Origin: Tetrahymena thermophila SB210
Taxonomy: Eukaryota > Ciliophora > Oligohymenophorea > Hymenostomatida > Tetrahymenidae
DNA: 64,000 nucleotides
Direction of reading: 5' to 3'
Assembly: GCF_000189635.1 (NCBI RefSeq)
Contig: NW_002476398.1
Span: 1 to 64,000 of the forward strand
Shown here: piece after piece, positions 1 to 64,000 of the stretch
Layout: the number at the start of each line of letters is the position of its first letter
Numbering within the stretch: position 1 is the stretch's first letter
Made by a program: the position numbers and the translations under genes
The notes under the pieces: generated by a model
What the model saw: the letters and a program-made list of their open reading frames with translations, nothing else
The model's database searches: none
Told to the model about the DNA's origin: nothing

Positions 1-3000
1 TTTGGTTACTTACTCCAACATATTGAGTGTTATTTAAGGCTCTGATATATCCATTAGCATCTTAGCAAAAGTTAGATTTTAAGTTTAATAAATCTAAAAT
101 AAAAATGTTTAAATTTTTATTAAATATATAAAATAATTACTTGCCAGATAACCCTATTAATATGCAATATTGTCTTAAATAGCACACATTTTATTTTCTG
201 AAATATATCCTAAGTACTTTTAGGACTGTATATATAATGCACATAACTGTTGGCTATTATTTTTACTAAGGCAAACATTATTAGCATCATTAAAGCAAGT
301 ATCTACTTAACTCGTTATCTAGTTATTTACCAAGCATTAAAGCTATATATCTCTTCCAATGTATTATTGAATTGAAAATTAATAACATTAACTATTTAAA
401 ATACAACCGTTTCCTATAGACCCATAATCTATTGTAATTTAACATTTTTAAGAAGCAGAATCATAACAAATTGAATTGGTTTTATTTGTACATCTATTAG
501 ATTTTAAATTATATTTATGGATATGAATAATCTACATATAAAGCCAAATATGTATTATTATTACCTCTAAGCAGAAGATGTATTGATAGCTAAACATTCT
601 CCAGTAGAAGTTATACCTGCCTAACCCTGAGATCCATCTAGAAGAAAGCATCCTTTTCCATCACCATAATAGAAATAATTGGGATAAATTTTAAAACAGT
701 GATTTGATTAACATTTCTTAAAGTCTATTTAAAAGCATAATTTGATTTTAATAATTTCTTCTTATAAAATTTAAATTACTTGGTGAGATTTAACCCCTTT
801 CTAAACAGTAACCATTTTAATCTACTCCCTAAATTAATTTTGTAAGTATAAATATAATTAATAAATAATTTTACTGATGCAATGGTGTCTTACTCAGTTA
901 ACCAATAACACTAACCGTTATATAAACATGTATCTAAAGTTTCATACGCGCATTCAATTGCACGATATTATCGATCAATAGCACACTTTCCATTTTCTAG
1001 TTTTGATATTAATTTGCCATCAAAACCTATTTGCTTGCATTAATTACTCGAAATGCAATAACTTAAAAAACTTAAAGATTCTTTTCAAAAAAAAAAAAAT
1101 TTTACCCTTAAGAGCAAAAATCTATTTGTTAATTTGGAAGAGTGTCAGCTTTTAGACACCTTTAATATTACATTTCTCTACCAGCATAAGGAGTTTATAT
1201 CATCCTAATTATAAAATTATCATCCTAGCAGTAATTTTTATCCAAATTAGTGATAACTAAAAATTATTATAATAAAGATTTATCATTAAAATAAGTATTT
1301 CAAGTTTACTTTAAAATTATTTTTATTAAGAAGAAGTTGCTTAGTCTTTTTATGCACAAAAACCAGACGAATTTATAAAACCTAAGTATCCTCTTGACCA
1401 GTACCACCAGTAGTAATTTATGCATTATGATTAATCGCTTTTTTAACATATGTTTTAAGGATCATTCAAACAATTCTAAACTAATCCTGTGCTTGGCGTT
1501 TATTCTGAACTTAAACAATTAAAATTTGTATCTCTACCAACATACTAATACAAATTCATTTAATAGCAAGTTCCATGTAATTTGCAATAATTATTTCTAG
1601 ATGATATATTGATTTATATGCATGTCTATGAGTAATAATCATAACATATATAATTAACCTAATCAGTACATCTATTTTCATATATTAAGTTTCAAATAAA
1701 TGTATTTATAATTTTCAAAATATAATAAAAGTAAGAAAATCTTCTTCTTGAAATAATTTTTACCTTATTGCTGGATATTCGTTTAATCTTAAGCAAAATC
1801 CATCTTCTGTAATTCCAACTTAATAGATTGACCCATCTAAATATGCGCAGTAATTCTATTATGAATCCTTAAAATATTTGCAATGGTCTTATTAACATTT
1901 TCTCATACCTTTCAATTTAAAATGTTTATTAAAATTAAATAGATAATTTATATTACTATATGTTATTTAGCCTCTTTATAAGCAGTTTCCATTATTGTCT
2001 TATCCCTTATTATAAAATTTATTTTAAAAACAATATTATAAGAAATAAAAAAGTGTACTGAATATAGCAAATTCTAAGCAGATAACCAAAAACATTGCTA
2101 ATTTAACATACATACATCCAAACTTTAATAAGCACATTCTATTGCTGTGGATGTTTAATCTAAACCACATTGTTAATTTGAAAGTTTAGCAATAAGTTTT
2201 TTATCAAAACCAACAGGTTAGCATTTATTATTTGCAATACAATATCTATATGTTAAAAAAATAATTTTTATGATTTCTTAAATTCTAAACTTACCCTTAA
2301 ACACAAAATTCAATTTATGAGGACTATGATGTTTCTTACAGGCATAATTAGTTTACTGAATCTCTTCCAACATATGGAGGTAACAATTATTAAATTATAA
2401 ATTAATTATCTTAGCAATATCCTTTGTTCAAATTAACAATAACTATTTTTTAATTTTAAAGTGTTGAACTATTTAAACCTACCGTAAATTATAAATTTAC
2501 TTTAAAGAGCCTAATTGGAAGTTTGTTAACCTAATTAAGCACAAATTCCAGTACTTTGAATACACCCTAAATACTATGAAGATTTAGCATACAAGATACA
2601 TTATTTCTTGTCACTTGTTAAGCAAATAGTTTAGGTATCATTAAAACATTTATCAATAGTACCACTTTAAGGAGTTTAATCTTAATAAAAGCATTTATAA
2701 TTAGTATCTCTACCAATAAATATAGATGACATTGATTAACAATTACCTCCTTAAGAACATCCATTACCAACTAATCCATAATCCACAGTTTATTAACATA
2801 CTAATTTAATACCATCAAAACAAACAATTGGCAATTAAGCACATCTAAATTTTCAATAGAAAATAATTATTAAAACATTTAGTTTTAAAAAATTAAATAT
2901 GCCAAAAAATCAAAGTTTTGTTTTTAAAAAAGTAAAAAATATTTAAATTTTTAAATTCGTTGTTAAATAATGAATAAAAATATGAAGGGAGGAAGGTAAA

Positions 3001-6000
3001 TTAAAATCATAGTAAAAATTAAAAAGAAAAAAAGGAAATTTTAGGTATTTAAAGATATTTGAACATTTTTAATATTTCACTCACTCCCTCCTCCTTTTTT
3101 CAAATATTTAAAATTTATAAAATAAATTAACTGTTTAGCAATTCCATTATTATAATCTAAGCAATTTTATGAAGAATCCGATCCAGCAAATCTTGGTTTA
3201 CCATCCAAAAGAAAGCACCCAAATTATTAAGGTTAAGTTGAATATTTGCAATGATAATCTGCACACTTCAAAACACCTAATAAATAAATTATAAATGATA
3301 GAAATGTAATTAATTAAATGAATCCTACCTATAGAAACAGATTAATTCCTAGATAAACAGTTTCCATTTATGTCAACTCCCTTTTTTAGTATAGAAAATT
3401 TATTTTATTTTAATGGTAAATTTTATTTTATACCGAAAAATTTGTATCTGAACTAGATAACAAATTGCATGTGCCATTTTTTAAGCAGTAGTTATAAATT
3501 TTGATGGCACATTATATAGAGCCAGGTTGTTAAGCTTAAGTACAATAACCGTTTTATAATTTAGCTATTAATACTCCATCAAATCCAATCGTTTTGCAAC
3601 TATTATTTGCAATACAGTAACTGCATAAATTAATATAATTAATTTAATTTTCATTTGATAATTATTTTACTCATTTGCACATAATTCAACATTTTGGTAT
3701 GATGTTTAATCAGCTTTTAGGCACCTTGAATATTACTAATCTCTTCCTGCATATACAGGAAGTATAAGCTAAATTGTGTACGAATCATCTTAACAATAAT
3801 TTTGATTCAAGTTGATAATACCTTATTTTAAATATAATAAATATAATTTTAAATTGAGTATCAATAAATTTACTATTAAAACCACTCGTTGATATTTTAG
3901 CACCAATTTATGCACAAATTCCTGTACTAGAAATTTTTCCTAAATATGTAGAATCACCTAAATAGTAAACACAGGTCAAAAGATTACTTGTTTTGCATAT
4001 ATAAGTAGAATCATAGCAATTTATTAATCCATACGAACTTTACTATAAGTTTTGTAAGCACTAATATTTATTATCTCTACCAACATATTAGTTATATGAC
4101 ATTTAATAGCAAATTCCATTTAAAATACAAATATTATTGAATGTAGAATTTGAATTAATTCTAGTACATTTCGAGGTATAATAATCCTTACAAATATCAA
4201 ATGAATTATAACAACTATTATTAATTTAATAAATTTTAATAAGTTTAAATTAATTAAAGAATCAGAAATATCTATAAATATAAACTTTAACCCCTCTTAA
4301 AAAGGTGTAAGTTAAAATTTTTCTAATAGACTTATTATAAAAATAAAGATAGGAAGGTTGTTTAATTAATTTTATTATTTAGAGTTTTTGTAAAAATAGA
4401 ATTGTTTAAATATTCTTTTAAGGTTTTCATTAAAATATTTTATAATTTTAAATATATGTTCTTAAATAATATATTAGATAAATTTAATGTAATAAATATT
4501 TTTACATAAATATTTCTACTTATTTAAATGAACTTTAAATATTCAAAGATAAATAAATGTTCCTGAAAAAATCAAAAAATCAAAAATTATTTTACCTAGA
4601 TGCAGCTATACTAGAATCAGTACAATTACCATTATTGTCTATTCCAATTGCACTCTCAGATCCATCTAAAGGAAAGCAACCTCTTGCTCCAGATCCAGAT
4701 TATTATTTAATGCAATAACCTTAGACACATGATTCCAAATCTGTTTTATTTAATATAAATAAAATTATTTTAAATATAAGAGAAATATAGATTTAATTAA
4801 TAAAAAGTAATACCATTATAATATTAATTTGCTGCAGCACAATTTTAATTATTTAATTTAGCAGGACTTTAAGAAGACATTTAAACACAAGAAAAACCTT
4901 TCAAACAATACCTAAAAGATTAAAATTAATTTATGGAAATAAATTAGTGTTTTTTATTGATATAAAATGCGTCTACTATGAAGAGCAAGAATTTAGTTAT
5001 AAAATAAATGGATATTTTTTGTTTTTGATCTAAATTAGACAAAATCCTTCTTAGCTAATTCCCTTTTTAATAAAGAACAACTAAATTACATTAAGATTAA
5101 ATATTTAAAAATCTATACGTATATCTAAGGATTATTCGTTCCATCAAATTTCAAACAACTTTTTTATTAATCTTCTTAAAAAATACAATATTACGGCTTG
5201 CAATTTATCAAAGTTTCTTTTGGAAAATATTATCCTTGATAAATGCACTAATTATCACCAGTCTTACCCTTAATTAAAGATGTTTAAATTTTTAAAATAT
5301 CATGATTGAAAATATGTTTCAAAATTACAACAATGTTGGAATTCGAATAATTTATACAAGAGTACTAGTCTTAAGAGTTTTTTATTTGGCATACGCTTTC
5401 ATTACAATATACTTTGTGAAGATACAATTCATTTTAAAAGACACAAAATCCAAGAGAAGTAATTCCCTGTTTAATAAAATCAAGCTATTAAGAAAAGTTA
5501 CATCAAATTAATTTAATTACATCCACTTGATTTAGATCTAAGCATTTATTTTTACCCACTAAATAACAGGATGTTCTATTTCGTATAATTCTTAATTAAG
5601 AAATAAAAGATATTTTTTATTAAAAGTTGATTTTACTCTTATTTACACCTTCTAAATTATCCACCTTCTAAATAATTGCACAAAAATAATACTGATACAT
5701 TTTATTTTGCTTGACCTAATTTAATTTGACCATACAAATCCTAACAGAAGCCTTTCTTAATATATTTCAATTCTATTAATATAAAAAAGAAAAAATTAGT
5801 GATTATGCTTGGTATTACAGTTCAAAAAAAAAAATAGGAAAATGTCAATTTTACTTTGAGGTGAATTAAAATTAGATGTAAATTCATTCAGACCTATACA
5901 GATATTTTCTGAATCTAATATAGCTACTATGTGATTACTATTTTAAACTTTTATACAGCTTTTTCTATCTTAAGATATACAAACAGGTTCATAATCACTT

Positions 6001-6200
6001 TTACAAAAGTCAATTAAGTCATATTTAATAGCGTCAATTACACAATATCCATAGCGCTTTTCTTTTCCAATGTATTCTTTACCATCAACCAACTTACATT
6101 ATTACTTTTTTTGGTCAAAGCATTAATTTTAATGATTGCAACTACATATGATGAAGGATAAATATTAGCTTAATAGTATTGCTAATAAATAGAGTTTCAT
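1..6200 (-). CDS. Giant Cys-rich PMP-like surface protein, copy 1 (5' part only)
   Basis: Partial multi-exon gene, read with TAA/TAG as Gln; it continues beyond the left edge. The start at 6200 gives a signal peptide (MKLYLLAILLSQYLSFIICS) followed by a CNHQNQCFDQ segment and then the same N-terminal module as copies 2 and 3 (VCIS..RKSCIKV..SNHIVAI). The visible part is a chain of Cys-rich exons with two recurring motifs: GCFxLDG..xxGxD..G.C (near 4610-4690, 3170-3220, 600-660) and Y-[VI]-G-R-[DE] (near 4075, 3750, 2705, 2365, 1535, 1180). Introns are short and AT-rich; the first ends in TTAATAG just before a conserved KYIKKGFCQD segment. It matches the N-terminal third of the complete paralogue at 8107-23717, so the missing part should hold a beta-helix region and TM segments. 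Likely a secreted or surface protein; the ligand is unknown. The repeats are not a family I can name. Confidence 0.8.
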
Positions 6201-7150
6201 AGATATTAAACAGACTATTTAATTAAGTTTTAGAAAATATTAAAATATAATCAAAGTAATTAAATAAGTCATACAATTAACTAAAGAAAGAAACAAAATA
6301 TTATTTATTAATTTACTTAACTAAAGTAAAGCTAATTTAAATAAAAGTATTGTAAGCCAACTTCTAAGTATATTTATTTATTTATTTTTTGTTGTTAATA
6401 TATTTTTTGAAATTATATACGTAATTTGTTTTTAGCGTACGTCATATAAATTATTTTTAAAAGATATTTTCGAAAAATAATAAGGCTAAAATTTAATATA
6501 AAAAAGTGATTTTCGTTTGGGCTTAACTTATGAGGACTTACAGTAAGTAATATGTAATTTTTTTAACTCTGATTTTTAGAATATTTAATTAAATTTAAGT
6601 ACTTTTTATAGTTAGAATTTACTAAAATTAACTATCTATTGAAAAGGTATTTATTTTTTTTATTGCACCATATTTTTGGTATCTAGTTAATTTAACTCTT
6701 TATTTGATAAAAATTTTATCACCTTAATATTAATAGAATTGTGCAAACTAAATTATACTTTTAGAATATTTTCTTTTCAATAATACTATATCCTATAAAC
6801 TCATTTATACTGTAAAAATAAACTCCAGAAAATTAGTTTCCCCATCATAAATTTTATATTAATAAATGGCTCCATTATTAAAGTTATCATTATCATAATT
6901 CTCAATATTTTTTAATGCTGATTAATTTATTTTTAGCCTCGGCCTTGACTTTGATAGAATATTATTTATCATTTTTAGAATTGGCTAAGATGAATAGATA
7001 TGAAAAAAATCTATGTATTTTAACTAATTACTTTTTTTAATAAATATTAATAATTATTTCCAAATTTATCTATAAAAATTTAATTTTAATGTGTGTACAT
7101 AAATTAGACACTACTCTATTTTAAAAACATTAATAAATCTCTTCATGCTT

Positions 7151-7192
<42 letters not shown>
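7151..7192. repeat. (TTTA)n microsatellite
   Basis: About ten uninterrupted TTTA units. The paralogous spacer near 25030-25045 has only one or two units at the same place, so the tract expanded after the spacer duplication. Confidence 0.95.
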
Positions 7193-7195
<3 letters not shown>

Positions 7196-7298
7196 ATTTT
7201 CAAATCTGGTTATTTTTTTTATAATTCACTTTTATTTAAACAATGTGGTTGTAAGAATCAGCTTTGAAATCTTGATAAAGCTGAAATAAGCATATATA

Positions 7299-7426
7299 CT
7301 GTATACTACTCTCTATATTAAGATCCTCCCCTACTATAAGACCCCATATTTTTTTGGAAAGATAAAGACCCCCTTTTTTCTAAATTAGGCGATGTGGTGG
7401 GGGGTCTTATTATAGGAAGTTTACAG
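7299..7426. mobile_element. Small TA-flanked inverted-repeat element (MITE or IES-like)
   Basis: A 128-bp segment with near-identical inverted ends: left CTGTATAC, right GTTTACAG, both flanked by TA. The inverted homology resumes further in (CCTACTATAAGACCCC at left against GGGGTCTTATTATAGG at right), with about 20 extra bases in the left arm. It is much richer in G and C than its surroundings. The paralogous spacer has the same flanks (GCTGAAATAAGCATATA, then TTATTGAAATTATGA) with no insert at about 25131-25165, a natural empty site. The TA target and length fit a Tc1/mariner-type non-autonomous element. Ciliate TA-bounded internal eliminated sequences look similar, so which of the two it is depends on whether this is germline or somatic DNA. 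It encodes nothing. Confidence 0.8.
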
Positions 7427-8106
7427 TATTTTTATTGTGGATTATCCAAAAGAAATTAATAATTATTGAAATTATGACTGCTTCAATATGTAGTTTTAAT
7501 TAATTAAAAATAATAAATTAAGTATTATACAAAAATAACAATCAACTAAAAAACTATAAAATCAAATTTTAATTTCAAACTTTCATTTTTATTAAAATAT
7601 TTTAAATGAAATAAATAAATTTATTGAAATTGATCATATTTTTATTTTTAAATAATATTTTTAAAAATAAATAATAAATAAAATAGATCAAAATAATTCT
7701 AGTTTTTAAAAAATTATTTATTAAATCAATATTGTTAATGACTATTTAATTTTTAAAAATTATTCAAAGTAATAAAATAAAATAATCAGTATTTTACTTA
7801 ATTTTTATTATTTTTGATTACTATCAAAATTAGAAAGCCTTAAATATCTTTTAATTCAAATCAAAAATTTATTTTTAAATTAATAAGAAAAGAGTCAAAC
7901 AAATATTTTAAATAATTTTTATTTTATCGCATTTAAACATTTTTTAACTTCATAAATAAATTTAAATTAGAAATTTATTTTAATTTTAAAAAAGATTTTC
8001 TTGTGAAAACAAAACATTTTAAAAGTAAATCATAAAAACAAAGTTAATTAAAAAAAAAATTATCTAAGGATATTATAACTTTACTATTTAAAATATAAAA
8101 TTAAAT

Positions 8107-9720
8107 TCACTATTCATTATTTTTAATACTAGTTTGTTTTTCTTTTAATTAAATAGTTTTATTTTAATAATATTTTCTCAATTGTATTTATGCTATTTCT
8201 CTTTTAAATTCAAAAACTTATTTTTTAAGTTTAATATTAAAAACAGCGTTTCTTAATATTTCCCAAAATTATTGAGTTTTCTATCTCCTTTAAGCAAACT
8301 TATCTAAATTTAATAACTTTATAATTTATTCTAACTTATTTGACCTAGATATAGTATATTATAACATTTCACCTAATATTTATTTGAAATTAAAATTTAG
8401 TTTGAAGATTATTATTTAGAAGATCACTATAACTATGCATATTAAAGCAATAGTACACATTATTTAAATTTTTTAATATTCCAGTTTGAATTACATAGAA
8501 TTAATGCAAAAGCATATTGCTGTTAAGTATTATATTCTAAAATCTGCTAAATTTAGCTTTTTGCTTTCATATGGTTAATCTATATTTATAAATTTATAAA
8601 GAAATATTAAAAGAATTTATTTTATTTTAAATAAGACTAATTTATCTATTAAATATATAATTTATATAATCATTATTTTATAATAAAAATATAAAAATTT
8701 GAGATATTTAAAACTTCTTAAAGTAAATTAATTATTTCATGATTTTAAAAATAAAAATTCTTACATTTATAAATTATTAGGCTATATGATAGAGGCACTA
8801 TTATTGATAGCACGATCTACAGCTAAGTCACTTAATAAGAAACTTAAAAAATAAAGAAAAGTAAATATTTGTAGCCAAGCCTAACAAAATCCCAGTAATA
8901 AAATTGCTGCTGATAATCTAAAGTAAAGAATCCATATAAAACTTAGTATTTAAACATTTTTATGAAAAATCTAGCTTTATAGATTCTATAAACAAATAAG
9001 CATATTAGGATTGATAATACTATTACAGTAATAACTAAATTTATATTTCCAAATATATTAGAAGTCATTTCATCACATGAAATTGATAAATACTCCATTA
9101 TGAATCCTTTTTTGTCAAACTTTTAGCAATTAATCTATTTGTTATATTTTATAAAATTACATTCTTTTTAATTTTGAGAAATAATAAATGAATTACTGAT
9201 CTAAATATTTTCGATAGAATTGAGTTATATGAAAAATAAACAAAAATACTTAAAGAAATCAGAATATCTTGTAAGTAATTTTGATAATTAAACTTAATTC
9301 TTAAAAGCATATAAAATATTATTATGCAGGATATAATAGCAAAGTAAGTTCCCAATAAAAAGTAAATTCCTTTGTAGATTATACTGGTTCCAGAGAATTT
9401 TTATTCTAAAAAACACTCGGATATCCTTATTTAATCTGTAAAAAGATTACCAATATCAATAAAAATATATGAAAAAGTATTAGGGATGTAGCAATCATAC
9501 CAAAACATAATTCCTATAATAGATGATTAATAAACTAAAAATTTAATAGTCCTTGCAATACTTTAATCATTAAAACCATAGTACTTTTTACTAAGGATAG
9601 TAAGCACCTTCTTGGTTAACTTTAAATGAACTTAAATTTGTATGTAATAAGTCAAGAAAATCATTAAAATAAAGGCAATAAGTGATATCATTAAAGGATA
9701 AGCTATTTCTGCAAAAGTTG
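8107..9720 (-). other. Multi-pass C-terminal region of giant protein 2
   Basis: Hydrophobic segments in order include SLIAFILMIFLTYYI, IIGIMFWYDCYIPNTFSYIF, GTYFAIISCIIIFYMLL, DILISLSIFVYFSYN, LVITVIVLSILICLFVY, YLLFFIFQVSY, IVLSIIVPLSYSLII, YLTAICFCIN and CTIALICIVIVIFQIII. A conserved loop with SECFLE precedes the middle helices. The final intron has its donor after IIYK and its acceptor at about 8585; the last exon then reads YQPYESKKLN.., ending in a Lys/Gln-rich cytosolic tail. Copy 3 shares the pattern segment by segment. Confidence 0.75.
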
Positions 9721-12700
9721 TTTGGCTACATCTTTATTTTTATTTAAAATATTAAAACAATTATCAAAATAGTAAATTACCTTTGACATTTTAAATCCAA
9801 ATTCATGAAATAACTATCTCCCCAATGTTAACCATTCCTATCACAATCTTCACAAAGTGCTCCAATATATCCTAATTAAATCATATTATAAATGTATTTA
9901 TTCAATTTAATAAATTTACCTTCTTTGCAATAATAATTTAAGTCAGTACTTTAGATTTTTAACAAACTCCTTTTTTTAAATTTCTTATATAGCTAAATAT
10001 CACCAACACAATTTTTACAAGGAAATAAAACAATAGATTTTTAACTTACTCTCCATAAATTAGAGGGTAAAAGGATTTTATCTCTAAAGCATTTAGCTTA
10101 GGGGCTTGGACATATTTAACATGTATCTGAAACCTAAAAGCTATAGGAACCATCTTAGCAATCATAACATAAGTCAAATTTTTCTTGAAACTTTTTTGGT
10201 ATTTATCCTGGTAAACAAACTTAAACCATCTGAATATTAATAATTAGTTGATAAGAATCATATCCTATTATAATTTCATCTTTGTTAAAAACTGGAATTT
10301 AAATTAAATCACTTGTTATAGATAATAATAATTATTATTTTGAGTATCCGTAAACCTGAATTTACTAAGTTAAATTGAAAATCCCATTTTTATGAGCAAT
10401 TTTATTTTAATTCAAAAAACCGCTTCCTTAAGTAATATTTATTGAAAGGAAACTATCTTAAGGAATGTTTTAAATATAATTATTTTAATCGTCACATAAA
10501 GCCAATAATATTTCATCCTAATTATTTTATTTAAATAATATTTATTTAACAAATACTTAATAAGCTAAACAATAAATCTTTGAAATAATCTATTATGAAA
10601 ATTGATTATTAAAAATAACTTTTCTTTAATATTTTTCCCCCAATAATAAGTGGTAGGATGAGTATATTTTAGTCGTTTTTGATTTTTTTCTAGATATTTG
10701 TTAAAAAAATATAAATTAAAAATAAAATGAATATTTACTCTTAAAGTGCCACCTTGATGATTTTGAATATTTATATATTGAGTATCAGTCAATTATGTTT
10801 TATTAACAGTAATAATAAATTTAGTTGGTGAAGTTTAAATATTTTCTCCATATTAATAACCTTTGTTATCTTTATATGTATTATTAGTATATTTATTAAC
10901 TCTTTATCCTGTTGTTGAAGCTAAAACTCCTCCAAATTTTGCTTTGTTATTAGAAAAAGTACAATTTTAAAGGTTGATTAAATTAGTTAAAATATTTTTT
11001 TTTGTATTTTCTAAAAATAGTGCTCCACCATATTACCTAGCAGTATTAGTATCAAAAAGAGTCTAATATATAAATACTGTTGATTCTTTTATGTACAAGG
11101 CTCCTCCATTGACATTAGCTATATTATGGGAGAATGTAGAATTGCTAATAACCAATTTATCTTAAAAGCTTTATAAAAGTTTGGATAGATTATATATGTA
11201 TTATTTATTTTGTTATAACTATAAGCTAGATCCATACTGTGCTAAGTTATTTTAAAATGTTGAATTTTACATATCTAATTTAGAAGATAAAATTTCAATT
11301 ATTCCTAAATTGCACTGTAAACATTTATTTTAATTTACTGTAAGATTAAAAACTAAACAGTTTTAGCTATGAAAACTTGCTAGGTTTGATACACGATTGT
11401 CTTGATGCGATAAGTCTTCAATGATATTTTGGTTATTTAAAATTTAAGTGTGCTATATTTAAATATTTTTAACATTGTTCACATTTATTAATTTGCCATA
11501 GAATACACTTTTTTCATAAATGTTATTTATATCTAAGTAATTTAAAACATTTTAAATGCTGAACATTTAAGAAAAAATTATGCCTTTAAAGTATTTTAGT
11601 ACATTTGAATCTTTAAATTTATAGGGGACTATCTAAAATCTAGATTAAAAAAACTAGACATTTCTTACATCCTTTATGAAAATCTGAGAAGAACTCAATT
11701 ATTAAATATTTAATAATGTATATTAACTTAGCAAATTTGCTATATTTTCAACAGTACTTATGGTGTTTTGAATTTAATTATTTACTTTTGTTTTTGATAT
11801 TACAACTTCAGATTAAAAATCAGAGCTACTTTAAATATTAATGCTACTACCTTAGCATGATAAATTATCAAAGAAAAAGCTCTCTTAAATTATGAAAGCA
11901 TTTTATTGATTTGATGATTAAATATTTATGGCTCCGCCACTAAACAAAGCTAGATTTTTAGAAAAGATAGACTTAAATACCAATACATCTAAGCTTTCAG
12001 ACATAAATCCATCTAAATAAAAAGCACCTCCTTTCGTTTCTTGATCATTGTTACTGTATGCCTTATTGTTAATAAAAGTGCTATTAATTAGATTTAATGT
12101 TCCTTTACCTTGCATTATTAAGTAAAATGCTCCTCCATTTAAAGCATTTCCATTAATAAAAATGGATTTTTTAATAATTAGTTTTTAGCTTGTAATCTTA
12201 AAAAATCCTCCATTTCTTACTGAATTATAGTTCTAATAGCCATTTGAATTAGTAAAATTACAAGATTTTAAAATCATCTATTAAACTGATCCTTCAATCC
12301 AATTAAATGGACTGCTTATATCTAAGTCTGCAAATGTTGAGTTTAAAATTGTTGCTTTTATCTAAAGACCCTGAAAGTAAAATCCTAGTGATATTTTGCC
12401 TAAACTTGTCTAAATTTTTATAAATATTTAAGAAAAATGTAAATTCATCATTTTTTATAAATTTTATAGAGTTATAAATAAATTTAGGAGGAGGGGTGGA
12501 TTTCATACATTATTATTTAAAAATGAATGAAAACATATATTCTTCTATATGCTTCTATCAACTTAGAAACCTGCTAAGTGCACATCCCTCCCCCCTTAAA
12601 TCCTCTAAATTTGAAAAGATTTTATTTAATGTTGAAATTTTACCTTATTATTTAAGACTTACGACTTAAAAAATGAAAAAGTAACATTTTAAACTGTTAA

Positions 12701-15700
12701 GCTAATTTATTGTTTTGAATATAAAGAAAAAATGGTAACATCATTTGTATATCTTTTCAGTAGTAGAGTAGATTAAGTACTAAATAAATTTGTTACTGTA
12801 ATTTAAAAGTCTTTTTGCAAATAATTATTTAAGCTATTTTCTATTTAAAATATGTTTTTCTAAAAATAAATTCCCTCTAATTTAATATTTTTGATGTTAA
12901 TTTAATTTTTTGTCTATCTTAAGTAGCATATCTAAGCAGCAAAATATTATGAACTAGTTTGATATTAATATACTTATTGCAAAAGTATGTTTCTAACACT
13001 GTCAGTAGAGATAAATAAAAATTATTAGTTGTCAACTATGGTAAGATTTTGTATCTAAACAAAATTTTATTGATTAAATTGCACTATAACTTAAGTATAA
13101 TTGGAAGAAAATTAATTTCTTAATATGTTTATCCCATGAATACTGCTATTACGATTTTGTTATGTTTGAAAGAATAAAAATAAATAACTATCAGAGTTGA
13201 CCTTGTTATCTATAATGTCGATGCCAGAAAATGAAGAACTTTGATTTTAATCTTTAAAATAGTTATCATATTATTATAAAAAGCTGTAGTTAGTAATTGT
13301 ATTAGATATGATTTAAATTTATGTTAACATGAATGTATTAGCGGCGATTAGAGGTAATACTGCTTATTTTTGGGTTTATTAGAATGTACAATTATTGAAA
13401 GTTAAGTTATCAATCTACAAAAAATCCAAGAAATCAGAATTTAGTATTGTAGATCCATGAAGAAAGCTACTGTTTAAGAATATTATATTATTTAGTAAGA
13501 TACCAATATATTGGTCTACTAATAGATTCTACTTCATATCTAATAGTAAAGATTACTAGTCAAATAATGATTAATTTACAAATAAATTTGTAATATCTAT
13601 TGTAATATTCATGCTGTTCGTTGATATTAACTTAGATTATTAAAACAAAACCTATTTATAAAATTTTAATAAAATTAATTACCTTAATTCTTAATTCTTA
13701 TCTAATAGTAAAGATTTTTAATAAAAATCGAAGTAAAAAAATAAATCAAAAATTTTGAAATAAAAAACTTACATTATTTAATTTAACTTAATTCATCTTA
13801 AGGTATATAGAAGAATTCTAAGTATTGTTTATATTTATTAATGATGTTGATTCGAAGATTTGGATATTCTGGAAAACTACTTGTTCTAATTTTACTTTCG
13901 TCTATTATATTGTTTATAAATTAAATGTCATGAATTAAATACTTTATATCAATTATTATATTTGTAAAAATTAACAATTAAATAGCTAAATATTTGTTAA
14001 TGCTTTATCAACTAAAATGAGACCTAATTTAGCGTCGTTCCTTTGCTGTAAGAAAATTATATTTTTTATATAAATTTAATCAAACCCTTAAACAGTAAAA
14101 GCATCCAATTAATAAAATTTTAAAACAGAATTCTAATTTAAAGTTGTAATATTTAAAGAAGTAGACAAAGCTCTAATACTATCCTTTATATTAATACTGA
14201 ATTTTTAAGGTCTATAATCATAGCAACTACCATCTACAAATATTAATTGTACTTCTAACTCTTTTACTTAGAGTTCATTATAGTATATAATTGCTTAGTT
14301 ATATTCTATCTCATTTATTAAAAATTAATTCAGATCTATTTCATTAAGTCTACTGAAATTTATAGGATTCTGCAGTGAACCATCTCCTAATCTTGTACTC
14401 AAATCTAAACATTAAGCATATATAACTTTTTATTTTTTATAATAGCATCCTTGCTCAGATTTATTGCATAAATAACACTTTCTTCTTGATTTATCATATG
14501 TTATCTAGTAATTCTGTAGTACATAGCTTTAATCTAGACTCTATTTGCATGAAAGGCATTAAGCATCATATATAAATAGTGGATTGATGCTTACATCACT
14601 ATTATTTACACAAGTCTCACAGCTTTTAAAAAAAAATTAAATAAATTAAAAAAAAACAATATTTTATAATTATTAATATGTACAGTATGGGACAGATCTA
14701 ACAATCATTTCCAGAAGAAGTAAGACTAATCATAGTTTTAGGATTAGGTATATAATTTTATTTGAAATAAAGAATTCCAATAAAATAAGAAAGTTAATTT
14801 AACTCAGCTATAAGCTTGTCATAATTGCATTATACGCACTAAGGCTAATTATTTATTAAAATACATAAATTGCAGTTTGGTCCACATTGAATTTTTATGC
14901 ATTTTTTTTACTGTTAATCGAATTAATATCCTTTTTAACACTCAGTACAGTATAACTGATAGTCATTTTAATAATAATTTAACCTTTAATTTACAGTAAA
15001 TTATGTTCTTTTATAAACTAACTCGGAGGTGAAATTGTAATATCTATAACCTATTTCATAAAAATAAAATAATTAAGTATCTAGTATCTAATTTTATATA
15101 ATTTACCTTCGTAGCACTTTGCACATCCAGTTGGGCATTATATACAAGAAAATATTGAAGGTATACTATATTAGTCTATGCATTTAGTACATTAATAAAT
15201 CTAATAGAATGGGCTAGGATTTTGTGGATCTTAATACTTATAACATTCCTAGCATCCTACAATCTTTTTAAAAATAATTAAAAATAAATTTAAATTATTT
15301 ATAAAAAAATTTTACATTTCTTGAACAAATATCATCTTAGCAAGCACCAGGGTTCACAACTTAGTTAAGAATTTATCCTGAATTACAAAATTAACATTAA
15401 ATTTTATTCAAAGGAGAATAACAACTTTCGCATCTATTATCTGAAATTTGTTACTAACATCCATCCAAACAACTACTTGCATCGCCAGATAATATATAAC
15501 CATCTACACACTGTTTGCATATTTAATTTGCAATTGTAGAATTTTATGTAAAGGACCATATATATAGTGTAAGATCATAACTTTATGCTATTTAAAAAGT
15601 TGTATATCTACAATTTTAAATTTCTTTCTAGCAAAATTGACCTTTTTTTAGTAAATATTTAAGAAATATTAATAAAGTTTGCATTAAATTACCGTCATAT

Positions 15701-18700
15701 CCAACTACGTATCCTTATGGGCATTAGATACATTTTTTAATAAAATTCTGTGTAGAAAATTCATAATAAGATAGATATTATAATTATCTAATATTATAGT
15801 TCAACACTGTCTTATAATTTTCTATTTTGTTAAAAAATAAATAAATAAATTAAGTCTATTTTAATATTTTGAAAAAATAAGGTTATTTTTAAAAATATTT
15901 AATTCATTTGTTAAGTAAAAACCAAAATAAAAAATAAATAATATTAATTTTTCTATTTTAGAAGGGGTGAATTAAAAAAAATTTTTTTTATTATTTTAAT
16001 TAAATGTTTCTTAGGTTAAAAAATAAAATTATAAAAGACTATCAAAAAATAAAGGAAAATTTATAAAAATGATTATAGATAAAAAATCAGTAATAAATAA
16101 AGATATTTTTTTACCATATTAGCAATAAAGACAATTAATACCACAATTATCACATGATTGTAGATTGTAGGAAACCAAATAATATTGGCTACACTTTAAG
16201 CAAATTGTCACAAAATAATAATACTTTTATTGATTTTTTTCAATTTAAGATTTAGGTATCACTTTTCCTGAAATAAAAGTTGCGTATTAGCAATTTATGC
16301 AAAAATCTGGGCATTTTTGACAACTTCCATTATCATCATTAATATAATAATCCTAACATTAAAGGCACATTACTTTTGAATCAGAAATTTAAACACAGGA
16401 CAAGCAACCTGTAGGACCTTTTTTTAAAAATAAACTTAAAATTAATTTTTTAAAATCTTATAGAATTTACATAATCTTGATCTATGAAAATATAACTAAT
16501 AAGGAGCTTATGTTGTGCTAATTGGTGAGATGATATAATTTTATGCAGCATATTTTTATGATGTAATTTGTAGAAGATTATCTAACTTAACTATAAAGTT
16601 TTAACAATTTCTATACTTTGATGAAATCTAATTCCTATTTTAAAAAGGTATTTATTTATCAAATATGAAAGGAGATGTAAAAAAGAAATATGAATACCAT
16701 GTACCATATTCTGAAGAGCAATCTAAACATGAATAAGTTGGTATTTAATTATAATAAATCTTCAAAGTATTATCTTAAATTATTTATTTTTAACATTAAA
16801 TACAAAACTATTAATTTGATGTATCCTAATACAAAAAGAATCCTTCAATACATTATGTACAGAAATTAGGAGAATTGCAAGAAAAACATCTTTTTTTTAA
16901 AGTAAATAAAATAAATTTTAATTTTAAAGCAATTTTTAAATTATACCCTTTTGGGCACTTAAGGGAAGGAATAGACTAACAATAATCTTAATCATAGCAA
17001 TCTTGTTTCACATAAATTAGCTACATATTAAAAAATAGTTGTGAGCTTGATAATAATGCTTTTTCTTCTATGCTAAAGCATTATTAGTTTCCTGGGTTAA
17101 AATAATAATTTGCACACATTAAACACTGATTTTTAACAACTGTAGTGTCTTAGCAAAAACCTTTATTATTCATGCAATTCATGTTTCCTTAGCTATTTGG
17201 AGTATTGAGGTCTTAAATTTAACATGTTTTTAATTTGGGTACATAAACAAAACATTAATTTCCTTTTAAAATTTTTAGTAAATCTTAAGAGCCAAAGCAC
17301 ATATTGTTAAATTTGCAATAATTTTCTGGGCATATATCACATTAGCCTGAATTTAAGTATTAGCATATTCCTTTTTGGTTTTAAATGAAAATATTTTCTG
17401 AATGTACTTAAATTTAATGAAGTATAAAATAAATATCTCTTAAATGATTAGTTACCATTTATGTCTTTACAAAATAAAGCTGGAGGCTATTGAAGATCAA
17501 TACATGTTCCAGAGTTTTAATTTGTTAAGCATTAGCTAACTTAACAATATACACATGATCCATTTTTTGCACACATACCATTTTTTCCTAGACAATAACC
17601 TTGTTTAATATCTTAGATTTTGCAAGACTGACTAACAGGGTCTATGCAATATTTTTCATAAGCACACATTATCTAACATTCAATAATAATAAAATTGTTG
17701 TTAATTAATAAATTAAATAAATAAATAATCTACAGCAACGGTCTCTCCTTCTTTCAAGCAATGCTATGTATCGATCTATATACCTTTGTTTGATTTAGAT
17801 TAATATAAATATTAATTAATCAGAATTTTATTTAAATTAAAAAAATATTTGGATTTAAATAAAAGTTAATATTATTTTATATATCTTTATTTTAATAAAT
17901 TACCAATAGTATTTGGATTTGAATAATCTAATTAATAGCAAGAAGCTAGTTGATTTTAAGGATTTATAATCAAGCAGAATCTATAATTATATGTAAAATA
18001 AGTATATCAAGCATAATTAATTAATTACTCATTCAAAAAAAATATTTTGTGTTAAAAGTTACCCTTCTTTATAACAATTAGAAGCTCCATATTAACCTTC
18101 AATTTACTCTGGTAAGCATTTTTAAGTTTAATTTTCTTTACCAGGAAATTTATTTGATAAAGGTACACATGCCCCATTTAATATACAAAAATCGGGTTGA
18201 CAATAATTTGCTATAAGTTCACCCTATTATAAACATTATTAATTGACTAAACTTCTTCCTATCTTATTATCATCATTCATCAAAACACACTTATAACCAT
18301 CATTTGGATTAATACAGTATAAACCATAAAGACAACCCATACTATTTGCTATTATAATTTTTAAGTTTAAGTAAAGGTTATTTAACTTTTTAAATTAAAA
18401 TAATATACGCATATTTATATCCTAACATGTTTAATTAATGTTTTTAGCCTTATATATTAAATTAGGAAATTAAAGATCCTTTTCTTAAAGTAATTAGCAT
18501 TTCTATTTTCCTCCTCTTTTATTTATCAACAAAAAATGAAATAAAATAATTTTTTCAATTAAGATTTATTAAAATTACCCAAGATCGAGAATACAATATA
18601 TCATATCAAAACATTCAACTATTTCTATAATTATTTAAATACTATGTACAAAATTTAATTAAAAATTAATTTTACATGTTGAAGTTTATTAATCTTTCAA

Positions 18701-21700
18701 TACACAATCTCCATTAATGTCTCTTCCTACAACTTAATTGCCAAAAGCTAATTGGCCCAAAGAAAAACAAAAATCTAAATTTTTAGGATCACTATATTTA
18801 CAGCTCCCTTTGACACAAATGTCTATATTATCTCCTTTAAATTAACTGGGATCTATATAAGATAAGCAAACACCTGTTCCTTTTTATCTGGCAAATCTAT
18901 TATTTTTAAATGACAGAAGCAAGGATTAGCATGCATTACCAAATTTATCGTTAAGGCAGAATTAACCTGGGCTACATCTTACTGCATTTGGTAAATCTTG
19001 CTGAAGGCAATTACCTTTGCTATCTATTCCAGCTCTATTTATATCTCCATCTAATTCAAAGCATCCTTGTTATGATGGATTGTTTGGGTTTTATTATAAG
19101 CAATAACTTTCTGAGCATTATAATATTTCTAAACAAAAATAATTTTAATTATTTGTTCTTTTATCATAAAAAATTATTACGTGAGTAATAATATCTTTCT
19201 GAATGAGCACATTAAAAGTTATCCAAAACTCCCTATTAAAATTAATGTTTTATTGAATATCTTTTATAAAATGAATTATTAATACAGCCTAAGCAGGATT
19301 TGTGTCGTTTATTTATACACAGTTTTTGGTAGATAAATCTATGCAGTAATTTGCTGCACACTCAACGCTTATTCCTTCTCCCTTCTTCAAACATTAATAA
19401 TATTTATCTCTCCCAACATATTATTGGTCATACGCCTTGCATGCATTTTCAACTATGCAAAAACTTTTTATAAATTTATTTGAGTTAGAAAATTTAATTG
19501 AAATTTATATATATTCTCTCTTATATTTGTACTATTATCCACTCAAAATACCGAATTTAAAATTAAAGATAAATATAAAAAATAAACTACTTTAAGTAAG
19601 TATCTATTTTTTCCCCCCCATTAAAAAGATAGATATAATTTTTTTAAAGTGGTTTTTAAACGAGGGAATTGATGAATGAGTTATGATGAAATATCATTTT
19701 TTTAAAATGATGATACAATAATTAATATAATCCAATAATATTCATAATATTACCCTGTATAGCATTAAATGATAGATTTGCTTGGAGTTTTTCCAGATTC
19801 TAGACAAAGATATTGAGAAGAATCAACTCCGACATATTATTTTCCATCAAGCCTTCTAATATATCCTTACTAATCTTGGCAATAATTGTTTCTTAAGTTT
19901 ACCAGATCTTTAAAATTAATAAATAATATTATTATTATTTTTAAGTAAAATAATGTAAGATACCAACTAATTATCCTTAATTTGTTTATTAATTTTCAAC
20001 AGCGCACTACTTATTTTAGACTATATATCCGAGATATAAAGAAGTCCTTGGATAAACAACACAAAATTTTAATGATGAATAAACAGCCATGCATATATTT
20101 TAATTATCATTGTAACAAGTATCTAAATTATTAGTAGCTTCTTAATCACTTAAACAAATAAGTGACGTATCTCTCCCAATAAATTAACCAAGATTAATTT
20201 AATAGCAATAACCACTGTAATAACATCCATTACCAGTAGAGCCAAAATTTATAGTTTATTAGCAAGTATTTTTTTGAAAATCTAAACATACTTAACTGGA
20301 CAAAGCACACCTTTAAAATATTGATGATAATATTGTTTAATAATTATCCTTGAACCAAAAATCATTAAGTTTCGTGTGTTAAAATATTCATATAATTTTT
20401 TCCAATAAATATATTATTTTACCTCACTGGCGTAGATACACCATAGTCCAAACACATTCCATTTGAATCTATACCAGCAGCTCCTTAGGTACCATCAAGA
20501 TAAAAGCATCCAAAAGAGTTTAAGAGTAGTTTTTTTTGATAGCAATGATTAACTGAACACTTTTTCCAATCTATAATAAAGTTTTAGGTATTAAATTTTT
20601 ATATAAATAGAATTTTACTTTAGTAATATTTCCCTCTTTATAAGCAATTTCCATAATAATCAATTCCCTATAATAATTATTTATACAGATTAAAAAAATT
20701 AACCAAAGAATTTTACTGAAGTTTAGATATTTTAATCACTTAAATTGTAGCAAATTGAGTTATAAATACAATAATCTTAATCATAGGCGCATTCTATGGC
20801 TGAACTTTACTAAACTAAGCCACAATATTAATTTGAAAGCTTAGAGACATTCTTTGAATCGAATCCAATTTTTTAACAACTATTATTCGATATACAGTAT
20901 CTATATATATTTAATAATAAATTTCTTTAAATATTTGCTTCTATTTTATTAATAAATATACCCTTAAATACAAGACTCAATGTATGGAGACTAATCAGAT
21001 TATTTCAGGCATCTATTATAATTATAGCTATCTAATCTGCCATAATATGGAGGTAATATTTTTTAGATAACATAACTATCATCCTAACAAAAATTGGGAT
21101 TCAAATTAGTAATCGCTTTTTAAAAATATTTGTAATAAATAAATGAGTAATTTAAATAATTATTACTTTAAAATTATGGTTAAGATGTATATGTTTGATA
21201 ACCTTCTTATGCACAATATCCTGATGAATTTATGTACCCTAAGTAAGTAAAGTAAGTAGGAATCTAATAATAGTATACACACATAGTTCCATCTCTTTTT
21301 TAGCATATATAACTAGGATTTTATAAACAGTTTTAGACATTTTAAGGTTAAAGAGATTATTCAGATTGTATACAATAGTAATATATGTCTCTTCCAATAT
21401 ACTACTATAAGCTGAATTCATAGCATTTGTTTGCTTGTTGACAATAATTTTAATAGCCTTATAAGTTGATACATATTTACGAAGAATTTAAATAGCAAAT
21501 GTATGAAAAGTTGGTAGAGCATCTAATTAGTTAATTAATTTTATTTATTAATTTAATTAAGAAATCATTGATTTTTTAATTATTAAAAATTCATTTCATA
21601 GTAAATAAAAATATTGTTTATAAAAATAAGATTAAAAATATGATATTATTTAGTATGCAAATGTTTGAAAGTAAGTAACCCTTTTAATTTTGAATAATTT

Positions 21701-23717
21701 TAAAAAGTAAAAATCTATCTTTAAAAAAAAATAAAAAATAAAATTTTCTGGTTAGATAAATAGATTAATATTTAATTTATTGTTTTTACTTTTAAAATAT
21801 TTCAAAAAAGTATTTTTATTTAAAATAGAAAATTGAAAAAATATTTGAATTTTGAAAAGACATTTTATAATAAAGAATTTCTTTAACTTTCAAAATAAAA
21901 AATATTAAGTCTAAATAATTATTTACCTATCAGCTTTTTATTCAAAATTTTGAACACAAAATCCTTATGAATCAATTCCAACTGCTTATTAACCATCCAT
22001 CTTAATACATTTTGCATTATTAGCTTGACCATACATGCAGTAATCAGAAGCACATATTTATAAATCTGTTTTAGCGTAAAACAATTTTTCGAAAATATTT
22101 TAAACTTTTTAAAATTAGAATAAAAATAAATCTTTACTTTAGTAATATATATTAGAAGCAGCGCATAAACCATCTTTTCTAATACCCTTATATTTAAATA
22201 TATATTATTAATATTTAAAAAAATAAATTAAAATATTAAATCTAATTTAGTTACACATACATCATAGTCTTGATTAAAAAAAATACGTATACAAACTCTA
22301 GGATTTTCTAGCAAGCAGACATTTCCTTCATAAAAACAAGAAATAGAAATTGGTTCATTATAATTTCCACAAGTTCCACCCATCTTAACTGCTGGGTAAC
22401 TAGCACTCAATGGCATACATGTTTATTATGAAGTATCATAGCAATGCTTTCTAATTATTTTATCATTTTATTTTGAAATAGAAAATTAAATAAAAAAATT
22501 TATTCTACTAATCGGCGCAGAGTTGTAAATTTCTGTATTTAAGATAAAAATCCTATTTTTCTACTTTTTAAAAGATACATATTCCGTCAGAATCTTTTCC
22601 CTAAAAATTGTATTTTTAAAGACTAAAATCATTTTAAAATAAAATGCTTATACAATAATTTAAGGATGAATTGAATGATCCATTTTGACGCATGTTATTT
22701 ATTTATCTTAAAAATAAATACAATAATGCGGTTTGCAAATGATTTATGCATCACTATGAAAATACTAATCTTGTAACACACATTCATTCTTATTTGCTTT
22801 GCCCTACAAATTATAGTATTTTTTTTAAATAGTAAAAGCGAATTCAAGTAAATTACATATATTTAAGGTGATTTATAATTTAAACAGGATTTTTGATATT
22901 ATTTGTTTGTAAATTTACAATGAGAATCATTGCAGTAGATTTCCTATGAATAATTTTAATTTTCATCCACACAATAACCATCAATCGTAATTCCCTTAAT
23001 TGATTATATTAAATTAAAATATAAATTTGTGATTAAAAATAATATTACGACTGCTTCTGATTAATTTAAACACCTATCTAATTAAATTGAAAAACAATAT
23101 CCTTTACTTAATTTAATAACCTTGAATAAATAAATTATTTCAAATTAAATTCAATTTACTTTTCACCGCATTTCTGCTTTAATTATTTATCACAAAAATA
23201 ATAAAAAGAAAATCTTTATTCAACTAAACCTTTTTATATTAAGCCATTGTAATCTTAACAAAATCCTAACTTAATATATTTCAGCACTATTAATACAAAT
23301 ATTTATTAATTTACAAATGGGCTTTTAAATTCAATAATAGGATTAAAATGACTCTATTTTTAAAGAATTTTTACATGAAGGTTTATTTTTATTTAAGATA
23401 ATCTAGTTTAGTCTTACGCAGATGCTGTCCTCTTAGTTTATAGCAACTATGCTATTATTAGACTCTACTTTAATACACATTTTTCTATCATAAGTTATGC
23501 AGACATTATTTGATTCACTTAGACAAAAATCTATTTCATCATATAAAACTGAATCAATAACGCAAAATCCTGTCTTTTTCTCTCTTCCAATAAACTGTAA
23601 ACCATCAATTTAAACACATCTTTTTTGAATAGGGTTTAAGCATTCTAATCTTCCTTAGCAAAAACAGCTGATTAGCTGAAAATATTAGCACAAAACCAAT
23701 ACAATTTGTATTAACAT
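8107..23717 (-). CDS. Giant Cys-rich / PMP-repeat / multi-TM surface protein, copy 2
   Basis: Complete multi-exon gene in the ciliate code. The start at 23717 gives the signal peptide MLIQIVLVLCQYFQLISCFC; the TGA stop is at 8109-8107. Order: (a) 23.7-18.5 kb, Cys-rich repeats with GCFxLDG..AGID..G.C and YVGRD-type motifs; (b) about 18.5-14.4 kb, further Cys-rich exons; (c) about 14.4-10.4 kb, beta-helix repeats of chlamydial PMP type (for example FSNNKAKFGGV, NGGALY, LFSGGAINI); (d) 10.3-9.78 kb, Cys-rich stretch ending in GYIGALCEDCDRNG; (e) 9.72-8.1 kb, roughly seven to nine hydrophobic segments. The last intron is supported by comparison with copy 3: splicing restores YKYQPYES here and FRYKPYES there. 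Predicted surface protein with a large ectodomain; receptor or adhesin role is inference. Most interior exon borders are unresolved, and I did not check every exon for integrity. Confidence 0.85.
10400..14420 (-). other. PMP-like beta-helix region of giant protein 2
   Basis: Sub-domain of the 8107-23717 gene. On the minus strand many short segments read as [ST]F.NN.A followed by GGA[ILF], the signature of chlamydial polymorphic-membrane-protein repeats. A clear stretch at 11918-12115 has NSTFINNKAYSNN, then KGGAFYLDG, then LALFSGGAINI. Such repeats form right-handed parallel beta-helices on the extracellular side. The segment at 10910-11150 contains three more GG motifs. Introns interrupt the run, for example around 12.43-12.64 kb. 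Confidence 0.8.
12430..12645 (-). other. Intron of giant gene 2 with GC-rich inverted arms
   Basis: Non-coding interval within the beta-helix region. It contains a G-rich stretch (GGAGGAGGGGTGGAT near 12486-12500) and a C-rich one (ATCCCTCCCCCC near 12581-12592) facing each other about 80 bases apart, imperfectly complementary. The matching intron of giant gene 3 (about 49.91-50.10 kb) has no GC-rich tract. A similar pair lies in an intron of giant gene 1 (2984-2996 and 3086-3098). Could be a decayed small insertion; borders are approximate. Confidence 0.4.
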
Positions 23718-25579
23718 ATTCTTCTGTAATTTGATTGATTTTTAATTTAATTTAATATTAATCTTTCAATTTTTTAAGATCAATTTTATATTAAATTAAT
23801 ATTTTTAGGTGGTTATTACTAATAAATTACATAGGTAATTAATATTTTTTATTCAATTGAAAGATATTTTTTATTTTTGTTTCATTTGCAAATTAGTGGT
23901 TTAGAAAACTTTATATTCATTTCCATTTCAATCCCAATTATCCTATTTAAGATTAAAATAAATAATAATATAATAATTTATAATATTTTAAGCAGATTAA
24001 AGAAATTAGTAATCATTTTTATTTATTGTTCATATTTAATTAGTATGAAAAGGCATTTATTTTTTTTATTTAACTCATATTTATTTTGGGTAACTATGGG
24101 CTAGTTAATTTAATTGTTTATCTGATAAAAATTTTTTCACTCTAATAGATTTGCACACCAAAATTATCCTTTTAGAATATTTTCCTTCATATCACTTTAT
24201 CCTATAGATTTATTTAAACTGTAAAAATAAATTCCAGAATTGAATTTCCCCATAATAATTTTTAAAAATAATCCACTTTAACAAGAAAAATTTTCCATAT
24301 AAATATTTCAAGACTACCATAAATTCTCTCTACCTGTTTCCTAAAGAATTTTGAATGTGTTCCCTTTTATTAATCTAATTCAATTAAGGTGTGTTTCTCC
24401 ACATAAATATTACTTTGGTTTATTAATATAATGTCAGATATTTCTTCTTAATGCCAATTAAATGGATCATCTGATTTATATTCTATTGGTGATATTTAGA
24501 AATGAGATATTTGGATTTTTAGAAGCTAAAAGATATTTAAAGGGTTATAATTGAAATTTATTAATTGTTGATACAAAAACTAAACTTGTATTCAACACTA
24601 ATAATGATTATCGCATCTTTACCCAATCAATCTTTCAATTCTAATCACATAGTTTTTTTTATTTTCTTTTTGCTCTATTGTAAGAATGCTGTTTCTTTCG
24701 CGCACATCACTCAATCTTATATTAAGAAATGATTCCATAATTAAAGTTATCATTCTCATAATTCTCAATATTTTATAATACTCATTAATTTGTTTTTAGC
24801 CTCTATTAAGTGAGAGGCATTGATTTTTATAGGGTATTATTTATCATTTTTAAAATTGGCTAAGATGTGATAAATATGAAAAAAAATCTAAGTAATTATA
24901 AGCTAATTACTATTTTTAATAAATATTAATAATAATTTCTAAATTTATTTATAAAAATTTAATTTAAATGTGTGTATATAAATTTGGCACTCATTACTCT
25001 ATTTTAAAAATCTTAATATATCTCTGCATGCTTTTATTTAATTTTAATTTTAAAATATGACTATTTTTTAATAATATACTTTTATTTAAAGAGTGTGGTT
25101 GTAAGAATCAGCTTTGAAAAAAGCTGAAATAAGCATATACATTTTAAAGAAATAAATAAATTATTGAAATTATGATGCTTCAATATGTAATTTTAATTAA
25201 TTAAAAAAAACAAATTGAGTATTATACAATAGTAATAATCCACTAAAAAATTAGCTGCAATTTAAATTTCAAACTTTGAATAAAATATTTAAAGAGATAA
25301 AATAAAATAATCAGTATTTTATTTAATTTTTATTATTTTTCATTATTATCAAAATAAGAAAGCCTTAATATATTTTAACTCTAATCAAAAATTTATTTTT
25401 AAATTAATAATAAAAGAATCAAACAAATATTTTAAAATAATTTTTATTTTATTGCATTTAAACATTGTTTAAAGTTCATAAATAAATTTAAATTTTAGTT
25501 AATATTAATAATTTTATTTTACTTTAAAAAAAATTTTTGTTTAAATTATAATTTTATTATTTAAAATATAAAATATAAT
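23718..25579. other. Spacer between giant gene 2 and the deleted copy
   Basis: No intact gene seen. The right half mirrors 6.6-8.1 kb (3' flank of giant gene 2) and the left 300 bases are repeated at 27.0-27.3 kb upstream of the deleted copy. It therefore holds the promoter side of giant gene 2 and the 3' flank of the deleted copy. The gene-like hydrophobic reading near 23877-24104 on the plus strand is low-complexity AT and has no counterpart in protein form. Confidence 0.7.
23761..23865. repeat. Conserved upstream inverted repeat (gene 2)
   Basis: ATCTTTCAAT at 23761-23770 is the exact reverse complement of ATTGAAAGAT at 23856-23865, some 45 bases upstream of the giant gene 2 start codon. 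The same pair is kept at 27012-27021 and 27089-27098 upstream of the deleted copy, while the sequence between has lost some bases. It could be a small inverted-repeat element or a regulatory hairpin; it is not seen upstream of giant gene 1. Confidence 0.5.
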
Positions 25580-26963
25580 TCACTATTCATTATTTTTAAT
25601 ACTTGATTGTTTTTCTTTTAATTAAATACTTTTATTTTAATAATATCATCTCAATTGTATTTATGATAATTCTCTGTTAATTTCAAAAACTTATTTTTTA
25701 AGTTTGATTTTAAAAGCAGCGTTTCTTAATCTTTCCCAAAGATATTGAGTTTTCCATCTTCTTTAAGCGAACTTATCTAATTAAATAGCTTTATAATTTA
25801 TTCTAACTTATTTGACCTAGATATAAGATATTAAATTATTTCACCTAATATTTATTAAAAATTAAAATTTAATTTGAAGATTATTATTTAGAGGATTACT
25901 ATAACTATGCACATTAAATCAACAGAACGCATTATTTGAATTGTTTAATATTCCTGTTTGAATTGCGTGTTATTAATGCAAAAGCATATTGCTGTTAAGT
26001 ATTATATTCTAAAATCTGCTAAATTTAGCTTTTAGCTTTCAAATCTTCAAATTGTTAATCTATATTTATAAATTTATAAATAAATATTAAAAAGAATGTA
26101 TTCTACTTTTATATTAGACTAATTATATATATTTATATAGTACCCTAGGGTACTACTGCCTTTTTCAAAGCTACTTACATGAATAATAATAAGATAGTTT
26201 TCTATTTATCTACACAAAAACCATCAAACGTAATTTCCTTAATTGGTTATATTAATTTAAGATATAAATTTGTGATTAAAAATAATATTACGATGGCTTC
26301 TGATTAATTTAAACACCTATCTAATTAAATTGAAAAACAATACTCCTTTCTTAATTTAATAACCATAAATAAATAAATAAATAATTTCAAATTAAATTCA
26401 ATTTACTTTTAACCACATTTTTGCTTTATTTATTTATCACATAAATAATAAAAAGAAAATCTTTGTTCTACTAAACCTTTTTATATTAAGCCATTGTAAT
26501 CTTAAAAAAATTCTAACTTAATTATATTTTAGCACTATTAATACAAATATTTATTATTTACAAAGAGCTTATATGATAAATAATAAGATTTAAATGACTA
26601 TATTTTTGAAGAATTTTTACATGAAGGCTTATTTTAATTAAAGACAATCTAATTTAGTCTTACGCAGATGCTGTCCTCTTAGTTTATAGCAACTATGCTG
26701 TTATTAGACTCTACTTTAATACACATTTTTCTATCATAAGTTATGTAGACATTATTTGATTCACTTAGACAAAAATCGATTTCATCATATAAAACTGAGT
26801 CAATAACGCAAAATCCTCGCTTTTTCTCTCTTCCAATAAACTGTAAACCATCAATTTAAACACATATTTTTTGAATAGGGTTAAAGCATTCTAAACTTCC
26901 TTAACAAAAACAGCTGATTAGCTGAAAATATTAACACAAAATCAATACTATTTATATAAACAT
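25580..26963 (-). pseudogene. Internally deleted duplicate of giant gene 2
   Basis: The 5' part (26963 down to about 26206) is a close copy of 23717-22960, starting MFIQIVLILCQYFQLISCFC. The 3' part (about 26135 down to 25580) is a close copy of 8650-8107, the last exon. All the sequence between, some 14 kb in gene 2, is missing. The last-exon part keeps the LNLADFRIQYLTAICFCIN stretch but a one-base loss then shifts the frame (LLNLDKFA becomes LFNQISS). The second exon also loses a conserved Cys (GFCQD to EFFQD). The gene cannot make the multi-domain protein. Its flanks (27.0-27.3 kb) copy those of gene 2, so duplication preceded deletion. Confidence 0.85.
26138..26155. repeat. 18-bp perfect palindrome at the deletion joint
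   Basis: TAGTACCCTAGGGTACTA is a perfect palindrome, unusually GC-rich for this DNA. It sits in a roughly 65-base stretch (about 26138-26205) that matches neither the last-exon side nor the N-terminal side of giant gene 2. The position suggests filler DNA or a hairpin linked to the deletion event. Confidence 0.9.
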
Positions 26964-27011
26964 ATTCCTCTGTTTTACAAAATAATTTGTTTGATTTTTA
27001 ATTTAATATAA

Positions 27012-27098
27012 ATCTTTCAATTTTTTTAAGATCAATTTTATTAAATTATTATTTTTGAGTGGTTATTACTAATAAATTACATAAATCAATTGAAAGAT
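27012..27098. repeat. Conserved upstream inverted repeat (deleted copy)
   Basis: Same ATCTTTCAAT / ATTGAAAGAT arms as at 23761-23865, with a shorter interior. It was carried here by the duplication of the giant gene 2 promoter side. Confidence 0.5.
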
Positions 27099-27479
27099 AT
27101 TTTTTATTTTTGTTTCTTTTGCAAATTAATGTTTTAGAATATTTTATATTCACCTCGATTTCTGTTACCAGTAACCAGAATTTTAAATTATAAATTCCCA
27201 TTTATTCTTTTTAAGATTAATATAAATAAATGATAAATTATAATATTTTAAGCTAATTAAAGAAATTTGTAATCATTTTTAGTATATTATTTTAATTTAT
27301 TTATTTATCAATAATTTGTGGGCTTCAAATGTTTCTTCGAAATTTGATAATTCACTTATTATTCTCTTTGACTTATTCAGGATAGATTCACTTGAAAATT
27401 TTCTTTATTTTTTAGATATTTTGTATTTATTTTTGTTTTCAATCTAATATTATTAATGATATTGAATGTGAGCATCACA

Positions 27480-28490
27480 AACTAAATATTGAAGAAAATG
27501 AAAAATGTTTAGTTGAAATAATAATTGATGACATTTTAATAGAAAATGTTATGGTTTTGTAATATATTGAGTAAAAATATGAAATAATGACAAAAAAGTA
27601 AATGAGATAAGATACTTTAATATAATCTAAAAGGTTTTTTCAGGAGTATTTTTATGATGCCTAAAGTGCTGCCTTTAATTTAGTCTATGCAGGAAAGTCT
27701 GTTCCTAAAAATTAGTTCACTAAGACCATATTTTGAAAGAAGTTTAGTATGGGATTTTATTGTCAGTTGTAGATAAAAAAATAAGTACAACACTTTCTGA
27801 TTTCATTTAGATTATTCAAATAAAGATAATTTTGCTCTTATAAATGATTTGGAAGACGAAGTTGCAGAAACATTTGATTGATTCTGATAAGACTTAACGA
27901 AAAAAATTTTTGTTTAGGAGTTTCAATGATAATATATTAAAAGCAGATAAAATATTATTCAAATTTTTACTTTAGAATATTTTATCAAATTATAAAAATA
28001 TCTAAAAAATGATAATTTAATACATTTCAAAACTACTTATTTAGACATATTGTATTGGAATAAATAGTAAATGGCTTAATTTATTTGTATAGCATTTATA
28101 AAAAATAATAATAAGTAAAATATGCTGGAGGTTATCAATATTCTTTAGAGTAAAATTTTTTTTTTTTTTCATCTTTTGTGCAAATTTTGGTAATTAATTA
28201 TCTTCATATTTCATTTTACAGGATTTTATCAGAAAAAGATATACAATTAATATTTATTTGTGATTATGCTTGTAACTTATTCATTTCGTTATTTTATTTT
28301 AATTCTTTTATTAAATAAAAAGCATTTACTCTTCAAATAATAATATCTGATAAATATTAAAGAGTCATTTATTTATTAATTTTACTGGAATTTTAGAAAG
28401 CATCATATTAATTTAATATTATTATTGAATGATTGATAGCTTAGGTAAAAAATACACTCTTTTTACATCCAACTTCAATCATTTAGTTTA
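27480..28490 (+). pseudogene. Broken copy of the unrecognised gene at 35259-36392
   Basis: Parallel to 35409-36380 along its length. A shared start-like segment reads MTKKQMRQDTLIQSKRFF here against MTKKQLRQATLKEFKKCF there; both continue with SAAFNLV.A.KS.PK and D.EDEVAETFD. This copy has in-frame TGA codons just after KTIF, after ETFD and again before QYIKSR, and its poly-T tract near 28150-28168 differs in length. It is therefore a relic. It sits upstream of GH45 copy 1 as the open copy sits upstream of GH45 copy 2, so the two genes were duplicated as one cassette. Confidence 0.65.
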
Positions 28491-28867
28491 TTACATATAG
28501 TTAGACTTCAATCAGTTTCAAACCAAATTTATGAAAAGCTGAACAATTTTGAAATCTAAATTAAAACCTCTTTAACTTAATTTCAGTGGTGATATATTAT
28601 TAAAATTAAATAATCATAGGGAAATATTTTATTTCCCCATTACAAATAAAAGATTTTTAATATAAATCACTAGAATTTGGCTCTATCTTATGCTTTAATT
28701 TAATATTTATTGTCAGATTAATAACAAAGGATTAATTTTTATGTTTCTTTTTTATTTTAATTATTTTTTAACCAACAAATTAATTCAAAAAAACTAACAA
28801 ATTTTATTCTGTAAACAATTTAATTTAAATTAAAAGAAAATTTTAAATATCTAACAATTTTACATCT

Positions 28868-29956
28868 GTCAATTAAAAGTCGAATAAATTAATTTGCTTG
28901 GTCCTTAAAGAATCCAAATACGTATTTCAAATTAATGATTTCGAAATTTTTTTTGCTATTTACAAAAGCAGTTTACTTTAAAATTTATATGTTTTTGTAA
29001 ATTACAATTTAAAATAATTCTTTATTTTATTTAAAATAAAATTTTAATCTTTTTAAAAAAAGATTTCTTAATATTTATTCAAAATTTAAGATAATTTTGA
29101 TAAATTTTGTAAAGACCTATGTATAATTTGTAAATTCTTAGATTAAGTAAGCTATTTTACATTTTACGGCAATCAATTAATTGAAATACATTTTATTTCA
29201 ATTATATTAGATATTTAAATAATTTAGATAAGATATGAAAAAAAATCTATTTACTTATTTTATTGAACAATTAATCACATAAATTTTTAAAATAGAATAA
29301 TTTAAGATAATTTGTATTTTCTAATTTATGGCAACAAAGTAATTTAAATCTATTTAATTCTAACAGCGATATTTGATATTTAAAATTCATTAAGAAAATA
29401 AATACTAAAAAATCTAAATATCTTATTTTTATTTTAATTAACAATCATACAGATTCATACAAATTTTGCATAAGATAAATTAAGATAATTTGTATTTTTG
29501 TTTTATGACTGTAAATTAATTTTAATTTATTTATTGCAACCATTAAAATTAAATAATTATCTTTTTTTACTTATTTTTTATTTGAGAAATCCAAAAACTA
29601 TTATAATCTTCAAATAAAATATGAGCTCTACATAAATTCTGAGCAAAAAAATTTTTTGATTTGCCTATTCTTTAAAAAGTAATAAAAATATATTGCTAGA
29701 ATGAAACTTGGCTCTCCTAATTGAATATAGATTATTTTTAATTTAGTTTACATTCCAAGCGAAATAGCCTTAATTTAATCAGGGGTTGCTCTATCAATTT
29801 ATTAAATCAGTAATAATTATTTATTTTGCTTAACATCAAAAGTTAACATTAGAGATCTTCAAGCAAGAAGTTTTAATGGATATAAATTAGAAATGAAAAA
29901 AGTAAATGAAACAAATATAATAAATAAATAAAATAAAATAATAATAAGTTAATAAA
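28868..29956 (+). repeat. Repeated 5' flank of GH45 copy 1
   Basis: Closely similar to 36717-37799 and 41906-42809. All begin near GTCAATTAA.AGTCGAATAAA, share CTATTTACAAAAGCAGTTTA and AAGATAATTTGTATTTT blocks, and end at the GH45 start codon. The AAGATAATTTGTATTTT block itself occurs twice inside the flank. It probably contains the GH45 promoter and 5' untranslated region. Similarity to copy 3 extends further left, to about 28.77 kb. Confidence 0.85.
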
Positions 29957-32322
29957 ATGAGAAAAAAAAATATATTGCTATTGAATATAATTTGCATAGT
30001 GCTTGTTAGCCAAGCAATAGCTTAAAACTATGATTACAATACTGCAAATGTTTGCGATACTGGCTCATTTGGTAAATCTCAAGATTAAGTTGCTTATATG
30101 TGCACTCATTAAGCTCTTGGTTCTTGCTAGCTACAATAAGCTGTGTAAGCTGATGGCTATTCTAGCTTTGCAGAGTATGGATTCGGAGGTTATGGAAGCA
30201 ACCCTCCTTCAAATTATTGTTGTAGATGCTTTTAAATTCAAGTCTAAGATGGTGATGCTCCTGCAAAGGATATTATTGTTTAAGGTATTAACACAGGTGG
30301 TGATGTAAACAGTAATTAATTTGATTTATCTATGATTGCTGGTGGCTTTGGCGCTAACAACGGATGTGCTAACTAAGTTTTTGCATGGAATGGTGGTGCT
30401 TGGGATGGACGTGCTGGTGCTGCCTAATACTCTTAAAGTGCTGCTGGTGATTGGTGCAGTGATCCTACTTCAGATAATTCTAGATGTTAAAGTGCTTACT
30501 CTGGTGGTATCACTAAAAAAAGTGATTGTGCTAAGTTACCTAACAATAACTTAACCTAGCTATGTGAATACTCTTTTGATTCAAAATGGAGAACTAACAA
30601 CGGAAATAGGGACACTATTATGAAAGAAGTAAGATGTCCTGCTGGATTGATTAAATTATCAGGCTGTAACAGAGATGATTCATCTTTACCTTACCCTTCT
30701 GGAAAGCTCTCTGCTAGTGATCCTAGTCTTATGAGAGGAAAATTGACTCATATGTGGGATTGTAAATATTTTATTACTTTAATATTTTTATTATTATTGA
30801 TTTTTACTAAGTAATAAAATTCGATTTAAAAAATGACAATTAAATTATTCTATTTGAACATAATTTGGTTATCAAACATAAAAGAAATAATTAATAAATT
30901 ACTTAATTTGTTGAATCAAATATAATTTATAAATTAATTAACTCAATTATGATAGAACGAGTTCAGTCTTATTGATTTTACCACAAAAAAATTGAATTTT
31001 TTGTTAGTAAATTGTAAGTAGATTTCATAAACATAAAAATTAATATACCAGATTTTCATTAAATCTTTAATACTATCTATTTTCTTTTCATAAAAAACAC
31101 TACATTCTATATTTATTTAATTTAATTCTCTCAAATAAAACTCTCCACAACTAAATTATTAAAGTTATATTTTTTCTTTTAAATAGGTTGCAAACCATCT
31201 TGTTCATGGACTGCAAATGTATTAAAAGCTAATGGCACTGCTGTCATGTCTTGCGATGCATCAGGTACCAATATCCTTGGAACTAATACTTCGTTTTAAT
31301 GTACTAATTTTACTTGTGATCCTACATGCAAAACCTGCTCTGCATCAAATGATGCAAAAAAATGCACATCTTGCAATACTGGCCACTACTTAAGCTCAAA
31401 CCCTGGATAATGTACCGCTTGTACTCCTTCATTAAATTGCTAAGAATGCTCCAATAGCTCAACATGCACTACTTGTTAAACTGGATATACTTTATAGATT
31501 GATGGATCATGCAAGAAACCTTGCGATTAAAGTTGTAAAACTTGCAGCACTTCTTAAGATGCTACTTAATGTACTTCTTGCTATGATGGATACTATTTGA
31601 ATGGATCTTCCGTTGGTACTTGTTCTAAATGCCCATCAGGTTGTACTAGCTGCACTTCTAATAGTAACTGTTTAGCTTGTACTGATAATTATGTTTTAAT
31701 AAGTGGGAGTTGCGAACCTTGCGACTGTCCATGTTTATCTTGTAAAACAGACACTAGTACTTGTACAAGCTGTATTAAAGGTTACATTTTAAATGGAAAC
31801 ACATGCGAAGCTACTTGCGATTCTACTTGCAAAACTTGCAGTAAAAACTAAGATGCAACTTAATGCACTTCTTGCAATTCAGGATTCTATTTAGATGGAA
31901 CTACTGTGGGATCATGTGTTTAATGTTCTTAAAATTGCAGCAGTTGTACTTCCAAAAATAGCTGTTAAACTTGTACCAACAACACCATATTAGTGAGCGG
32001 TTAATGCCAATCTTGTAAAAGCCCATGCTAAACTTGCTAGACTTCAGTCACAAATTGTTTATCTTGTGTTTAAGGGTATACTTTGAATAGAAATACTTGT
32101 TCTCCAACTAAAGGAGAATGTCATCCCAGCTGCAAAACTTGCAGTGTTAACAATGACTAAAATGCTTGTACCTCCTGTTTTGATGGGTTTTTAATTTTGG
32201 GTAGTGGTAATTGTTAGCCTTGTCAGCCTCCTTGTTATAATTGCTCTGGAAATCCCAATAACTGTACTTAGTGTGCTAGCGGTTATGCTGTCTAAAATGG
32301 TACATGCTAAAAAATCAAGTGA
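29957..32322 (+). CDS. Circularly permuted GH45 endoglucanase with furin-like repeats, copy 1
   Basis: Two exons, 29957-30761 and 31187-32322 (425-nt intron), 646 residues in the ciliate code. Signal peptide 1-22 (ends VSQAIA). Residues 33-247 match the middle-to-end of GH45 cellulases: QVAYMC (44-49), NYCCRCF (86-92), NTGGDVNSNQFDLSM (112-126, D123 = catalytic acid), GCNRDDSSLPYP (236-247). A linker (248-265) leads to MWDCCKPSCSW (266-276), the segment that opens ordinary GH45 proteins and carries the base (D268). The order is thus a circular permutation. The rest is a run of CxxC / C..GY furin-like repeats. Relative to copy 2 a two-base difference after GTCQKI causes a TGA, so about 100 residues and the hydrophobic tail are lost. 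Predicted secreted beta-1,4-glucan hydrolase; activity is inferred. Confidence 0.93.
30762..31186 (+). other. Intron splitting the GH45 WDCC motif (copy 1)
   Basis: The donor GTAAAT follows GGATT and the acceptor AAATAG precedes GTTGCAAACC. The joined codons read W-D-C-C-K-P-S-C. The first 50 intron bases are nearly identical in all three copies, and read-through would add the hydrophobic stretch CKYFITLIFLLLLIFTK in frame. This intron is 425 nt, against 181 and 169 nt in copies 2 and 3. Confidence 0.93.
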
Positions 32323-32535
32323 TAATACATAATATTATTCAACCTGCTAAACTTGCACATAAGCTAATAATGCTAATAATGTATGTGCACTATGCCTGAG
32401 TGGATTTGTTCTTACCTCAGATAACTATTCCTAATTCTGCTAAAGTCTCTGTTAAACATGCAGTGATTCTCCAACTAGCTGTTTTATTTGTGTTGCTAAT
32501 TATACCTATAATTGCTATGTTTATCCTCTCAATTT
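32323..32535 (+). pseudogene. Decayed 3' coding remnant of GH45 copy 1
   Basis: Beyond the TGA the sequence still resembles copy 2's last repeats, in a shifted frame (for example TGTTAAACATGCAGTGATTC against TGTTAAACATGTAGTGGTTC). The part encoding the final residues is shortened, with about 50 bases missing before the GCTATGTTTATCC piece. It confirms that the shorter protein arose by loss. Confidence 0.8.
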
Positions 32536-35258
32536 GATTTACGAAATGAATTAATTAGATTACATTATACATATAAATTATTAAAAAATCTATCTATAAT
32601 AAATTTATATTAGTTTGATTGAATAATATTACATTAGATTTAAAATCAAATCAAAATTTCTAAAATTTTTTTTATCATTCCATTTTAACCAACAAATGAA
32701 CACAAAGAGAATATAAATTAAAATGAAAATGAATTATAAAATAATAAAATATATTAAGTGTAATTTATATTTGTTATTAGTAGGCCAGAATAGGCAATAA
32801 TTCAATTCAATAAAATGATTTCATATCATTCTCCTAATTTAATTGAAAATTTAAAGTGAACTTCCATGAAATAAAATTATGTCATTCAAATAAGCTGTAT
32901 AGCAGAATTAAAGTTTAATTTTAAATAAATATTTTAATTAAAATCTTTTATTTTTTTTAGAATAATTCAAAATTTTATTCAGTATTTATTAAGAAAAAAT
33001 TTATATTTTAGCTCTAAATTCCCAAGTTTTAATTAAATTTGTTGTATTTAAAAAAGGAATAAATTTTTAAAAACTAACTTTTCAATTAAAAATTAATTTC
33101 GTCAAAAACATTATTATTTATTTAGAATGTTTTGGAAAATGATAAATATAAATATAGATTTTAGAATCATAAAAAAAAATTTTAAATATTTTATAATCTG
33201 GATGCAGTATATACTTAAATATTATTTGAAATAAACATAATCAAACTTTTAATAAAGCAAACATTTTTAAAAATTTGTTTTAAGTCAATTGAAATTTAAC
33301 ATTTTTAAATGCCTGAGCAGCCAAATTTAAATTCCTAAAAATGTTGTAAATGATTATTTTCATAGCTGTTAAAAATGACATCATTACATCATTAAACATC
33401 AATAATTAGTAACTTAGATAAAAGAGGAAAACTCTTGGGTTTAGCTAAATTTCAAAATAGATATAATATTTCAAATTACTTGCAATGGTACTCACCATAC
33501 TTATCTAAACAAATCAGCTTAGAAATCATAATATTTTGTTATTGATTTCAAAGTAGAATTATATTTAAGGAATCCTTACAAAATATGAATAAAATTATAA
33601 AATAAGTAAACAAGTAAGTTGAATTTGTTAAATTTTGATAATTAGTTTACCTAATTAAATGAATCAATTTTAATAAAACTAACACCACAGAAAATTATAA
33701 TTTTACCAAAATATACATTTTTAATTAAAATTTCAGTGTAAACAAAATAGCTTTACTTCTCACTGAAATATTGTATATTCAAGCAATTCTCTCAAAGTAA
33801 AAGAGAGAGCGTAGGCAGAATTTCATTTTGCTCATTTTGCTTATTTTGCTCACATAATGAGAGAGAATAGAATCACTTTAGATAACATTTTCGATAATGC
33901 TTTTCTAAATTCCATTAATCTCATATGGAATTTTTTATTTTGAAAATAGGTCATTCAGCAATTATTTAGAGTAATAAAAAATGTGATCATCAAATTTGAA
34001 TTCCATTTTGCTTATAAAACCTTAGAAAAGAATAAGAGGATTATTTTTTTTAAAAATTTTAACTTCTTCCTGCTCTCTTAAAATTTAAGCTTCACTATGA
34101 GAAAATTGAATTTTTACACCATTTAAAATTTAGGAGTTAAACCCTATTTCAGAATTTGAGCTCATTTATTTATTCCTAAATAAATTGTTCGTTTATCATA
34201 TTTTTATATTCAAAATGCTTAAAGATACAGTTTTACACACCAAAAATATTAATGAATGAGTTAATAATACTTTAATAAAATCTTCTTATATGTTAGGAAT
34301 GTTCCTTCTATATTAACCATAGCTTAGGAACAATTATTTTCAATAAATTTTATACCTATATCATGATAAATTGTTTCACCTCCTGTTTTCCTCCTTAAAA
34401 AAAGGCACCTAATCTTCATACAAGCTGAATATGTAGTGCTCTTACAATTGCTTTTATTATTTTCCTAAAAATCATAATCTCCTCAAGTTAAAATTATGAA
34501 TTTGTAGTACCAATAATAACTAAATATTTATTTTTCCAAAGTATCAAATGAGGCGCTTTTATGTCTTACTCAAAGAGGAGCTGTTCTAGAGACATATTGT
34601 AATATATGTCATTTGAATCAGAAAAAAATACTTCGAAATATATTCTTATCAATCTAAATTGATGTATTGAATTAATATAGAATCTATCTTCTTAGAAGTT
34701 AGATATCTACTAAATTAACTCAAAAGACTATATTTTATTATCATTTTTATTTAAATTTTAATATTATATAAAAGCTGATATCCATTAAATTATTTTTAGT
34801 TGTAAAATATCTTTCTCGTTTGATGTAAGCAATAAAATTTTTAAATCATTGTTAACACACAATAATATTTTAAATTGATGTTCAAAATACTAAAAGCAAG
34901 TATTAAATAAATTATAATCAAGTTAACATAAATAAGGGTTATATAAAGTATATTCTAATTATTAAGTTCAGTTTATATTACATTATACTAATTGAAAACA
35001 AATCAATGCTAAATATAAAATTTTAAAATCTATATAATTTAACTTCTCACTTCCTATATTTCCTTTTATTATTTAATTTTTTTGTAAGACATTTTTATAT
35101 AAGATATTTTTTTTTATGGTTACCTTTTATTAATTTTTAATTTTTTATCAGTTGTGTATTATTTAATATTTATTAATGAAACTATATAATAATTTGTTTT
35201 ATTAAATAATATTTGGTTTTAAGGGACGCAAAAATAATAAATAGAGGGTGCGAAAAAA
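32536..35258. other. Downstream flank of GH45 copy 1 and spacer
   Basis: About 32.54-34.29 kb parallels the 3' flank of GH45 copy 2 (40.43-41.75 kb), sharing GAGCAGCCAAATTT and TTCAAAATGCTTAAAGATAC blocks; copy 1 has roughly 0.5 kb extra around 32.7-33.2 kb. From 34.3 to 35.25 kb the DNA is unique to this window. On the minus strand at about 34620-34280 it has protein-like readings (for example LILWKNKYLVIIGTTNS, then ETIYHDIGIKFIENNC in another frame), possibly a gene relic. No complete gene seen. Confidence 0.6.
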
Positions 35259-36392
35259 ATGAATGGATGTAGTGCACAAGAATAACGGTTTCTACTGTAT
35301 TAGGTATTCTAAGGTAACTATTTTATCAGGATTTAGAGGAGACTTTAAATGCTTTATAGAATGCGACCAAACTTATAAAAATAAAAATATAGAAATACAT
35401 ATATACATAGTTAAAATAATAATTGTAGACATTTTAATTGTAAATGCTATGGTCTTAAATATATTGAGTAAAAATAAAAAATGACAAAAAAGTAATTGAG
35501 ATAAGCTACTTTAAAAGAATTTAAAAAGTGTTTTCTAGAGTACTTTGATGATTTCTAAAGTGCTGCCTTTAATTTAGTCTGTGCATATAAGTCTATTCCT
35601 AAAAAAGTAGTGCATTATAACTATATTGTGATAGAAGTTGGGTATGGGCTCTTACTGTCAGTTGAGGATAATAAAAATAAGAACAACACTTTTAGATCTA
35701 ATTTGGATTATTTTGATAAAATAATGTTACTCTTCTAAAACTAGTTCCAGATATAGATAGCTCTTGATTTGGTAGATGAAGTTGCAGAAACATTTGATTA
35801 ATTCTCATAAAAGTTAACTAAAAAAATTTTTGTTTAGGAGTTTCAATTATACTATATTAAAAGCAGATCAAATATTTTATTAAATTACAAAAATGTCTAA
35901 AAAATGATAATTTAATACATATTAAAATTACTTATTTAGACATATTAAATTGGAATAAATAGTGAAAACGCATTAGTATGTTTATATAATATTTATAAAA
36001 ATTAATTATATGTTAAATATATTGGAGGTTATCAATATTCTTTATTGTAAAAGTTATTTTTTTTCATATTTTGTGCAAATTTTGGTAAATTAATTATCTT
36101 CAAATTTCATTTTATTGGATTTTATCAGAAAAAGATATACAATAAATATTTATTTTGTTATTCTGCTTTTAACTTAATCATTTCATATTTTTATTTAATT
36201 CTTTTATTAAATAAAAAGCATTTACTCTTCAGATAATAATATCTGATAAAAATTAAAGGGTTATTTATTTATTAACTTTACTGGAATTTTAGAAAGCATC
36301 AGATTAATTAATTATTGAGTGATAGATAGCATTGGTATAAAAAATTTACTCTTTTTACATCTAACTCCTATCGTTTAGCATAATTTTTTTGA
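35259..36392 (+). CDS. Unrecognised 377-residue ORF paired with GH45 copy 2
   Basis: A single open frame in the ciliate code from ATG 35259 to TGA 36390-36392, rich in TAA/TAG glutamines. An internal ATG at 35482 (MTKKQLRQATLKEF) is the better start, because similarity to the broken copy at 27480-28490 is protein-like from there. The best-looking part runs MTKKQ.. through SAAFNLVCAYKSIPKK, SVEDNKNKNNTFRSNLDYF and DLVDEVAETFDQFSQKLTKK. The last third has two hydrophobic stretches (around residues 262-285 and 298-319), but is AT-poor in complexity and could be untranslated. No signal peptide or known domain recognised. It may be a real lineage-specific gene or a frame that happens to be open; it lies in the same duplicated cassette as the GH45 genes. 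Confidence 0.45.
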
Positions 36393-36716
36393 TGTGTCAT
36401 TTTGGAATTATCTTTATATTATTGGTTTAATTAATAAAATGAAAATTAAAAAAATCTAAAGGTTATTCACTTTGTAAATAAAAATGTAACTAACTGCAAA
36501 TAAAAAAAATGGTTAAAAAATTTAACTTAAAATTTTAAATAGGGTAAAATAAAAATAAAGTTATGTCCAAAAGTATGTTTTATTAGCAAAGTGGATTGAA
36601 TTTTACTTAAGAAGAAATTAATAATTGGGTACTAATAAATGATAGAATTAAAACCTAAATTATAAATTAATAATTTACATTATCCTAACAATAAAGATTT
36701 GTATTTATTTTTTATT
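36393..36716. other. Short spacer with a possible gene fragment
   Basis: A frame opening at ATG 36563 reads MSKSMFYQQSGLNFTQEEIN and continues NWVLINDRIKTQIIN before running into the repeated GH45 flank at 36717. It looks like the first ~45 residues of a gene cut off by the arriving flank. The rest of the spacer shows nothing. Confidence 0.35.
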
Positions 36717-37799
36717 GTCAATTAATAGTCGAATAAATTCATTTGCTTGATCTTTAAAGAATCCAAAAATATATTTCAAATTAATTATTTAGAAATTTTA
36801 AAAACTATTTACAAAAGCAGTTTACTATATAAATTTATAAGTTTTAGGAAATTATATTCAAAATAATGCTTTATTCTATTTAAAATAATATTTTAATCTT
36901 ATAAAAATGAGGTTTAATATTTATTCAAAATTTAAAATAATTTAGATAAGTTTTGTAAAAACCTGTATATAATTAGTAAATTCTTAGATTAAGTAAGCTA
37001 TTTTACAATTTACGGATATGAATTAATTTAATTCAACTGTATTAAATATTTAAAATAATCTAGATAAGATATGAAAAAGAAATCTATATATCTTATTTTT
37101 ATTTTATTAAACAATTAATCACACAAATTTTTAAAATAGAATAATTTAAGATAATTTGTATTTTCTAATTTATGGCAACAAAGTAATTTAAATCTATTTA
37201 ATTCTAACACAGCAATATTTGTTGTTTTAATTCATTTAGAAAAGATATCATAAAAAATCTTAATATCCTATTTTTATTTTAATTAACAATCATACATATC
37301 CATACAAATTCTTATATAAAATAAATTAAGATAATTTGTATTTTTGTTTTTATGACTGTAAATTAATTTTAATTTATTTATTGCAATCATTTGAAGTAAA
37401 TAATTATATTTTTTAACTTATTTTTATCATTAGAAATTCAAAAAATTTTATAATTTTCAAATAAAATATGAAATCTACATGAATATTCAGCAAAAAAATT
37501 TTTTTGATTTGCCTATTCTTTAAAAAGTAATAAAAATATATGCTAGAATGAAACTTGACTCTCCTAATTCAATATAGATTATTTTTAATTTAGTTTACAC
37601 TCCAAGCGAAAAATTTAATCTGGGGTTGCTCTATCAATTTATTAAATCAGTAATAATAATTATTTATTTTGCTTAACATCAAAAGTTTACATTAGAGATC
37701 TTCAAGCAAGAAATTTTAATAGATATAAATTAAAAACGAAAAAAGCTAAGAGAAACAAATATAATAAATAAATAAATAAAATAATAATAAGTAAATAAA
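36717..37799 (+). repeat. Repeated 5' flank of GH45 copy 2
   Basis: Counterpart of 28868-29956 and 41906-42809. It begins at GTCAATTAATAGTCGAATAA and ends at the start codon. Compared with the copy 1 flank it has only small insertions and deletions. Confidence 0.85.
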
Positions 37800-40431
37800 A
37801 TGAGAAAAAAAAATATATTGCTATTGAATATAATTTGCCTGGTGCTTATTAGTTAAGCAATAGCTTAAAACTATGATTACAATACTGCAAATGTTTGCGA
37901 TACTGGCTCATTTGGTAAATCTCAAGATTAAGTTGCTTATATGTGCACTCATTAAGCTCTTGGTTCTTGCTAGCTACAATAAGCTGTGTAAGCTGATGGC
38001 TACTCTAGCTTTGCAGAGTACGGATTCGGTGGTTATGGAAGCAATCCTCCTTCAAATTATTGTTGTAGATGCTTTTAAATTCAAGTCTAAGATGGTGATG
38101 CTCCTGCAAAGGATATTATTGTTTAAGGTATTAACACTGGTGGTGATGTAAACAGTAACTAATTTGATTTATCTATGATTGCTGGTGGCTTTGGCGCTAA
38201 CAACGGATGTGCTAACAAAGTTTTTGCATGGAATGGTGGTGCTTGGGATGGACGTGCTGGTGCTGCCTAATACTCTTAAAGTGCTGCTGGTAATTGGTGC
38301 AGTGATCCTACTTCAGATAATTCTAGATGTTAAAATGCTTACTCTGGTGGCATCACTAAAAAAAGTGATTGTGCTAAGTTACCTAACAATAACTTAACCT
38401 AACTATGTGAATACTCTTTTGATTCAAAATGGAGAACCAGCAACGGAAATAGAGACACTATTATGAAAGAAGTAAGATGTCCTGCTGGATTGATTAAATT
38501 ATCAGGCTGTAACAGAGATGATTCATCTTTACCTTACCCTTCTGGAAAACTCTCAGCTAGTGATCCTAGTGTTATGAGAGGAAAATTGACTCATATGTGG
38601 GATTGTAAATATTTTATTACCTTAATATTTTTATTATTATTGATTTTTACTAAGTTTAAATACATAAATAAAATTCTAAAATACACGATCTATATTCATT
38701 TCAGATAAAATATTGCTTTCTTTATTCTTAAATAAAACTCTCCACAACTAAAATATATTAAAGTTATATTTTTTCTATTAAATAGGTTGCAAACCATCTT
38801 GTTCATGGACTGCAAATGTATTAAAAGCTAATGGCACGGCTGTCATGTCTTGCGATGCATCAGGTACCAATATCCTTGGTACTAATACTTCGTTTTAATG
38901 TACTAATTTTACTTGTGATCCTACATGCAAAACTTGCTCTGCCTCCAATGACGCAAACAAATGCACATCTTGCAATACTGGCCACTACTTAAGCTCAAAC
39001 CCTGGATAATGTACTGCTTGTACTCCTTCATTAAATTGCAAAGAATGTTCCGATAGCTCAACATGCAAAACTTGTTAAACTGGATATACTTTATAGATTG
39101 ATGGATCTTGCAAGTAACCTTGCGATTAAAGCTGTAAAACTTGCAGCACTCCTTAAGATGCTACTTAATGTACTTCTTGCAATGACGGATACTATTTGAG
39201 TGGATCTTCTGTTGGTACTTGTTCTAAATGCCCATCAGGTTGTACTAGCTGCACTTCTAATAGTAACTGTTTAGCTTGTTCTGATAATTATGTTTTAATA
39301 AGTGGAAGTTGTTAAGCTTGCAATAGTCCATGCTTATCATGTAAAACTGACACTAATACTTGTACAAGTTGTGTTAAAGGTTATGTTTTAAATGGAAACA
39401 TATGCGAAGCTACTTGCGATTCTACTTGCAAAACTTGCAGTAAAAACTAAGATGCAACTTAATGCACTTCTTGCAATTCAGGATTCTATTTAGATGGAAC
39501 TACTGTGGGATCATGTGTTTAATGTTCTTAAAATTGCAGCAGTTGTACTTCCAAAAATAGCTGTTAAACTTGTATCAACAACACCATATTAGTGAGCGGT
39601 TAATGCTTATCTTGTACAAGCCCATGCTAAACTTGCTAGACTTCTGTCACAAATTGCTTATCTTGTGTTTAAGGGTATACTTTGAATGGAAATACTTGTA
39701 CTCCTATAAACACAGGAGATTGCCATCCTAGTTGCTAAACATGCAGCAGACCAAATGATTAAAATTCTTGTACTTCATGCCCTACAGGATATCTTGTTCT
39801 TGGAGGTAACTGTTAGCCTTGTTAAAGTCCATGCTAGAATTGCAGCGGAAATCCTAATAGTTGCACTTCATGTATTGCAAATTATTCATTAAGTGGAAAC
39901 ACATGTGTTGGTAGTAATTAAGATTAAACACAATGTCACCCCAGCTGCAAAACTTGCAGTGTTTAATATGACTAAAATGCTTGTACCTCCTGCTTTGATG
40001 GGTTTTTAATTTTGGGTAATGGTAATTGTTAGCCTTGCCAACCTCCTTGTTAAAATTGCTCTGGTAATCCCAACAATTGTACTTAATGTGCTAGTGGTTA
40101 TGCTGTCTAAAAAGGTACATGCTTAAAAATATTAAATGATAATACATAATGTGATTCAACCTGTTAAACTTGCACATTAGCTAATAACGCAAATGCATGT
40201 GCATCATGCGTGAGTGGGTTTGTTCTTGCCTCAGATAACAGTTGCTAAGCATGCTAAAGTCCCTGTTAAACATGTAGTGGTTCTACAACTAGCTGTCTTA
40301 CTTGTATTGCTAGTTATAACTTACAAGGCAATTAATGTGTTCCCTAATTATTGGCAACAGTAAGCATGAATTCAAGCATTTTGAAATTGAGTTTGATGGG
40401 TTTAATAGCTATATTTATCCTTTTAATTTGA
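37800..40431 (+). CDS. Circularly permuted GH45 endoglucanase, copy 2 (full length, anchored)
   Basis: Exons 37800-38604 and 38786-40431 (181-nt intron), 816 residues. Exon 1 is nearly identical to copy 1: signal peptide, GH45 middle and end, then linker and WD; exon 2 opens with CCKPSCSW. Catalytic Asp positions D123 and D268 are kept, as are the paired Cys of the CCRC and CCKPSC motifs. The Cys-rich stalk is the longest of the three, with repeats of the type C.SC..GY.L....C..C. Only this copy ends in a hydrophobic tail (NSSILKLSLMGLIAIFILLI then TGA), as expected for a GPI-attachment signal or C-terminal membrane anchor. It is probably a surface-bound enzyme; beta-glucan as substrate is inferred from the family. 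Copies 1 and 3 appear to be shortened derivatives of this form. Confidence 0.95.
38605..38785 (+). other. Intron splitting the GH45 WDCC motif (copy 2)
   Basis: Same donor context (GGATT then GTAAATATTT) and acceptor context (TTAAATAG then GTTGC) as copy 1. Splicing gives a total coding length divisible by three. Confidence 0.93.
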
Positions 40432-41905
40432 TTTATGAAATGAATTAGATTATATTATATACATATATATTATTAAAAAAATCTATAAAAATTTATATTA
40501 GTACAAGATTGAATAATTTTACATTAGATTTAAATTCAAATCTAAATTTCTAAATTTATTTCATGTAATTCCTCTCTTCCTTAGTCTTATGCAGAGGACT
40601 AAAAATTTAGCTGAGGTCTTCATTTAGAGGTACAAAATAAACTTTTTAAATATTTAATAATTGATGAATCTGGCAGCTGGCCGCAGTATATACAAAATTC
40701 TTATAAATTTTGATGTAAATATATTTAACTTTTATTAAAGCAAGAATGTTTGAAAATTGGTTTTAAATCAATTGAAATTTAGCAATTTTTAAATGTTTGA
40801 GCAGCCAAATTTTATTCATAGAAATGTTGTAAATGATTATTTTCATATCTGCTTAATGTAATATCGTTACATCACTACACCTCAATAATTAGTAACTTAG
40901 ATAAAAGAGGAAATACCTTGGGTTTAGCTAACATTTTAAAAAAAATAGAATATTTCAAATAATTTACAATGTTACTCCTCACACTTGTTTAATCAAATTG
41001 GCTGAGGAATCTTAATTTATTTTTATTGATTACAAAGTAGAATTATATTTAACAAGTGCTTACAAAATATGAATAAAATTATAAATAAGTAAGTTGAATT
41101 TGTTAAATTTTGATAATTAGTTTACCTAATTAAATGAATCAATTTTAATAAAATTAACACCACAAAAAAATTATAATTTTACTAAAATATATATTTTTAA
41201 TTAAAATTTCAGTGTAAACAAAATAGCTTTAACTTTCACTGAAAATTTGTAATTCAAGCAATTCTCTCAAAATAAATGAGAGTGTAAGGCAAAATTTAAT
41301 TTTTGATCGTTTCGCTCTCATAATGAAAGATAACAGAATCATTTTAAATAATATTTTTAGAAACTTCATTAATTCTATATGGAATTTTTAATATTAAAAT
41401 TAGATTGTTCAACATTATTCAGAGTAAAAAAATTAGATCATCAAAAATGAATTTCTTACTTATAAAACCATAGAAAAGAATTAGATAGTTATTTTTAAAA
41501 AAATATTACCTTCCTCATGTTCTATTAATATTTGAACTTCACCATGAGATGATGGAATTATTATATCCTTTTAAAGTTTAGGAGTTTTGCCATATTCCAT
41601 GATTTGAACTCATTTATTTATTCCTTAATAAACTGTTCATTTATCATATTTTTATATTCAAAATGCTTAAAGATACAGTTTTACATACCAAAAAAAAATT
41701 AATGAAAGAATCAACAATACCTTAATAAATTATATCTTCTAATATATTTAGATAAATATCTTTAATATTACAAACTTAATATACAACACTTTCTTGTTTT
41801 TTACCAACAAATTAATTAAAAAAATGCTAATTAATGTTATTTTGTAAACATAGAATTTAATTTCTTTGAAAACAAACTTTTAAATATATAACAATTTTTC
41901 CATCT
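40432..41905. other. Downstream flank of GH45 copy 2
   Basis: Non-coding and homologous to the flank of copy 1 up to about 41.75 kb. From about 41.79 kb it resembles the sequence at 28.75-28.87 kb, the outer part of the GH45 5' flank. The array units therefore meet near 41.76-41.79 kb. No gene seen. Confidence 0.7.
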
Positions 41906-42809
41906 GTCAATTAATAGTCGAATAAATATATTTGCTTGATCCATAAAGAATCCAAAATCAAATTGCAAATTAATGATTTCAAAATTTTTATAACTATTTA
42001 CAAAAGCAGTTTACTCTAAAAATTTATATATTTTATTAAATTACAATTCAAAATAATTCTTAATCCTATTTAAAATAATATTTTAATCGTAAAAAAAAGA
42101 GGTTTCTTAAAATTTATTCAAAATTTAAAATAATTTATAAAATAGAATAATTTAAGATAATTTGCATTTTCAAATTTATGCAACACAGTAATCTAAATCT
42201 ATTTAATTCTAACACAGCAATATTTGATGTTTAAAATCATTTAGAAAAAATATAATAAAAAATCTAAATATCTTATTTTATTATAATTAACTATCATATA
42301 AATTCATACAAATCCTTTTTTAAAGTAAATTAAGATAATTTGTATTTTTGTTTTTATGAATGTAAATTCATTTTAATAGATTTATTACAATAATTAGAAG
42401 TAAATAATTATCTTTTTTCACATACTTTTAACATTAAAAATTAAAAAACTATTATAATTTTTCAAATAAAATATGAAATCTACACAAATATTTAGCAAAA
42501 AATTTTTTGATTTTCCTATTATTCAAATAGTCATAAAAATATATTGCTAGAATGAAACTTGGTCTCCTAATTCAATATAGATTATTTTTAATTTAGTTAC
42601 ATTCAAAGCGAAATAGCTTTAATTTAATTTGTGGTTGCTCTATCAATTTATTAAATCAGTAATCATAATTATTTATTTTGCTTAACATTACAAATTTATA
42701 TTAGAGATCTTCAAGCAAGAAATTTTATGGATATAAATTAGAAACGAAAAAAGCTAAGAGAAACAAATATAATTAAATAAAAAAAATTAAATAATAATAA
42801 GTTAATTAA
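41906..42809 (+). repeat. Repeated 5' flank of GH45 copy 3
   Basis: Third copy of the flank at 28868 and 36717. It is shorter because about 160 bases around 42.14 kb are missing compared with the others. Confidence 0.85.
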
Positions 42810-44625
42810 ATGAGAAAAAAAAATATTATGCTATTGAATATAATTTGCATAGTGCTTGTTAGTCAAGCAATAGCTTAAAACTATGATTACAATACTGCAA
42901 ATGTTTGTGATACTGGCTCATTCGGTAAATCTCAAGATTAAGTTGCTTATATGTGTACTCATTAAGCTCTTGGTTCTTGCTAACTACAAAAAGCTGTATA
43001 AGCTGATGGCTACTCTAGCTTTGCAGAGTACGGATTTGGAGGTTATGGAAGTAACCCTCCTTCAAATTATTGTTGTAGATGCTTTTAAATCTAAGTCTAA
43101 GATGGTGATGCTCCTGCAAAGGATATTATCGTTTAAGGCATTAACACAGGTGGTGATGTAAACAGTAATTAATTTGATTTATCTATGATTGCTGGTGGCT
43201 TTGGCGCTAACAACGGATGTGCTAACTAAGTTTTTGCATGGAATGGTGGTGCTTGGGATGGACGTGCTGGTGCTGCCTAATACTCTTAAAGTGCTGCTGG
43301 TAATTGGTGCAGTGATCCTACTTCAGATAATTCTAGATGTTAAAATGCTTACTCTGGTGGCATCACTAAAAAAAGCGATTGTGCTAAGTTACCTAACAGT
43401 AACTTAACCTAACTATGTGAATACTCTTTTGATTCAAAATGGAGAACTAACAACGGAAATAGAGACACTATTATGAAAGAAGTAAGATGTCCTGCTGGAT
43501 TGATTAAATTATCAGGCTGTAACAGAGATGATCCATCTTTACCTTACCCTTCTGGAAAGCTCTCTGCTAGTGATCCTAGTGTTATGAGAGGAAAATTGAC
43601 TCATATGTGGGATTGTAAATATTTTATTACTTTAATATTTTTATAATTATTGATTTTTACTAAGTAATAAAATTCAATTAAAACAATGACAATTAAATTC
43701 TTCTATTTGAACATATTTGGATTTTCAAACATAAATTAAAAAATAAATAAGTAAATTACTAAATTTTTTTTTCTTTTATTTAGGTTGCAAGCCATCTTGT
43801 TCATGGACTGCAAATGTATCCAAAGCTAATGGTACTGCTGTCATGTCTTGTGATGCATCTGGTACCAATATCCTTGGTACTAATACTTCGTTTTAATGTA
43901 CTAATTTTACTTGTGATCCTACATGCAAAACCTGCTCTGCATCCAACGATGCAAACAAATGCACATCTTGCAATACTGGCCACTACTTAAGCTCAAACCC
44001 TGGATAATGTACTGCTTGTACTCCTTCATTAAATTGCTAAGAATGCTACAATAGCTCAACATGCACAAGTTGTGTTAAGGGTTATGTTTTAATTGGAAAT
44101 ACATGTCAAGCCACTTGTGATTCTACTTGTAAAACTTGCAGCAAAAACTAAGATGCAACTTAATGCACTTCTTGCAATTCAGGATTCTATTTAGATGGAA
44201 CTACTGTAGGATCATGTGTTTAATGTTCTTAAAATTGCATCAGTTGTACTTCCAAAAATAACTGCCTAAATTGCAGTAATAACACCATATTAGTGAGCGG
44301 TTAATGCTAATCTTGTACAAGCCCATGCTAAACTTGCTAGACTTCAGTCACAAATTGCTTATCTTGTGTTTAAGGGTATACTTTGAAGGGAAATATTTGT
44401 ACTCCAACAGACACAAAAGATTGCCATCCTAGTTGCTAAACATGCAGCAGACCAAATGATTAAAATGCTTGCACTTCATGCCATACAGGATATCTTGTTC
44501 TTGGAGGTAACTGCTAGCCTTGTTAAGTTCCATGCTAGAATTGTAGAGGAAATCCTAATAGTTGCACTTCATGTATTGCAAATTATTCATTAAGTGGAGA
44601 CAAATGTGTTCATATTAATAAATGA
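42810..44625 (+). CDS. Circularly permuted GH45 endoglucanase, copy 3 (short stalk)
   Basis: Exons 42810-43614 and 43784-44625 (169-nt intron), 548 residues. The N-terminal 268 residues match copies 1 and 2, with the same signal peptide, QFDLSM acid site and MWD base site; exon 2 opens with CCKPSCSW. The stalk is shorter: a block of repeats is missing after CQECYNSSTCTSC, most simply by recombination between repeats. The ORF ends HINK then TGA. Just beyond, in another frame, lies a remnant of copy 2's tail (MSLAVLIAMFILSI), so the anchor was lost by a frame change. A secreted form is predicted. Confidence 0.93.
43615..43783 (+). other. Intron splitting the GH45 WDCC motif (copy 3)
   Basis: GTAAATATTT donor and TTTAG acceptor, shortest of the three at 169 nt. 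Splicing restores W-D-C-C-K-P-S-C and a length divisible by three. Confidence 0.93.
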
Positions 44626-45799
44626 GTTTGGCAGTTTTAATTGCTATGTTTATCCTTTCAATTAATTTGATTTATGAAATGAATTAGATTACATTATCTA
44701 CATATATATATCTATAAAAATTTATATTAGTACAAAATACTAAAAATAAATTTATAAAAAAATAAAAAATAATTTTTGTGTTTTAAAATAATATATTAAC
44801 TAACAAATCTATCTATCCAGCCTTGACATAGTTTCATGGTGTGATATGAAATTAAAGAAAGGTATTTGTGAAAGGCTTTTAATTCTTCAAAAAACATAAA
44901 AATCATGACCAACAATTATTAATTAAGTAAAATAAAAATAAATAAACTAAATTTGGAGTTGTTGAAACTTTTAATTATGCAAGAGTTTATTTTCAAGGTT
45001 TATCCTGACTTAAAATAAATGAATAAATAATTCTTACAAAAATTAAAACAATTTTGAGATTATTATTTATTATTTCAAATGTTTTTCAGTATTTAATAAA
45101 AATATTAATTTTTAAAGAGATATTCATAAAAATAAAATAAATTTTACAAAAAAATTTAATTATTTGTTTTTAAATTATGAGATTTGCTTGCTTGTTTTAA
45201 TGAGGTAAAATGTTATTTTTATTAATTTAAATGTAAATTTGATTTCTTTAAGAATTATAAGATGAAACATTCTTTATTTCCTAGAAATATTATTAAAAAA
45301 TTAGACCACAACTTTGAAAATCATAATTTATAGTTAAAAAAAATAAACTAAATTACCAAATCTGTTATTAGTCATTTTAATATTTCAAATAAAACACATT
45401 ATGTTATTCATCTAAAATCTATTATAAAATTTAATAAATTTAATTAATTTGTAAAAATACCTTTTATTAGAAAGTATTAGTGCTATCCAAGCTATAAAAT
45501 TTAGATAGGCTTTTGTTTATAATTAAATAATTTTATTTTTTTAATGTCTGTAAATTTTTTTATTTATTAATAAAATTATAATAGCAATTGAAAAATGAAT
45601 TTATTAAAAAAAGATAAAAAATAAATTATTTTTAATTCAAATAAAATAATTTCACAGTAGATGTATGCTTTTGTTATTAAAACTATAAAATATAAATATT
45701 TATATATTTAGTTTTTGAGTTTTTAAGTAATAAATTAAAATGTTTTTCATCAGTAAAACACTCAATTATTATTTTAAACAAACAAAAATATTATATCAT
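44626..45799. other. Convergent spacer between GH45 copy 3 and giant gene 3
   Basis: It starts with the decayed anchor remnant and the GH45 3' flank (to about 44.76 kb), then plain AT-rich DNA. The 3' ends of both neighbouring genes point into it. No gene, repeat or terminator motif recognised. Confidence 0.65.
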
Positions 45800-47330
45800 T
45801 CATTGAGTATTTATAATTTATGATATTGTTTTCATCGATTTATTTTAAATTTAAATCTTATTATTTGAATATAATTAATTTAATATATCAATTTAGCCAC
45901 ACTATGAAATATTTGTTTTTAGGTAAATCAATTATTTTAGCTTAGGAAAAATTTGTCTTATTTTTTACCACGTCATTTGAACCCTTAAATATCTTTAAAC
46001 ATGCTAATCTAAACCTAATTTTTATATTATTTACTCACATTTAGGTGATTTTGATTAGAAAAATTTAATAATTTTAATATATTTAGGCATTTAATAGTGA
46101 TTAAGTTAAAAGAGTATTAAATGTAAGATAAGAGCTACTATACATAGTAAACCAATTGTGCATAAAAGCTCTAATTATTGTTAGTTTATTCTCTATTACA
46201 TAGTATTGATTGAAAAACAAATTGCTGTTAAATATTAAATTTTAAAATCTATCTAATTTAATTTCTCGCTTTCATATGGCTTATCTTTTTATATTTTTAT
46301 AATTACAATTAAAAATTAATTAAAAGCAAAAAAATATTACATCTAAATACTAAAAGACTGTAAGATAAGGAAATTATGATAGATATTACTATCTATAATT
46401 AGCTAATTAAATAAGAGTAGTAGAAGATCAAGAAAAGTATTAATTTGTAACCAATTTTCACAAAATCCCATAAATAAAATTATTACTTATAATCTAATGT
46501 AAAAAAACCATAAAGATATTCGTATTTATACATTTTTAAGAAATATCTAGCTCTGTAAAGTCTAAATATAATCAAAGCAAAAGGAGATAATAAAGCTACA
46601 ATTACCAAGATTAAGGCTGACAAATCATAATAAGTCTAAAATACTAAGCTGCAATTTAAAGATAAATATTCCATTACAAATTCTACATCACCAAATTTCT
46701 AGCAATAAACCTTTTTTAATTGAAGAAAAGTTTATGATGATTCCATTTAAAAATATTAAAAATAATTATTTAAATAAATAAATTTTTACTGATCTAAAAA
46801 TCTTTGACAATATGGCAATCAGTGAAAAGTAAAGAAAGATACTTATGGAGATAACCATTTCTTTAATGGTACCTTTGTATTTGAATTTTGTTTTTATAAA
46901 GGTGTTATGTATGGCCAAGTAAATTATTACAAAAAAACATATCCCTAAAAATAGGTAAATACTATTATTAATTATCCTAGATTCTTAAAAAATTTATTGT
47001 AAGAAGCATTCTGTTACCCTTAATTAAGTAGGAAACAGATTACCAATATCAACAAATAAACGTATTAGCATATTAGGTATATTACTATCATAACTAAACA
47101 TTATTCCTATAATTGATAACTAAAAAACAAAGAATTTTATAATTCTAATATCATTAGAGTAGTGATTTCCATAAAACTTTTTAAAAAGCACATAAATTGT
47201 TTTAGCCATTAACTTAATTTTTAAATAATTATGCATTCTATTAGCTGTAAATAGAGGTATTACTATTATGGATATTAATATAATCAATGGATAGATGATT
47301 TCTGTAAAAGTGATATCGCTACATCTGTTA
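45800..47330 (-). other. Multi-pass C-terminal region of giant protein 3
   Basis: Hydrophobic segments parallel those of giant protein 2, including ALILVIVALLSPFALIIF, LILFLIFYYSYLI, IVISIIISLSYSLLVF, YLTAICFSIN and LLCTIGLLCIVALILHLILF. The last intron (donor after LVFR, acceptor at about 46276) removes 54 nt and gives the FRYKPYES join conserved with copy 2. Confidence 0.75.
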
Positions 47331-50300
47331 AATATTTTTAATAATGTAAATAAATAGATAAATGAAAAAAATTTTTTACTTTTTGCATTTTTAATCTAAA
47401 TTCATGTAATATTAATCTCCCCAGCTTTAGCCACTTCTATCACAATCTTCACAAAGAGCACCAACATAGCCTAAATAAAAAAATGTTTTAAATGTGTAAT
47501 TTAATGTAAGTTTACCTTGCTTGCAGTAATAATTTAAATCTGTACGTTTAACGTTGAATAAATTTCGATGTTTTAAACCTTTACTTAATTTGATATCTCC
47601 AACACAATTTTTACATGGATACAAAACAGCCGATGTTTAACTGACTCTCCATAAATTTGCAGGTAAAAGAATTTTATTCTTATAACACTTAGCTTCTGAA
47701 CTAGGACATTTTTAGCAAGTATTTGAAATTACAAAACTATATTAGGTATCTTTACAGTCTTAACAAGAATCAAATTAATTTTTATAAGCTTTTGGTATTT
47801 AGCCTACCTGGCATTATTAAATAGTTTGCACATTAAGTATAATTGATTTGTTAATATAATTTATTACATAACCGCTTTAACTAAGTTATGGTATTTAAAT
47901 TAAATCACTTGTTATTTATAAAGAAAGCTATTTACCAAAGTTTCCATATACTTAGATTTATTATGTTAAGTTGAATATTCCATTTTAGTGAGTTATTTTA
48001 TTTTAATTAAGAAATCCATTATCACCTAATAATGTTATTAAAAGAAAGCTATCTAATGGAATATTTAGAATATTTTCATTTTATTCATTTGATAATCTAA
48101 TTAAAATCTTATCCTAATAATATAAAGAAAAATTAATAAGAATTTTCTGTAAAAATAATTTAAAAATTAATAAAAAATTAATAATTTATTTATAAATATG
48201 TTAATTAAGCTAAAAAATTAGATATGAATATTACTTAAAAGGACCCTCCTTGATGATTGTAGATAATTATATTTTAACTTGAAACATATTCATTATTTAT
48301 TGATACATTAAATTAAGTTGGGGCTGTTTAAATATTTTATCCATGATATGTAGCTTAGTTATTTTTATATACACAAGATGAGTATTTATTAACTCTTTAA
48401 CCTGTTGTTGATCCTAAAGCTCCTCCAAAACTTGCTTAATTATTTGAAAATGTACTGTTTGCAAGGTTAATTAAAAATTTTAAAATGTTCTGCATGTTAT
48501 TTTCTAAATATATTGCTCCACCATATTAACTAGCATAATTTTTTTCAAAAATGGATTTATTTATAATAACAGAAGACTCTTTTATGTATAAAGCTCCTCC
48601 ACTTATAATAGCTTTATTGTTTGTAAATTTAGAATTACTTATAATTAATTAATTTTTAAAATTGTCTTGAAGATCTTCAGGGCTATTAATTGGTTATTTA
48701 GTTTACTCTATAAATAAACTTGATCCGTATTATGCAATGTTATTTATAAAAACGGAATCTTGAACTAATAAGCTTGAAGTAAATATTTATAAAATACCAA
48801 AGTTGCACTAATAGCAAACATTATTTGTGACAGTCAAATTTGAAATTAAGCAAGTCTGGCTACTTAAAAAAGCGATGTTTTATATATTCTATCCTTATTT
48901 CTAAAAAGATTTATTGATATTATAATTATTTGATATCTAAGTATCATACATGTAAATATTTTAAGTATTTTTTACCATGATTAAATTTTCAAAGAACACA
49001 CTCTTTTCATAAATATTGTTTAGATCAAAATAATTTTGAGCATCATTTATTATTAAAAGCTTTTAATATAGAAGCTCTTTGAATTAAGATTGTTAATCGT
49101 TAATGTTTTAGCTTGGAACTATTTAAAATCTTGAGAATAAAATTTATATATTGCTGGCCTATCCAATATAAACTTATGAAGGTTCAGAGGATTAAATTAT
49201 TTAAGTTTTGTATTAATTGAGAACATTACTAAGTTATTCTAGTAAATTAGAAGTATTTTAAATCTAATTGTTAATTTTAACAGATGAAAGAACAATTTTT
49301 GCTTATGAATCAAAATAATTTTAAATATTGATACTACTGCCTTAACTAGAAAAATTATCTAAGAAAAAACTCTTCTAAATTATTACAGCACCTTTTTAGC
49401 ATAATGACTTAATATTTAGTGCTCCACCAGTATTAAATGCAAAATTATTAGAAAACTCTGATCTGATTACGAAGATATCAAATGTTCTTGAATAAGTTGC
49501 ATCAATGTAAATTGCTCCTCCTTGTGTTTCTAAATCATCTTAGCTGAAAGCAATATTGTTTTAAAAGGTACTTTTAAATATATCTAGCTTTCCATAATTT
49601 TGTATAGTTAAATGAATAGCACCGCCCATTAAAGCTTGGCCAAAAATAAATTATGAATATTTTATGTCTAGCTATTCTGTGCTAATTGTGAAAAATCCAC
49701 CATTTCTAACAGAAGTTGTATTAAAGTAATTATTTATGTTGCTAAAGTTACAAGATATTAAACTTATTTGCTTAACTAAACCTTATATCCAATTAAAAGG
49801 CTATCTCAAATCTAAATTGGTAAAAGCAGAATTCAAAATGTTGACTTTAGTTGTTGCAGATTAAAAATAAAATCCAAATGATATCTTAGATATTATAGGC
49901 TATTGATAATAATTAAAATAAATTATTTAAAATAAAAGTAAAAAATTTATTGAGTTTTATATTTATTAAAATAAATATCTTAAATTAGTCAAGAGAGTTT
50001 TTAAATTTTTAAGTAAAAATTGATACTTTTTATGACAATGAAAATTGAGATTTAATGTAATACATTTACAAATAAATTATACTTAAATTAATAATTTACC
50101 TTATTAACTAATGAATATGCTGAAAATGATGCGAGAGTGACATTTTATACTGTAAAGTTAGTATTAAACTTTGAATTGATAGAAATTAATGAAATGTCTT
50201 GAGTGCTATCTAAAATAACTACTTTAGTTTAGTTACTTAAAATATTCTTAACATTAATTTAAAGAGTGTTTTATTATTGAGTATTAAAGTTATTTTCAAT

Positions 50301-53300
50301 AAAGACTATATTGCTAGAAATGCTAATTGATTATTACTCTAAATTTTAAATTGTTATTTCTTTTAGCGATTATCTTAAATAACATAATTAAGGGGCTATA
50401 AATTATTTACCTGTCTACTATTAAGTGATCTCTGATAATTATAATTTTTAAATGTTTTCTGTTTACACTAGTAAAAAGAATTAGTTATCTATTGTGGTAA
50501 TATTTTACATTAAAATTTATTTAAGACCACTAAATTGAATTAATATTTAAGTTAAATCTTACTAAAATTTATTCCTTTGAATGTTAATTCCATTAATAAT
50601 GCAATTACTACTTTATTAAGTTTGTATCATTAAAAGGAAAAACGGATTATAAGAAGCATTATTATTCATAATTTAAACTTCAGAGAGAAGTGAAGTTTAG
50701 TTTCCTTAATTTAGTTAACTATCTAGTTATTAAATAAAACTATAGTTTGTAATATTATTTGAAATGATATTCATCTCTGTAATGTTAAAGATATTCGATA
50801 TAATTAATGGGATAGATTCTTGTTATATTTATGAAAATACACAGTTATTGAAATTAAGTTTGTTAACTAAGAATTAATTTATATTATTTGAATTTATTAT
50901 TTAAGACTTGTGAAGAAATTTGCTCTTTGAAAAATCCAAATTTTTAATATCTATAGTAATGTTTTAATTCACCTAATAATTCTATTATAGATCTATCATT
51001 ACAGATTTTTAATCAAAAGTTGATTCCTTAATTAACATATTATATATTTAAATAGTAGTATTCCTACTATTTAAAGATAATAATGCAGATTATTAGATAT
51101 TTACCTAAAAATATTTATTTAAAAATTTAATGTATAAAATGGATTTCAAATTTTAATTATAATATTTTTAAAGATTAAATAATTAGTAATGTTTGAGAAA
51201 TTACGTTAATTAGTTAAGATGAATTAATTTCTAGGTATATTTCAGAATTCTCTTCAATAGTATAAACATTTATCAATGATTGAGCATTATTTATTAAAAT
51301 ATTTTGAAAAACTACTTGTTGGAATATCACATTTGCTTACTGTACTTTTGAAAAAGTAAGAGTTAAATATTAATTAGAAGTTTATTCTTCAACTTATTAA
51401 AATTAACAATTTATCAAATAAATGTCTTATAGTAGGTTTTCAAGTATTATCAAACCAAAGCTCACACTGTTTCTTTACTATTAGAAAGATATGTTTTCGA
51501 TGTATACTTTATCGAACCCAGAAATAGTAAATTCTCCTAATTACATGAATTGTAAAACAAAACTTGAGTTTAATGTTGTTATATTCAAGCTTGTAGTCAA
51601 AGTTCTAAAACTATCTTTTATTGTAATTCCAAAAATTTAAGGTTTATAATCCTTACAAGTATCATCAACAAATATTAATTAAACTTCTAACTCTTTAACC
51701 TATAACTCATTGTAGTATATTATTGCTTAATTATAATCTATCTCGTTTATAATAAATTCATCCAAATTTACTTCGCTTAATCTACTAAAGTTCATTGGTT
51801 AATCCTCAGAACCGTCTCCTATTCTACTACTAAGATCTAAACACTGAGCATATATAATTTTTTACTTCTTATAATAACATCCTTGTTCTGTATTTTAACA
51901 TAAGTAGCACTTTTTTCTAGATTTATCATAGGTTATAGTATAATCCTATAAAATATAACTTTAGTCTAGAGTTTGTTTGCAAGATAAGCATTAAGCATCA
52001 TATAAAAAAAGTGGATTTAAACTTGTATCACTATTGTTTATGCATGTTTCGCAGCTTTAAAAAAAATAAATTAAAATGAATTTAATAATGAAAATAAAAT
52101 ACAGGATAGGACATATTTAACAATCATCTCCAGATGAAGTCAAGGTTATCATACCATGAGGATCAGGGATATAATTTGATTTAAAATAAAAGGTACCAAT
52201 AAAATAAGTTAGCTAGCTTAACTGAGCTAATAGTTTATCATAGTTGCATTGGATGCATTATGGTTGATTGTTAATTAAAATGCACTTAAGGCAGTTTGAT
52301 CCACATTTAATTTAAATACAACTTTTAGATTACTAATTTAAGTAGTAGCCATCTTAACATTATGTACAAAACAATTAGAAATTATTTAAATTAAACTTTA
52401 ACCTTTCATCAATCGTCAATTTTGTTCTTTCATACAATAATTCTGATGTGAAGTTATAATTTCTTGTACCTTTTTTTAAATATTTTAATAAATTGAATAA
52501 TAATTAAAAATTTTTATGTAATACCTTCATAACATTTTGAACATCCTGTTGGGCACTTTTTGCATTAAAGCAAAGAAGGTATGCTATATTAATCTATGCA
52601 TTAAATGCATTAATAAATCTGGTCATTTTAATTACTTGAGCTAGGATCTTGATATTTAAAGCACTTTTAGCATCCAATAATCTATGGTAAATTATTAATT
52701 ATTTAAAATGCTAGAAAAAAAATTAGTTACATTATTTTTGCATAGGTCTTCTTAGCAACGATATATTTTCGATACTTAATTTAAAATATATCCTCCCTTA
52801 CAAAAGTAACATTGAACACTTTATGTGCTTCCAGTGGGTGGAGAAGGATTAGTTGTAGCAGCCTATGGAGTAAAACAGTTACTGCATTTTTTATCTTTAG
52901 TTTACGATAGGCAACCAAATGAGCAACGAGTTTTATCACTAGATAATAGATACCCTTATGCACAGTTTTTACAAATTTAAGTTGTTATAACATTTTATAT
53001 ATTTTACACATATGACCAAATCTAAACAGTTAAATCATATTAATTTGCTCCTTGTTCTATTTTAATAGTGCTATAATCACAATTATTAATGTTCTTAACA
53101 CACGATTATCCTTATATTAAATATTCATTTAATATAATTATTTTAAATAATAAATAACATAAAAATACCATCAAATGATGTGAAATAGCCATTTTAACAG
53201 AGTGTACATTTCTTAATAAAATTTTGTTGAGTTATCTAATCAAGTGAGTATGAAATTAACTAAGCCTGGTTGTAATTTAGCACAGACAAGTAGTTTTCTT

Positions 53301-56300
53301 ATTAATAATTGAAAGATAATTATATAAAAAAATAAATATCTAATTATTAATATAATTTTTAGAGATTTATTAAGTTTCTAAAATAAGTATTTAATAAAGT
53401 TAATATGATTTATAAATAATCATGAAATATAAAATATTACCATACTAGCATTTTTTACAATTAGTCTCGCATTGGATACATGTATAAAGGTCATATGAGA
53501 CCAAATAAAAATCGGCACATTGTAAGCATATTTTAACAAAAATAAAACTCTTAAACTATTTTTAGTCTATCTGTGCTTTAAATACAGCCTTTCCAGCAAT
53601 AAAAGTTGCATACTAGCAATTTAAGCAATTATTAGGGCATTACTCACATATTCCATTATTTAATACATATGAATCTTAACATTAGACACAAACAGCTATT
53701 TTATCTGAACTTTAAATGCAAGATTTACATCCTAATGAACCTATTTTTTTTAAGTATTATGAAAAACTAAATAGTCATAAATAGTATGTTACATAATTTA
53801 GATTGGTAACTGATTAACTAAAATTAATTAATAATTTATTGAACTTTATAATTGAGTGCTTATTATTTTGATAATTAGATTTGCAACACATCGTCTAATG
53901 AAATTTTAAAGTTAGTACAAGTTTTATATTGAGATTAGCTCTATTACCTATTGATTTATAATAATCAAGTTTATATAGTTATTATTATTACATTTTTTAA
54001 TTTTTACCATATTCCATATTCTGAAGAGCAATCTAAACACTCGTATATTGGTATTTTGTTGTAGTATGGCTTCAGACTTAAATCTTATAATATCATCTAT
54101 GAGCATTATATACATGTTTATTATTTTGATCCTTACTGATACAAAAAATATCCTTCTATACATTAAGTGCAGAATGTAGGAGAATTACAAGAATAGCATC
54201 TAAAATATTTTATAAAAACTGATTATTATTAATTTATTAAATTATTTTAATTTTATACCCTTTAGGACATTTGAGTAATGGATTTAAAATACAATTTTAA
54301 TTATCATAACAGTCTTATTTGATATAAATTAAGTTCATATCAAAACTTAATTGTTGAGGTATTGGAGAAAGTTGTAATTTTTATTCTAAGTTATAACATT
54401 TTTAATTCCCAGGATTGAAATAATATATAGGGCATTCTAGGCAATTATGATTATTAATAGATATATCTTAGCAGAATGACTAACTATTCATACAATTCAT
54501 ATTTCCTATTTGATTTGGAACATTTAAGTTATTAAGTATGCATGAATTTGATTTTGGTTCATATATAAAGCATGATTTATCTTAAACTAACTTTAATAAT
54601 TCAGTGGAACCTTTACACATATTATCGATTAAACAATAACCAGTTGGGCAAATATAACAATTAGAAGATTCTAAACTTTGACATATGCCTAAGTTATATA
54701 TAAATATTAATTAAAATATATTATTTATCTTATTTATAATTTATAAAATTCAAAATATTTTACATTCATTTTTATAAAATATTTTAGAAAATTATTATTA
54801 GTTATCAATATAATAAATTTAATTATAAATATAATAAGAATTAGTAATGATTATCTTGATAAAAATGGATATAGTGAAAATAATTTACCGTTAATATCTT
54901 TGCATTAATATTTAGATGGTAACACAAGATCTTAGCAGGTATTTGAAGCGCTACTTGATAAGCATTAGCTAATTTCACAATTGCTACATTATCCACTTTA
55001 AGAACAGAATCCATTTTTATCAATACAAACACCTTAAGTAAGATCTATCAATATGCATGAAAGCTTAGAAGGATCAATACAATATTTTTTAAAATCACAC
55101 ATCACCTTTTTAATAAATAATTTTAAATCTTATTTTTTTAAAGGTTCAAATTTACAGCTGTAGGCATTCCTTATTTCAAGCAAAACTATGTATCTTTCAT
55201 TTGACCTATTAAAATTATTTTATTTATAATTTAATGATATATTTTAATACTTACCTATTGCATTTGGATTGTTGTAGTCTAGCTTTACACAATAATAATT
55301 TTTAGTTTTCTTATTTTCCATTAAACAAAAACTAGTTATATAAAATTAAAATTAATTAAACAAATAAGTTAAAAAACAAAAGGATAACCCTATTTGATAA
55401 CATATAGATGCTCCATATTAACCTTCAGATTATGGTAATAAGCAACTATACGTACCATTCTCTTTGCCTGGATATTCAGGGGATAAGCGCTAGCATTCTC
55501 CATTTAATAAGCAATAGCCATCAGTACAAGCACTTGCGCCTGGGACTCCTTCTTATATACACTGCTAATTGTCCTCACTTCTCCCTACCATCTATGGGTT
55601 ATTAGGGTCCATTTATTAACACTAATTTTAGTTTTAAGTATTGATACAGTATTAGCCACTTAAACATCCCATACTATTAGCTTTATTTAATTCGGAATAG
55701 TAATTTATTTTTATTTAATTAATATAATATATTTACGCTAATTCAAATCCTAACAGGTTTAATCAGTTTTCTTTGCTTTGTAAATAAGATCAGGATATAT
55801 CGGGTCACTTTCTTAGAGTTATTAACATTTGTATCCACCTCTAAAGAAAAGATAAAAATTTCAAATTATTTTATGTTAATATTAATGCTTATTTTATGTT
55901 ACCCAACATCAAGGATACAATATGTCAATCCATAACATGATTCTATTTCTGTTAATGCAAATAAAGTTTTTATTTGACTAAAAGTTTTAAAATTTACTAT
56001 TTGTAGTGATTTCATCTTAAATAATACAACCTTAGTTAATATCAGTCCCAACAATCAGGTCTCCATTATAAATATATCCTTGAATTAAGCAATATTATCC
56101 TAAAAACGAATCAGTGTACAAACATGTGCTTGAAACACATGTTTCAATTTCATCTCCTAATTTATTAGGATCCAAATATGGTAAGCAATATTGTGTATCT
56201 TTTTGCCTTGCAAATCTATTACTATCATATGAAAGTAATAACTATTGACACTGATTTTCATTTTGCTAATTTAGGCAAAATTATCCCTTCATACACCTAA

Positions 56301-59300
56301 TTATTTTATAAAGTTATTATTATTCAATTTAAAATTCTAAATTAAATACCTAACTGCATTTGGTTAGTCTTTCTAAAGGCAATACCCATCTTAATCTATT
56401 CCAACTCTCTGTAGAACAGCATCGAAAAGAAAACAACCTTCCATATAACTTGGTTGTTGTTATATCTGTATACAATAATTTTGAGAACATTACTATTTTA
56501 CTATTAAATAATTTATTTGATTTACTTAAGCTTAATTACTAAAAAAATTTACAAGAGCTGTAGTACTAACCTGATACAGCGCATTTGAAATTGTTCTATA
56601 CACCCTAAATACAAATATCAATTTTTATTTTTAATGAAACATTTAAAAAATTTTACAGATTATTAAGGATCATTGTCATTTATTTAAACACAACAGCTCT
56701 AAATTAAATCTATACAATAATCTTTTGTACATTCAATACTTATTTTTTCTCCTTATTTCAAACACTAATGCTAAATATTTTTTCCTACATAAGTAGAGTC
56801 ATATTTTTAGCAATATTAATTAGATATAATGCAGAATCTTAAATTAATAAAACAAAATGAATATAATAAAATTTAAATAGATTAATATTATTACCCAGTA
56901 TAACATTAAATAGGTTAAGTTATTTACTGATTTATCTCTAAACACTAATATTTACTTTTATCTACACCTACATATTAATTACCATCAAGTTATCTGATAT
57001 ATCCATCGGTATCTTAACAATAATCTTATCTTAAATTTACCAAATCTAATAATTTAAAAATAAATTGAAGCTAGAAGTAATAATTTAATTTTACCTGCTA
57101 AAGTGCCTTATTATATCGTAACTTAATCTTAAACAGCACATTATTTACTCTGAACAATATATCCTAAATATGTTGGATCATTCATATAAACAACACAAAA
57201 CTAAACCGAGGTTTAATCAACAAGACAAACGTTTTTTTAATCATTAAAGCAGCTTTCTACCTAAGTTACCTACTAATAGCTTGTTAAACACTATAGCTAT
57301 GTGTCTCTACCAATATATTAGTTCAAAGAGTATTAAAAGCATTTACCATTAAGAATACAACCGTATGTGATAGTTTAATAACAAGCGTTGTTAGCAAAAC
57401 ATATTGTATTATCTTAAAAACAACTTTTAATTAAAAAAATTTAGAAAAGAGATAAAAGAAAAAAATAAAATTGATTTTTTACCGAATTGCTGTAGTTTAT
57501 CCAAAATTTAAACATTTTCCATTAGAATCTATCCCAACAGCTCCTTATGAGCCATCAAAATTGAAACAAGCGTTTTAATTATTTAATGTTTTATAACAAT
57601 TATTTTGGGCACATTTCAAAAGGTCTTAAATAGAATTAATAAATAAATAAATTTATTTATTTTTAATTAAAAAAAAATTACTAGGAACATATTGATTCAA
57701 AGCAATGCAATTTCCATTCTAATCGACTCCCTAAAAATATTATTTTATTTTTTGTCAAAAACTAAATAATTTAAAAGAATATTACTGAGAATTGTGGATT
57801 ATTATTTGTTAACCAATAACACATTTAATTAAGCATGCAAACATTTAAATATCTATAACCACATTCAATAGCTCCAGGCTGCTATTGAGGGGCACATTAT
57901 AGATTAGATAATTTTGAAATATTAATTTTATCAAATCCTATTTACTAGCATGTGTTGTTCCAAATACAATATCTATTCATCATTAAATATAATAAATAAA
58001 GTAAATTAGAATGATATATTTTACCCTGAAATACAAAATTCAATCAAAGAATTAGCTTAACTATTAACTTTTAGGCATTTAGAGTAATTTGTTTCCCTGC
58101 CAACATATGGTATTTATATTTAAACAATTTAAAAATTTTCATCTTAACAGAAATTAGGATTTAGGTTTGTAATTTCTATTTTTAAAATAAAAAATAAATT
58201 TTTAAATAGATAAATTAAATATATTAAATTTTACATTATAATTATATATTTGAAGTTTTTTAGTTTTGTTAAGCACAAAATCCTGTCCCACTTATATATC
58301 CTAGGTATATTTAGTAATTATCTTAATATTTTACACAACTAGTTTGATCACTTTTTTGGCAAATACTTTGAGGATCATTAAAACAGTATTAAATTGTTTA
58401 TCCAAGATTTAATTACTGTAAACTTGTTAAGCAATTAAAGTTTGTGTCTCTACCAATAAATTAATTAATATCGATTTATTAGCAATTTCCATTATTAACA
58501 CAATATCCATATAAAGAACTATTATCTAATTACTTACATACTTAACTTGAAGGATCGTAACATATATTTTAAATTTTAGAACTACAACTATTTATTTATT
58601 TTAAAATTAAAATTATTATGTTAAGATATATTAATGTATTATTTTTAAAATAAATCAAATAAAAATAAATTTCAAATATTTATCAATTTTCACTCTCTCA
58701 TTTTTTTCCTTAAAGAAAATATAAACTATTTTTTAATTAATTAGAATTTTTGCTTGTAGATTTTGATAAATTAAAAAAATAAAAGTTTACCAAGTAGTAG
58801 CTTAATTTAAACCAACACAATTACCGCTACCATCTTATCCAACAGCTAGTAAAGAACTGCCAATCTATGTACTAGTTGCACCAATTAGACAAGTTCTAAT
58901 AATAAAAAATAAATTATTTAGGAATTAATAATTAAAGAAATCTACTAGCTGCTACAGTCAATCAGAATTCTTTTTTTATTAGAATAGATTTATTATTATA
59001 ATTATAATCCTAAAAGACATTTTCCACTTTAATCTTTTGCCTATTGTTAAAATAATTATTTAAAAACAATTTTTATTATTTATAATTACTCTAATATCAG
59101 GATAAAGAGGATCATTAATGAGAATACAAGCTGCCTCATTATTTATGTTATGAACACAATATTAAGGCTTACAATTTATAAAATTATCACTTGAAAAATA
59201 ATAGCCTTCCTTAATACATTCATTCATACTAGTTCTACCCTATCATACATATTTTTATTTAAAAAATGAAAGATCAATAGGAATTTACTCTAATTTCAGG

Positions 59301-60118
59301 TGACTCATATCTTATGCAAGCATATTAGTTAAATTTGTTTTTAGATTTGCAGTGTGTAATATTACACTATATCATTTGATTATAATATTAATTTTCAATC
59401 ACACATATTCCTTCGATGGTTGTCCCCTAAAAAGTTTTCAGGTTAATGTAATTGAAATTAAAAATAATAAATATTAGTTTACAAACGCTTCTATTTTCTT
59501 TATACACTAATTATTGAGTATTGAAAAACAATATCCACTATTTTTAATTAAAATAAATGTAATATAAATTTTCTAAATTAATCTTACAATTGATCACATT
59601 TTTATATTGATAGATCCTAACAAAGATTATTAAAGTTTTAAATTCTTTTCTAAAGACCGATTTTAATAAATCCATACTAGTCTTAGCAATATCCATCCTT
59701 AATATACCTGAAAACTTTTTAACCAAAAGATGGTTTCATTAGAAAAAGATAGTAATAAATAGATAATTAAATTACTCAAAGGCCTGCTTTATTATGAAGC
59801 ATTTTCATATATTCCTATACAGATACCTTCTTCAGTAATTGCAACTATGTTTTTAGATTTCTATATTTTTACACAACTTTTTCTATCCTAAGTTATGCAT
59901 ACATTTTCTTATTTACTGATGCAAAAATCAATTTTATCGTATTATATAGAGTCAGTCACGCAGTACCCATTTTTCATTTCTCTTCCAATAAATTCTACTC
60001 CATCAATTTAAACGCATTTACTAACTCTCTAGTCAAAGCAATCTAATTTTTAATCACACTTGCAACTAATTTTGACTAAAATCAAAAAAAATATAATCAC
60101 TGCTATTTAGATAGCCAT
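45800..60118 (-). CDS. Giant Cys-rich / PMP-repeat / multi-TM surface protein, copy 3
   Basis: Complete multi-exon gene, full-length paralogue of 8107-23717. The start at 60118 gives a signal peptide (MAIQIAVIIFFLILVKISC), then CDQKLDCFDQ and VCITQDRKSCVKIQ; the TGA stop is at 45802-45800. Order: (a) 60.1-55.7 kb, Cys-rich exons with GCFxxD..xxGIDx.G.CL (near 57530 and 56380) and YVGRD-type motifs; (b) 55.7-51.9 kb, other Cys-rich exons; (c) 51.8-48.25 kb, PMP-like beta-helix (for example TFSNNQASFGGAL); (d) 47.9-47.39 kb, Cys-rich, ending GYVGALCEDCDRSG; (e) 47.3-45.8 kb, hydrophobic helices and tail. The first intron is clear: exon 1 ends after ..SRPL and the next exon reads FRYIKDGYCQDQYG. 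The last intron is clear too (FRYKPYESEKLN). Divergence from copy 2 is substantial, so the duplication is older than that of the deleted copy. Confidence 0.85.
48250..51800 (-). other. PMP-like beta-helix region of giant protein 3
   Basis: Repeated [ST]F.NN.A and GGAL/GGAI-type segments on the minus strand, for example near 48420-48460 and 49420-49450, with introns such as about 49.91-50.10 kb. It aligns in order with 10.4-14.4 kb of giant gene 2. Confidence 0.75.
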
Positions 60119-61572
60119 ATATCCTCACACTTTTTTAAAGATACAAAATTTAATTATTTTCTACAATACTTATTTATTTATATATTTTTTATTTAAATTA
60201 TTAAAATAATTCAAAAGGTTAAGTACATTTAATTAATACGAAGGTTAAAACACTGAAATTATAGATTACATTTATTTCTTGAAATTAATTTTTTTAATAA
60301 TTTAAAAATGTAAGAACAATAAATATGATAAATTGTAACCAGAAAATAATAAAATATGTTATTTTTGATATTTAAAGTTTTATTTTTGTAACTATACAAT
60401 ATTATCATCATATTATTACTTAAAATATGATAAAAGATTTAAGTTTATTGAATTAAAACATAAAATATAAAAAATAATTAAAATAATTATTATACTACCA
60501 AAATATTTTATTATTCAAATCTAGAAATATTTTTTCTTTTACAAAAATATGGATTAAGTCTAAAATGTTGATTAAAATTAGATAAATATTGCAAAAAAAC
60601 TATAAAAATAATAGAAATATTTAATCCTTTTATCTTAAAACTAAAAAGTTTATTAATTTTTTAATACAGTAAGGGTCTTGTTAATAAACAAGATTCAAGT
60701 TTTAATGGAATTTATTTTAGATAACCAAATTTCTTTTATATTTAATTTCCTTTTTAGCTTTATTGGGATATAAGAAAATCAAAAAAAGTATGATAAATTT
60801 TTTCTTTTTTAAGATGTAAGCAAAAGAGTTTAAAAAATTAACTAGTAATTAATATTATGAAATGGTCTAAATAATTATTTTCTTAAAAATTCAAATTTTC
60901 AATTTTAGTTTTCTTTAATTTTAATCAGAAAATATAAAAGAAATTACTATTATAAAATAATGATTAAGGTTTTTTAATTTTTCAATTTAAAATATTTTAT
61001 TTAATCTTATCTGACTTTTTTCCAAAAAAACACAAATATTTAATAATAAACTCTTTTATAAGTAAATATAATAATTTTTAAACCTCTGAGAGATTTAAGA
61101 TAGGGAACAACCATAAAGATAATTACATTCTATTTAATGAATATATTTATATTTAAAATTTTAAGGGCTAGTATAATATAGTGGAAATAAAAAAGATTTA
61201 CAGAACTACAATTAACTTTTATAACACATAATTATTACTCATAAAATATAAATTAGTTAGCTAGCTGAATTATTAACTAATAAAAAATATTTGATTAAAT
61301 TGTTGTAATAAAAATATTCAACTTTTTTAATATTATGTTATTTTGGTGAATATCAGGTTTTATTAATTTTAAATTCTTTTCTGCTTTCTTTGGTAATTTT
61401 TTTAAAAATTTTTATTCTACTATTCTATTGCTCAATATAATTGTTTTTATTTATTTCATAAATCTTATTAATAAAGCTAATTTCTTTTGATCAATTGTTT
61501 TACAAAAAAACAAAGAAAATTTAGTAAAAGTATTAATTAAAATTTGATTAATAAGCAAAGTAGAAACTGAAA
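60119..61572. other. Divergent promoter region
   Basis: About 1.45 kb of extremely AT-rich DNA between the start of giant gene 3 (minus) and the two-TM gene (plus). Promoters for both should lie here. No gene or repeat recognised; long A and T runs are typical of ciliate spacers. Confidence 0.6.
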
Positions 61573-63635
61573 ATGATTGAACTTCTTAAATATTTTGATA
61601 TTTTTTCTTAACCAATTTAATTTAATGGAGATTCTTCTTAAAAAAAGAAGACGAGTCTTGGGATTACTCTAAGTTTTTTTATATTTGTTTCAACTCTTTT
61701 TTATTTTACTTATCTCTCTTAGCTCTACTTTAGTAATTAAATAGATCCTAAATTTAGATCATAAAATTTTGTCACAAATGATGTTGTTAATATTACATTG
61801 AGTGATGATACTTTTGGATTTTAGCTAGCTCCTTAATTTGGTTAGAATCTCATTTAAGAATAAGACAGTAAAAATAAAACATATATTGTTTTCTTAGCAT
61901 TTTATTAATAGAGAAATAGTAGTACTTTTAAAAGTTAATAATTAGATGTTGTGAAATGCTAAAATCCAGAGTTAGAGGGTTTTTACTGCATAGATTTTTC
62001 AAGAGCTCCTAATCTAAACATTACAATCAGTCATAGAAAAAGTCTTTTTTCTGAATTAATAATTTATCCATACAGATGTCAAGATACTGATAATTTGAAA
62101 TAATTTGTCCCTGATAATTGTGCAGATCCCTATGAGATTGAAAGTTATTTGTCTAGTTTACATAACACTTTGAATTTTAAAATATAAGTTTCTTAGATTA
62201 ATATTACTTCAAAATAAGTAGAAGTAAGCTATGTTAATAACCGACTTCCTGCTTTAGGTAATTTTATAACATTAGCTGAGCTTAAGATGAAAAAGTAGAT
62301 TACATCAGTTAAAGAAGGATTTTTTATTTAATCAGAAAGCATCTTTTCTTCTCCAATAACTGCTCAATTTGCTTCATCATCTTTAGATTATAAATCTTAT
62401 GTTAAACAGACTGGCCAAAAAATGATATCTATAGTAGTTGTAGATGCTGATGAAAATGTTGAGTATTCGTTTGTTTAATACCCACCTTATACAGAGGTTT
62501 TAGCACTCTGCAATAGCTTTTTTTCATTACTTATGATCCTAGGAGTCATTTGTAAAATGGCTGCCTTACGTATAATCAGATAAGATATATTTTTATTGTT
62601 TTTATAAAATACTTATTTGGAAACATACTAAAAAATTCTTAAAAATTGCAAATTAATAGAATTTAAAAACGACATTTAACCAATTTAGAGATCTAAAAGT
62701 ATATTTTTAGATGAAAATGAAGCTACTGAATCGGATTAAAAAATACAAATTCCAATTTTTAAAGAATTAAAAAGTTTGTCTGTTTTTAAATAGGGTTTTA
62801 GTATTGACCAAAAATAAGGCTCAAGCCCTTAACAAAATTTATCTATTTTAGACAATTAAAGCTCTATATCTTAATCTAATGTACTTTTTTAGACTAATTT
62901 AGATTAAAGTGATATCAAAAATAAGATTAATAGAGATTCTCCTCTTTTAAATGTTAAAAAGAATATTTTAAAAAGAAATTTTATTAATTAATCTTAGAAT
63001 CAAAAAGTAAAGAAGTTGTAGGATAACAGCTTTTACTAAAAAAGCTAATCCTAAAATTTAAAGTAGGAATTAGTGGAAGATGCAAATAAAAATAACACTT
63101 ATATTCATACAATAAAGTAAATGCTATTATCATTTCAAAATAATAGTATTAAGCATAAAGTTTAAAACTTACTTTTCAAAACAAGGTAATTTATTTATAT
63201 TATCAATTAATTATCTAAAAAAAATAATTTTAATAAAAAATTAAAAATTTTATTTTAACTTTTAATTGATAAAAAAGGTTATTTAGTAGAAATAAGTTCC
63301 TTGAATCTTAAGGATTAAATAAGTAAATGGTGGAAAAAATAGAAAAAGAAGTTTTATCAAGTTAAGATTTTTACAAGGTTTATAAAGATATTTTGTTTTT
63401 GAAAAAAGCTATTATGATTCTTTTTAGTAAAGATTAACTTGCTGCTTTAAAATTAGTAGGTTATTCGCATGAATTTCTAGGGTTTAATTTAGATAGAGAA
63501 ATAAACTAAACATTATTAAATGGTAAATTATTTTCATTAAGAATATTTGATATAAATTTAACATTTTCTAATTATCAAATAAGATCGATTTTAGAAGAGT
63601 TATTTAGAGTAACAGTTCGTTATTTAATAGTATGA
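61573..63635 (+). CDS. Two-TM ciliate-specific membrane protein
   Basis: Exons 61573-63185 and 63278-63635 (92-nt intron), 656 residues in the ciliate code. The start MIELLKYFDIFSQPIQF leads to KKKTSLGITL and a TM segment (about 28-48), the usual opening of this family. A long extracellular or lumenal part follows (about 50-305, with paired Cys around KCQNPELEGFYC and YRCQDTD). A second TM lies at about 308-330 (VLALCNSFFSLLMILGVIC), then a Gln/Ser-rich cytosolic region. Exon 2 carries the conserved C-terminal block KLFSLRIF preceded by LFLKKAIMILFSKDQLAALK and LVGYSHEFLGFNLD. I recognise this as a large family of putative transmembrane proteins in Tetrahymena and relatives; I know no function for it. 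The splice is chosen because it joins the family block in frame (KTRLFSRNKFLESQGLNKQ). Confidence 0.88.
63186..63277 (+). other. Intron of the two-TM gene
   Basis: 92 nt, GTAATT..AAAAAAG, about 94% A+T. Unspliced, the frame meets TGA soon after; spliced, the frame continues into the conserved C-terminal block. Confidence 0.88.
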
Positions 63636-64000
63636 AGAGCTGTAAAGCTAATAAGTAAACTTATTTCTGTAGAGGTATTAAAAATAATAAAATCTAAGTT
63701 AAATTGATAAAAGAATATATTCGTCTATGTGTATAAATTAAATTGTATGATCTACTTACTTTTTTAGTTTAATTTTTTTGTAAGCCTTTATCAATTTTAC
63801 ACTTGCAAATAAAATATATACTATACTTTAAACTTTATATATCTGTCTTAAATATTTAATTATATTAAATATACCTAAAAATATGATTGCTATATTTTTA
63901 TTTAAAGATTTTTTAATACTTCTACCATTCAACCCCCCTAAAATATCTGGATTAAAAATAACCTTTTAAACAACAAAAACTTCCTAAAAATATGTTAAAA
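63636..64000. other. 3' flank at right edge
   Basis: AT-rich and non-coding as far as can be seen; no gene start recognised before the window ends. Confidence 0.6.

Follow-up and report, generated by a model that had tools for sequence, protein, structure and literature searches.

Three tandem genes of Tetrahymena thermophila encode a GH45 domain that appears to be circularly permuted

In this work, we analysed a stretch of 64,000 nucleotides from Tetrahymena thermophila SB210 (the window) and relate three of its genes to known GH45 endoglucanases. Translated with TAA and TAG as glutamine, the predicted gene models each comprise two exons on the + strand: g1 (29957-30761 and 31187-32322, 646 aa), g2 (37800-38604 and 38786-40431, 816 aa) and g3 (42810-43614 and 43784-44625, 548 aa). 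The three products share one layout: a hydrophobic leader comes first, the GH45 domain with its rotated order next, and CxxC-rich repeats last. Exon 1 of g1 encodes the leader, a part corresponding to residues ~40-213 of Humicola insolens Cel45A (HiCel45A), a linker, and strand beta1 with the WD of WDCC; in g2 and g3 it likewise runs from the leader through GH45 part 2 to its end, the linker, beta1 and WD. Exon 2 supplies C-CKPSC to SFQC (HiCel45A ~11-47) and the repeats, which match Pfam VSP and end in a hydrophobic C-tail in g2, lack that tail in g1, where a gap of 2 nt against g2 precedes the stop, and form a shorter region, also tailless, in g3. An earlier note on this DNA had described three tandem copies, which is accurate for the GH45 domain; behind it, the hydrophobic C-tail is particular to g2.

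All three introns are of one GT-AG type (GTAAAT...AG), lie in phase 1 and split WDC|CKPSC. They span 30762..31186 in g1 (425 nt, GTAAAT..AATAG, 16.0% GC), 38605..38785 in g2 (181 nt, 15.5% GC) and 43615..43783 in g3 (169 nt, 12.4% GC), all on the + strand, and their GC content of 12-16% compares with 36.5-36.8% in the adjoining exon 1. Under table 6 the exon-1 frame continues open into the intron. After intron removal each copy reads HMWDCCKPSCSW, restoring the family motif in 3/3; MWDCCKPSCSW, which the earlier note had reported without mentioning an intron, is not contiguous in the DNA. A bacterial-code search found no tRNAs, and no occurrence of the telomere-type GGGGTTGGGGTT was found.

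The GH45 motifs occur once per copy on the + strand, and the rotated order claimed by the earlier note was confirmed in all three genes, down to coordinates and strand. Given as g1/g2/g3, QVAYMC lies at 30086/37929/42939, CCRCF at 30218/38061/43071, TGGDVNSNQFD starts at 30293/38136/43146, RCPAGLI lies at 30632/38475/43485, the W of MWDC at 30755/38598/43608 and CKPSC at 31189/38788/43786. In g1, the QFD carrying the catalytic acid Asp123 (HiCel45A Asp121) occupies 30317..30325 (+), and the WD with the first base of Cys, carrying the catalytic base Asp268 (HiCel45A Asp10), occupies 30755..30761 (+), so that the base sits at the opposite end of the domain from its usual GH45 place.

Profile searches support the reading of this domain as a circular permutant whose start has moved to its end without loss of either catalytic acid or of the cysteine framework. 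The earlier note had suggested searching each half against GH45. With Pfam PF02015 (curated cut-off 27 bits), the exon-1 part alone scored 66.7 bits and the 57-aa second part alone 25.5 bits (E 1.4e-5), slightly under the cut-off. Joined in rotated order, the two parts reached 84.3 bits, compared with 51 bits, above the cut-off, for the whole natural g2 protein; a linear domain search thus underrates the permuted gene. Our own family HMM, built from 86 bacterial domains and HiCel45A, agreed, placing residues 4-215 of the tested domain on HMM positions 21-224 and residues 241-287 on positions 3-47. Alignments to solved GH45 chains (5gly, 5glx, 3eng) also run in rotated order, with chain residues 5-44 aligning to the C-terminal part and 70-140 and 146-209 to the N-terminal part. 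In a rotation scan, the top cut fell before residue 263, just before WDCC (66.3 bits; natural order 49.6), with cuts at 231 and 267 scoring 64.5 and 63.8 bits, and the natural start scored highest in 6/6 bacterial GH45 controls. Total phmmer bits against 5gly were near-unchanged by rotation (85.7 natural, 86.0 rotated), because separate stretches are summed in either order. A chance WDCC motif was rejected: the 49-aa C-terminal segment scored 37.0 bits against the family HMM, and the highest score among the 495 listed of 500 shuffles was 9.0.

A complete GH45 in normal order upstream, named in the earlier note as what would count against the permutation, was likewise rejected: ahead of the QVAYMC half tblastn found no copy of WDCC, and within the window it found nothing beyond the three GH45 copies and one weak stretch elsewhere (22.7 bits, E 0.68). 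The rotated sequence had no match in NCBIfam, tblastn against plasmids and phages returned no match, and in viral contigs 3 and 19 stretches fitted a pattern, with 0 confirmed relatives.

Structure prediction was applied to the exon-1 product, a construct without exon 2 and its 38 domain residues. Two AlphaFold2 runs gave a mean pLDDT of 62.0 and 66.8, with long middle stretches below 50. Run 1 placed a strand at 236-241, directly before WDC (block 231-240, pLDDT 85), from an alignment in which no relative spanned half of the tail and none reached WDC itself; run 2, with 18 N-terminal pieces aligned under the strand region, placed it at 236-243 (block pLDDT 92). DSSP assigns a strand before WDC, and the linker blocks (pLDDT 79-87) and strand blocks (85-92) are among the models' highest. 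This placement can be set beside GH45 beta1, which directly precedes the conserved Tyr and the base position according to an excerpt of PMC10909974. Residues 243-246, which contain WDC, fell below 50 in run 1, and the final block had a pLDDT of 46 (run 1) and 59 (run 2). Foldseek returned, for each run, ten matches at E <= 0.001, all GH45, with TM-scores of 0.38-0.59; the alignment keeps sequence order, and these scores therefore carry no test of the rotated part.

By alignment to HiCel45A, the equivalents of Asp10, Asp114 and Asp121 are all retained and all 14 of its cysteines align to Cys, with 4 further Cys beyond these, so the earlier note's statement that both catalytic Asp and the cysteines persist holds. 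Two residues differ. The active-site Tyr8, two residues before the base, is replaced by Met266, and is Tyr in 87/87 bacterial domains, which were collected with a search pattern admitting only Tyr or Met at that position; Ala74, Ala in 87/87 bacterial domains, is replaced by Gly. Activity may therefore differ or be lost. Excerpts of PMC10909974 describe Tyr8 as conserved in GH45 and expansins. Over exon 1, dN/dS for the three copy pairs is 0.135, 0.094 and 0.100, showing purifying selection on all three copies. A pseudogene domain was rejected on dN/dS near 0.1 and zero TGA in exon 1 of 3/3 copies.

Our preferred reading, to which we assign a probability of about 0.8, is a secreted GH45 domain of subfamily-A type that is circularly permuted, with closure, activity and duplication origin as proposed here. 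The moved unit would consist of the beta1 strand, the WDCCKPSC loop with the base, and the stretch past Cys31 (HiCel45A ~3-47), placed behind the old C-terminus by a linker of ~20 residues, while the new termini would fall in the loop around HiCel45A 40-47. The old N-terminal strand is predicted to dock on the core and help to close the double-psi barrel as in an ordinary GH45, which would bring Asp268 opposite Asp123 for cleavage of beta-1,4-glucan by inversion. The CxxC-rich repeats may act as a spacer between domain and cell; the g2 product would be anchored there and those of g1 and g3 set free. The hydrophobic C-tail of g2 is a possible GPI or membrane anchor. As to origin, two GH45 copies could have arisen by tandem duplication or fusion and then lost their outer parts. 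The tandem-duplicated intermediate put forward in the earlier note receives modest support, in that HiCel45A 40-47 is matched at either new end, each time with Cys at 47, the N-terminal match being weak.

The rotation could also have come about without duplication, a start-less GH45 core having acquired the WDCC piece from another, unrelated gene. The intron exactly at WDC|CKPSC makes exon joining a possible contributor; however, this boundary lies inside the moved unit and not at its edge, with beta1 and WD on exon 1, and the 40-47 stretch with its Cys at both ends is what a duplicated intermediate predicts, so we consider this route unlikely. It would likewise yield a permuted domain. Very improbable, in our judgement, is that the rotated order is an artefact of scrambled germline DNA, misassembly or a false splice model. 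Some ciliates carry scrambled germline genes, the open frame of exon 1 runs on into the intron and the splice model derives from sequence alone, all of which count for an artefact; against it, the hydrophobic leader immediately precedes the QVAYMC half, three diverged copies agree in order, the shared AT-rich intron restores the motif on splicing, and dN/dS is near 0.1 in 3/3 pairs.

Other readings accept the permutation and differ in what it does. A folded domain that does not hydrolyse cellulose, such as a glycan-binding or expansin-like surface protein, is possible if rather doubtful: Met for Tyr8, Gly for Ala74 and the fusion to long CxxC-rich repeats resembling surface proteins (Pfam VSP) all fit it, whereas neither catalytic Asp is lost, nor is the Asp114 equivalent, and the base Asp present here is one that, according to PMC10909974 in excerpt, subfamily C lacks, as do the non-hydrolytic expansins, loosenins and swollenins. 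A dN/dS near 0.1 is compatible with hydrolytic and non-hydrolytic readings alike. There is a small chance that the WDCC segment instead completes a neighbouring molecule, the linker acting as the hinge of a swapped dimer or polymer; a linker of ~20 residues would allow this and WDC is modelled at low confidence, yet the single-chain models give the linker and the DSSP strand before WDC their high pLDDT.

Natural circular permutation of enzymes is uncommon. Consistent with the earlier note, we found no description of a permuted GH45 in direct searches of open-access papers, and none among the titles and abstract starts of the best 25 of 82 and 25 of 1,703 papers on permutation more widely. One match for 'circular permutation' with GH45 proved, in the part available, to be a reference on binding modules, and 'permuted' in the available text of PMC6165527 belongs to a GH3 reference. 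PMC3997829, in excerpt, mentions a protist GH45 clade without any 'permut'; according to a section of PMC1413528, from which GH45 is absent, ciliates as such, with Tetrahymena cited, seem to possess few plant-carbohydrate-degrading enzymes, which counts against our preferred reading. GH45 is also absent from PMC12452270. We judge it slightly better than an even bet that these genes represent a natural permutant of a disulfide-rich double-psi-barrel cellulase, one that selection has preserved in a ciliate and that works at the cell surface. If so, the cleft would be displayed on a CxxC stalk by way of the new exit point, and the new termini might be held together by the extra Cys57 and Cys307, which lie close to the new ends. 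The break transfers the catalytic base to the other chain end in a small disulfide-rich barrel, suggesting that the GH45 barrel can assemble with its first strand delivered last. The genes also provide a case in which permutation through duplication, with overlap at the ends, can be put to the test, as well as a model for permuted cellulases attached at new points.

Among known systems, the ciliate domain most resembles subfamily A GH45 (Humicola insolens Cel45A/EGV, 3eng; Thielavia terrestris, 5gly/5glx), its top sequence and fold match, with which it shares the two catalytic Asp, TGGD, CCxC and WDCCKPSC (36% identity to HiCel45A after rotation). Unlike HiCel45A-type enzymes, it has a rotated order, Met for Tyr8, 4 extra Cys, an insertion with two extra Cys at 167 and 191, and the CxxC-rich repeat fusion. 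Bacterial GH45 (80 loci, mainly Fibrobacter and Myxococcales) have in common with it the GH45 domain, WDCCK and the acid Asp, but WDCC precedes the acid in 81/81 ORFs with both marks and the acid comes first in 0/81; at the Cys87 and Cys199 positions, Cys in the ciliate and HiCel45A, 87/87 bacterial domains have none. Natural rotated order of a catalytic domain is also seen in GH70 beside GH13, as described in excerpt, and, going by a reference title in PMC4176579, in TOS1, each in another fold and family. The g2 repeat region, with 36 CxxC motifs (PF03302 93 bits, whole g2), is akin to Giardia-type VSP or furin-like CxxC repeats, although those of g2 follow an enzyme domain and belong to a ciliate.

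In this study, we examined three tandem genes of Tetrahymena thermophila on the plus strand, g1, g2 and g3 (starting at 29957, 37800 and 42810 in gene models translated with table 6, the ciliate code), whose domain is, judged by sequence, a GH45 in rotated order. Each exon 1 runs from a hydrophobic leader (MRKKNI.LLNIIC.VL.SQAIAQ by hydropathy; by eye a putative signal peptide) through QVAYMC, CCRCF, TGGDVNSNQFD and RCPAGLIKLSGCNRDD to a linker and HMWD, followed by the intron. TAA or TAG serves for 15 of 19, 15 of 18 and 15 of 18 exon-1 Gln codons in g1, g2 and g3, and the GC content of the window is 22.65%. The introns (425, 181 and 169 nt) begin with GTAAAT and end with AG; exon 2 opens with the remainder of a Cys codon, then CKPSCSW, and the spliced junction, HMWDCCKPSCSW, is identical in all three genes. 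The earlier note had given MWDCCKPSCSW as an uninterrupted motif; splicing restores it in each gene, while the DNA is interrupted by an intron which that note had not mentioned. Read in frame through the intron with table 6 (plus strand, 30762-30830, 38605-38670 and 43615-43680), WDC is followed by the hydrophobic stretch KYFITLIFLLLLIFTK in g1 and g2, with g3 nearly identical. This is probably just AT-rich intron; an anchored form with a retained intron is conceivable.

Profile scores and alignments bear out the rotated order that the earlier note had read from the motifs. Against Pfam GH45, whole g2 scored 51 bits and the rotated sequence 84.3. Searching each half, a check proposed earlier, gave 66.7 bits for the exon-1 part and 25.5 bits (E 1.4e-5) for the 57-residue second part, just under the cut-off of 27. 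A PDB sequence search at E up to 10 returned 11 matches, 10 of them GH45 with three stretches each and one a chance match (E 1.8). In the three alignments shown, the ciliate C-terminal part matches residues ~5-44 of the GH45 chain, and the N-terminal part matches ~70-140 and ~146-209. Rotating the query barely altered total bits and left two stretches, not three, in nine of the ten GH45 chains, the first spanning ~8-143. A profile from 86 bacterial domains and Humicola insolens Cel45A (HiCel45A) gave the same rotated picture. Moving the cut point in steps of four residues, the score peaked at 66.3 with the cut ahead of LTHMWDCC (natural order, 49.6); since cuts before residues 231 (64.5) and 267 (63.8) scored nearly as high, the old junction is located only to a stretch reaching from the linker region into the first part of WDCC. 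In six of six bacterial control domains, the natural start scored best.

Aligned to HiCel45A, the domain keeps the catalytic base (Asp268), the acid (Asp123), the Asp114 equivalent (Asp116) and all 14 HiCel45A cysteines, as had been claimed for both catalytic Asp and the surrounding Cys; four cysteines (57, 167, 191, 307) are extra. Tyr8 is replaced by Met and Ala74 by Gly, and within a poorly aligned loop Gly148 pairs with Asp and Tyr147 with Trp. Tyr8, Ala74 and Gly148 occur without exception in 87 bacterial domains, the invariance of Tyr8 being partly by construction because the fetching pattern admitted only Tyr or Met there. The best reading is that the products would be secreted beta-1,4-glucanases aiding digestion of cellulose-containing food. 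Counting against an easy story of this kind, PMC1413528 describes ciliates as such, citing Tetrahymena, as seemingly poor in enzymes that act on plant carbohydrates. The loss of Tyr8 leaves a minor but real share of the probability to a non-hydrolytic role for a domain with both catalytic Asp in place. The original observation was correct and its interpretation as permutation is supported, with the intron as an addition and Tyr8 to Met as a caution.

We folded the exon-1 product of g2, 246 residues ending at WDC, which contains both catalytic Asp and lacks 38 domain residues. With 41 alignment rows (mean pLDDT 62.0, pTM 0.67), blocks 201-240, comprising the core end, the linker and the bulk of the tail strand, averaged 79-87, with a strand at 236-241; in this alignment 4 of 38 relatives had at least one stray letter in 236-243, none covered half of it and none reached WDC. 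With 91 rows (66.8 and 0.71), these blocks stood at 85-92 and the strand at 236-243, a less independent result, 18 rows being short N-terminal pieces beneath the tail. WDC itself is poorly predicted (243-246 below 50 with 41 rows; last block 46 and 59, respectively), and pLDDT also fell below 50 at 104-144 and 161-174 (41 rows) and at 113-124 and 126-160 (91 rows). Foldseek at E <= 0.001 gave ten matches per run, all GH45 (of 41 and 55 matches at E <= 10), with TM 0.38-0.48 and 0.39-0.59. Closure of the permuted domain, with the tail strand against the core, is predicted. In GtCel45A, according to PMC10909974, strand beta1 lies immediately ahead of the conserved Tyr and base position, which is where the ciliate tail strand stands in the prediction.

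As to origin, HiCel45A residues 3-47 correspond to the C-terminal segment (score 88) and, in a weak alignment, residues 40-59 to the N-terminus (score 33). The 40-47 stretch is present at both ciliate ends, position 47 being Cys in each (Cys307 and Cys33). A duplicated intermediate trimmed on both sides would leave such overlapping ends; the tandem-duplicated intermediate suggested earlier has modest support from this shared stretch, given the weak N-terminal alignment.

Pairwise dN/dS over exon 1 (805 nt) was 0.135, 0.094 and 0.100 (dS 0.089-0.136), and in the domain portion of exon 2, g1 and g2 encode the same amino acids while g3 differs by one residue; selection has therefore kept the GH45 domain in each copy. 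The regions that follow it differ: that of g2 is 509 residues long, contains 36 CxxC motifs and ends in MNSSILKLSLMGLIAIFILLI, and the g2 product is probably surface-anchored. The corresponding regions of g1 (339 residues, 26 motifs) and g3 (241 and 18) stop sooner, their plus-strand ends (32100-32560 and 44450-44760) being without the hydrophobic tail of g2. The g1 stop is preceded by a 2-nt gap relative to g2, and beyond it lie further repeat-like codons in a different frame. The duplicated unit includes upstream and part of downstream intergenic DNA.

Around the array, six minus-strand ORFs on the left (9570-18028) match five on the right (47154-54749) in the same order at 41-63% identity, an arrangement that would fit an older segmental duplication or gene family with one copy on either side of the GH45 array. 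Chlam_PMP-type repeats (PF02415) matched two of nine long ORFs scanned (minus strand, 10412-12451 and 48085-49992; 36.3 and 32.5 bits). Two long plus-strand frames, 22924-23625 and 25816-26871, are 65% alike over 225 residues; they are candidate coding frames, the latter facing a long opposite-strand ORF at 25683-27089.

Among 81 bacterial ORFs with both WDCCK and the acid motif, from the best 80 of 121 relatives, none had the acid ahead of WDCCK; since the search patterns included [MY]WDCCKP, permuted forms with this motif were catchable and those without it were not. In direct searches of open-access papers, and among the matches listed by wider searches, no description of a permuted GH45 was found, consistent with the earlier note. 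HiCel45A Cys87 and Cys199 have Cys counterparts in the ciliate domain, in contrast to 0 of 87 domains for either position in the fetched bacterial loci, a lost or gained pair that sets the bacterial domains apart from the other two. Circular permutation as such is already known in other glycoside hydrolases, examples being GH70 and TOS1.
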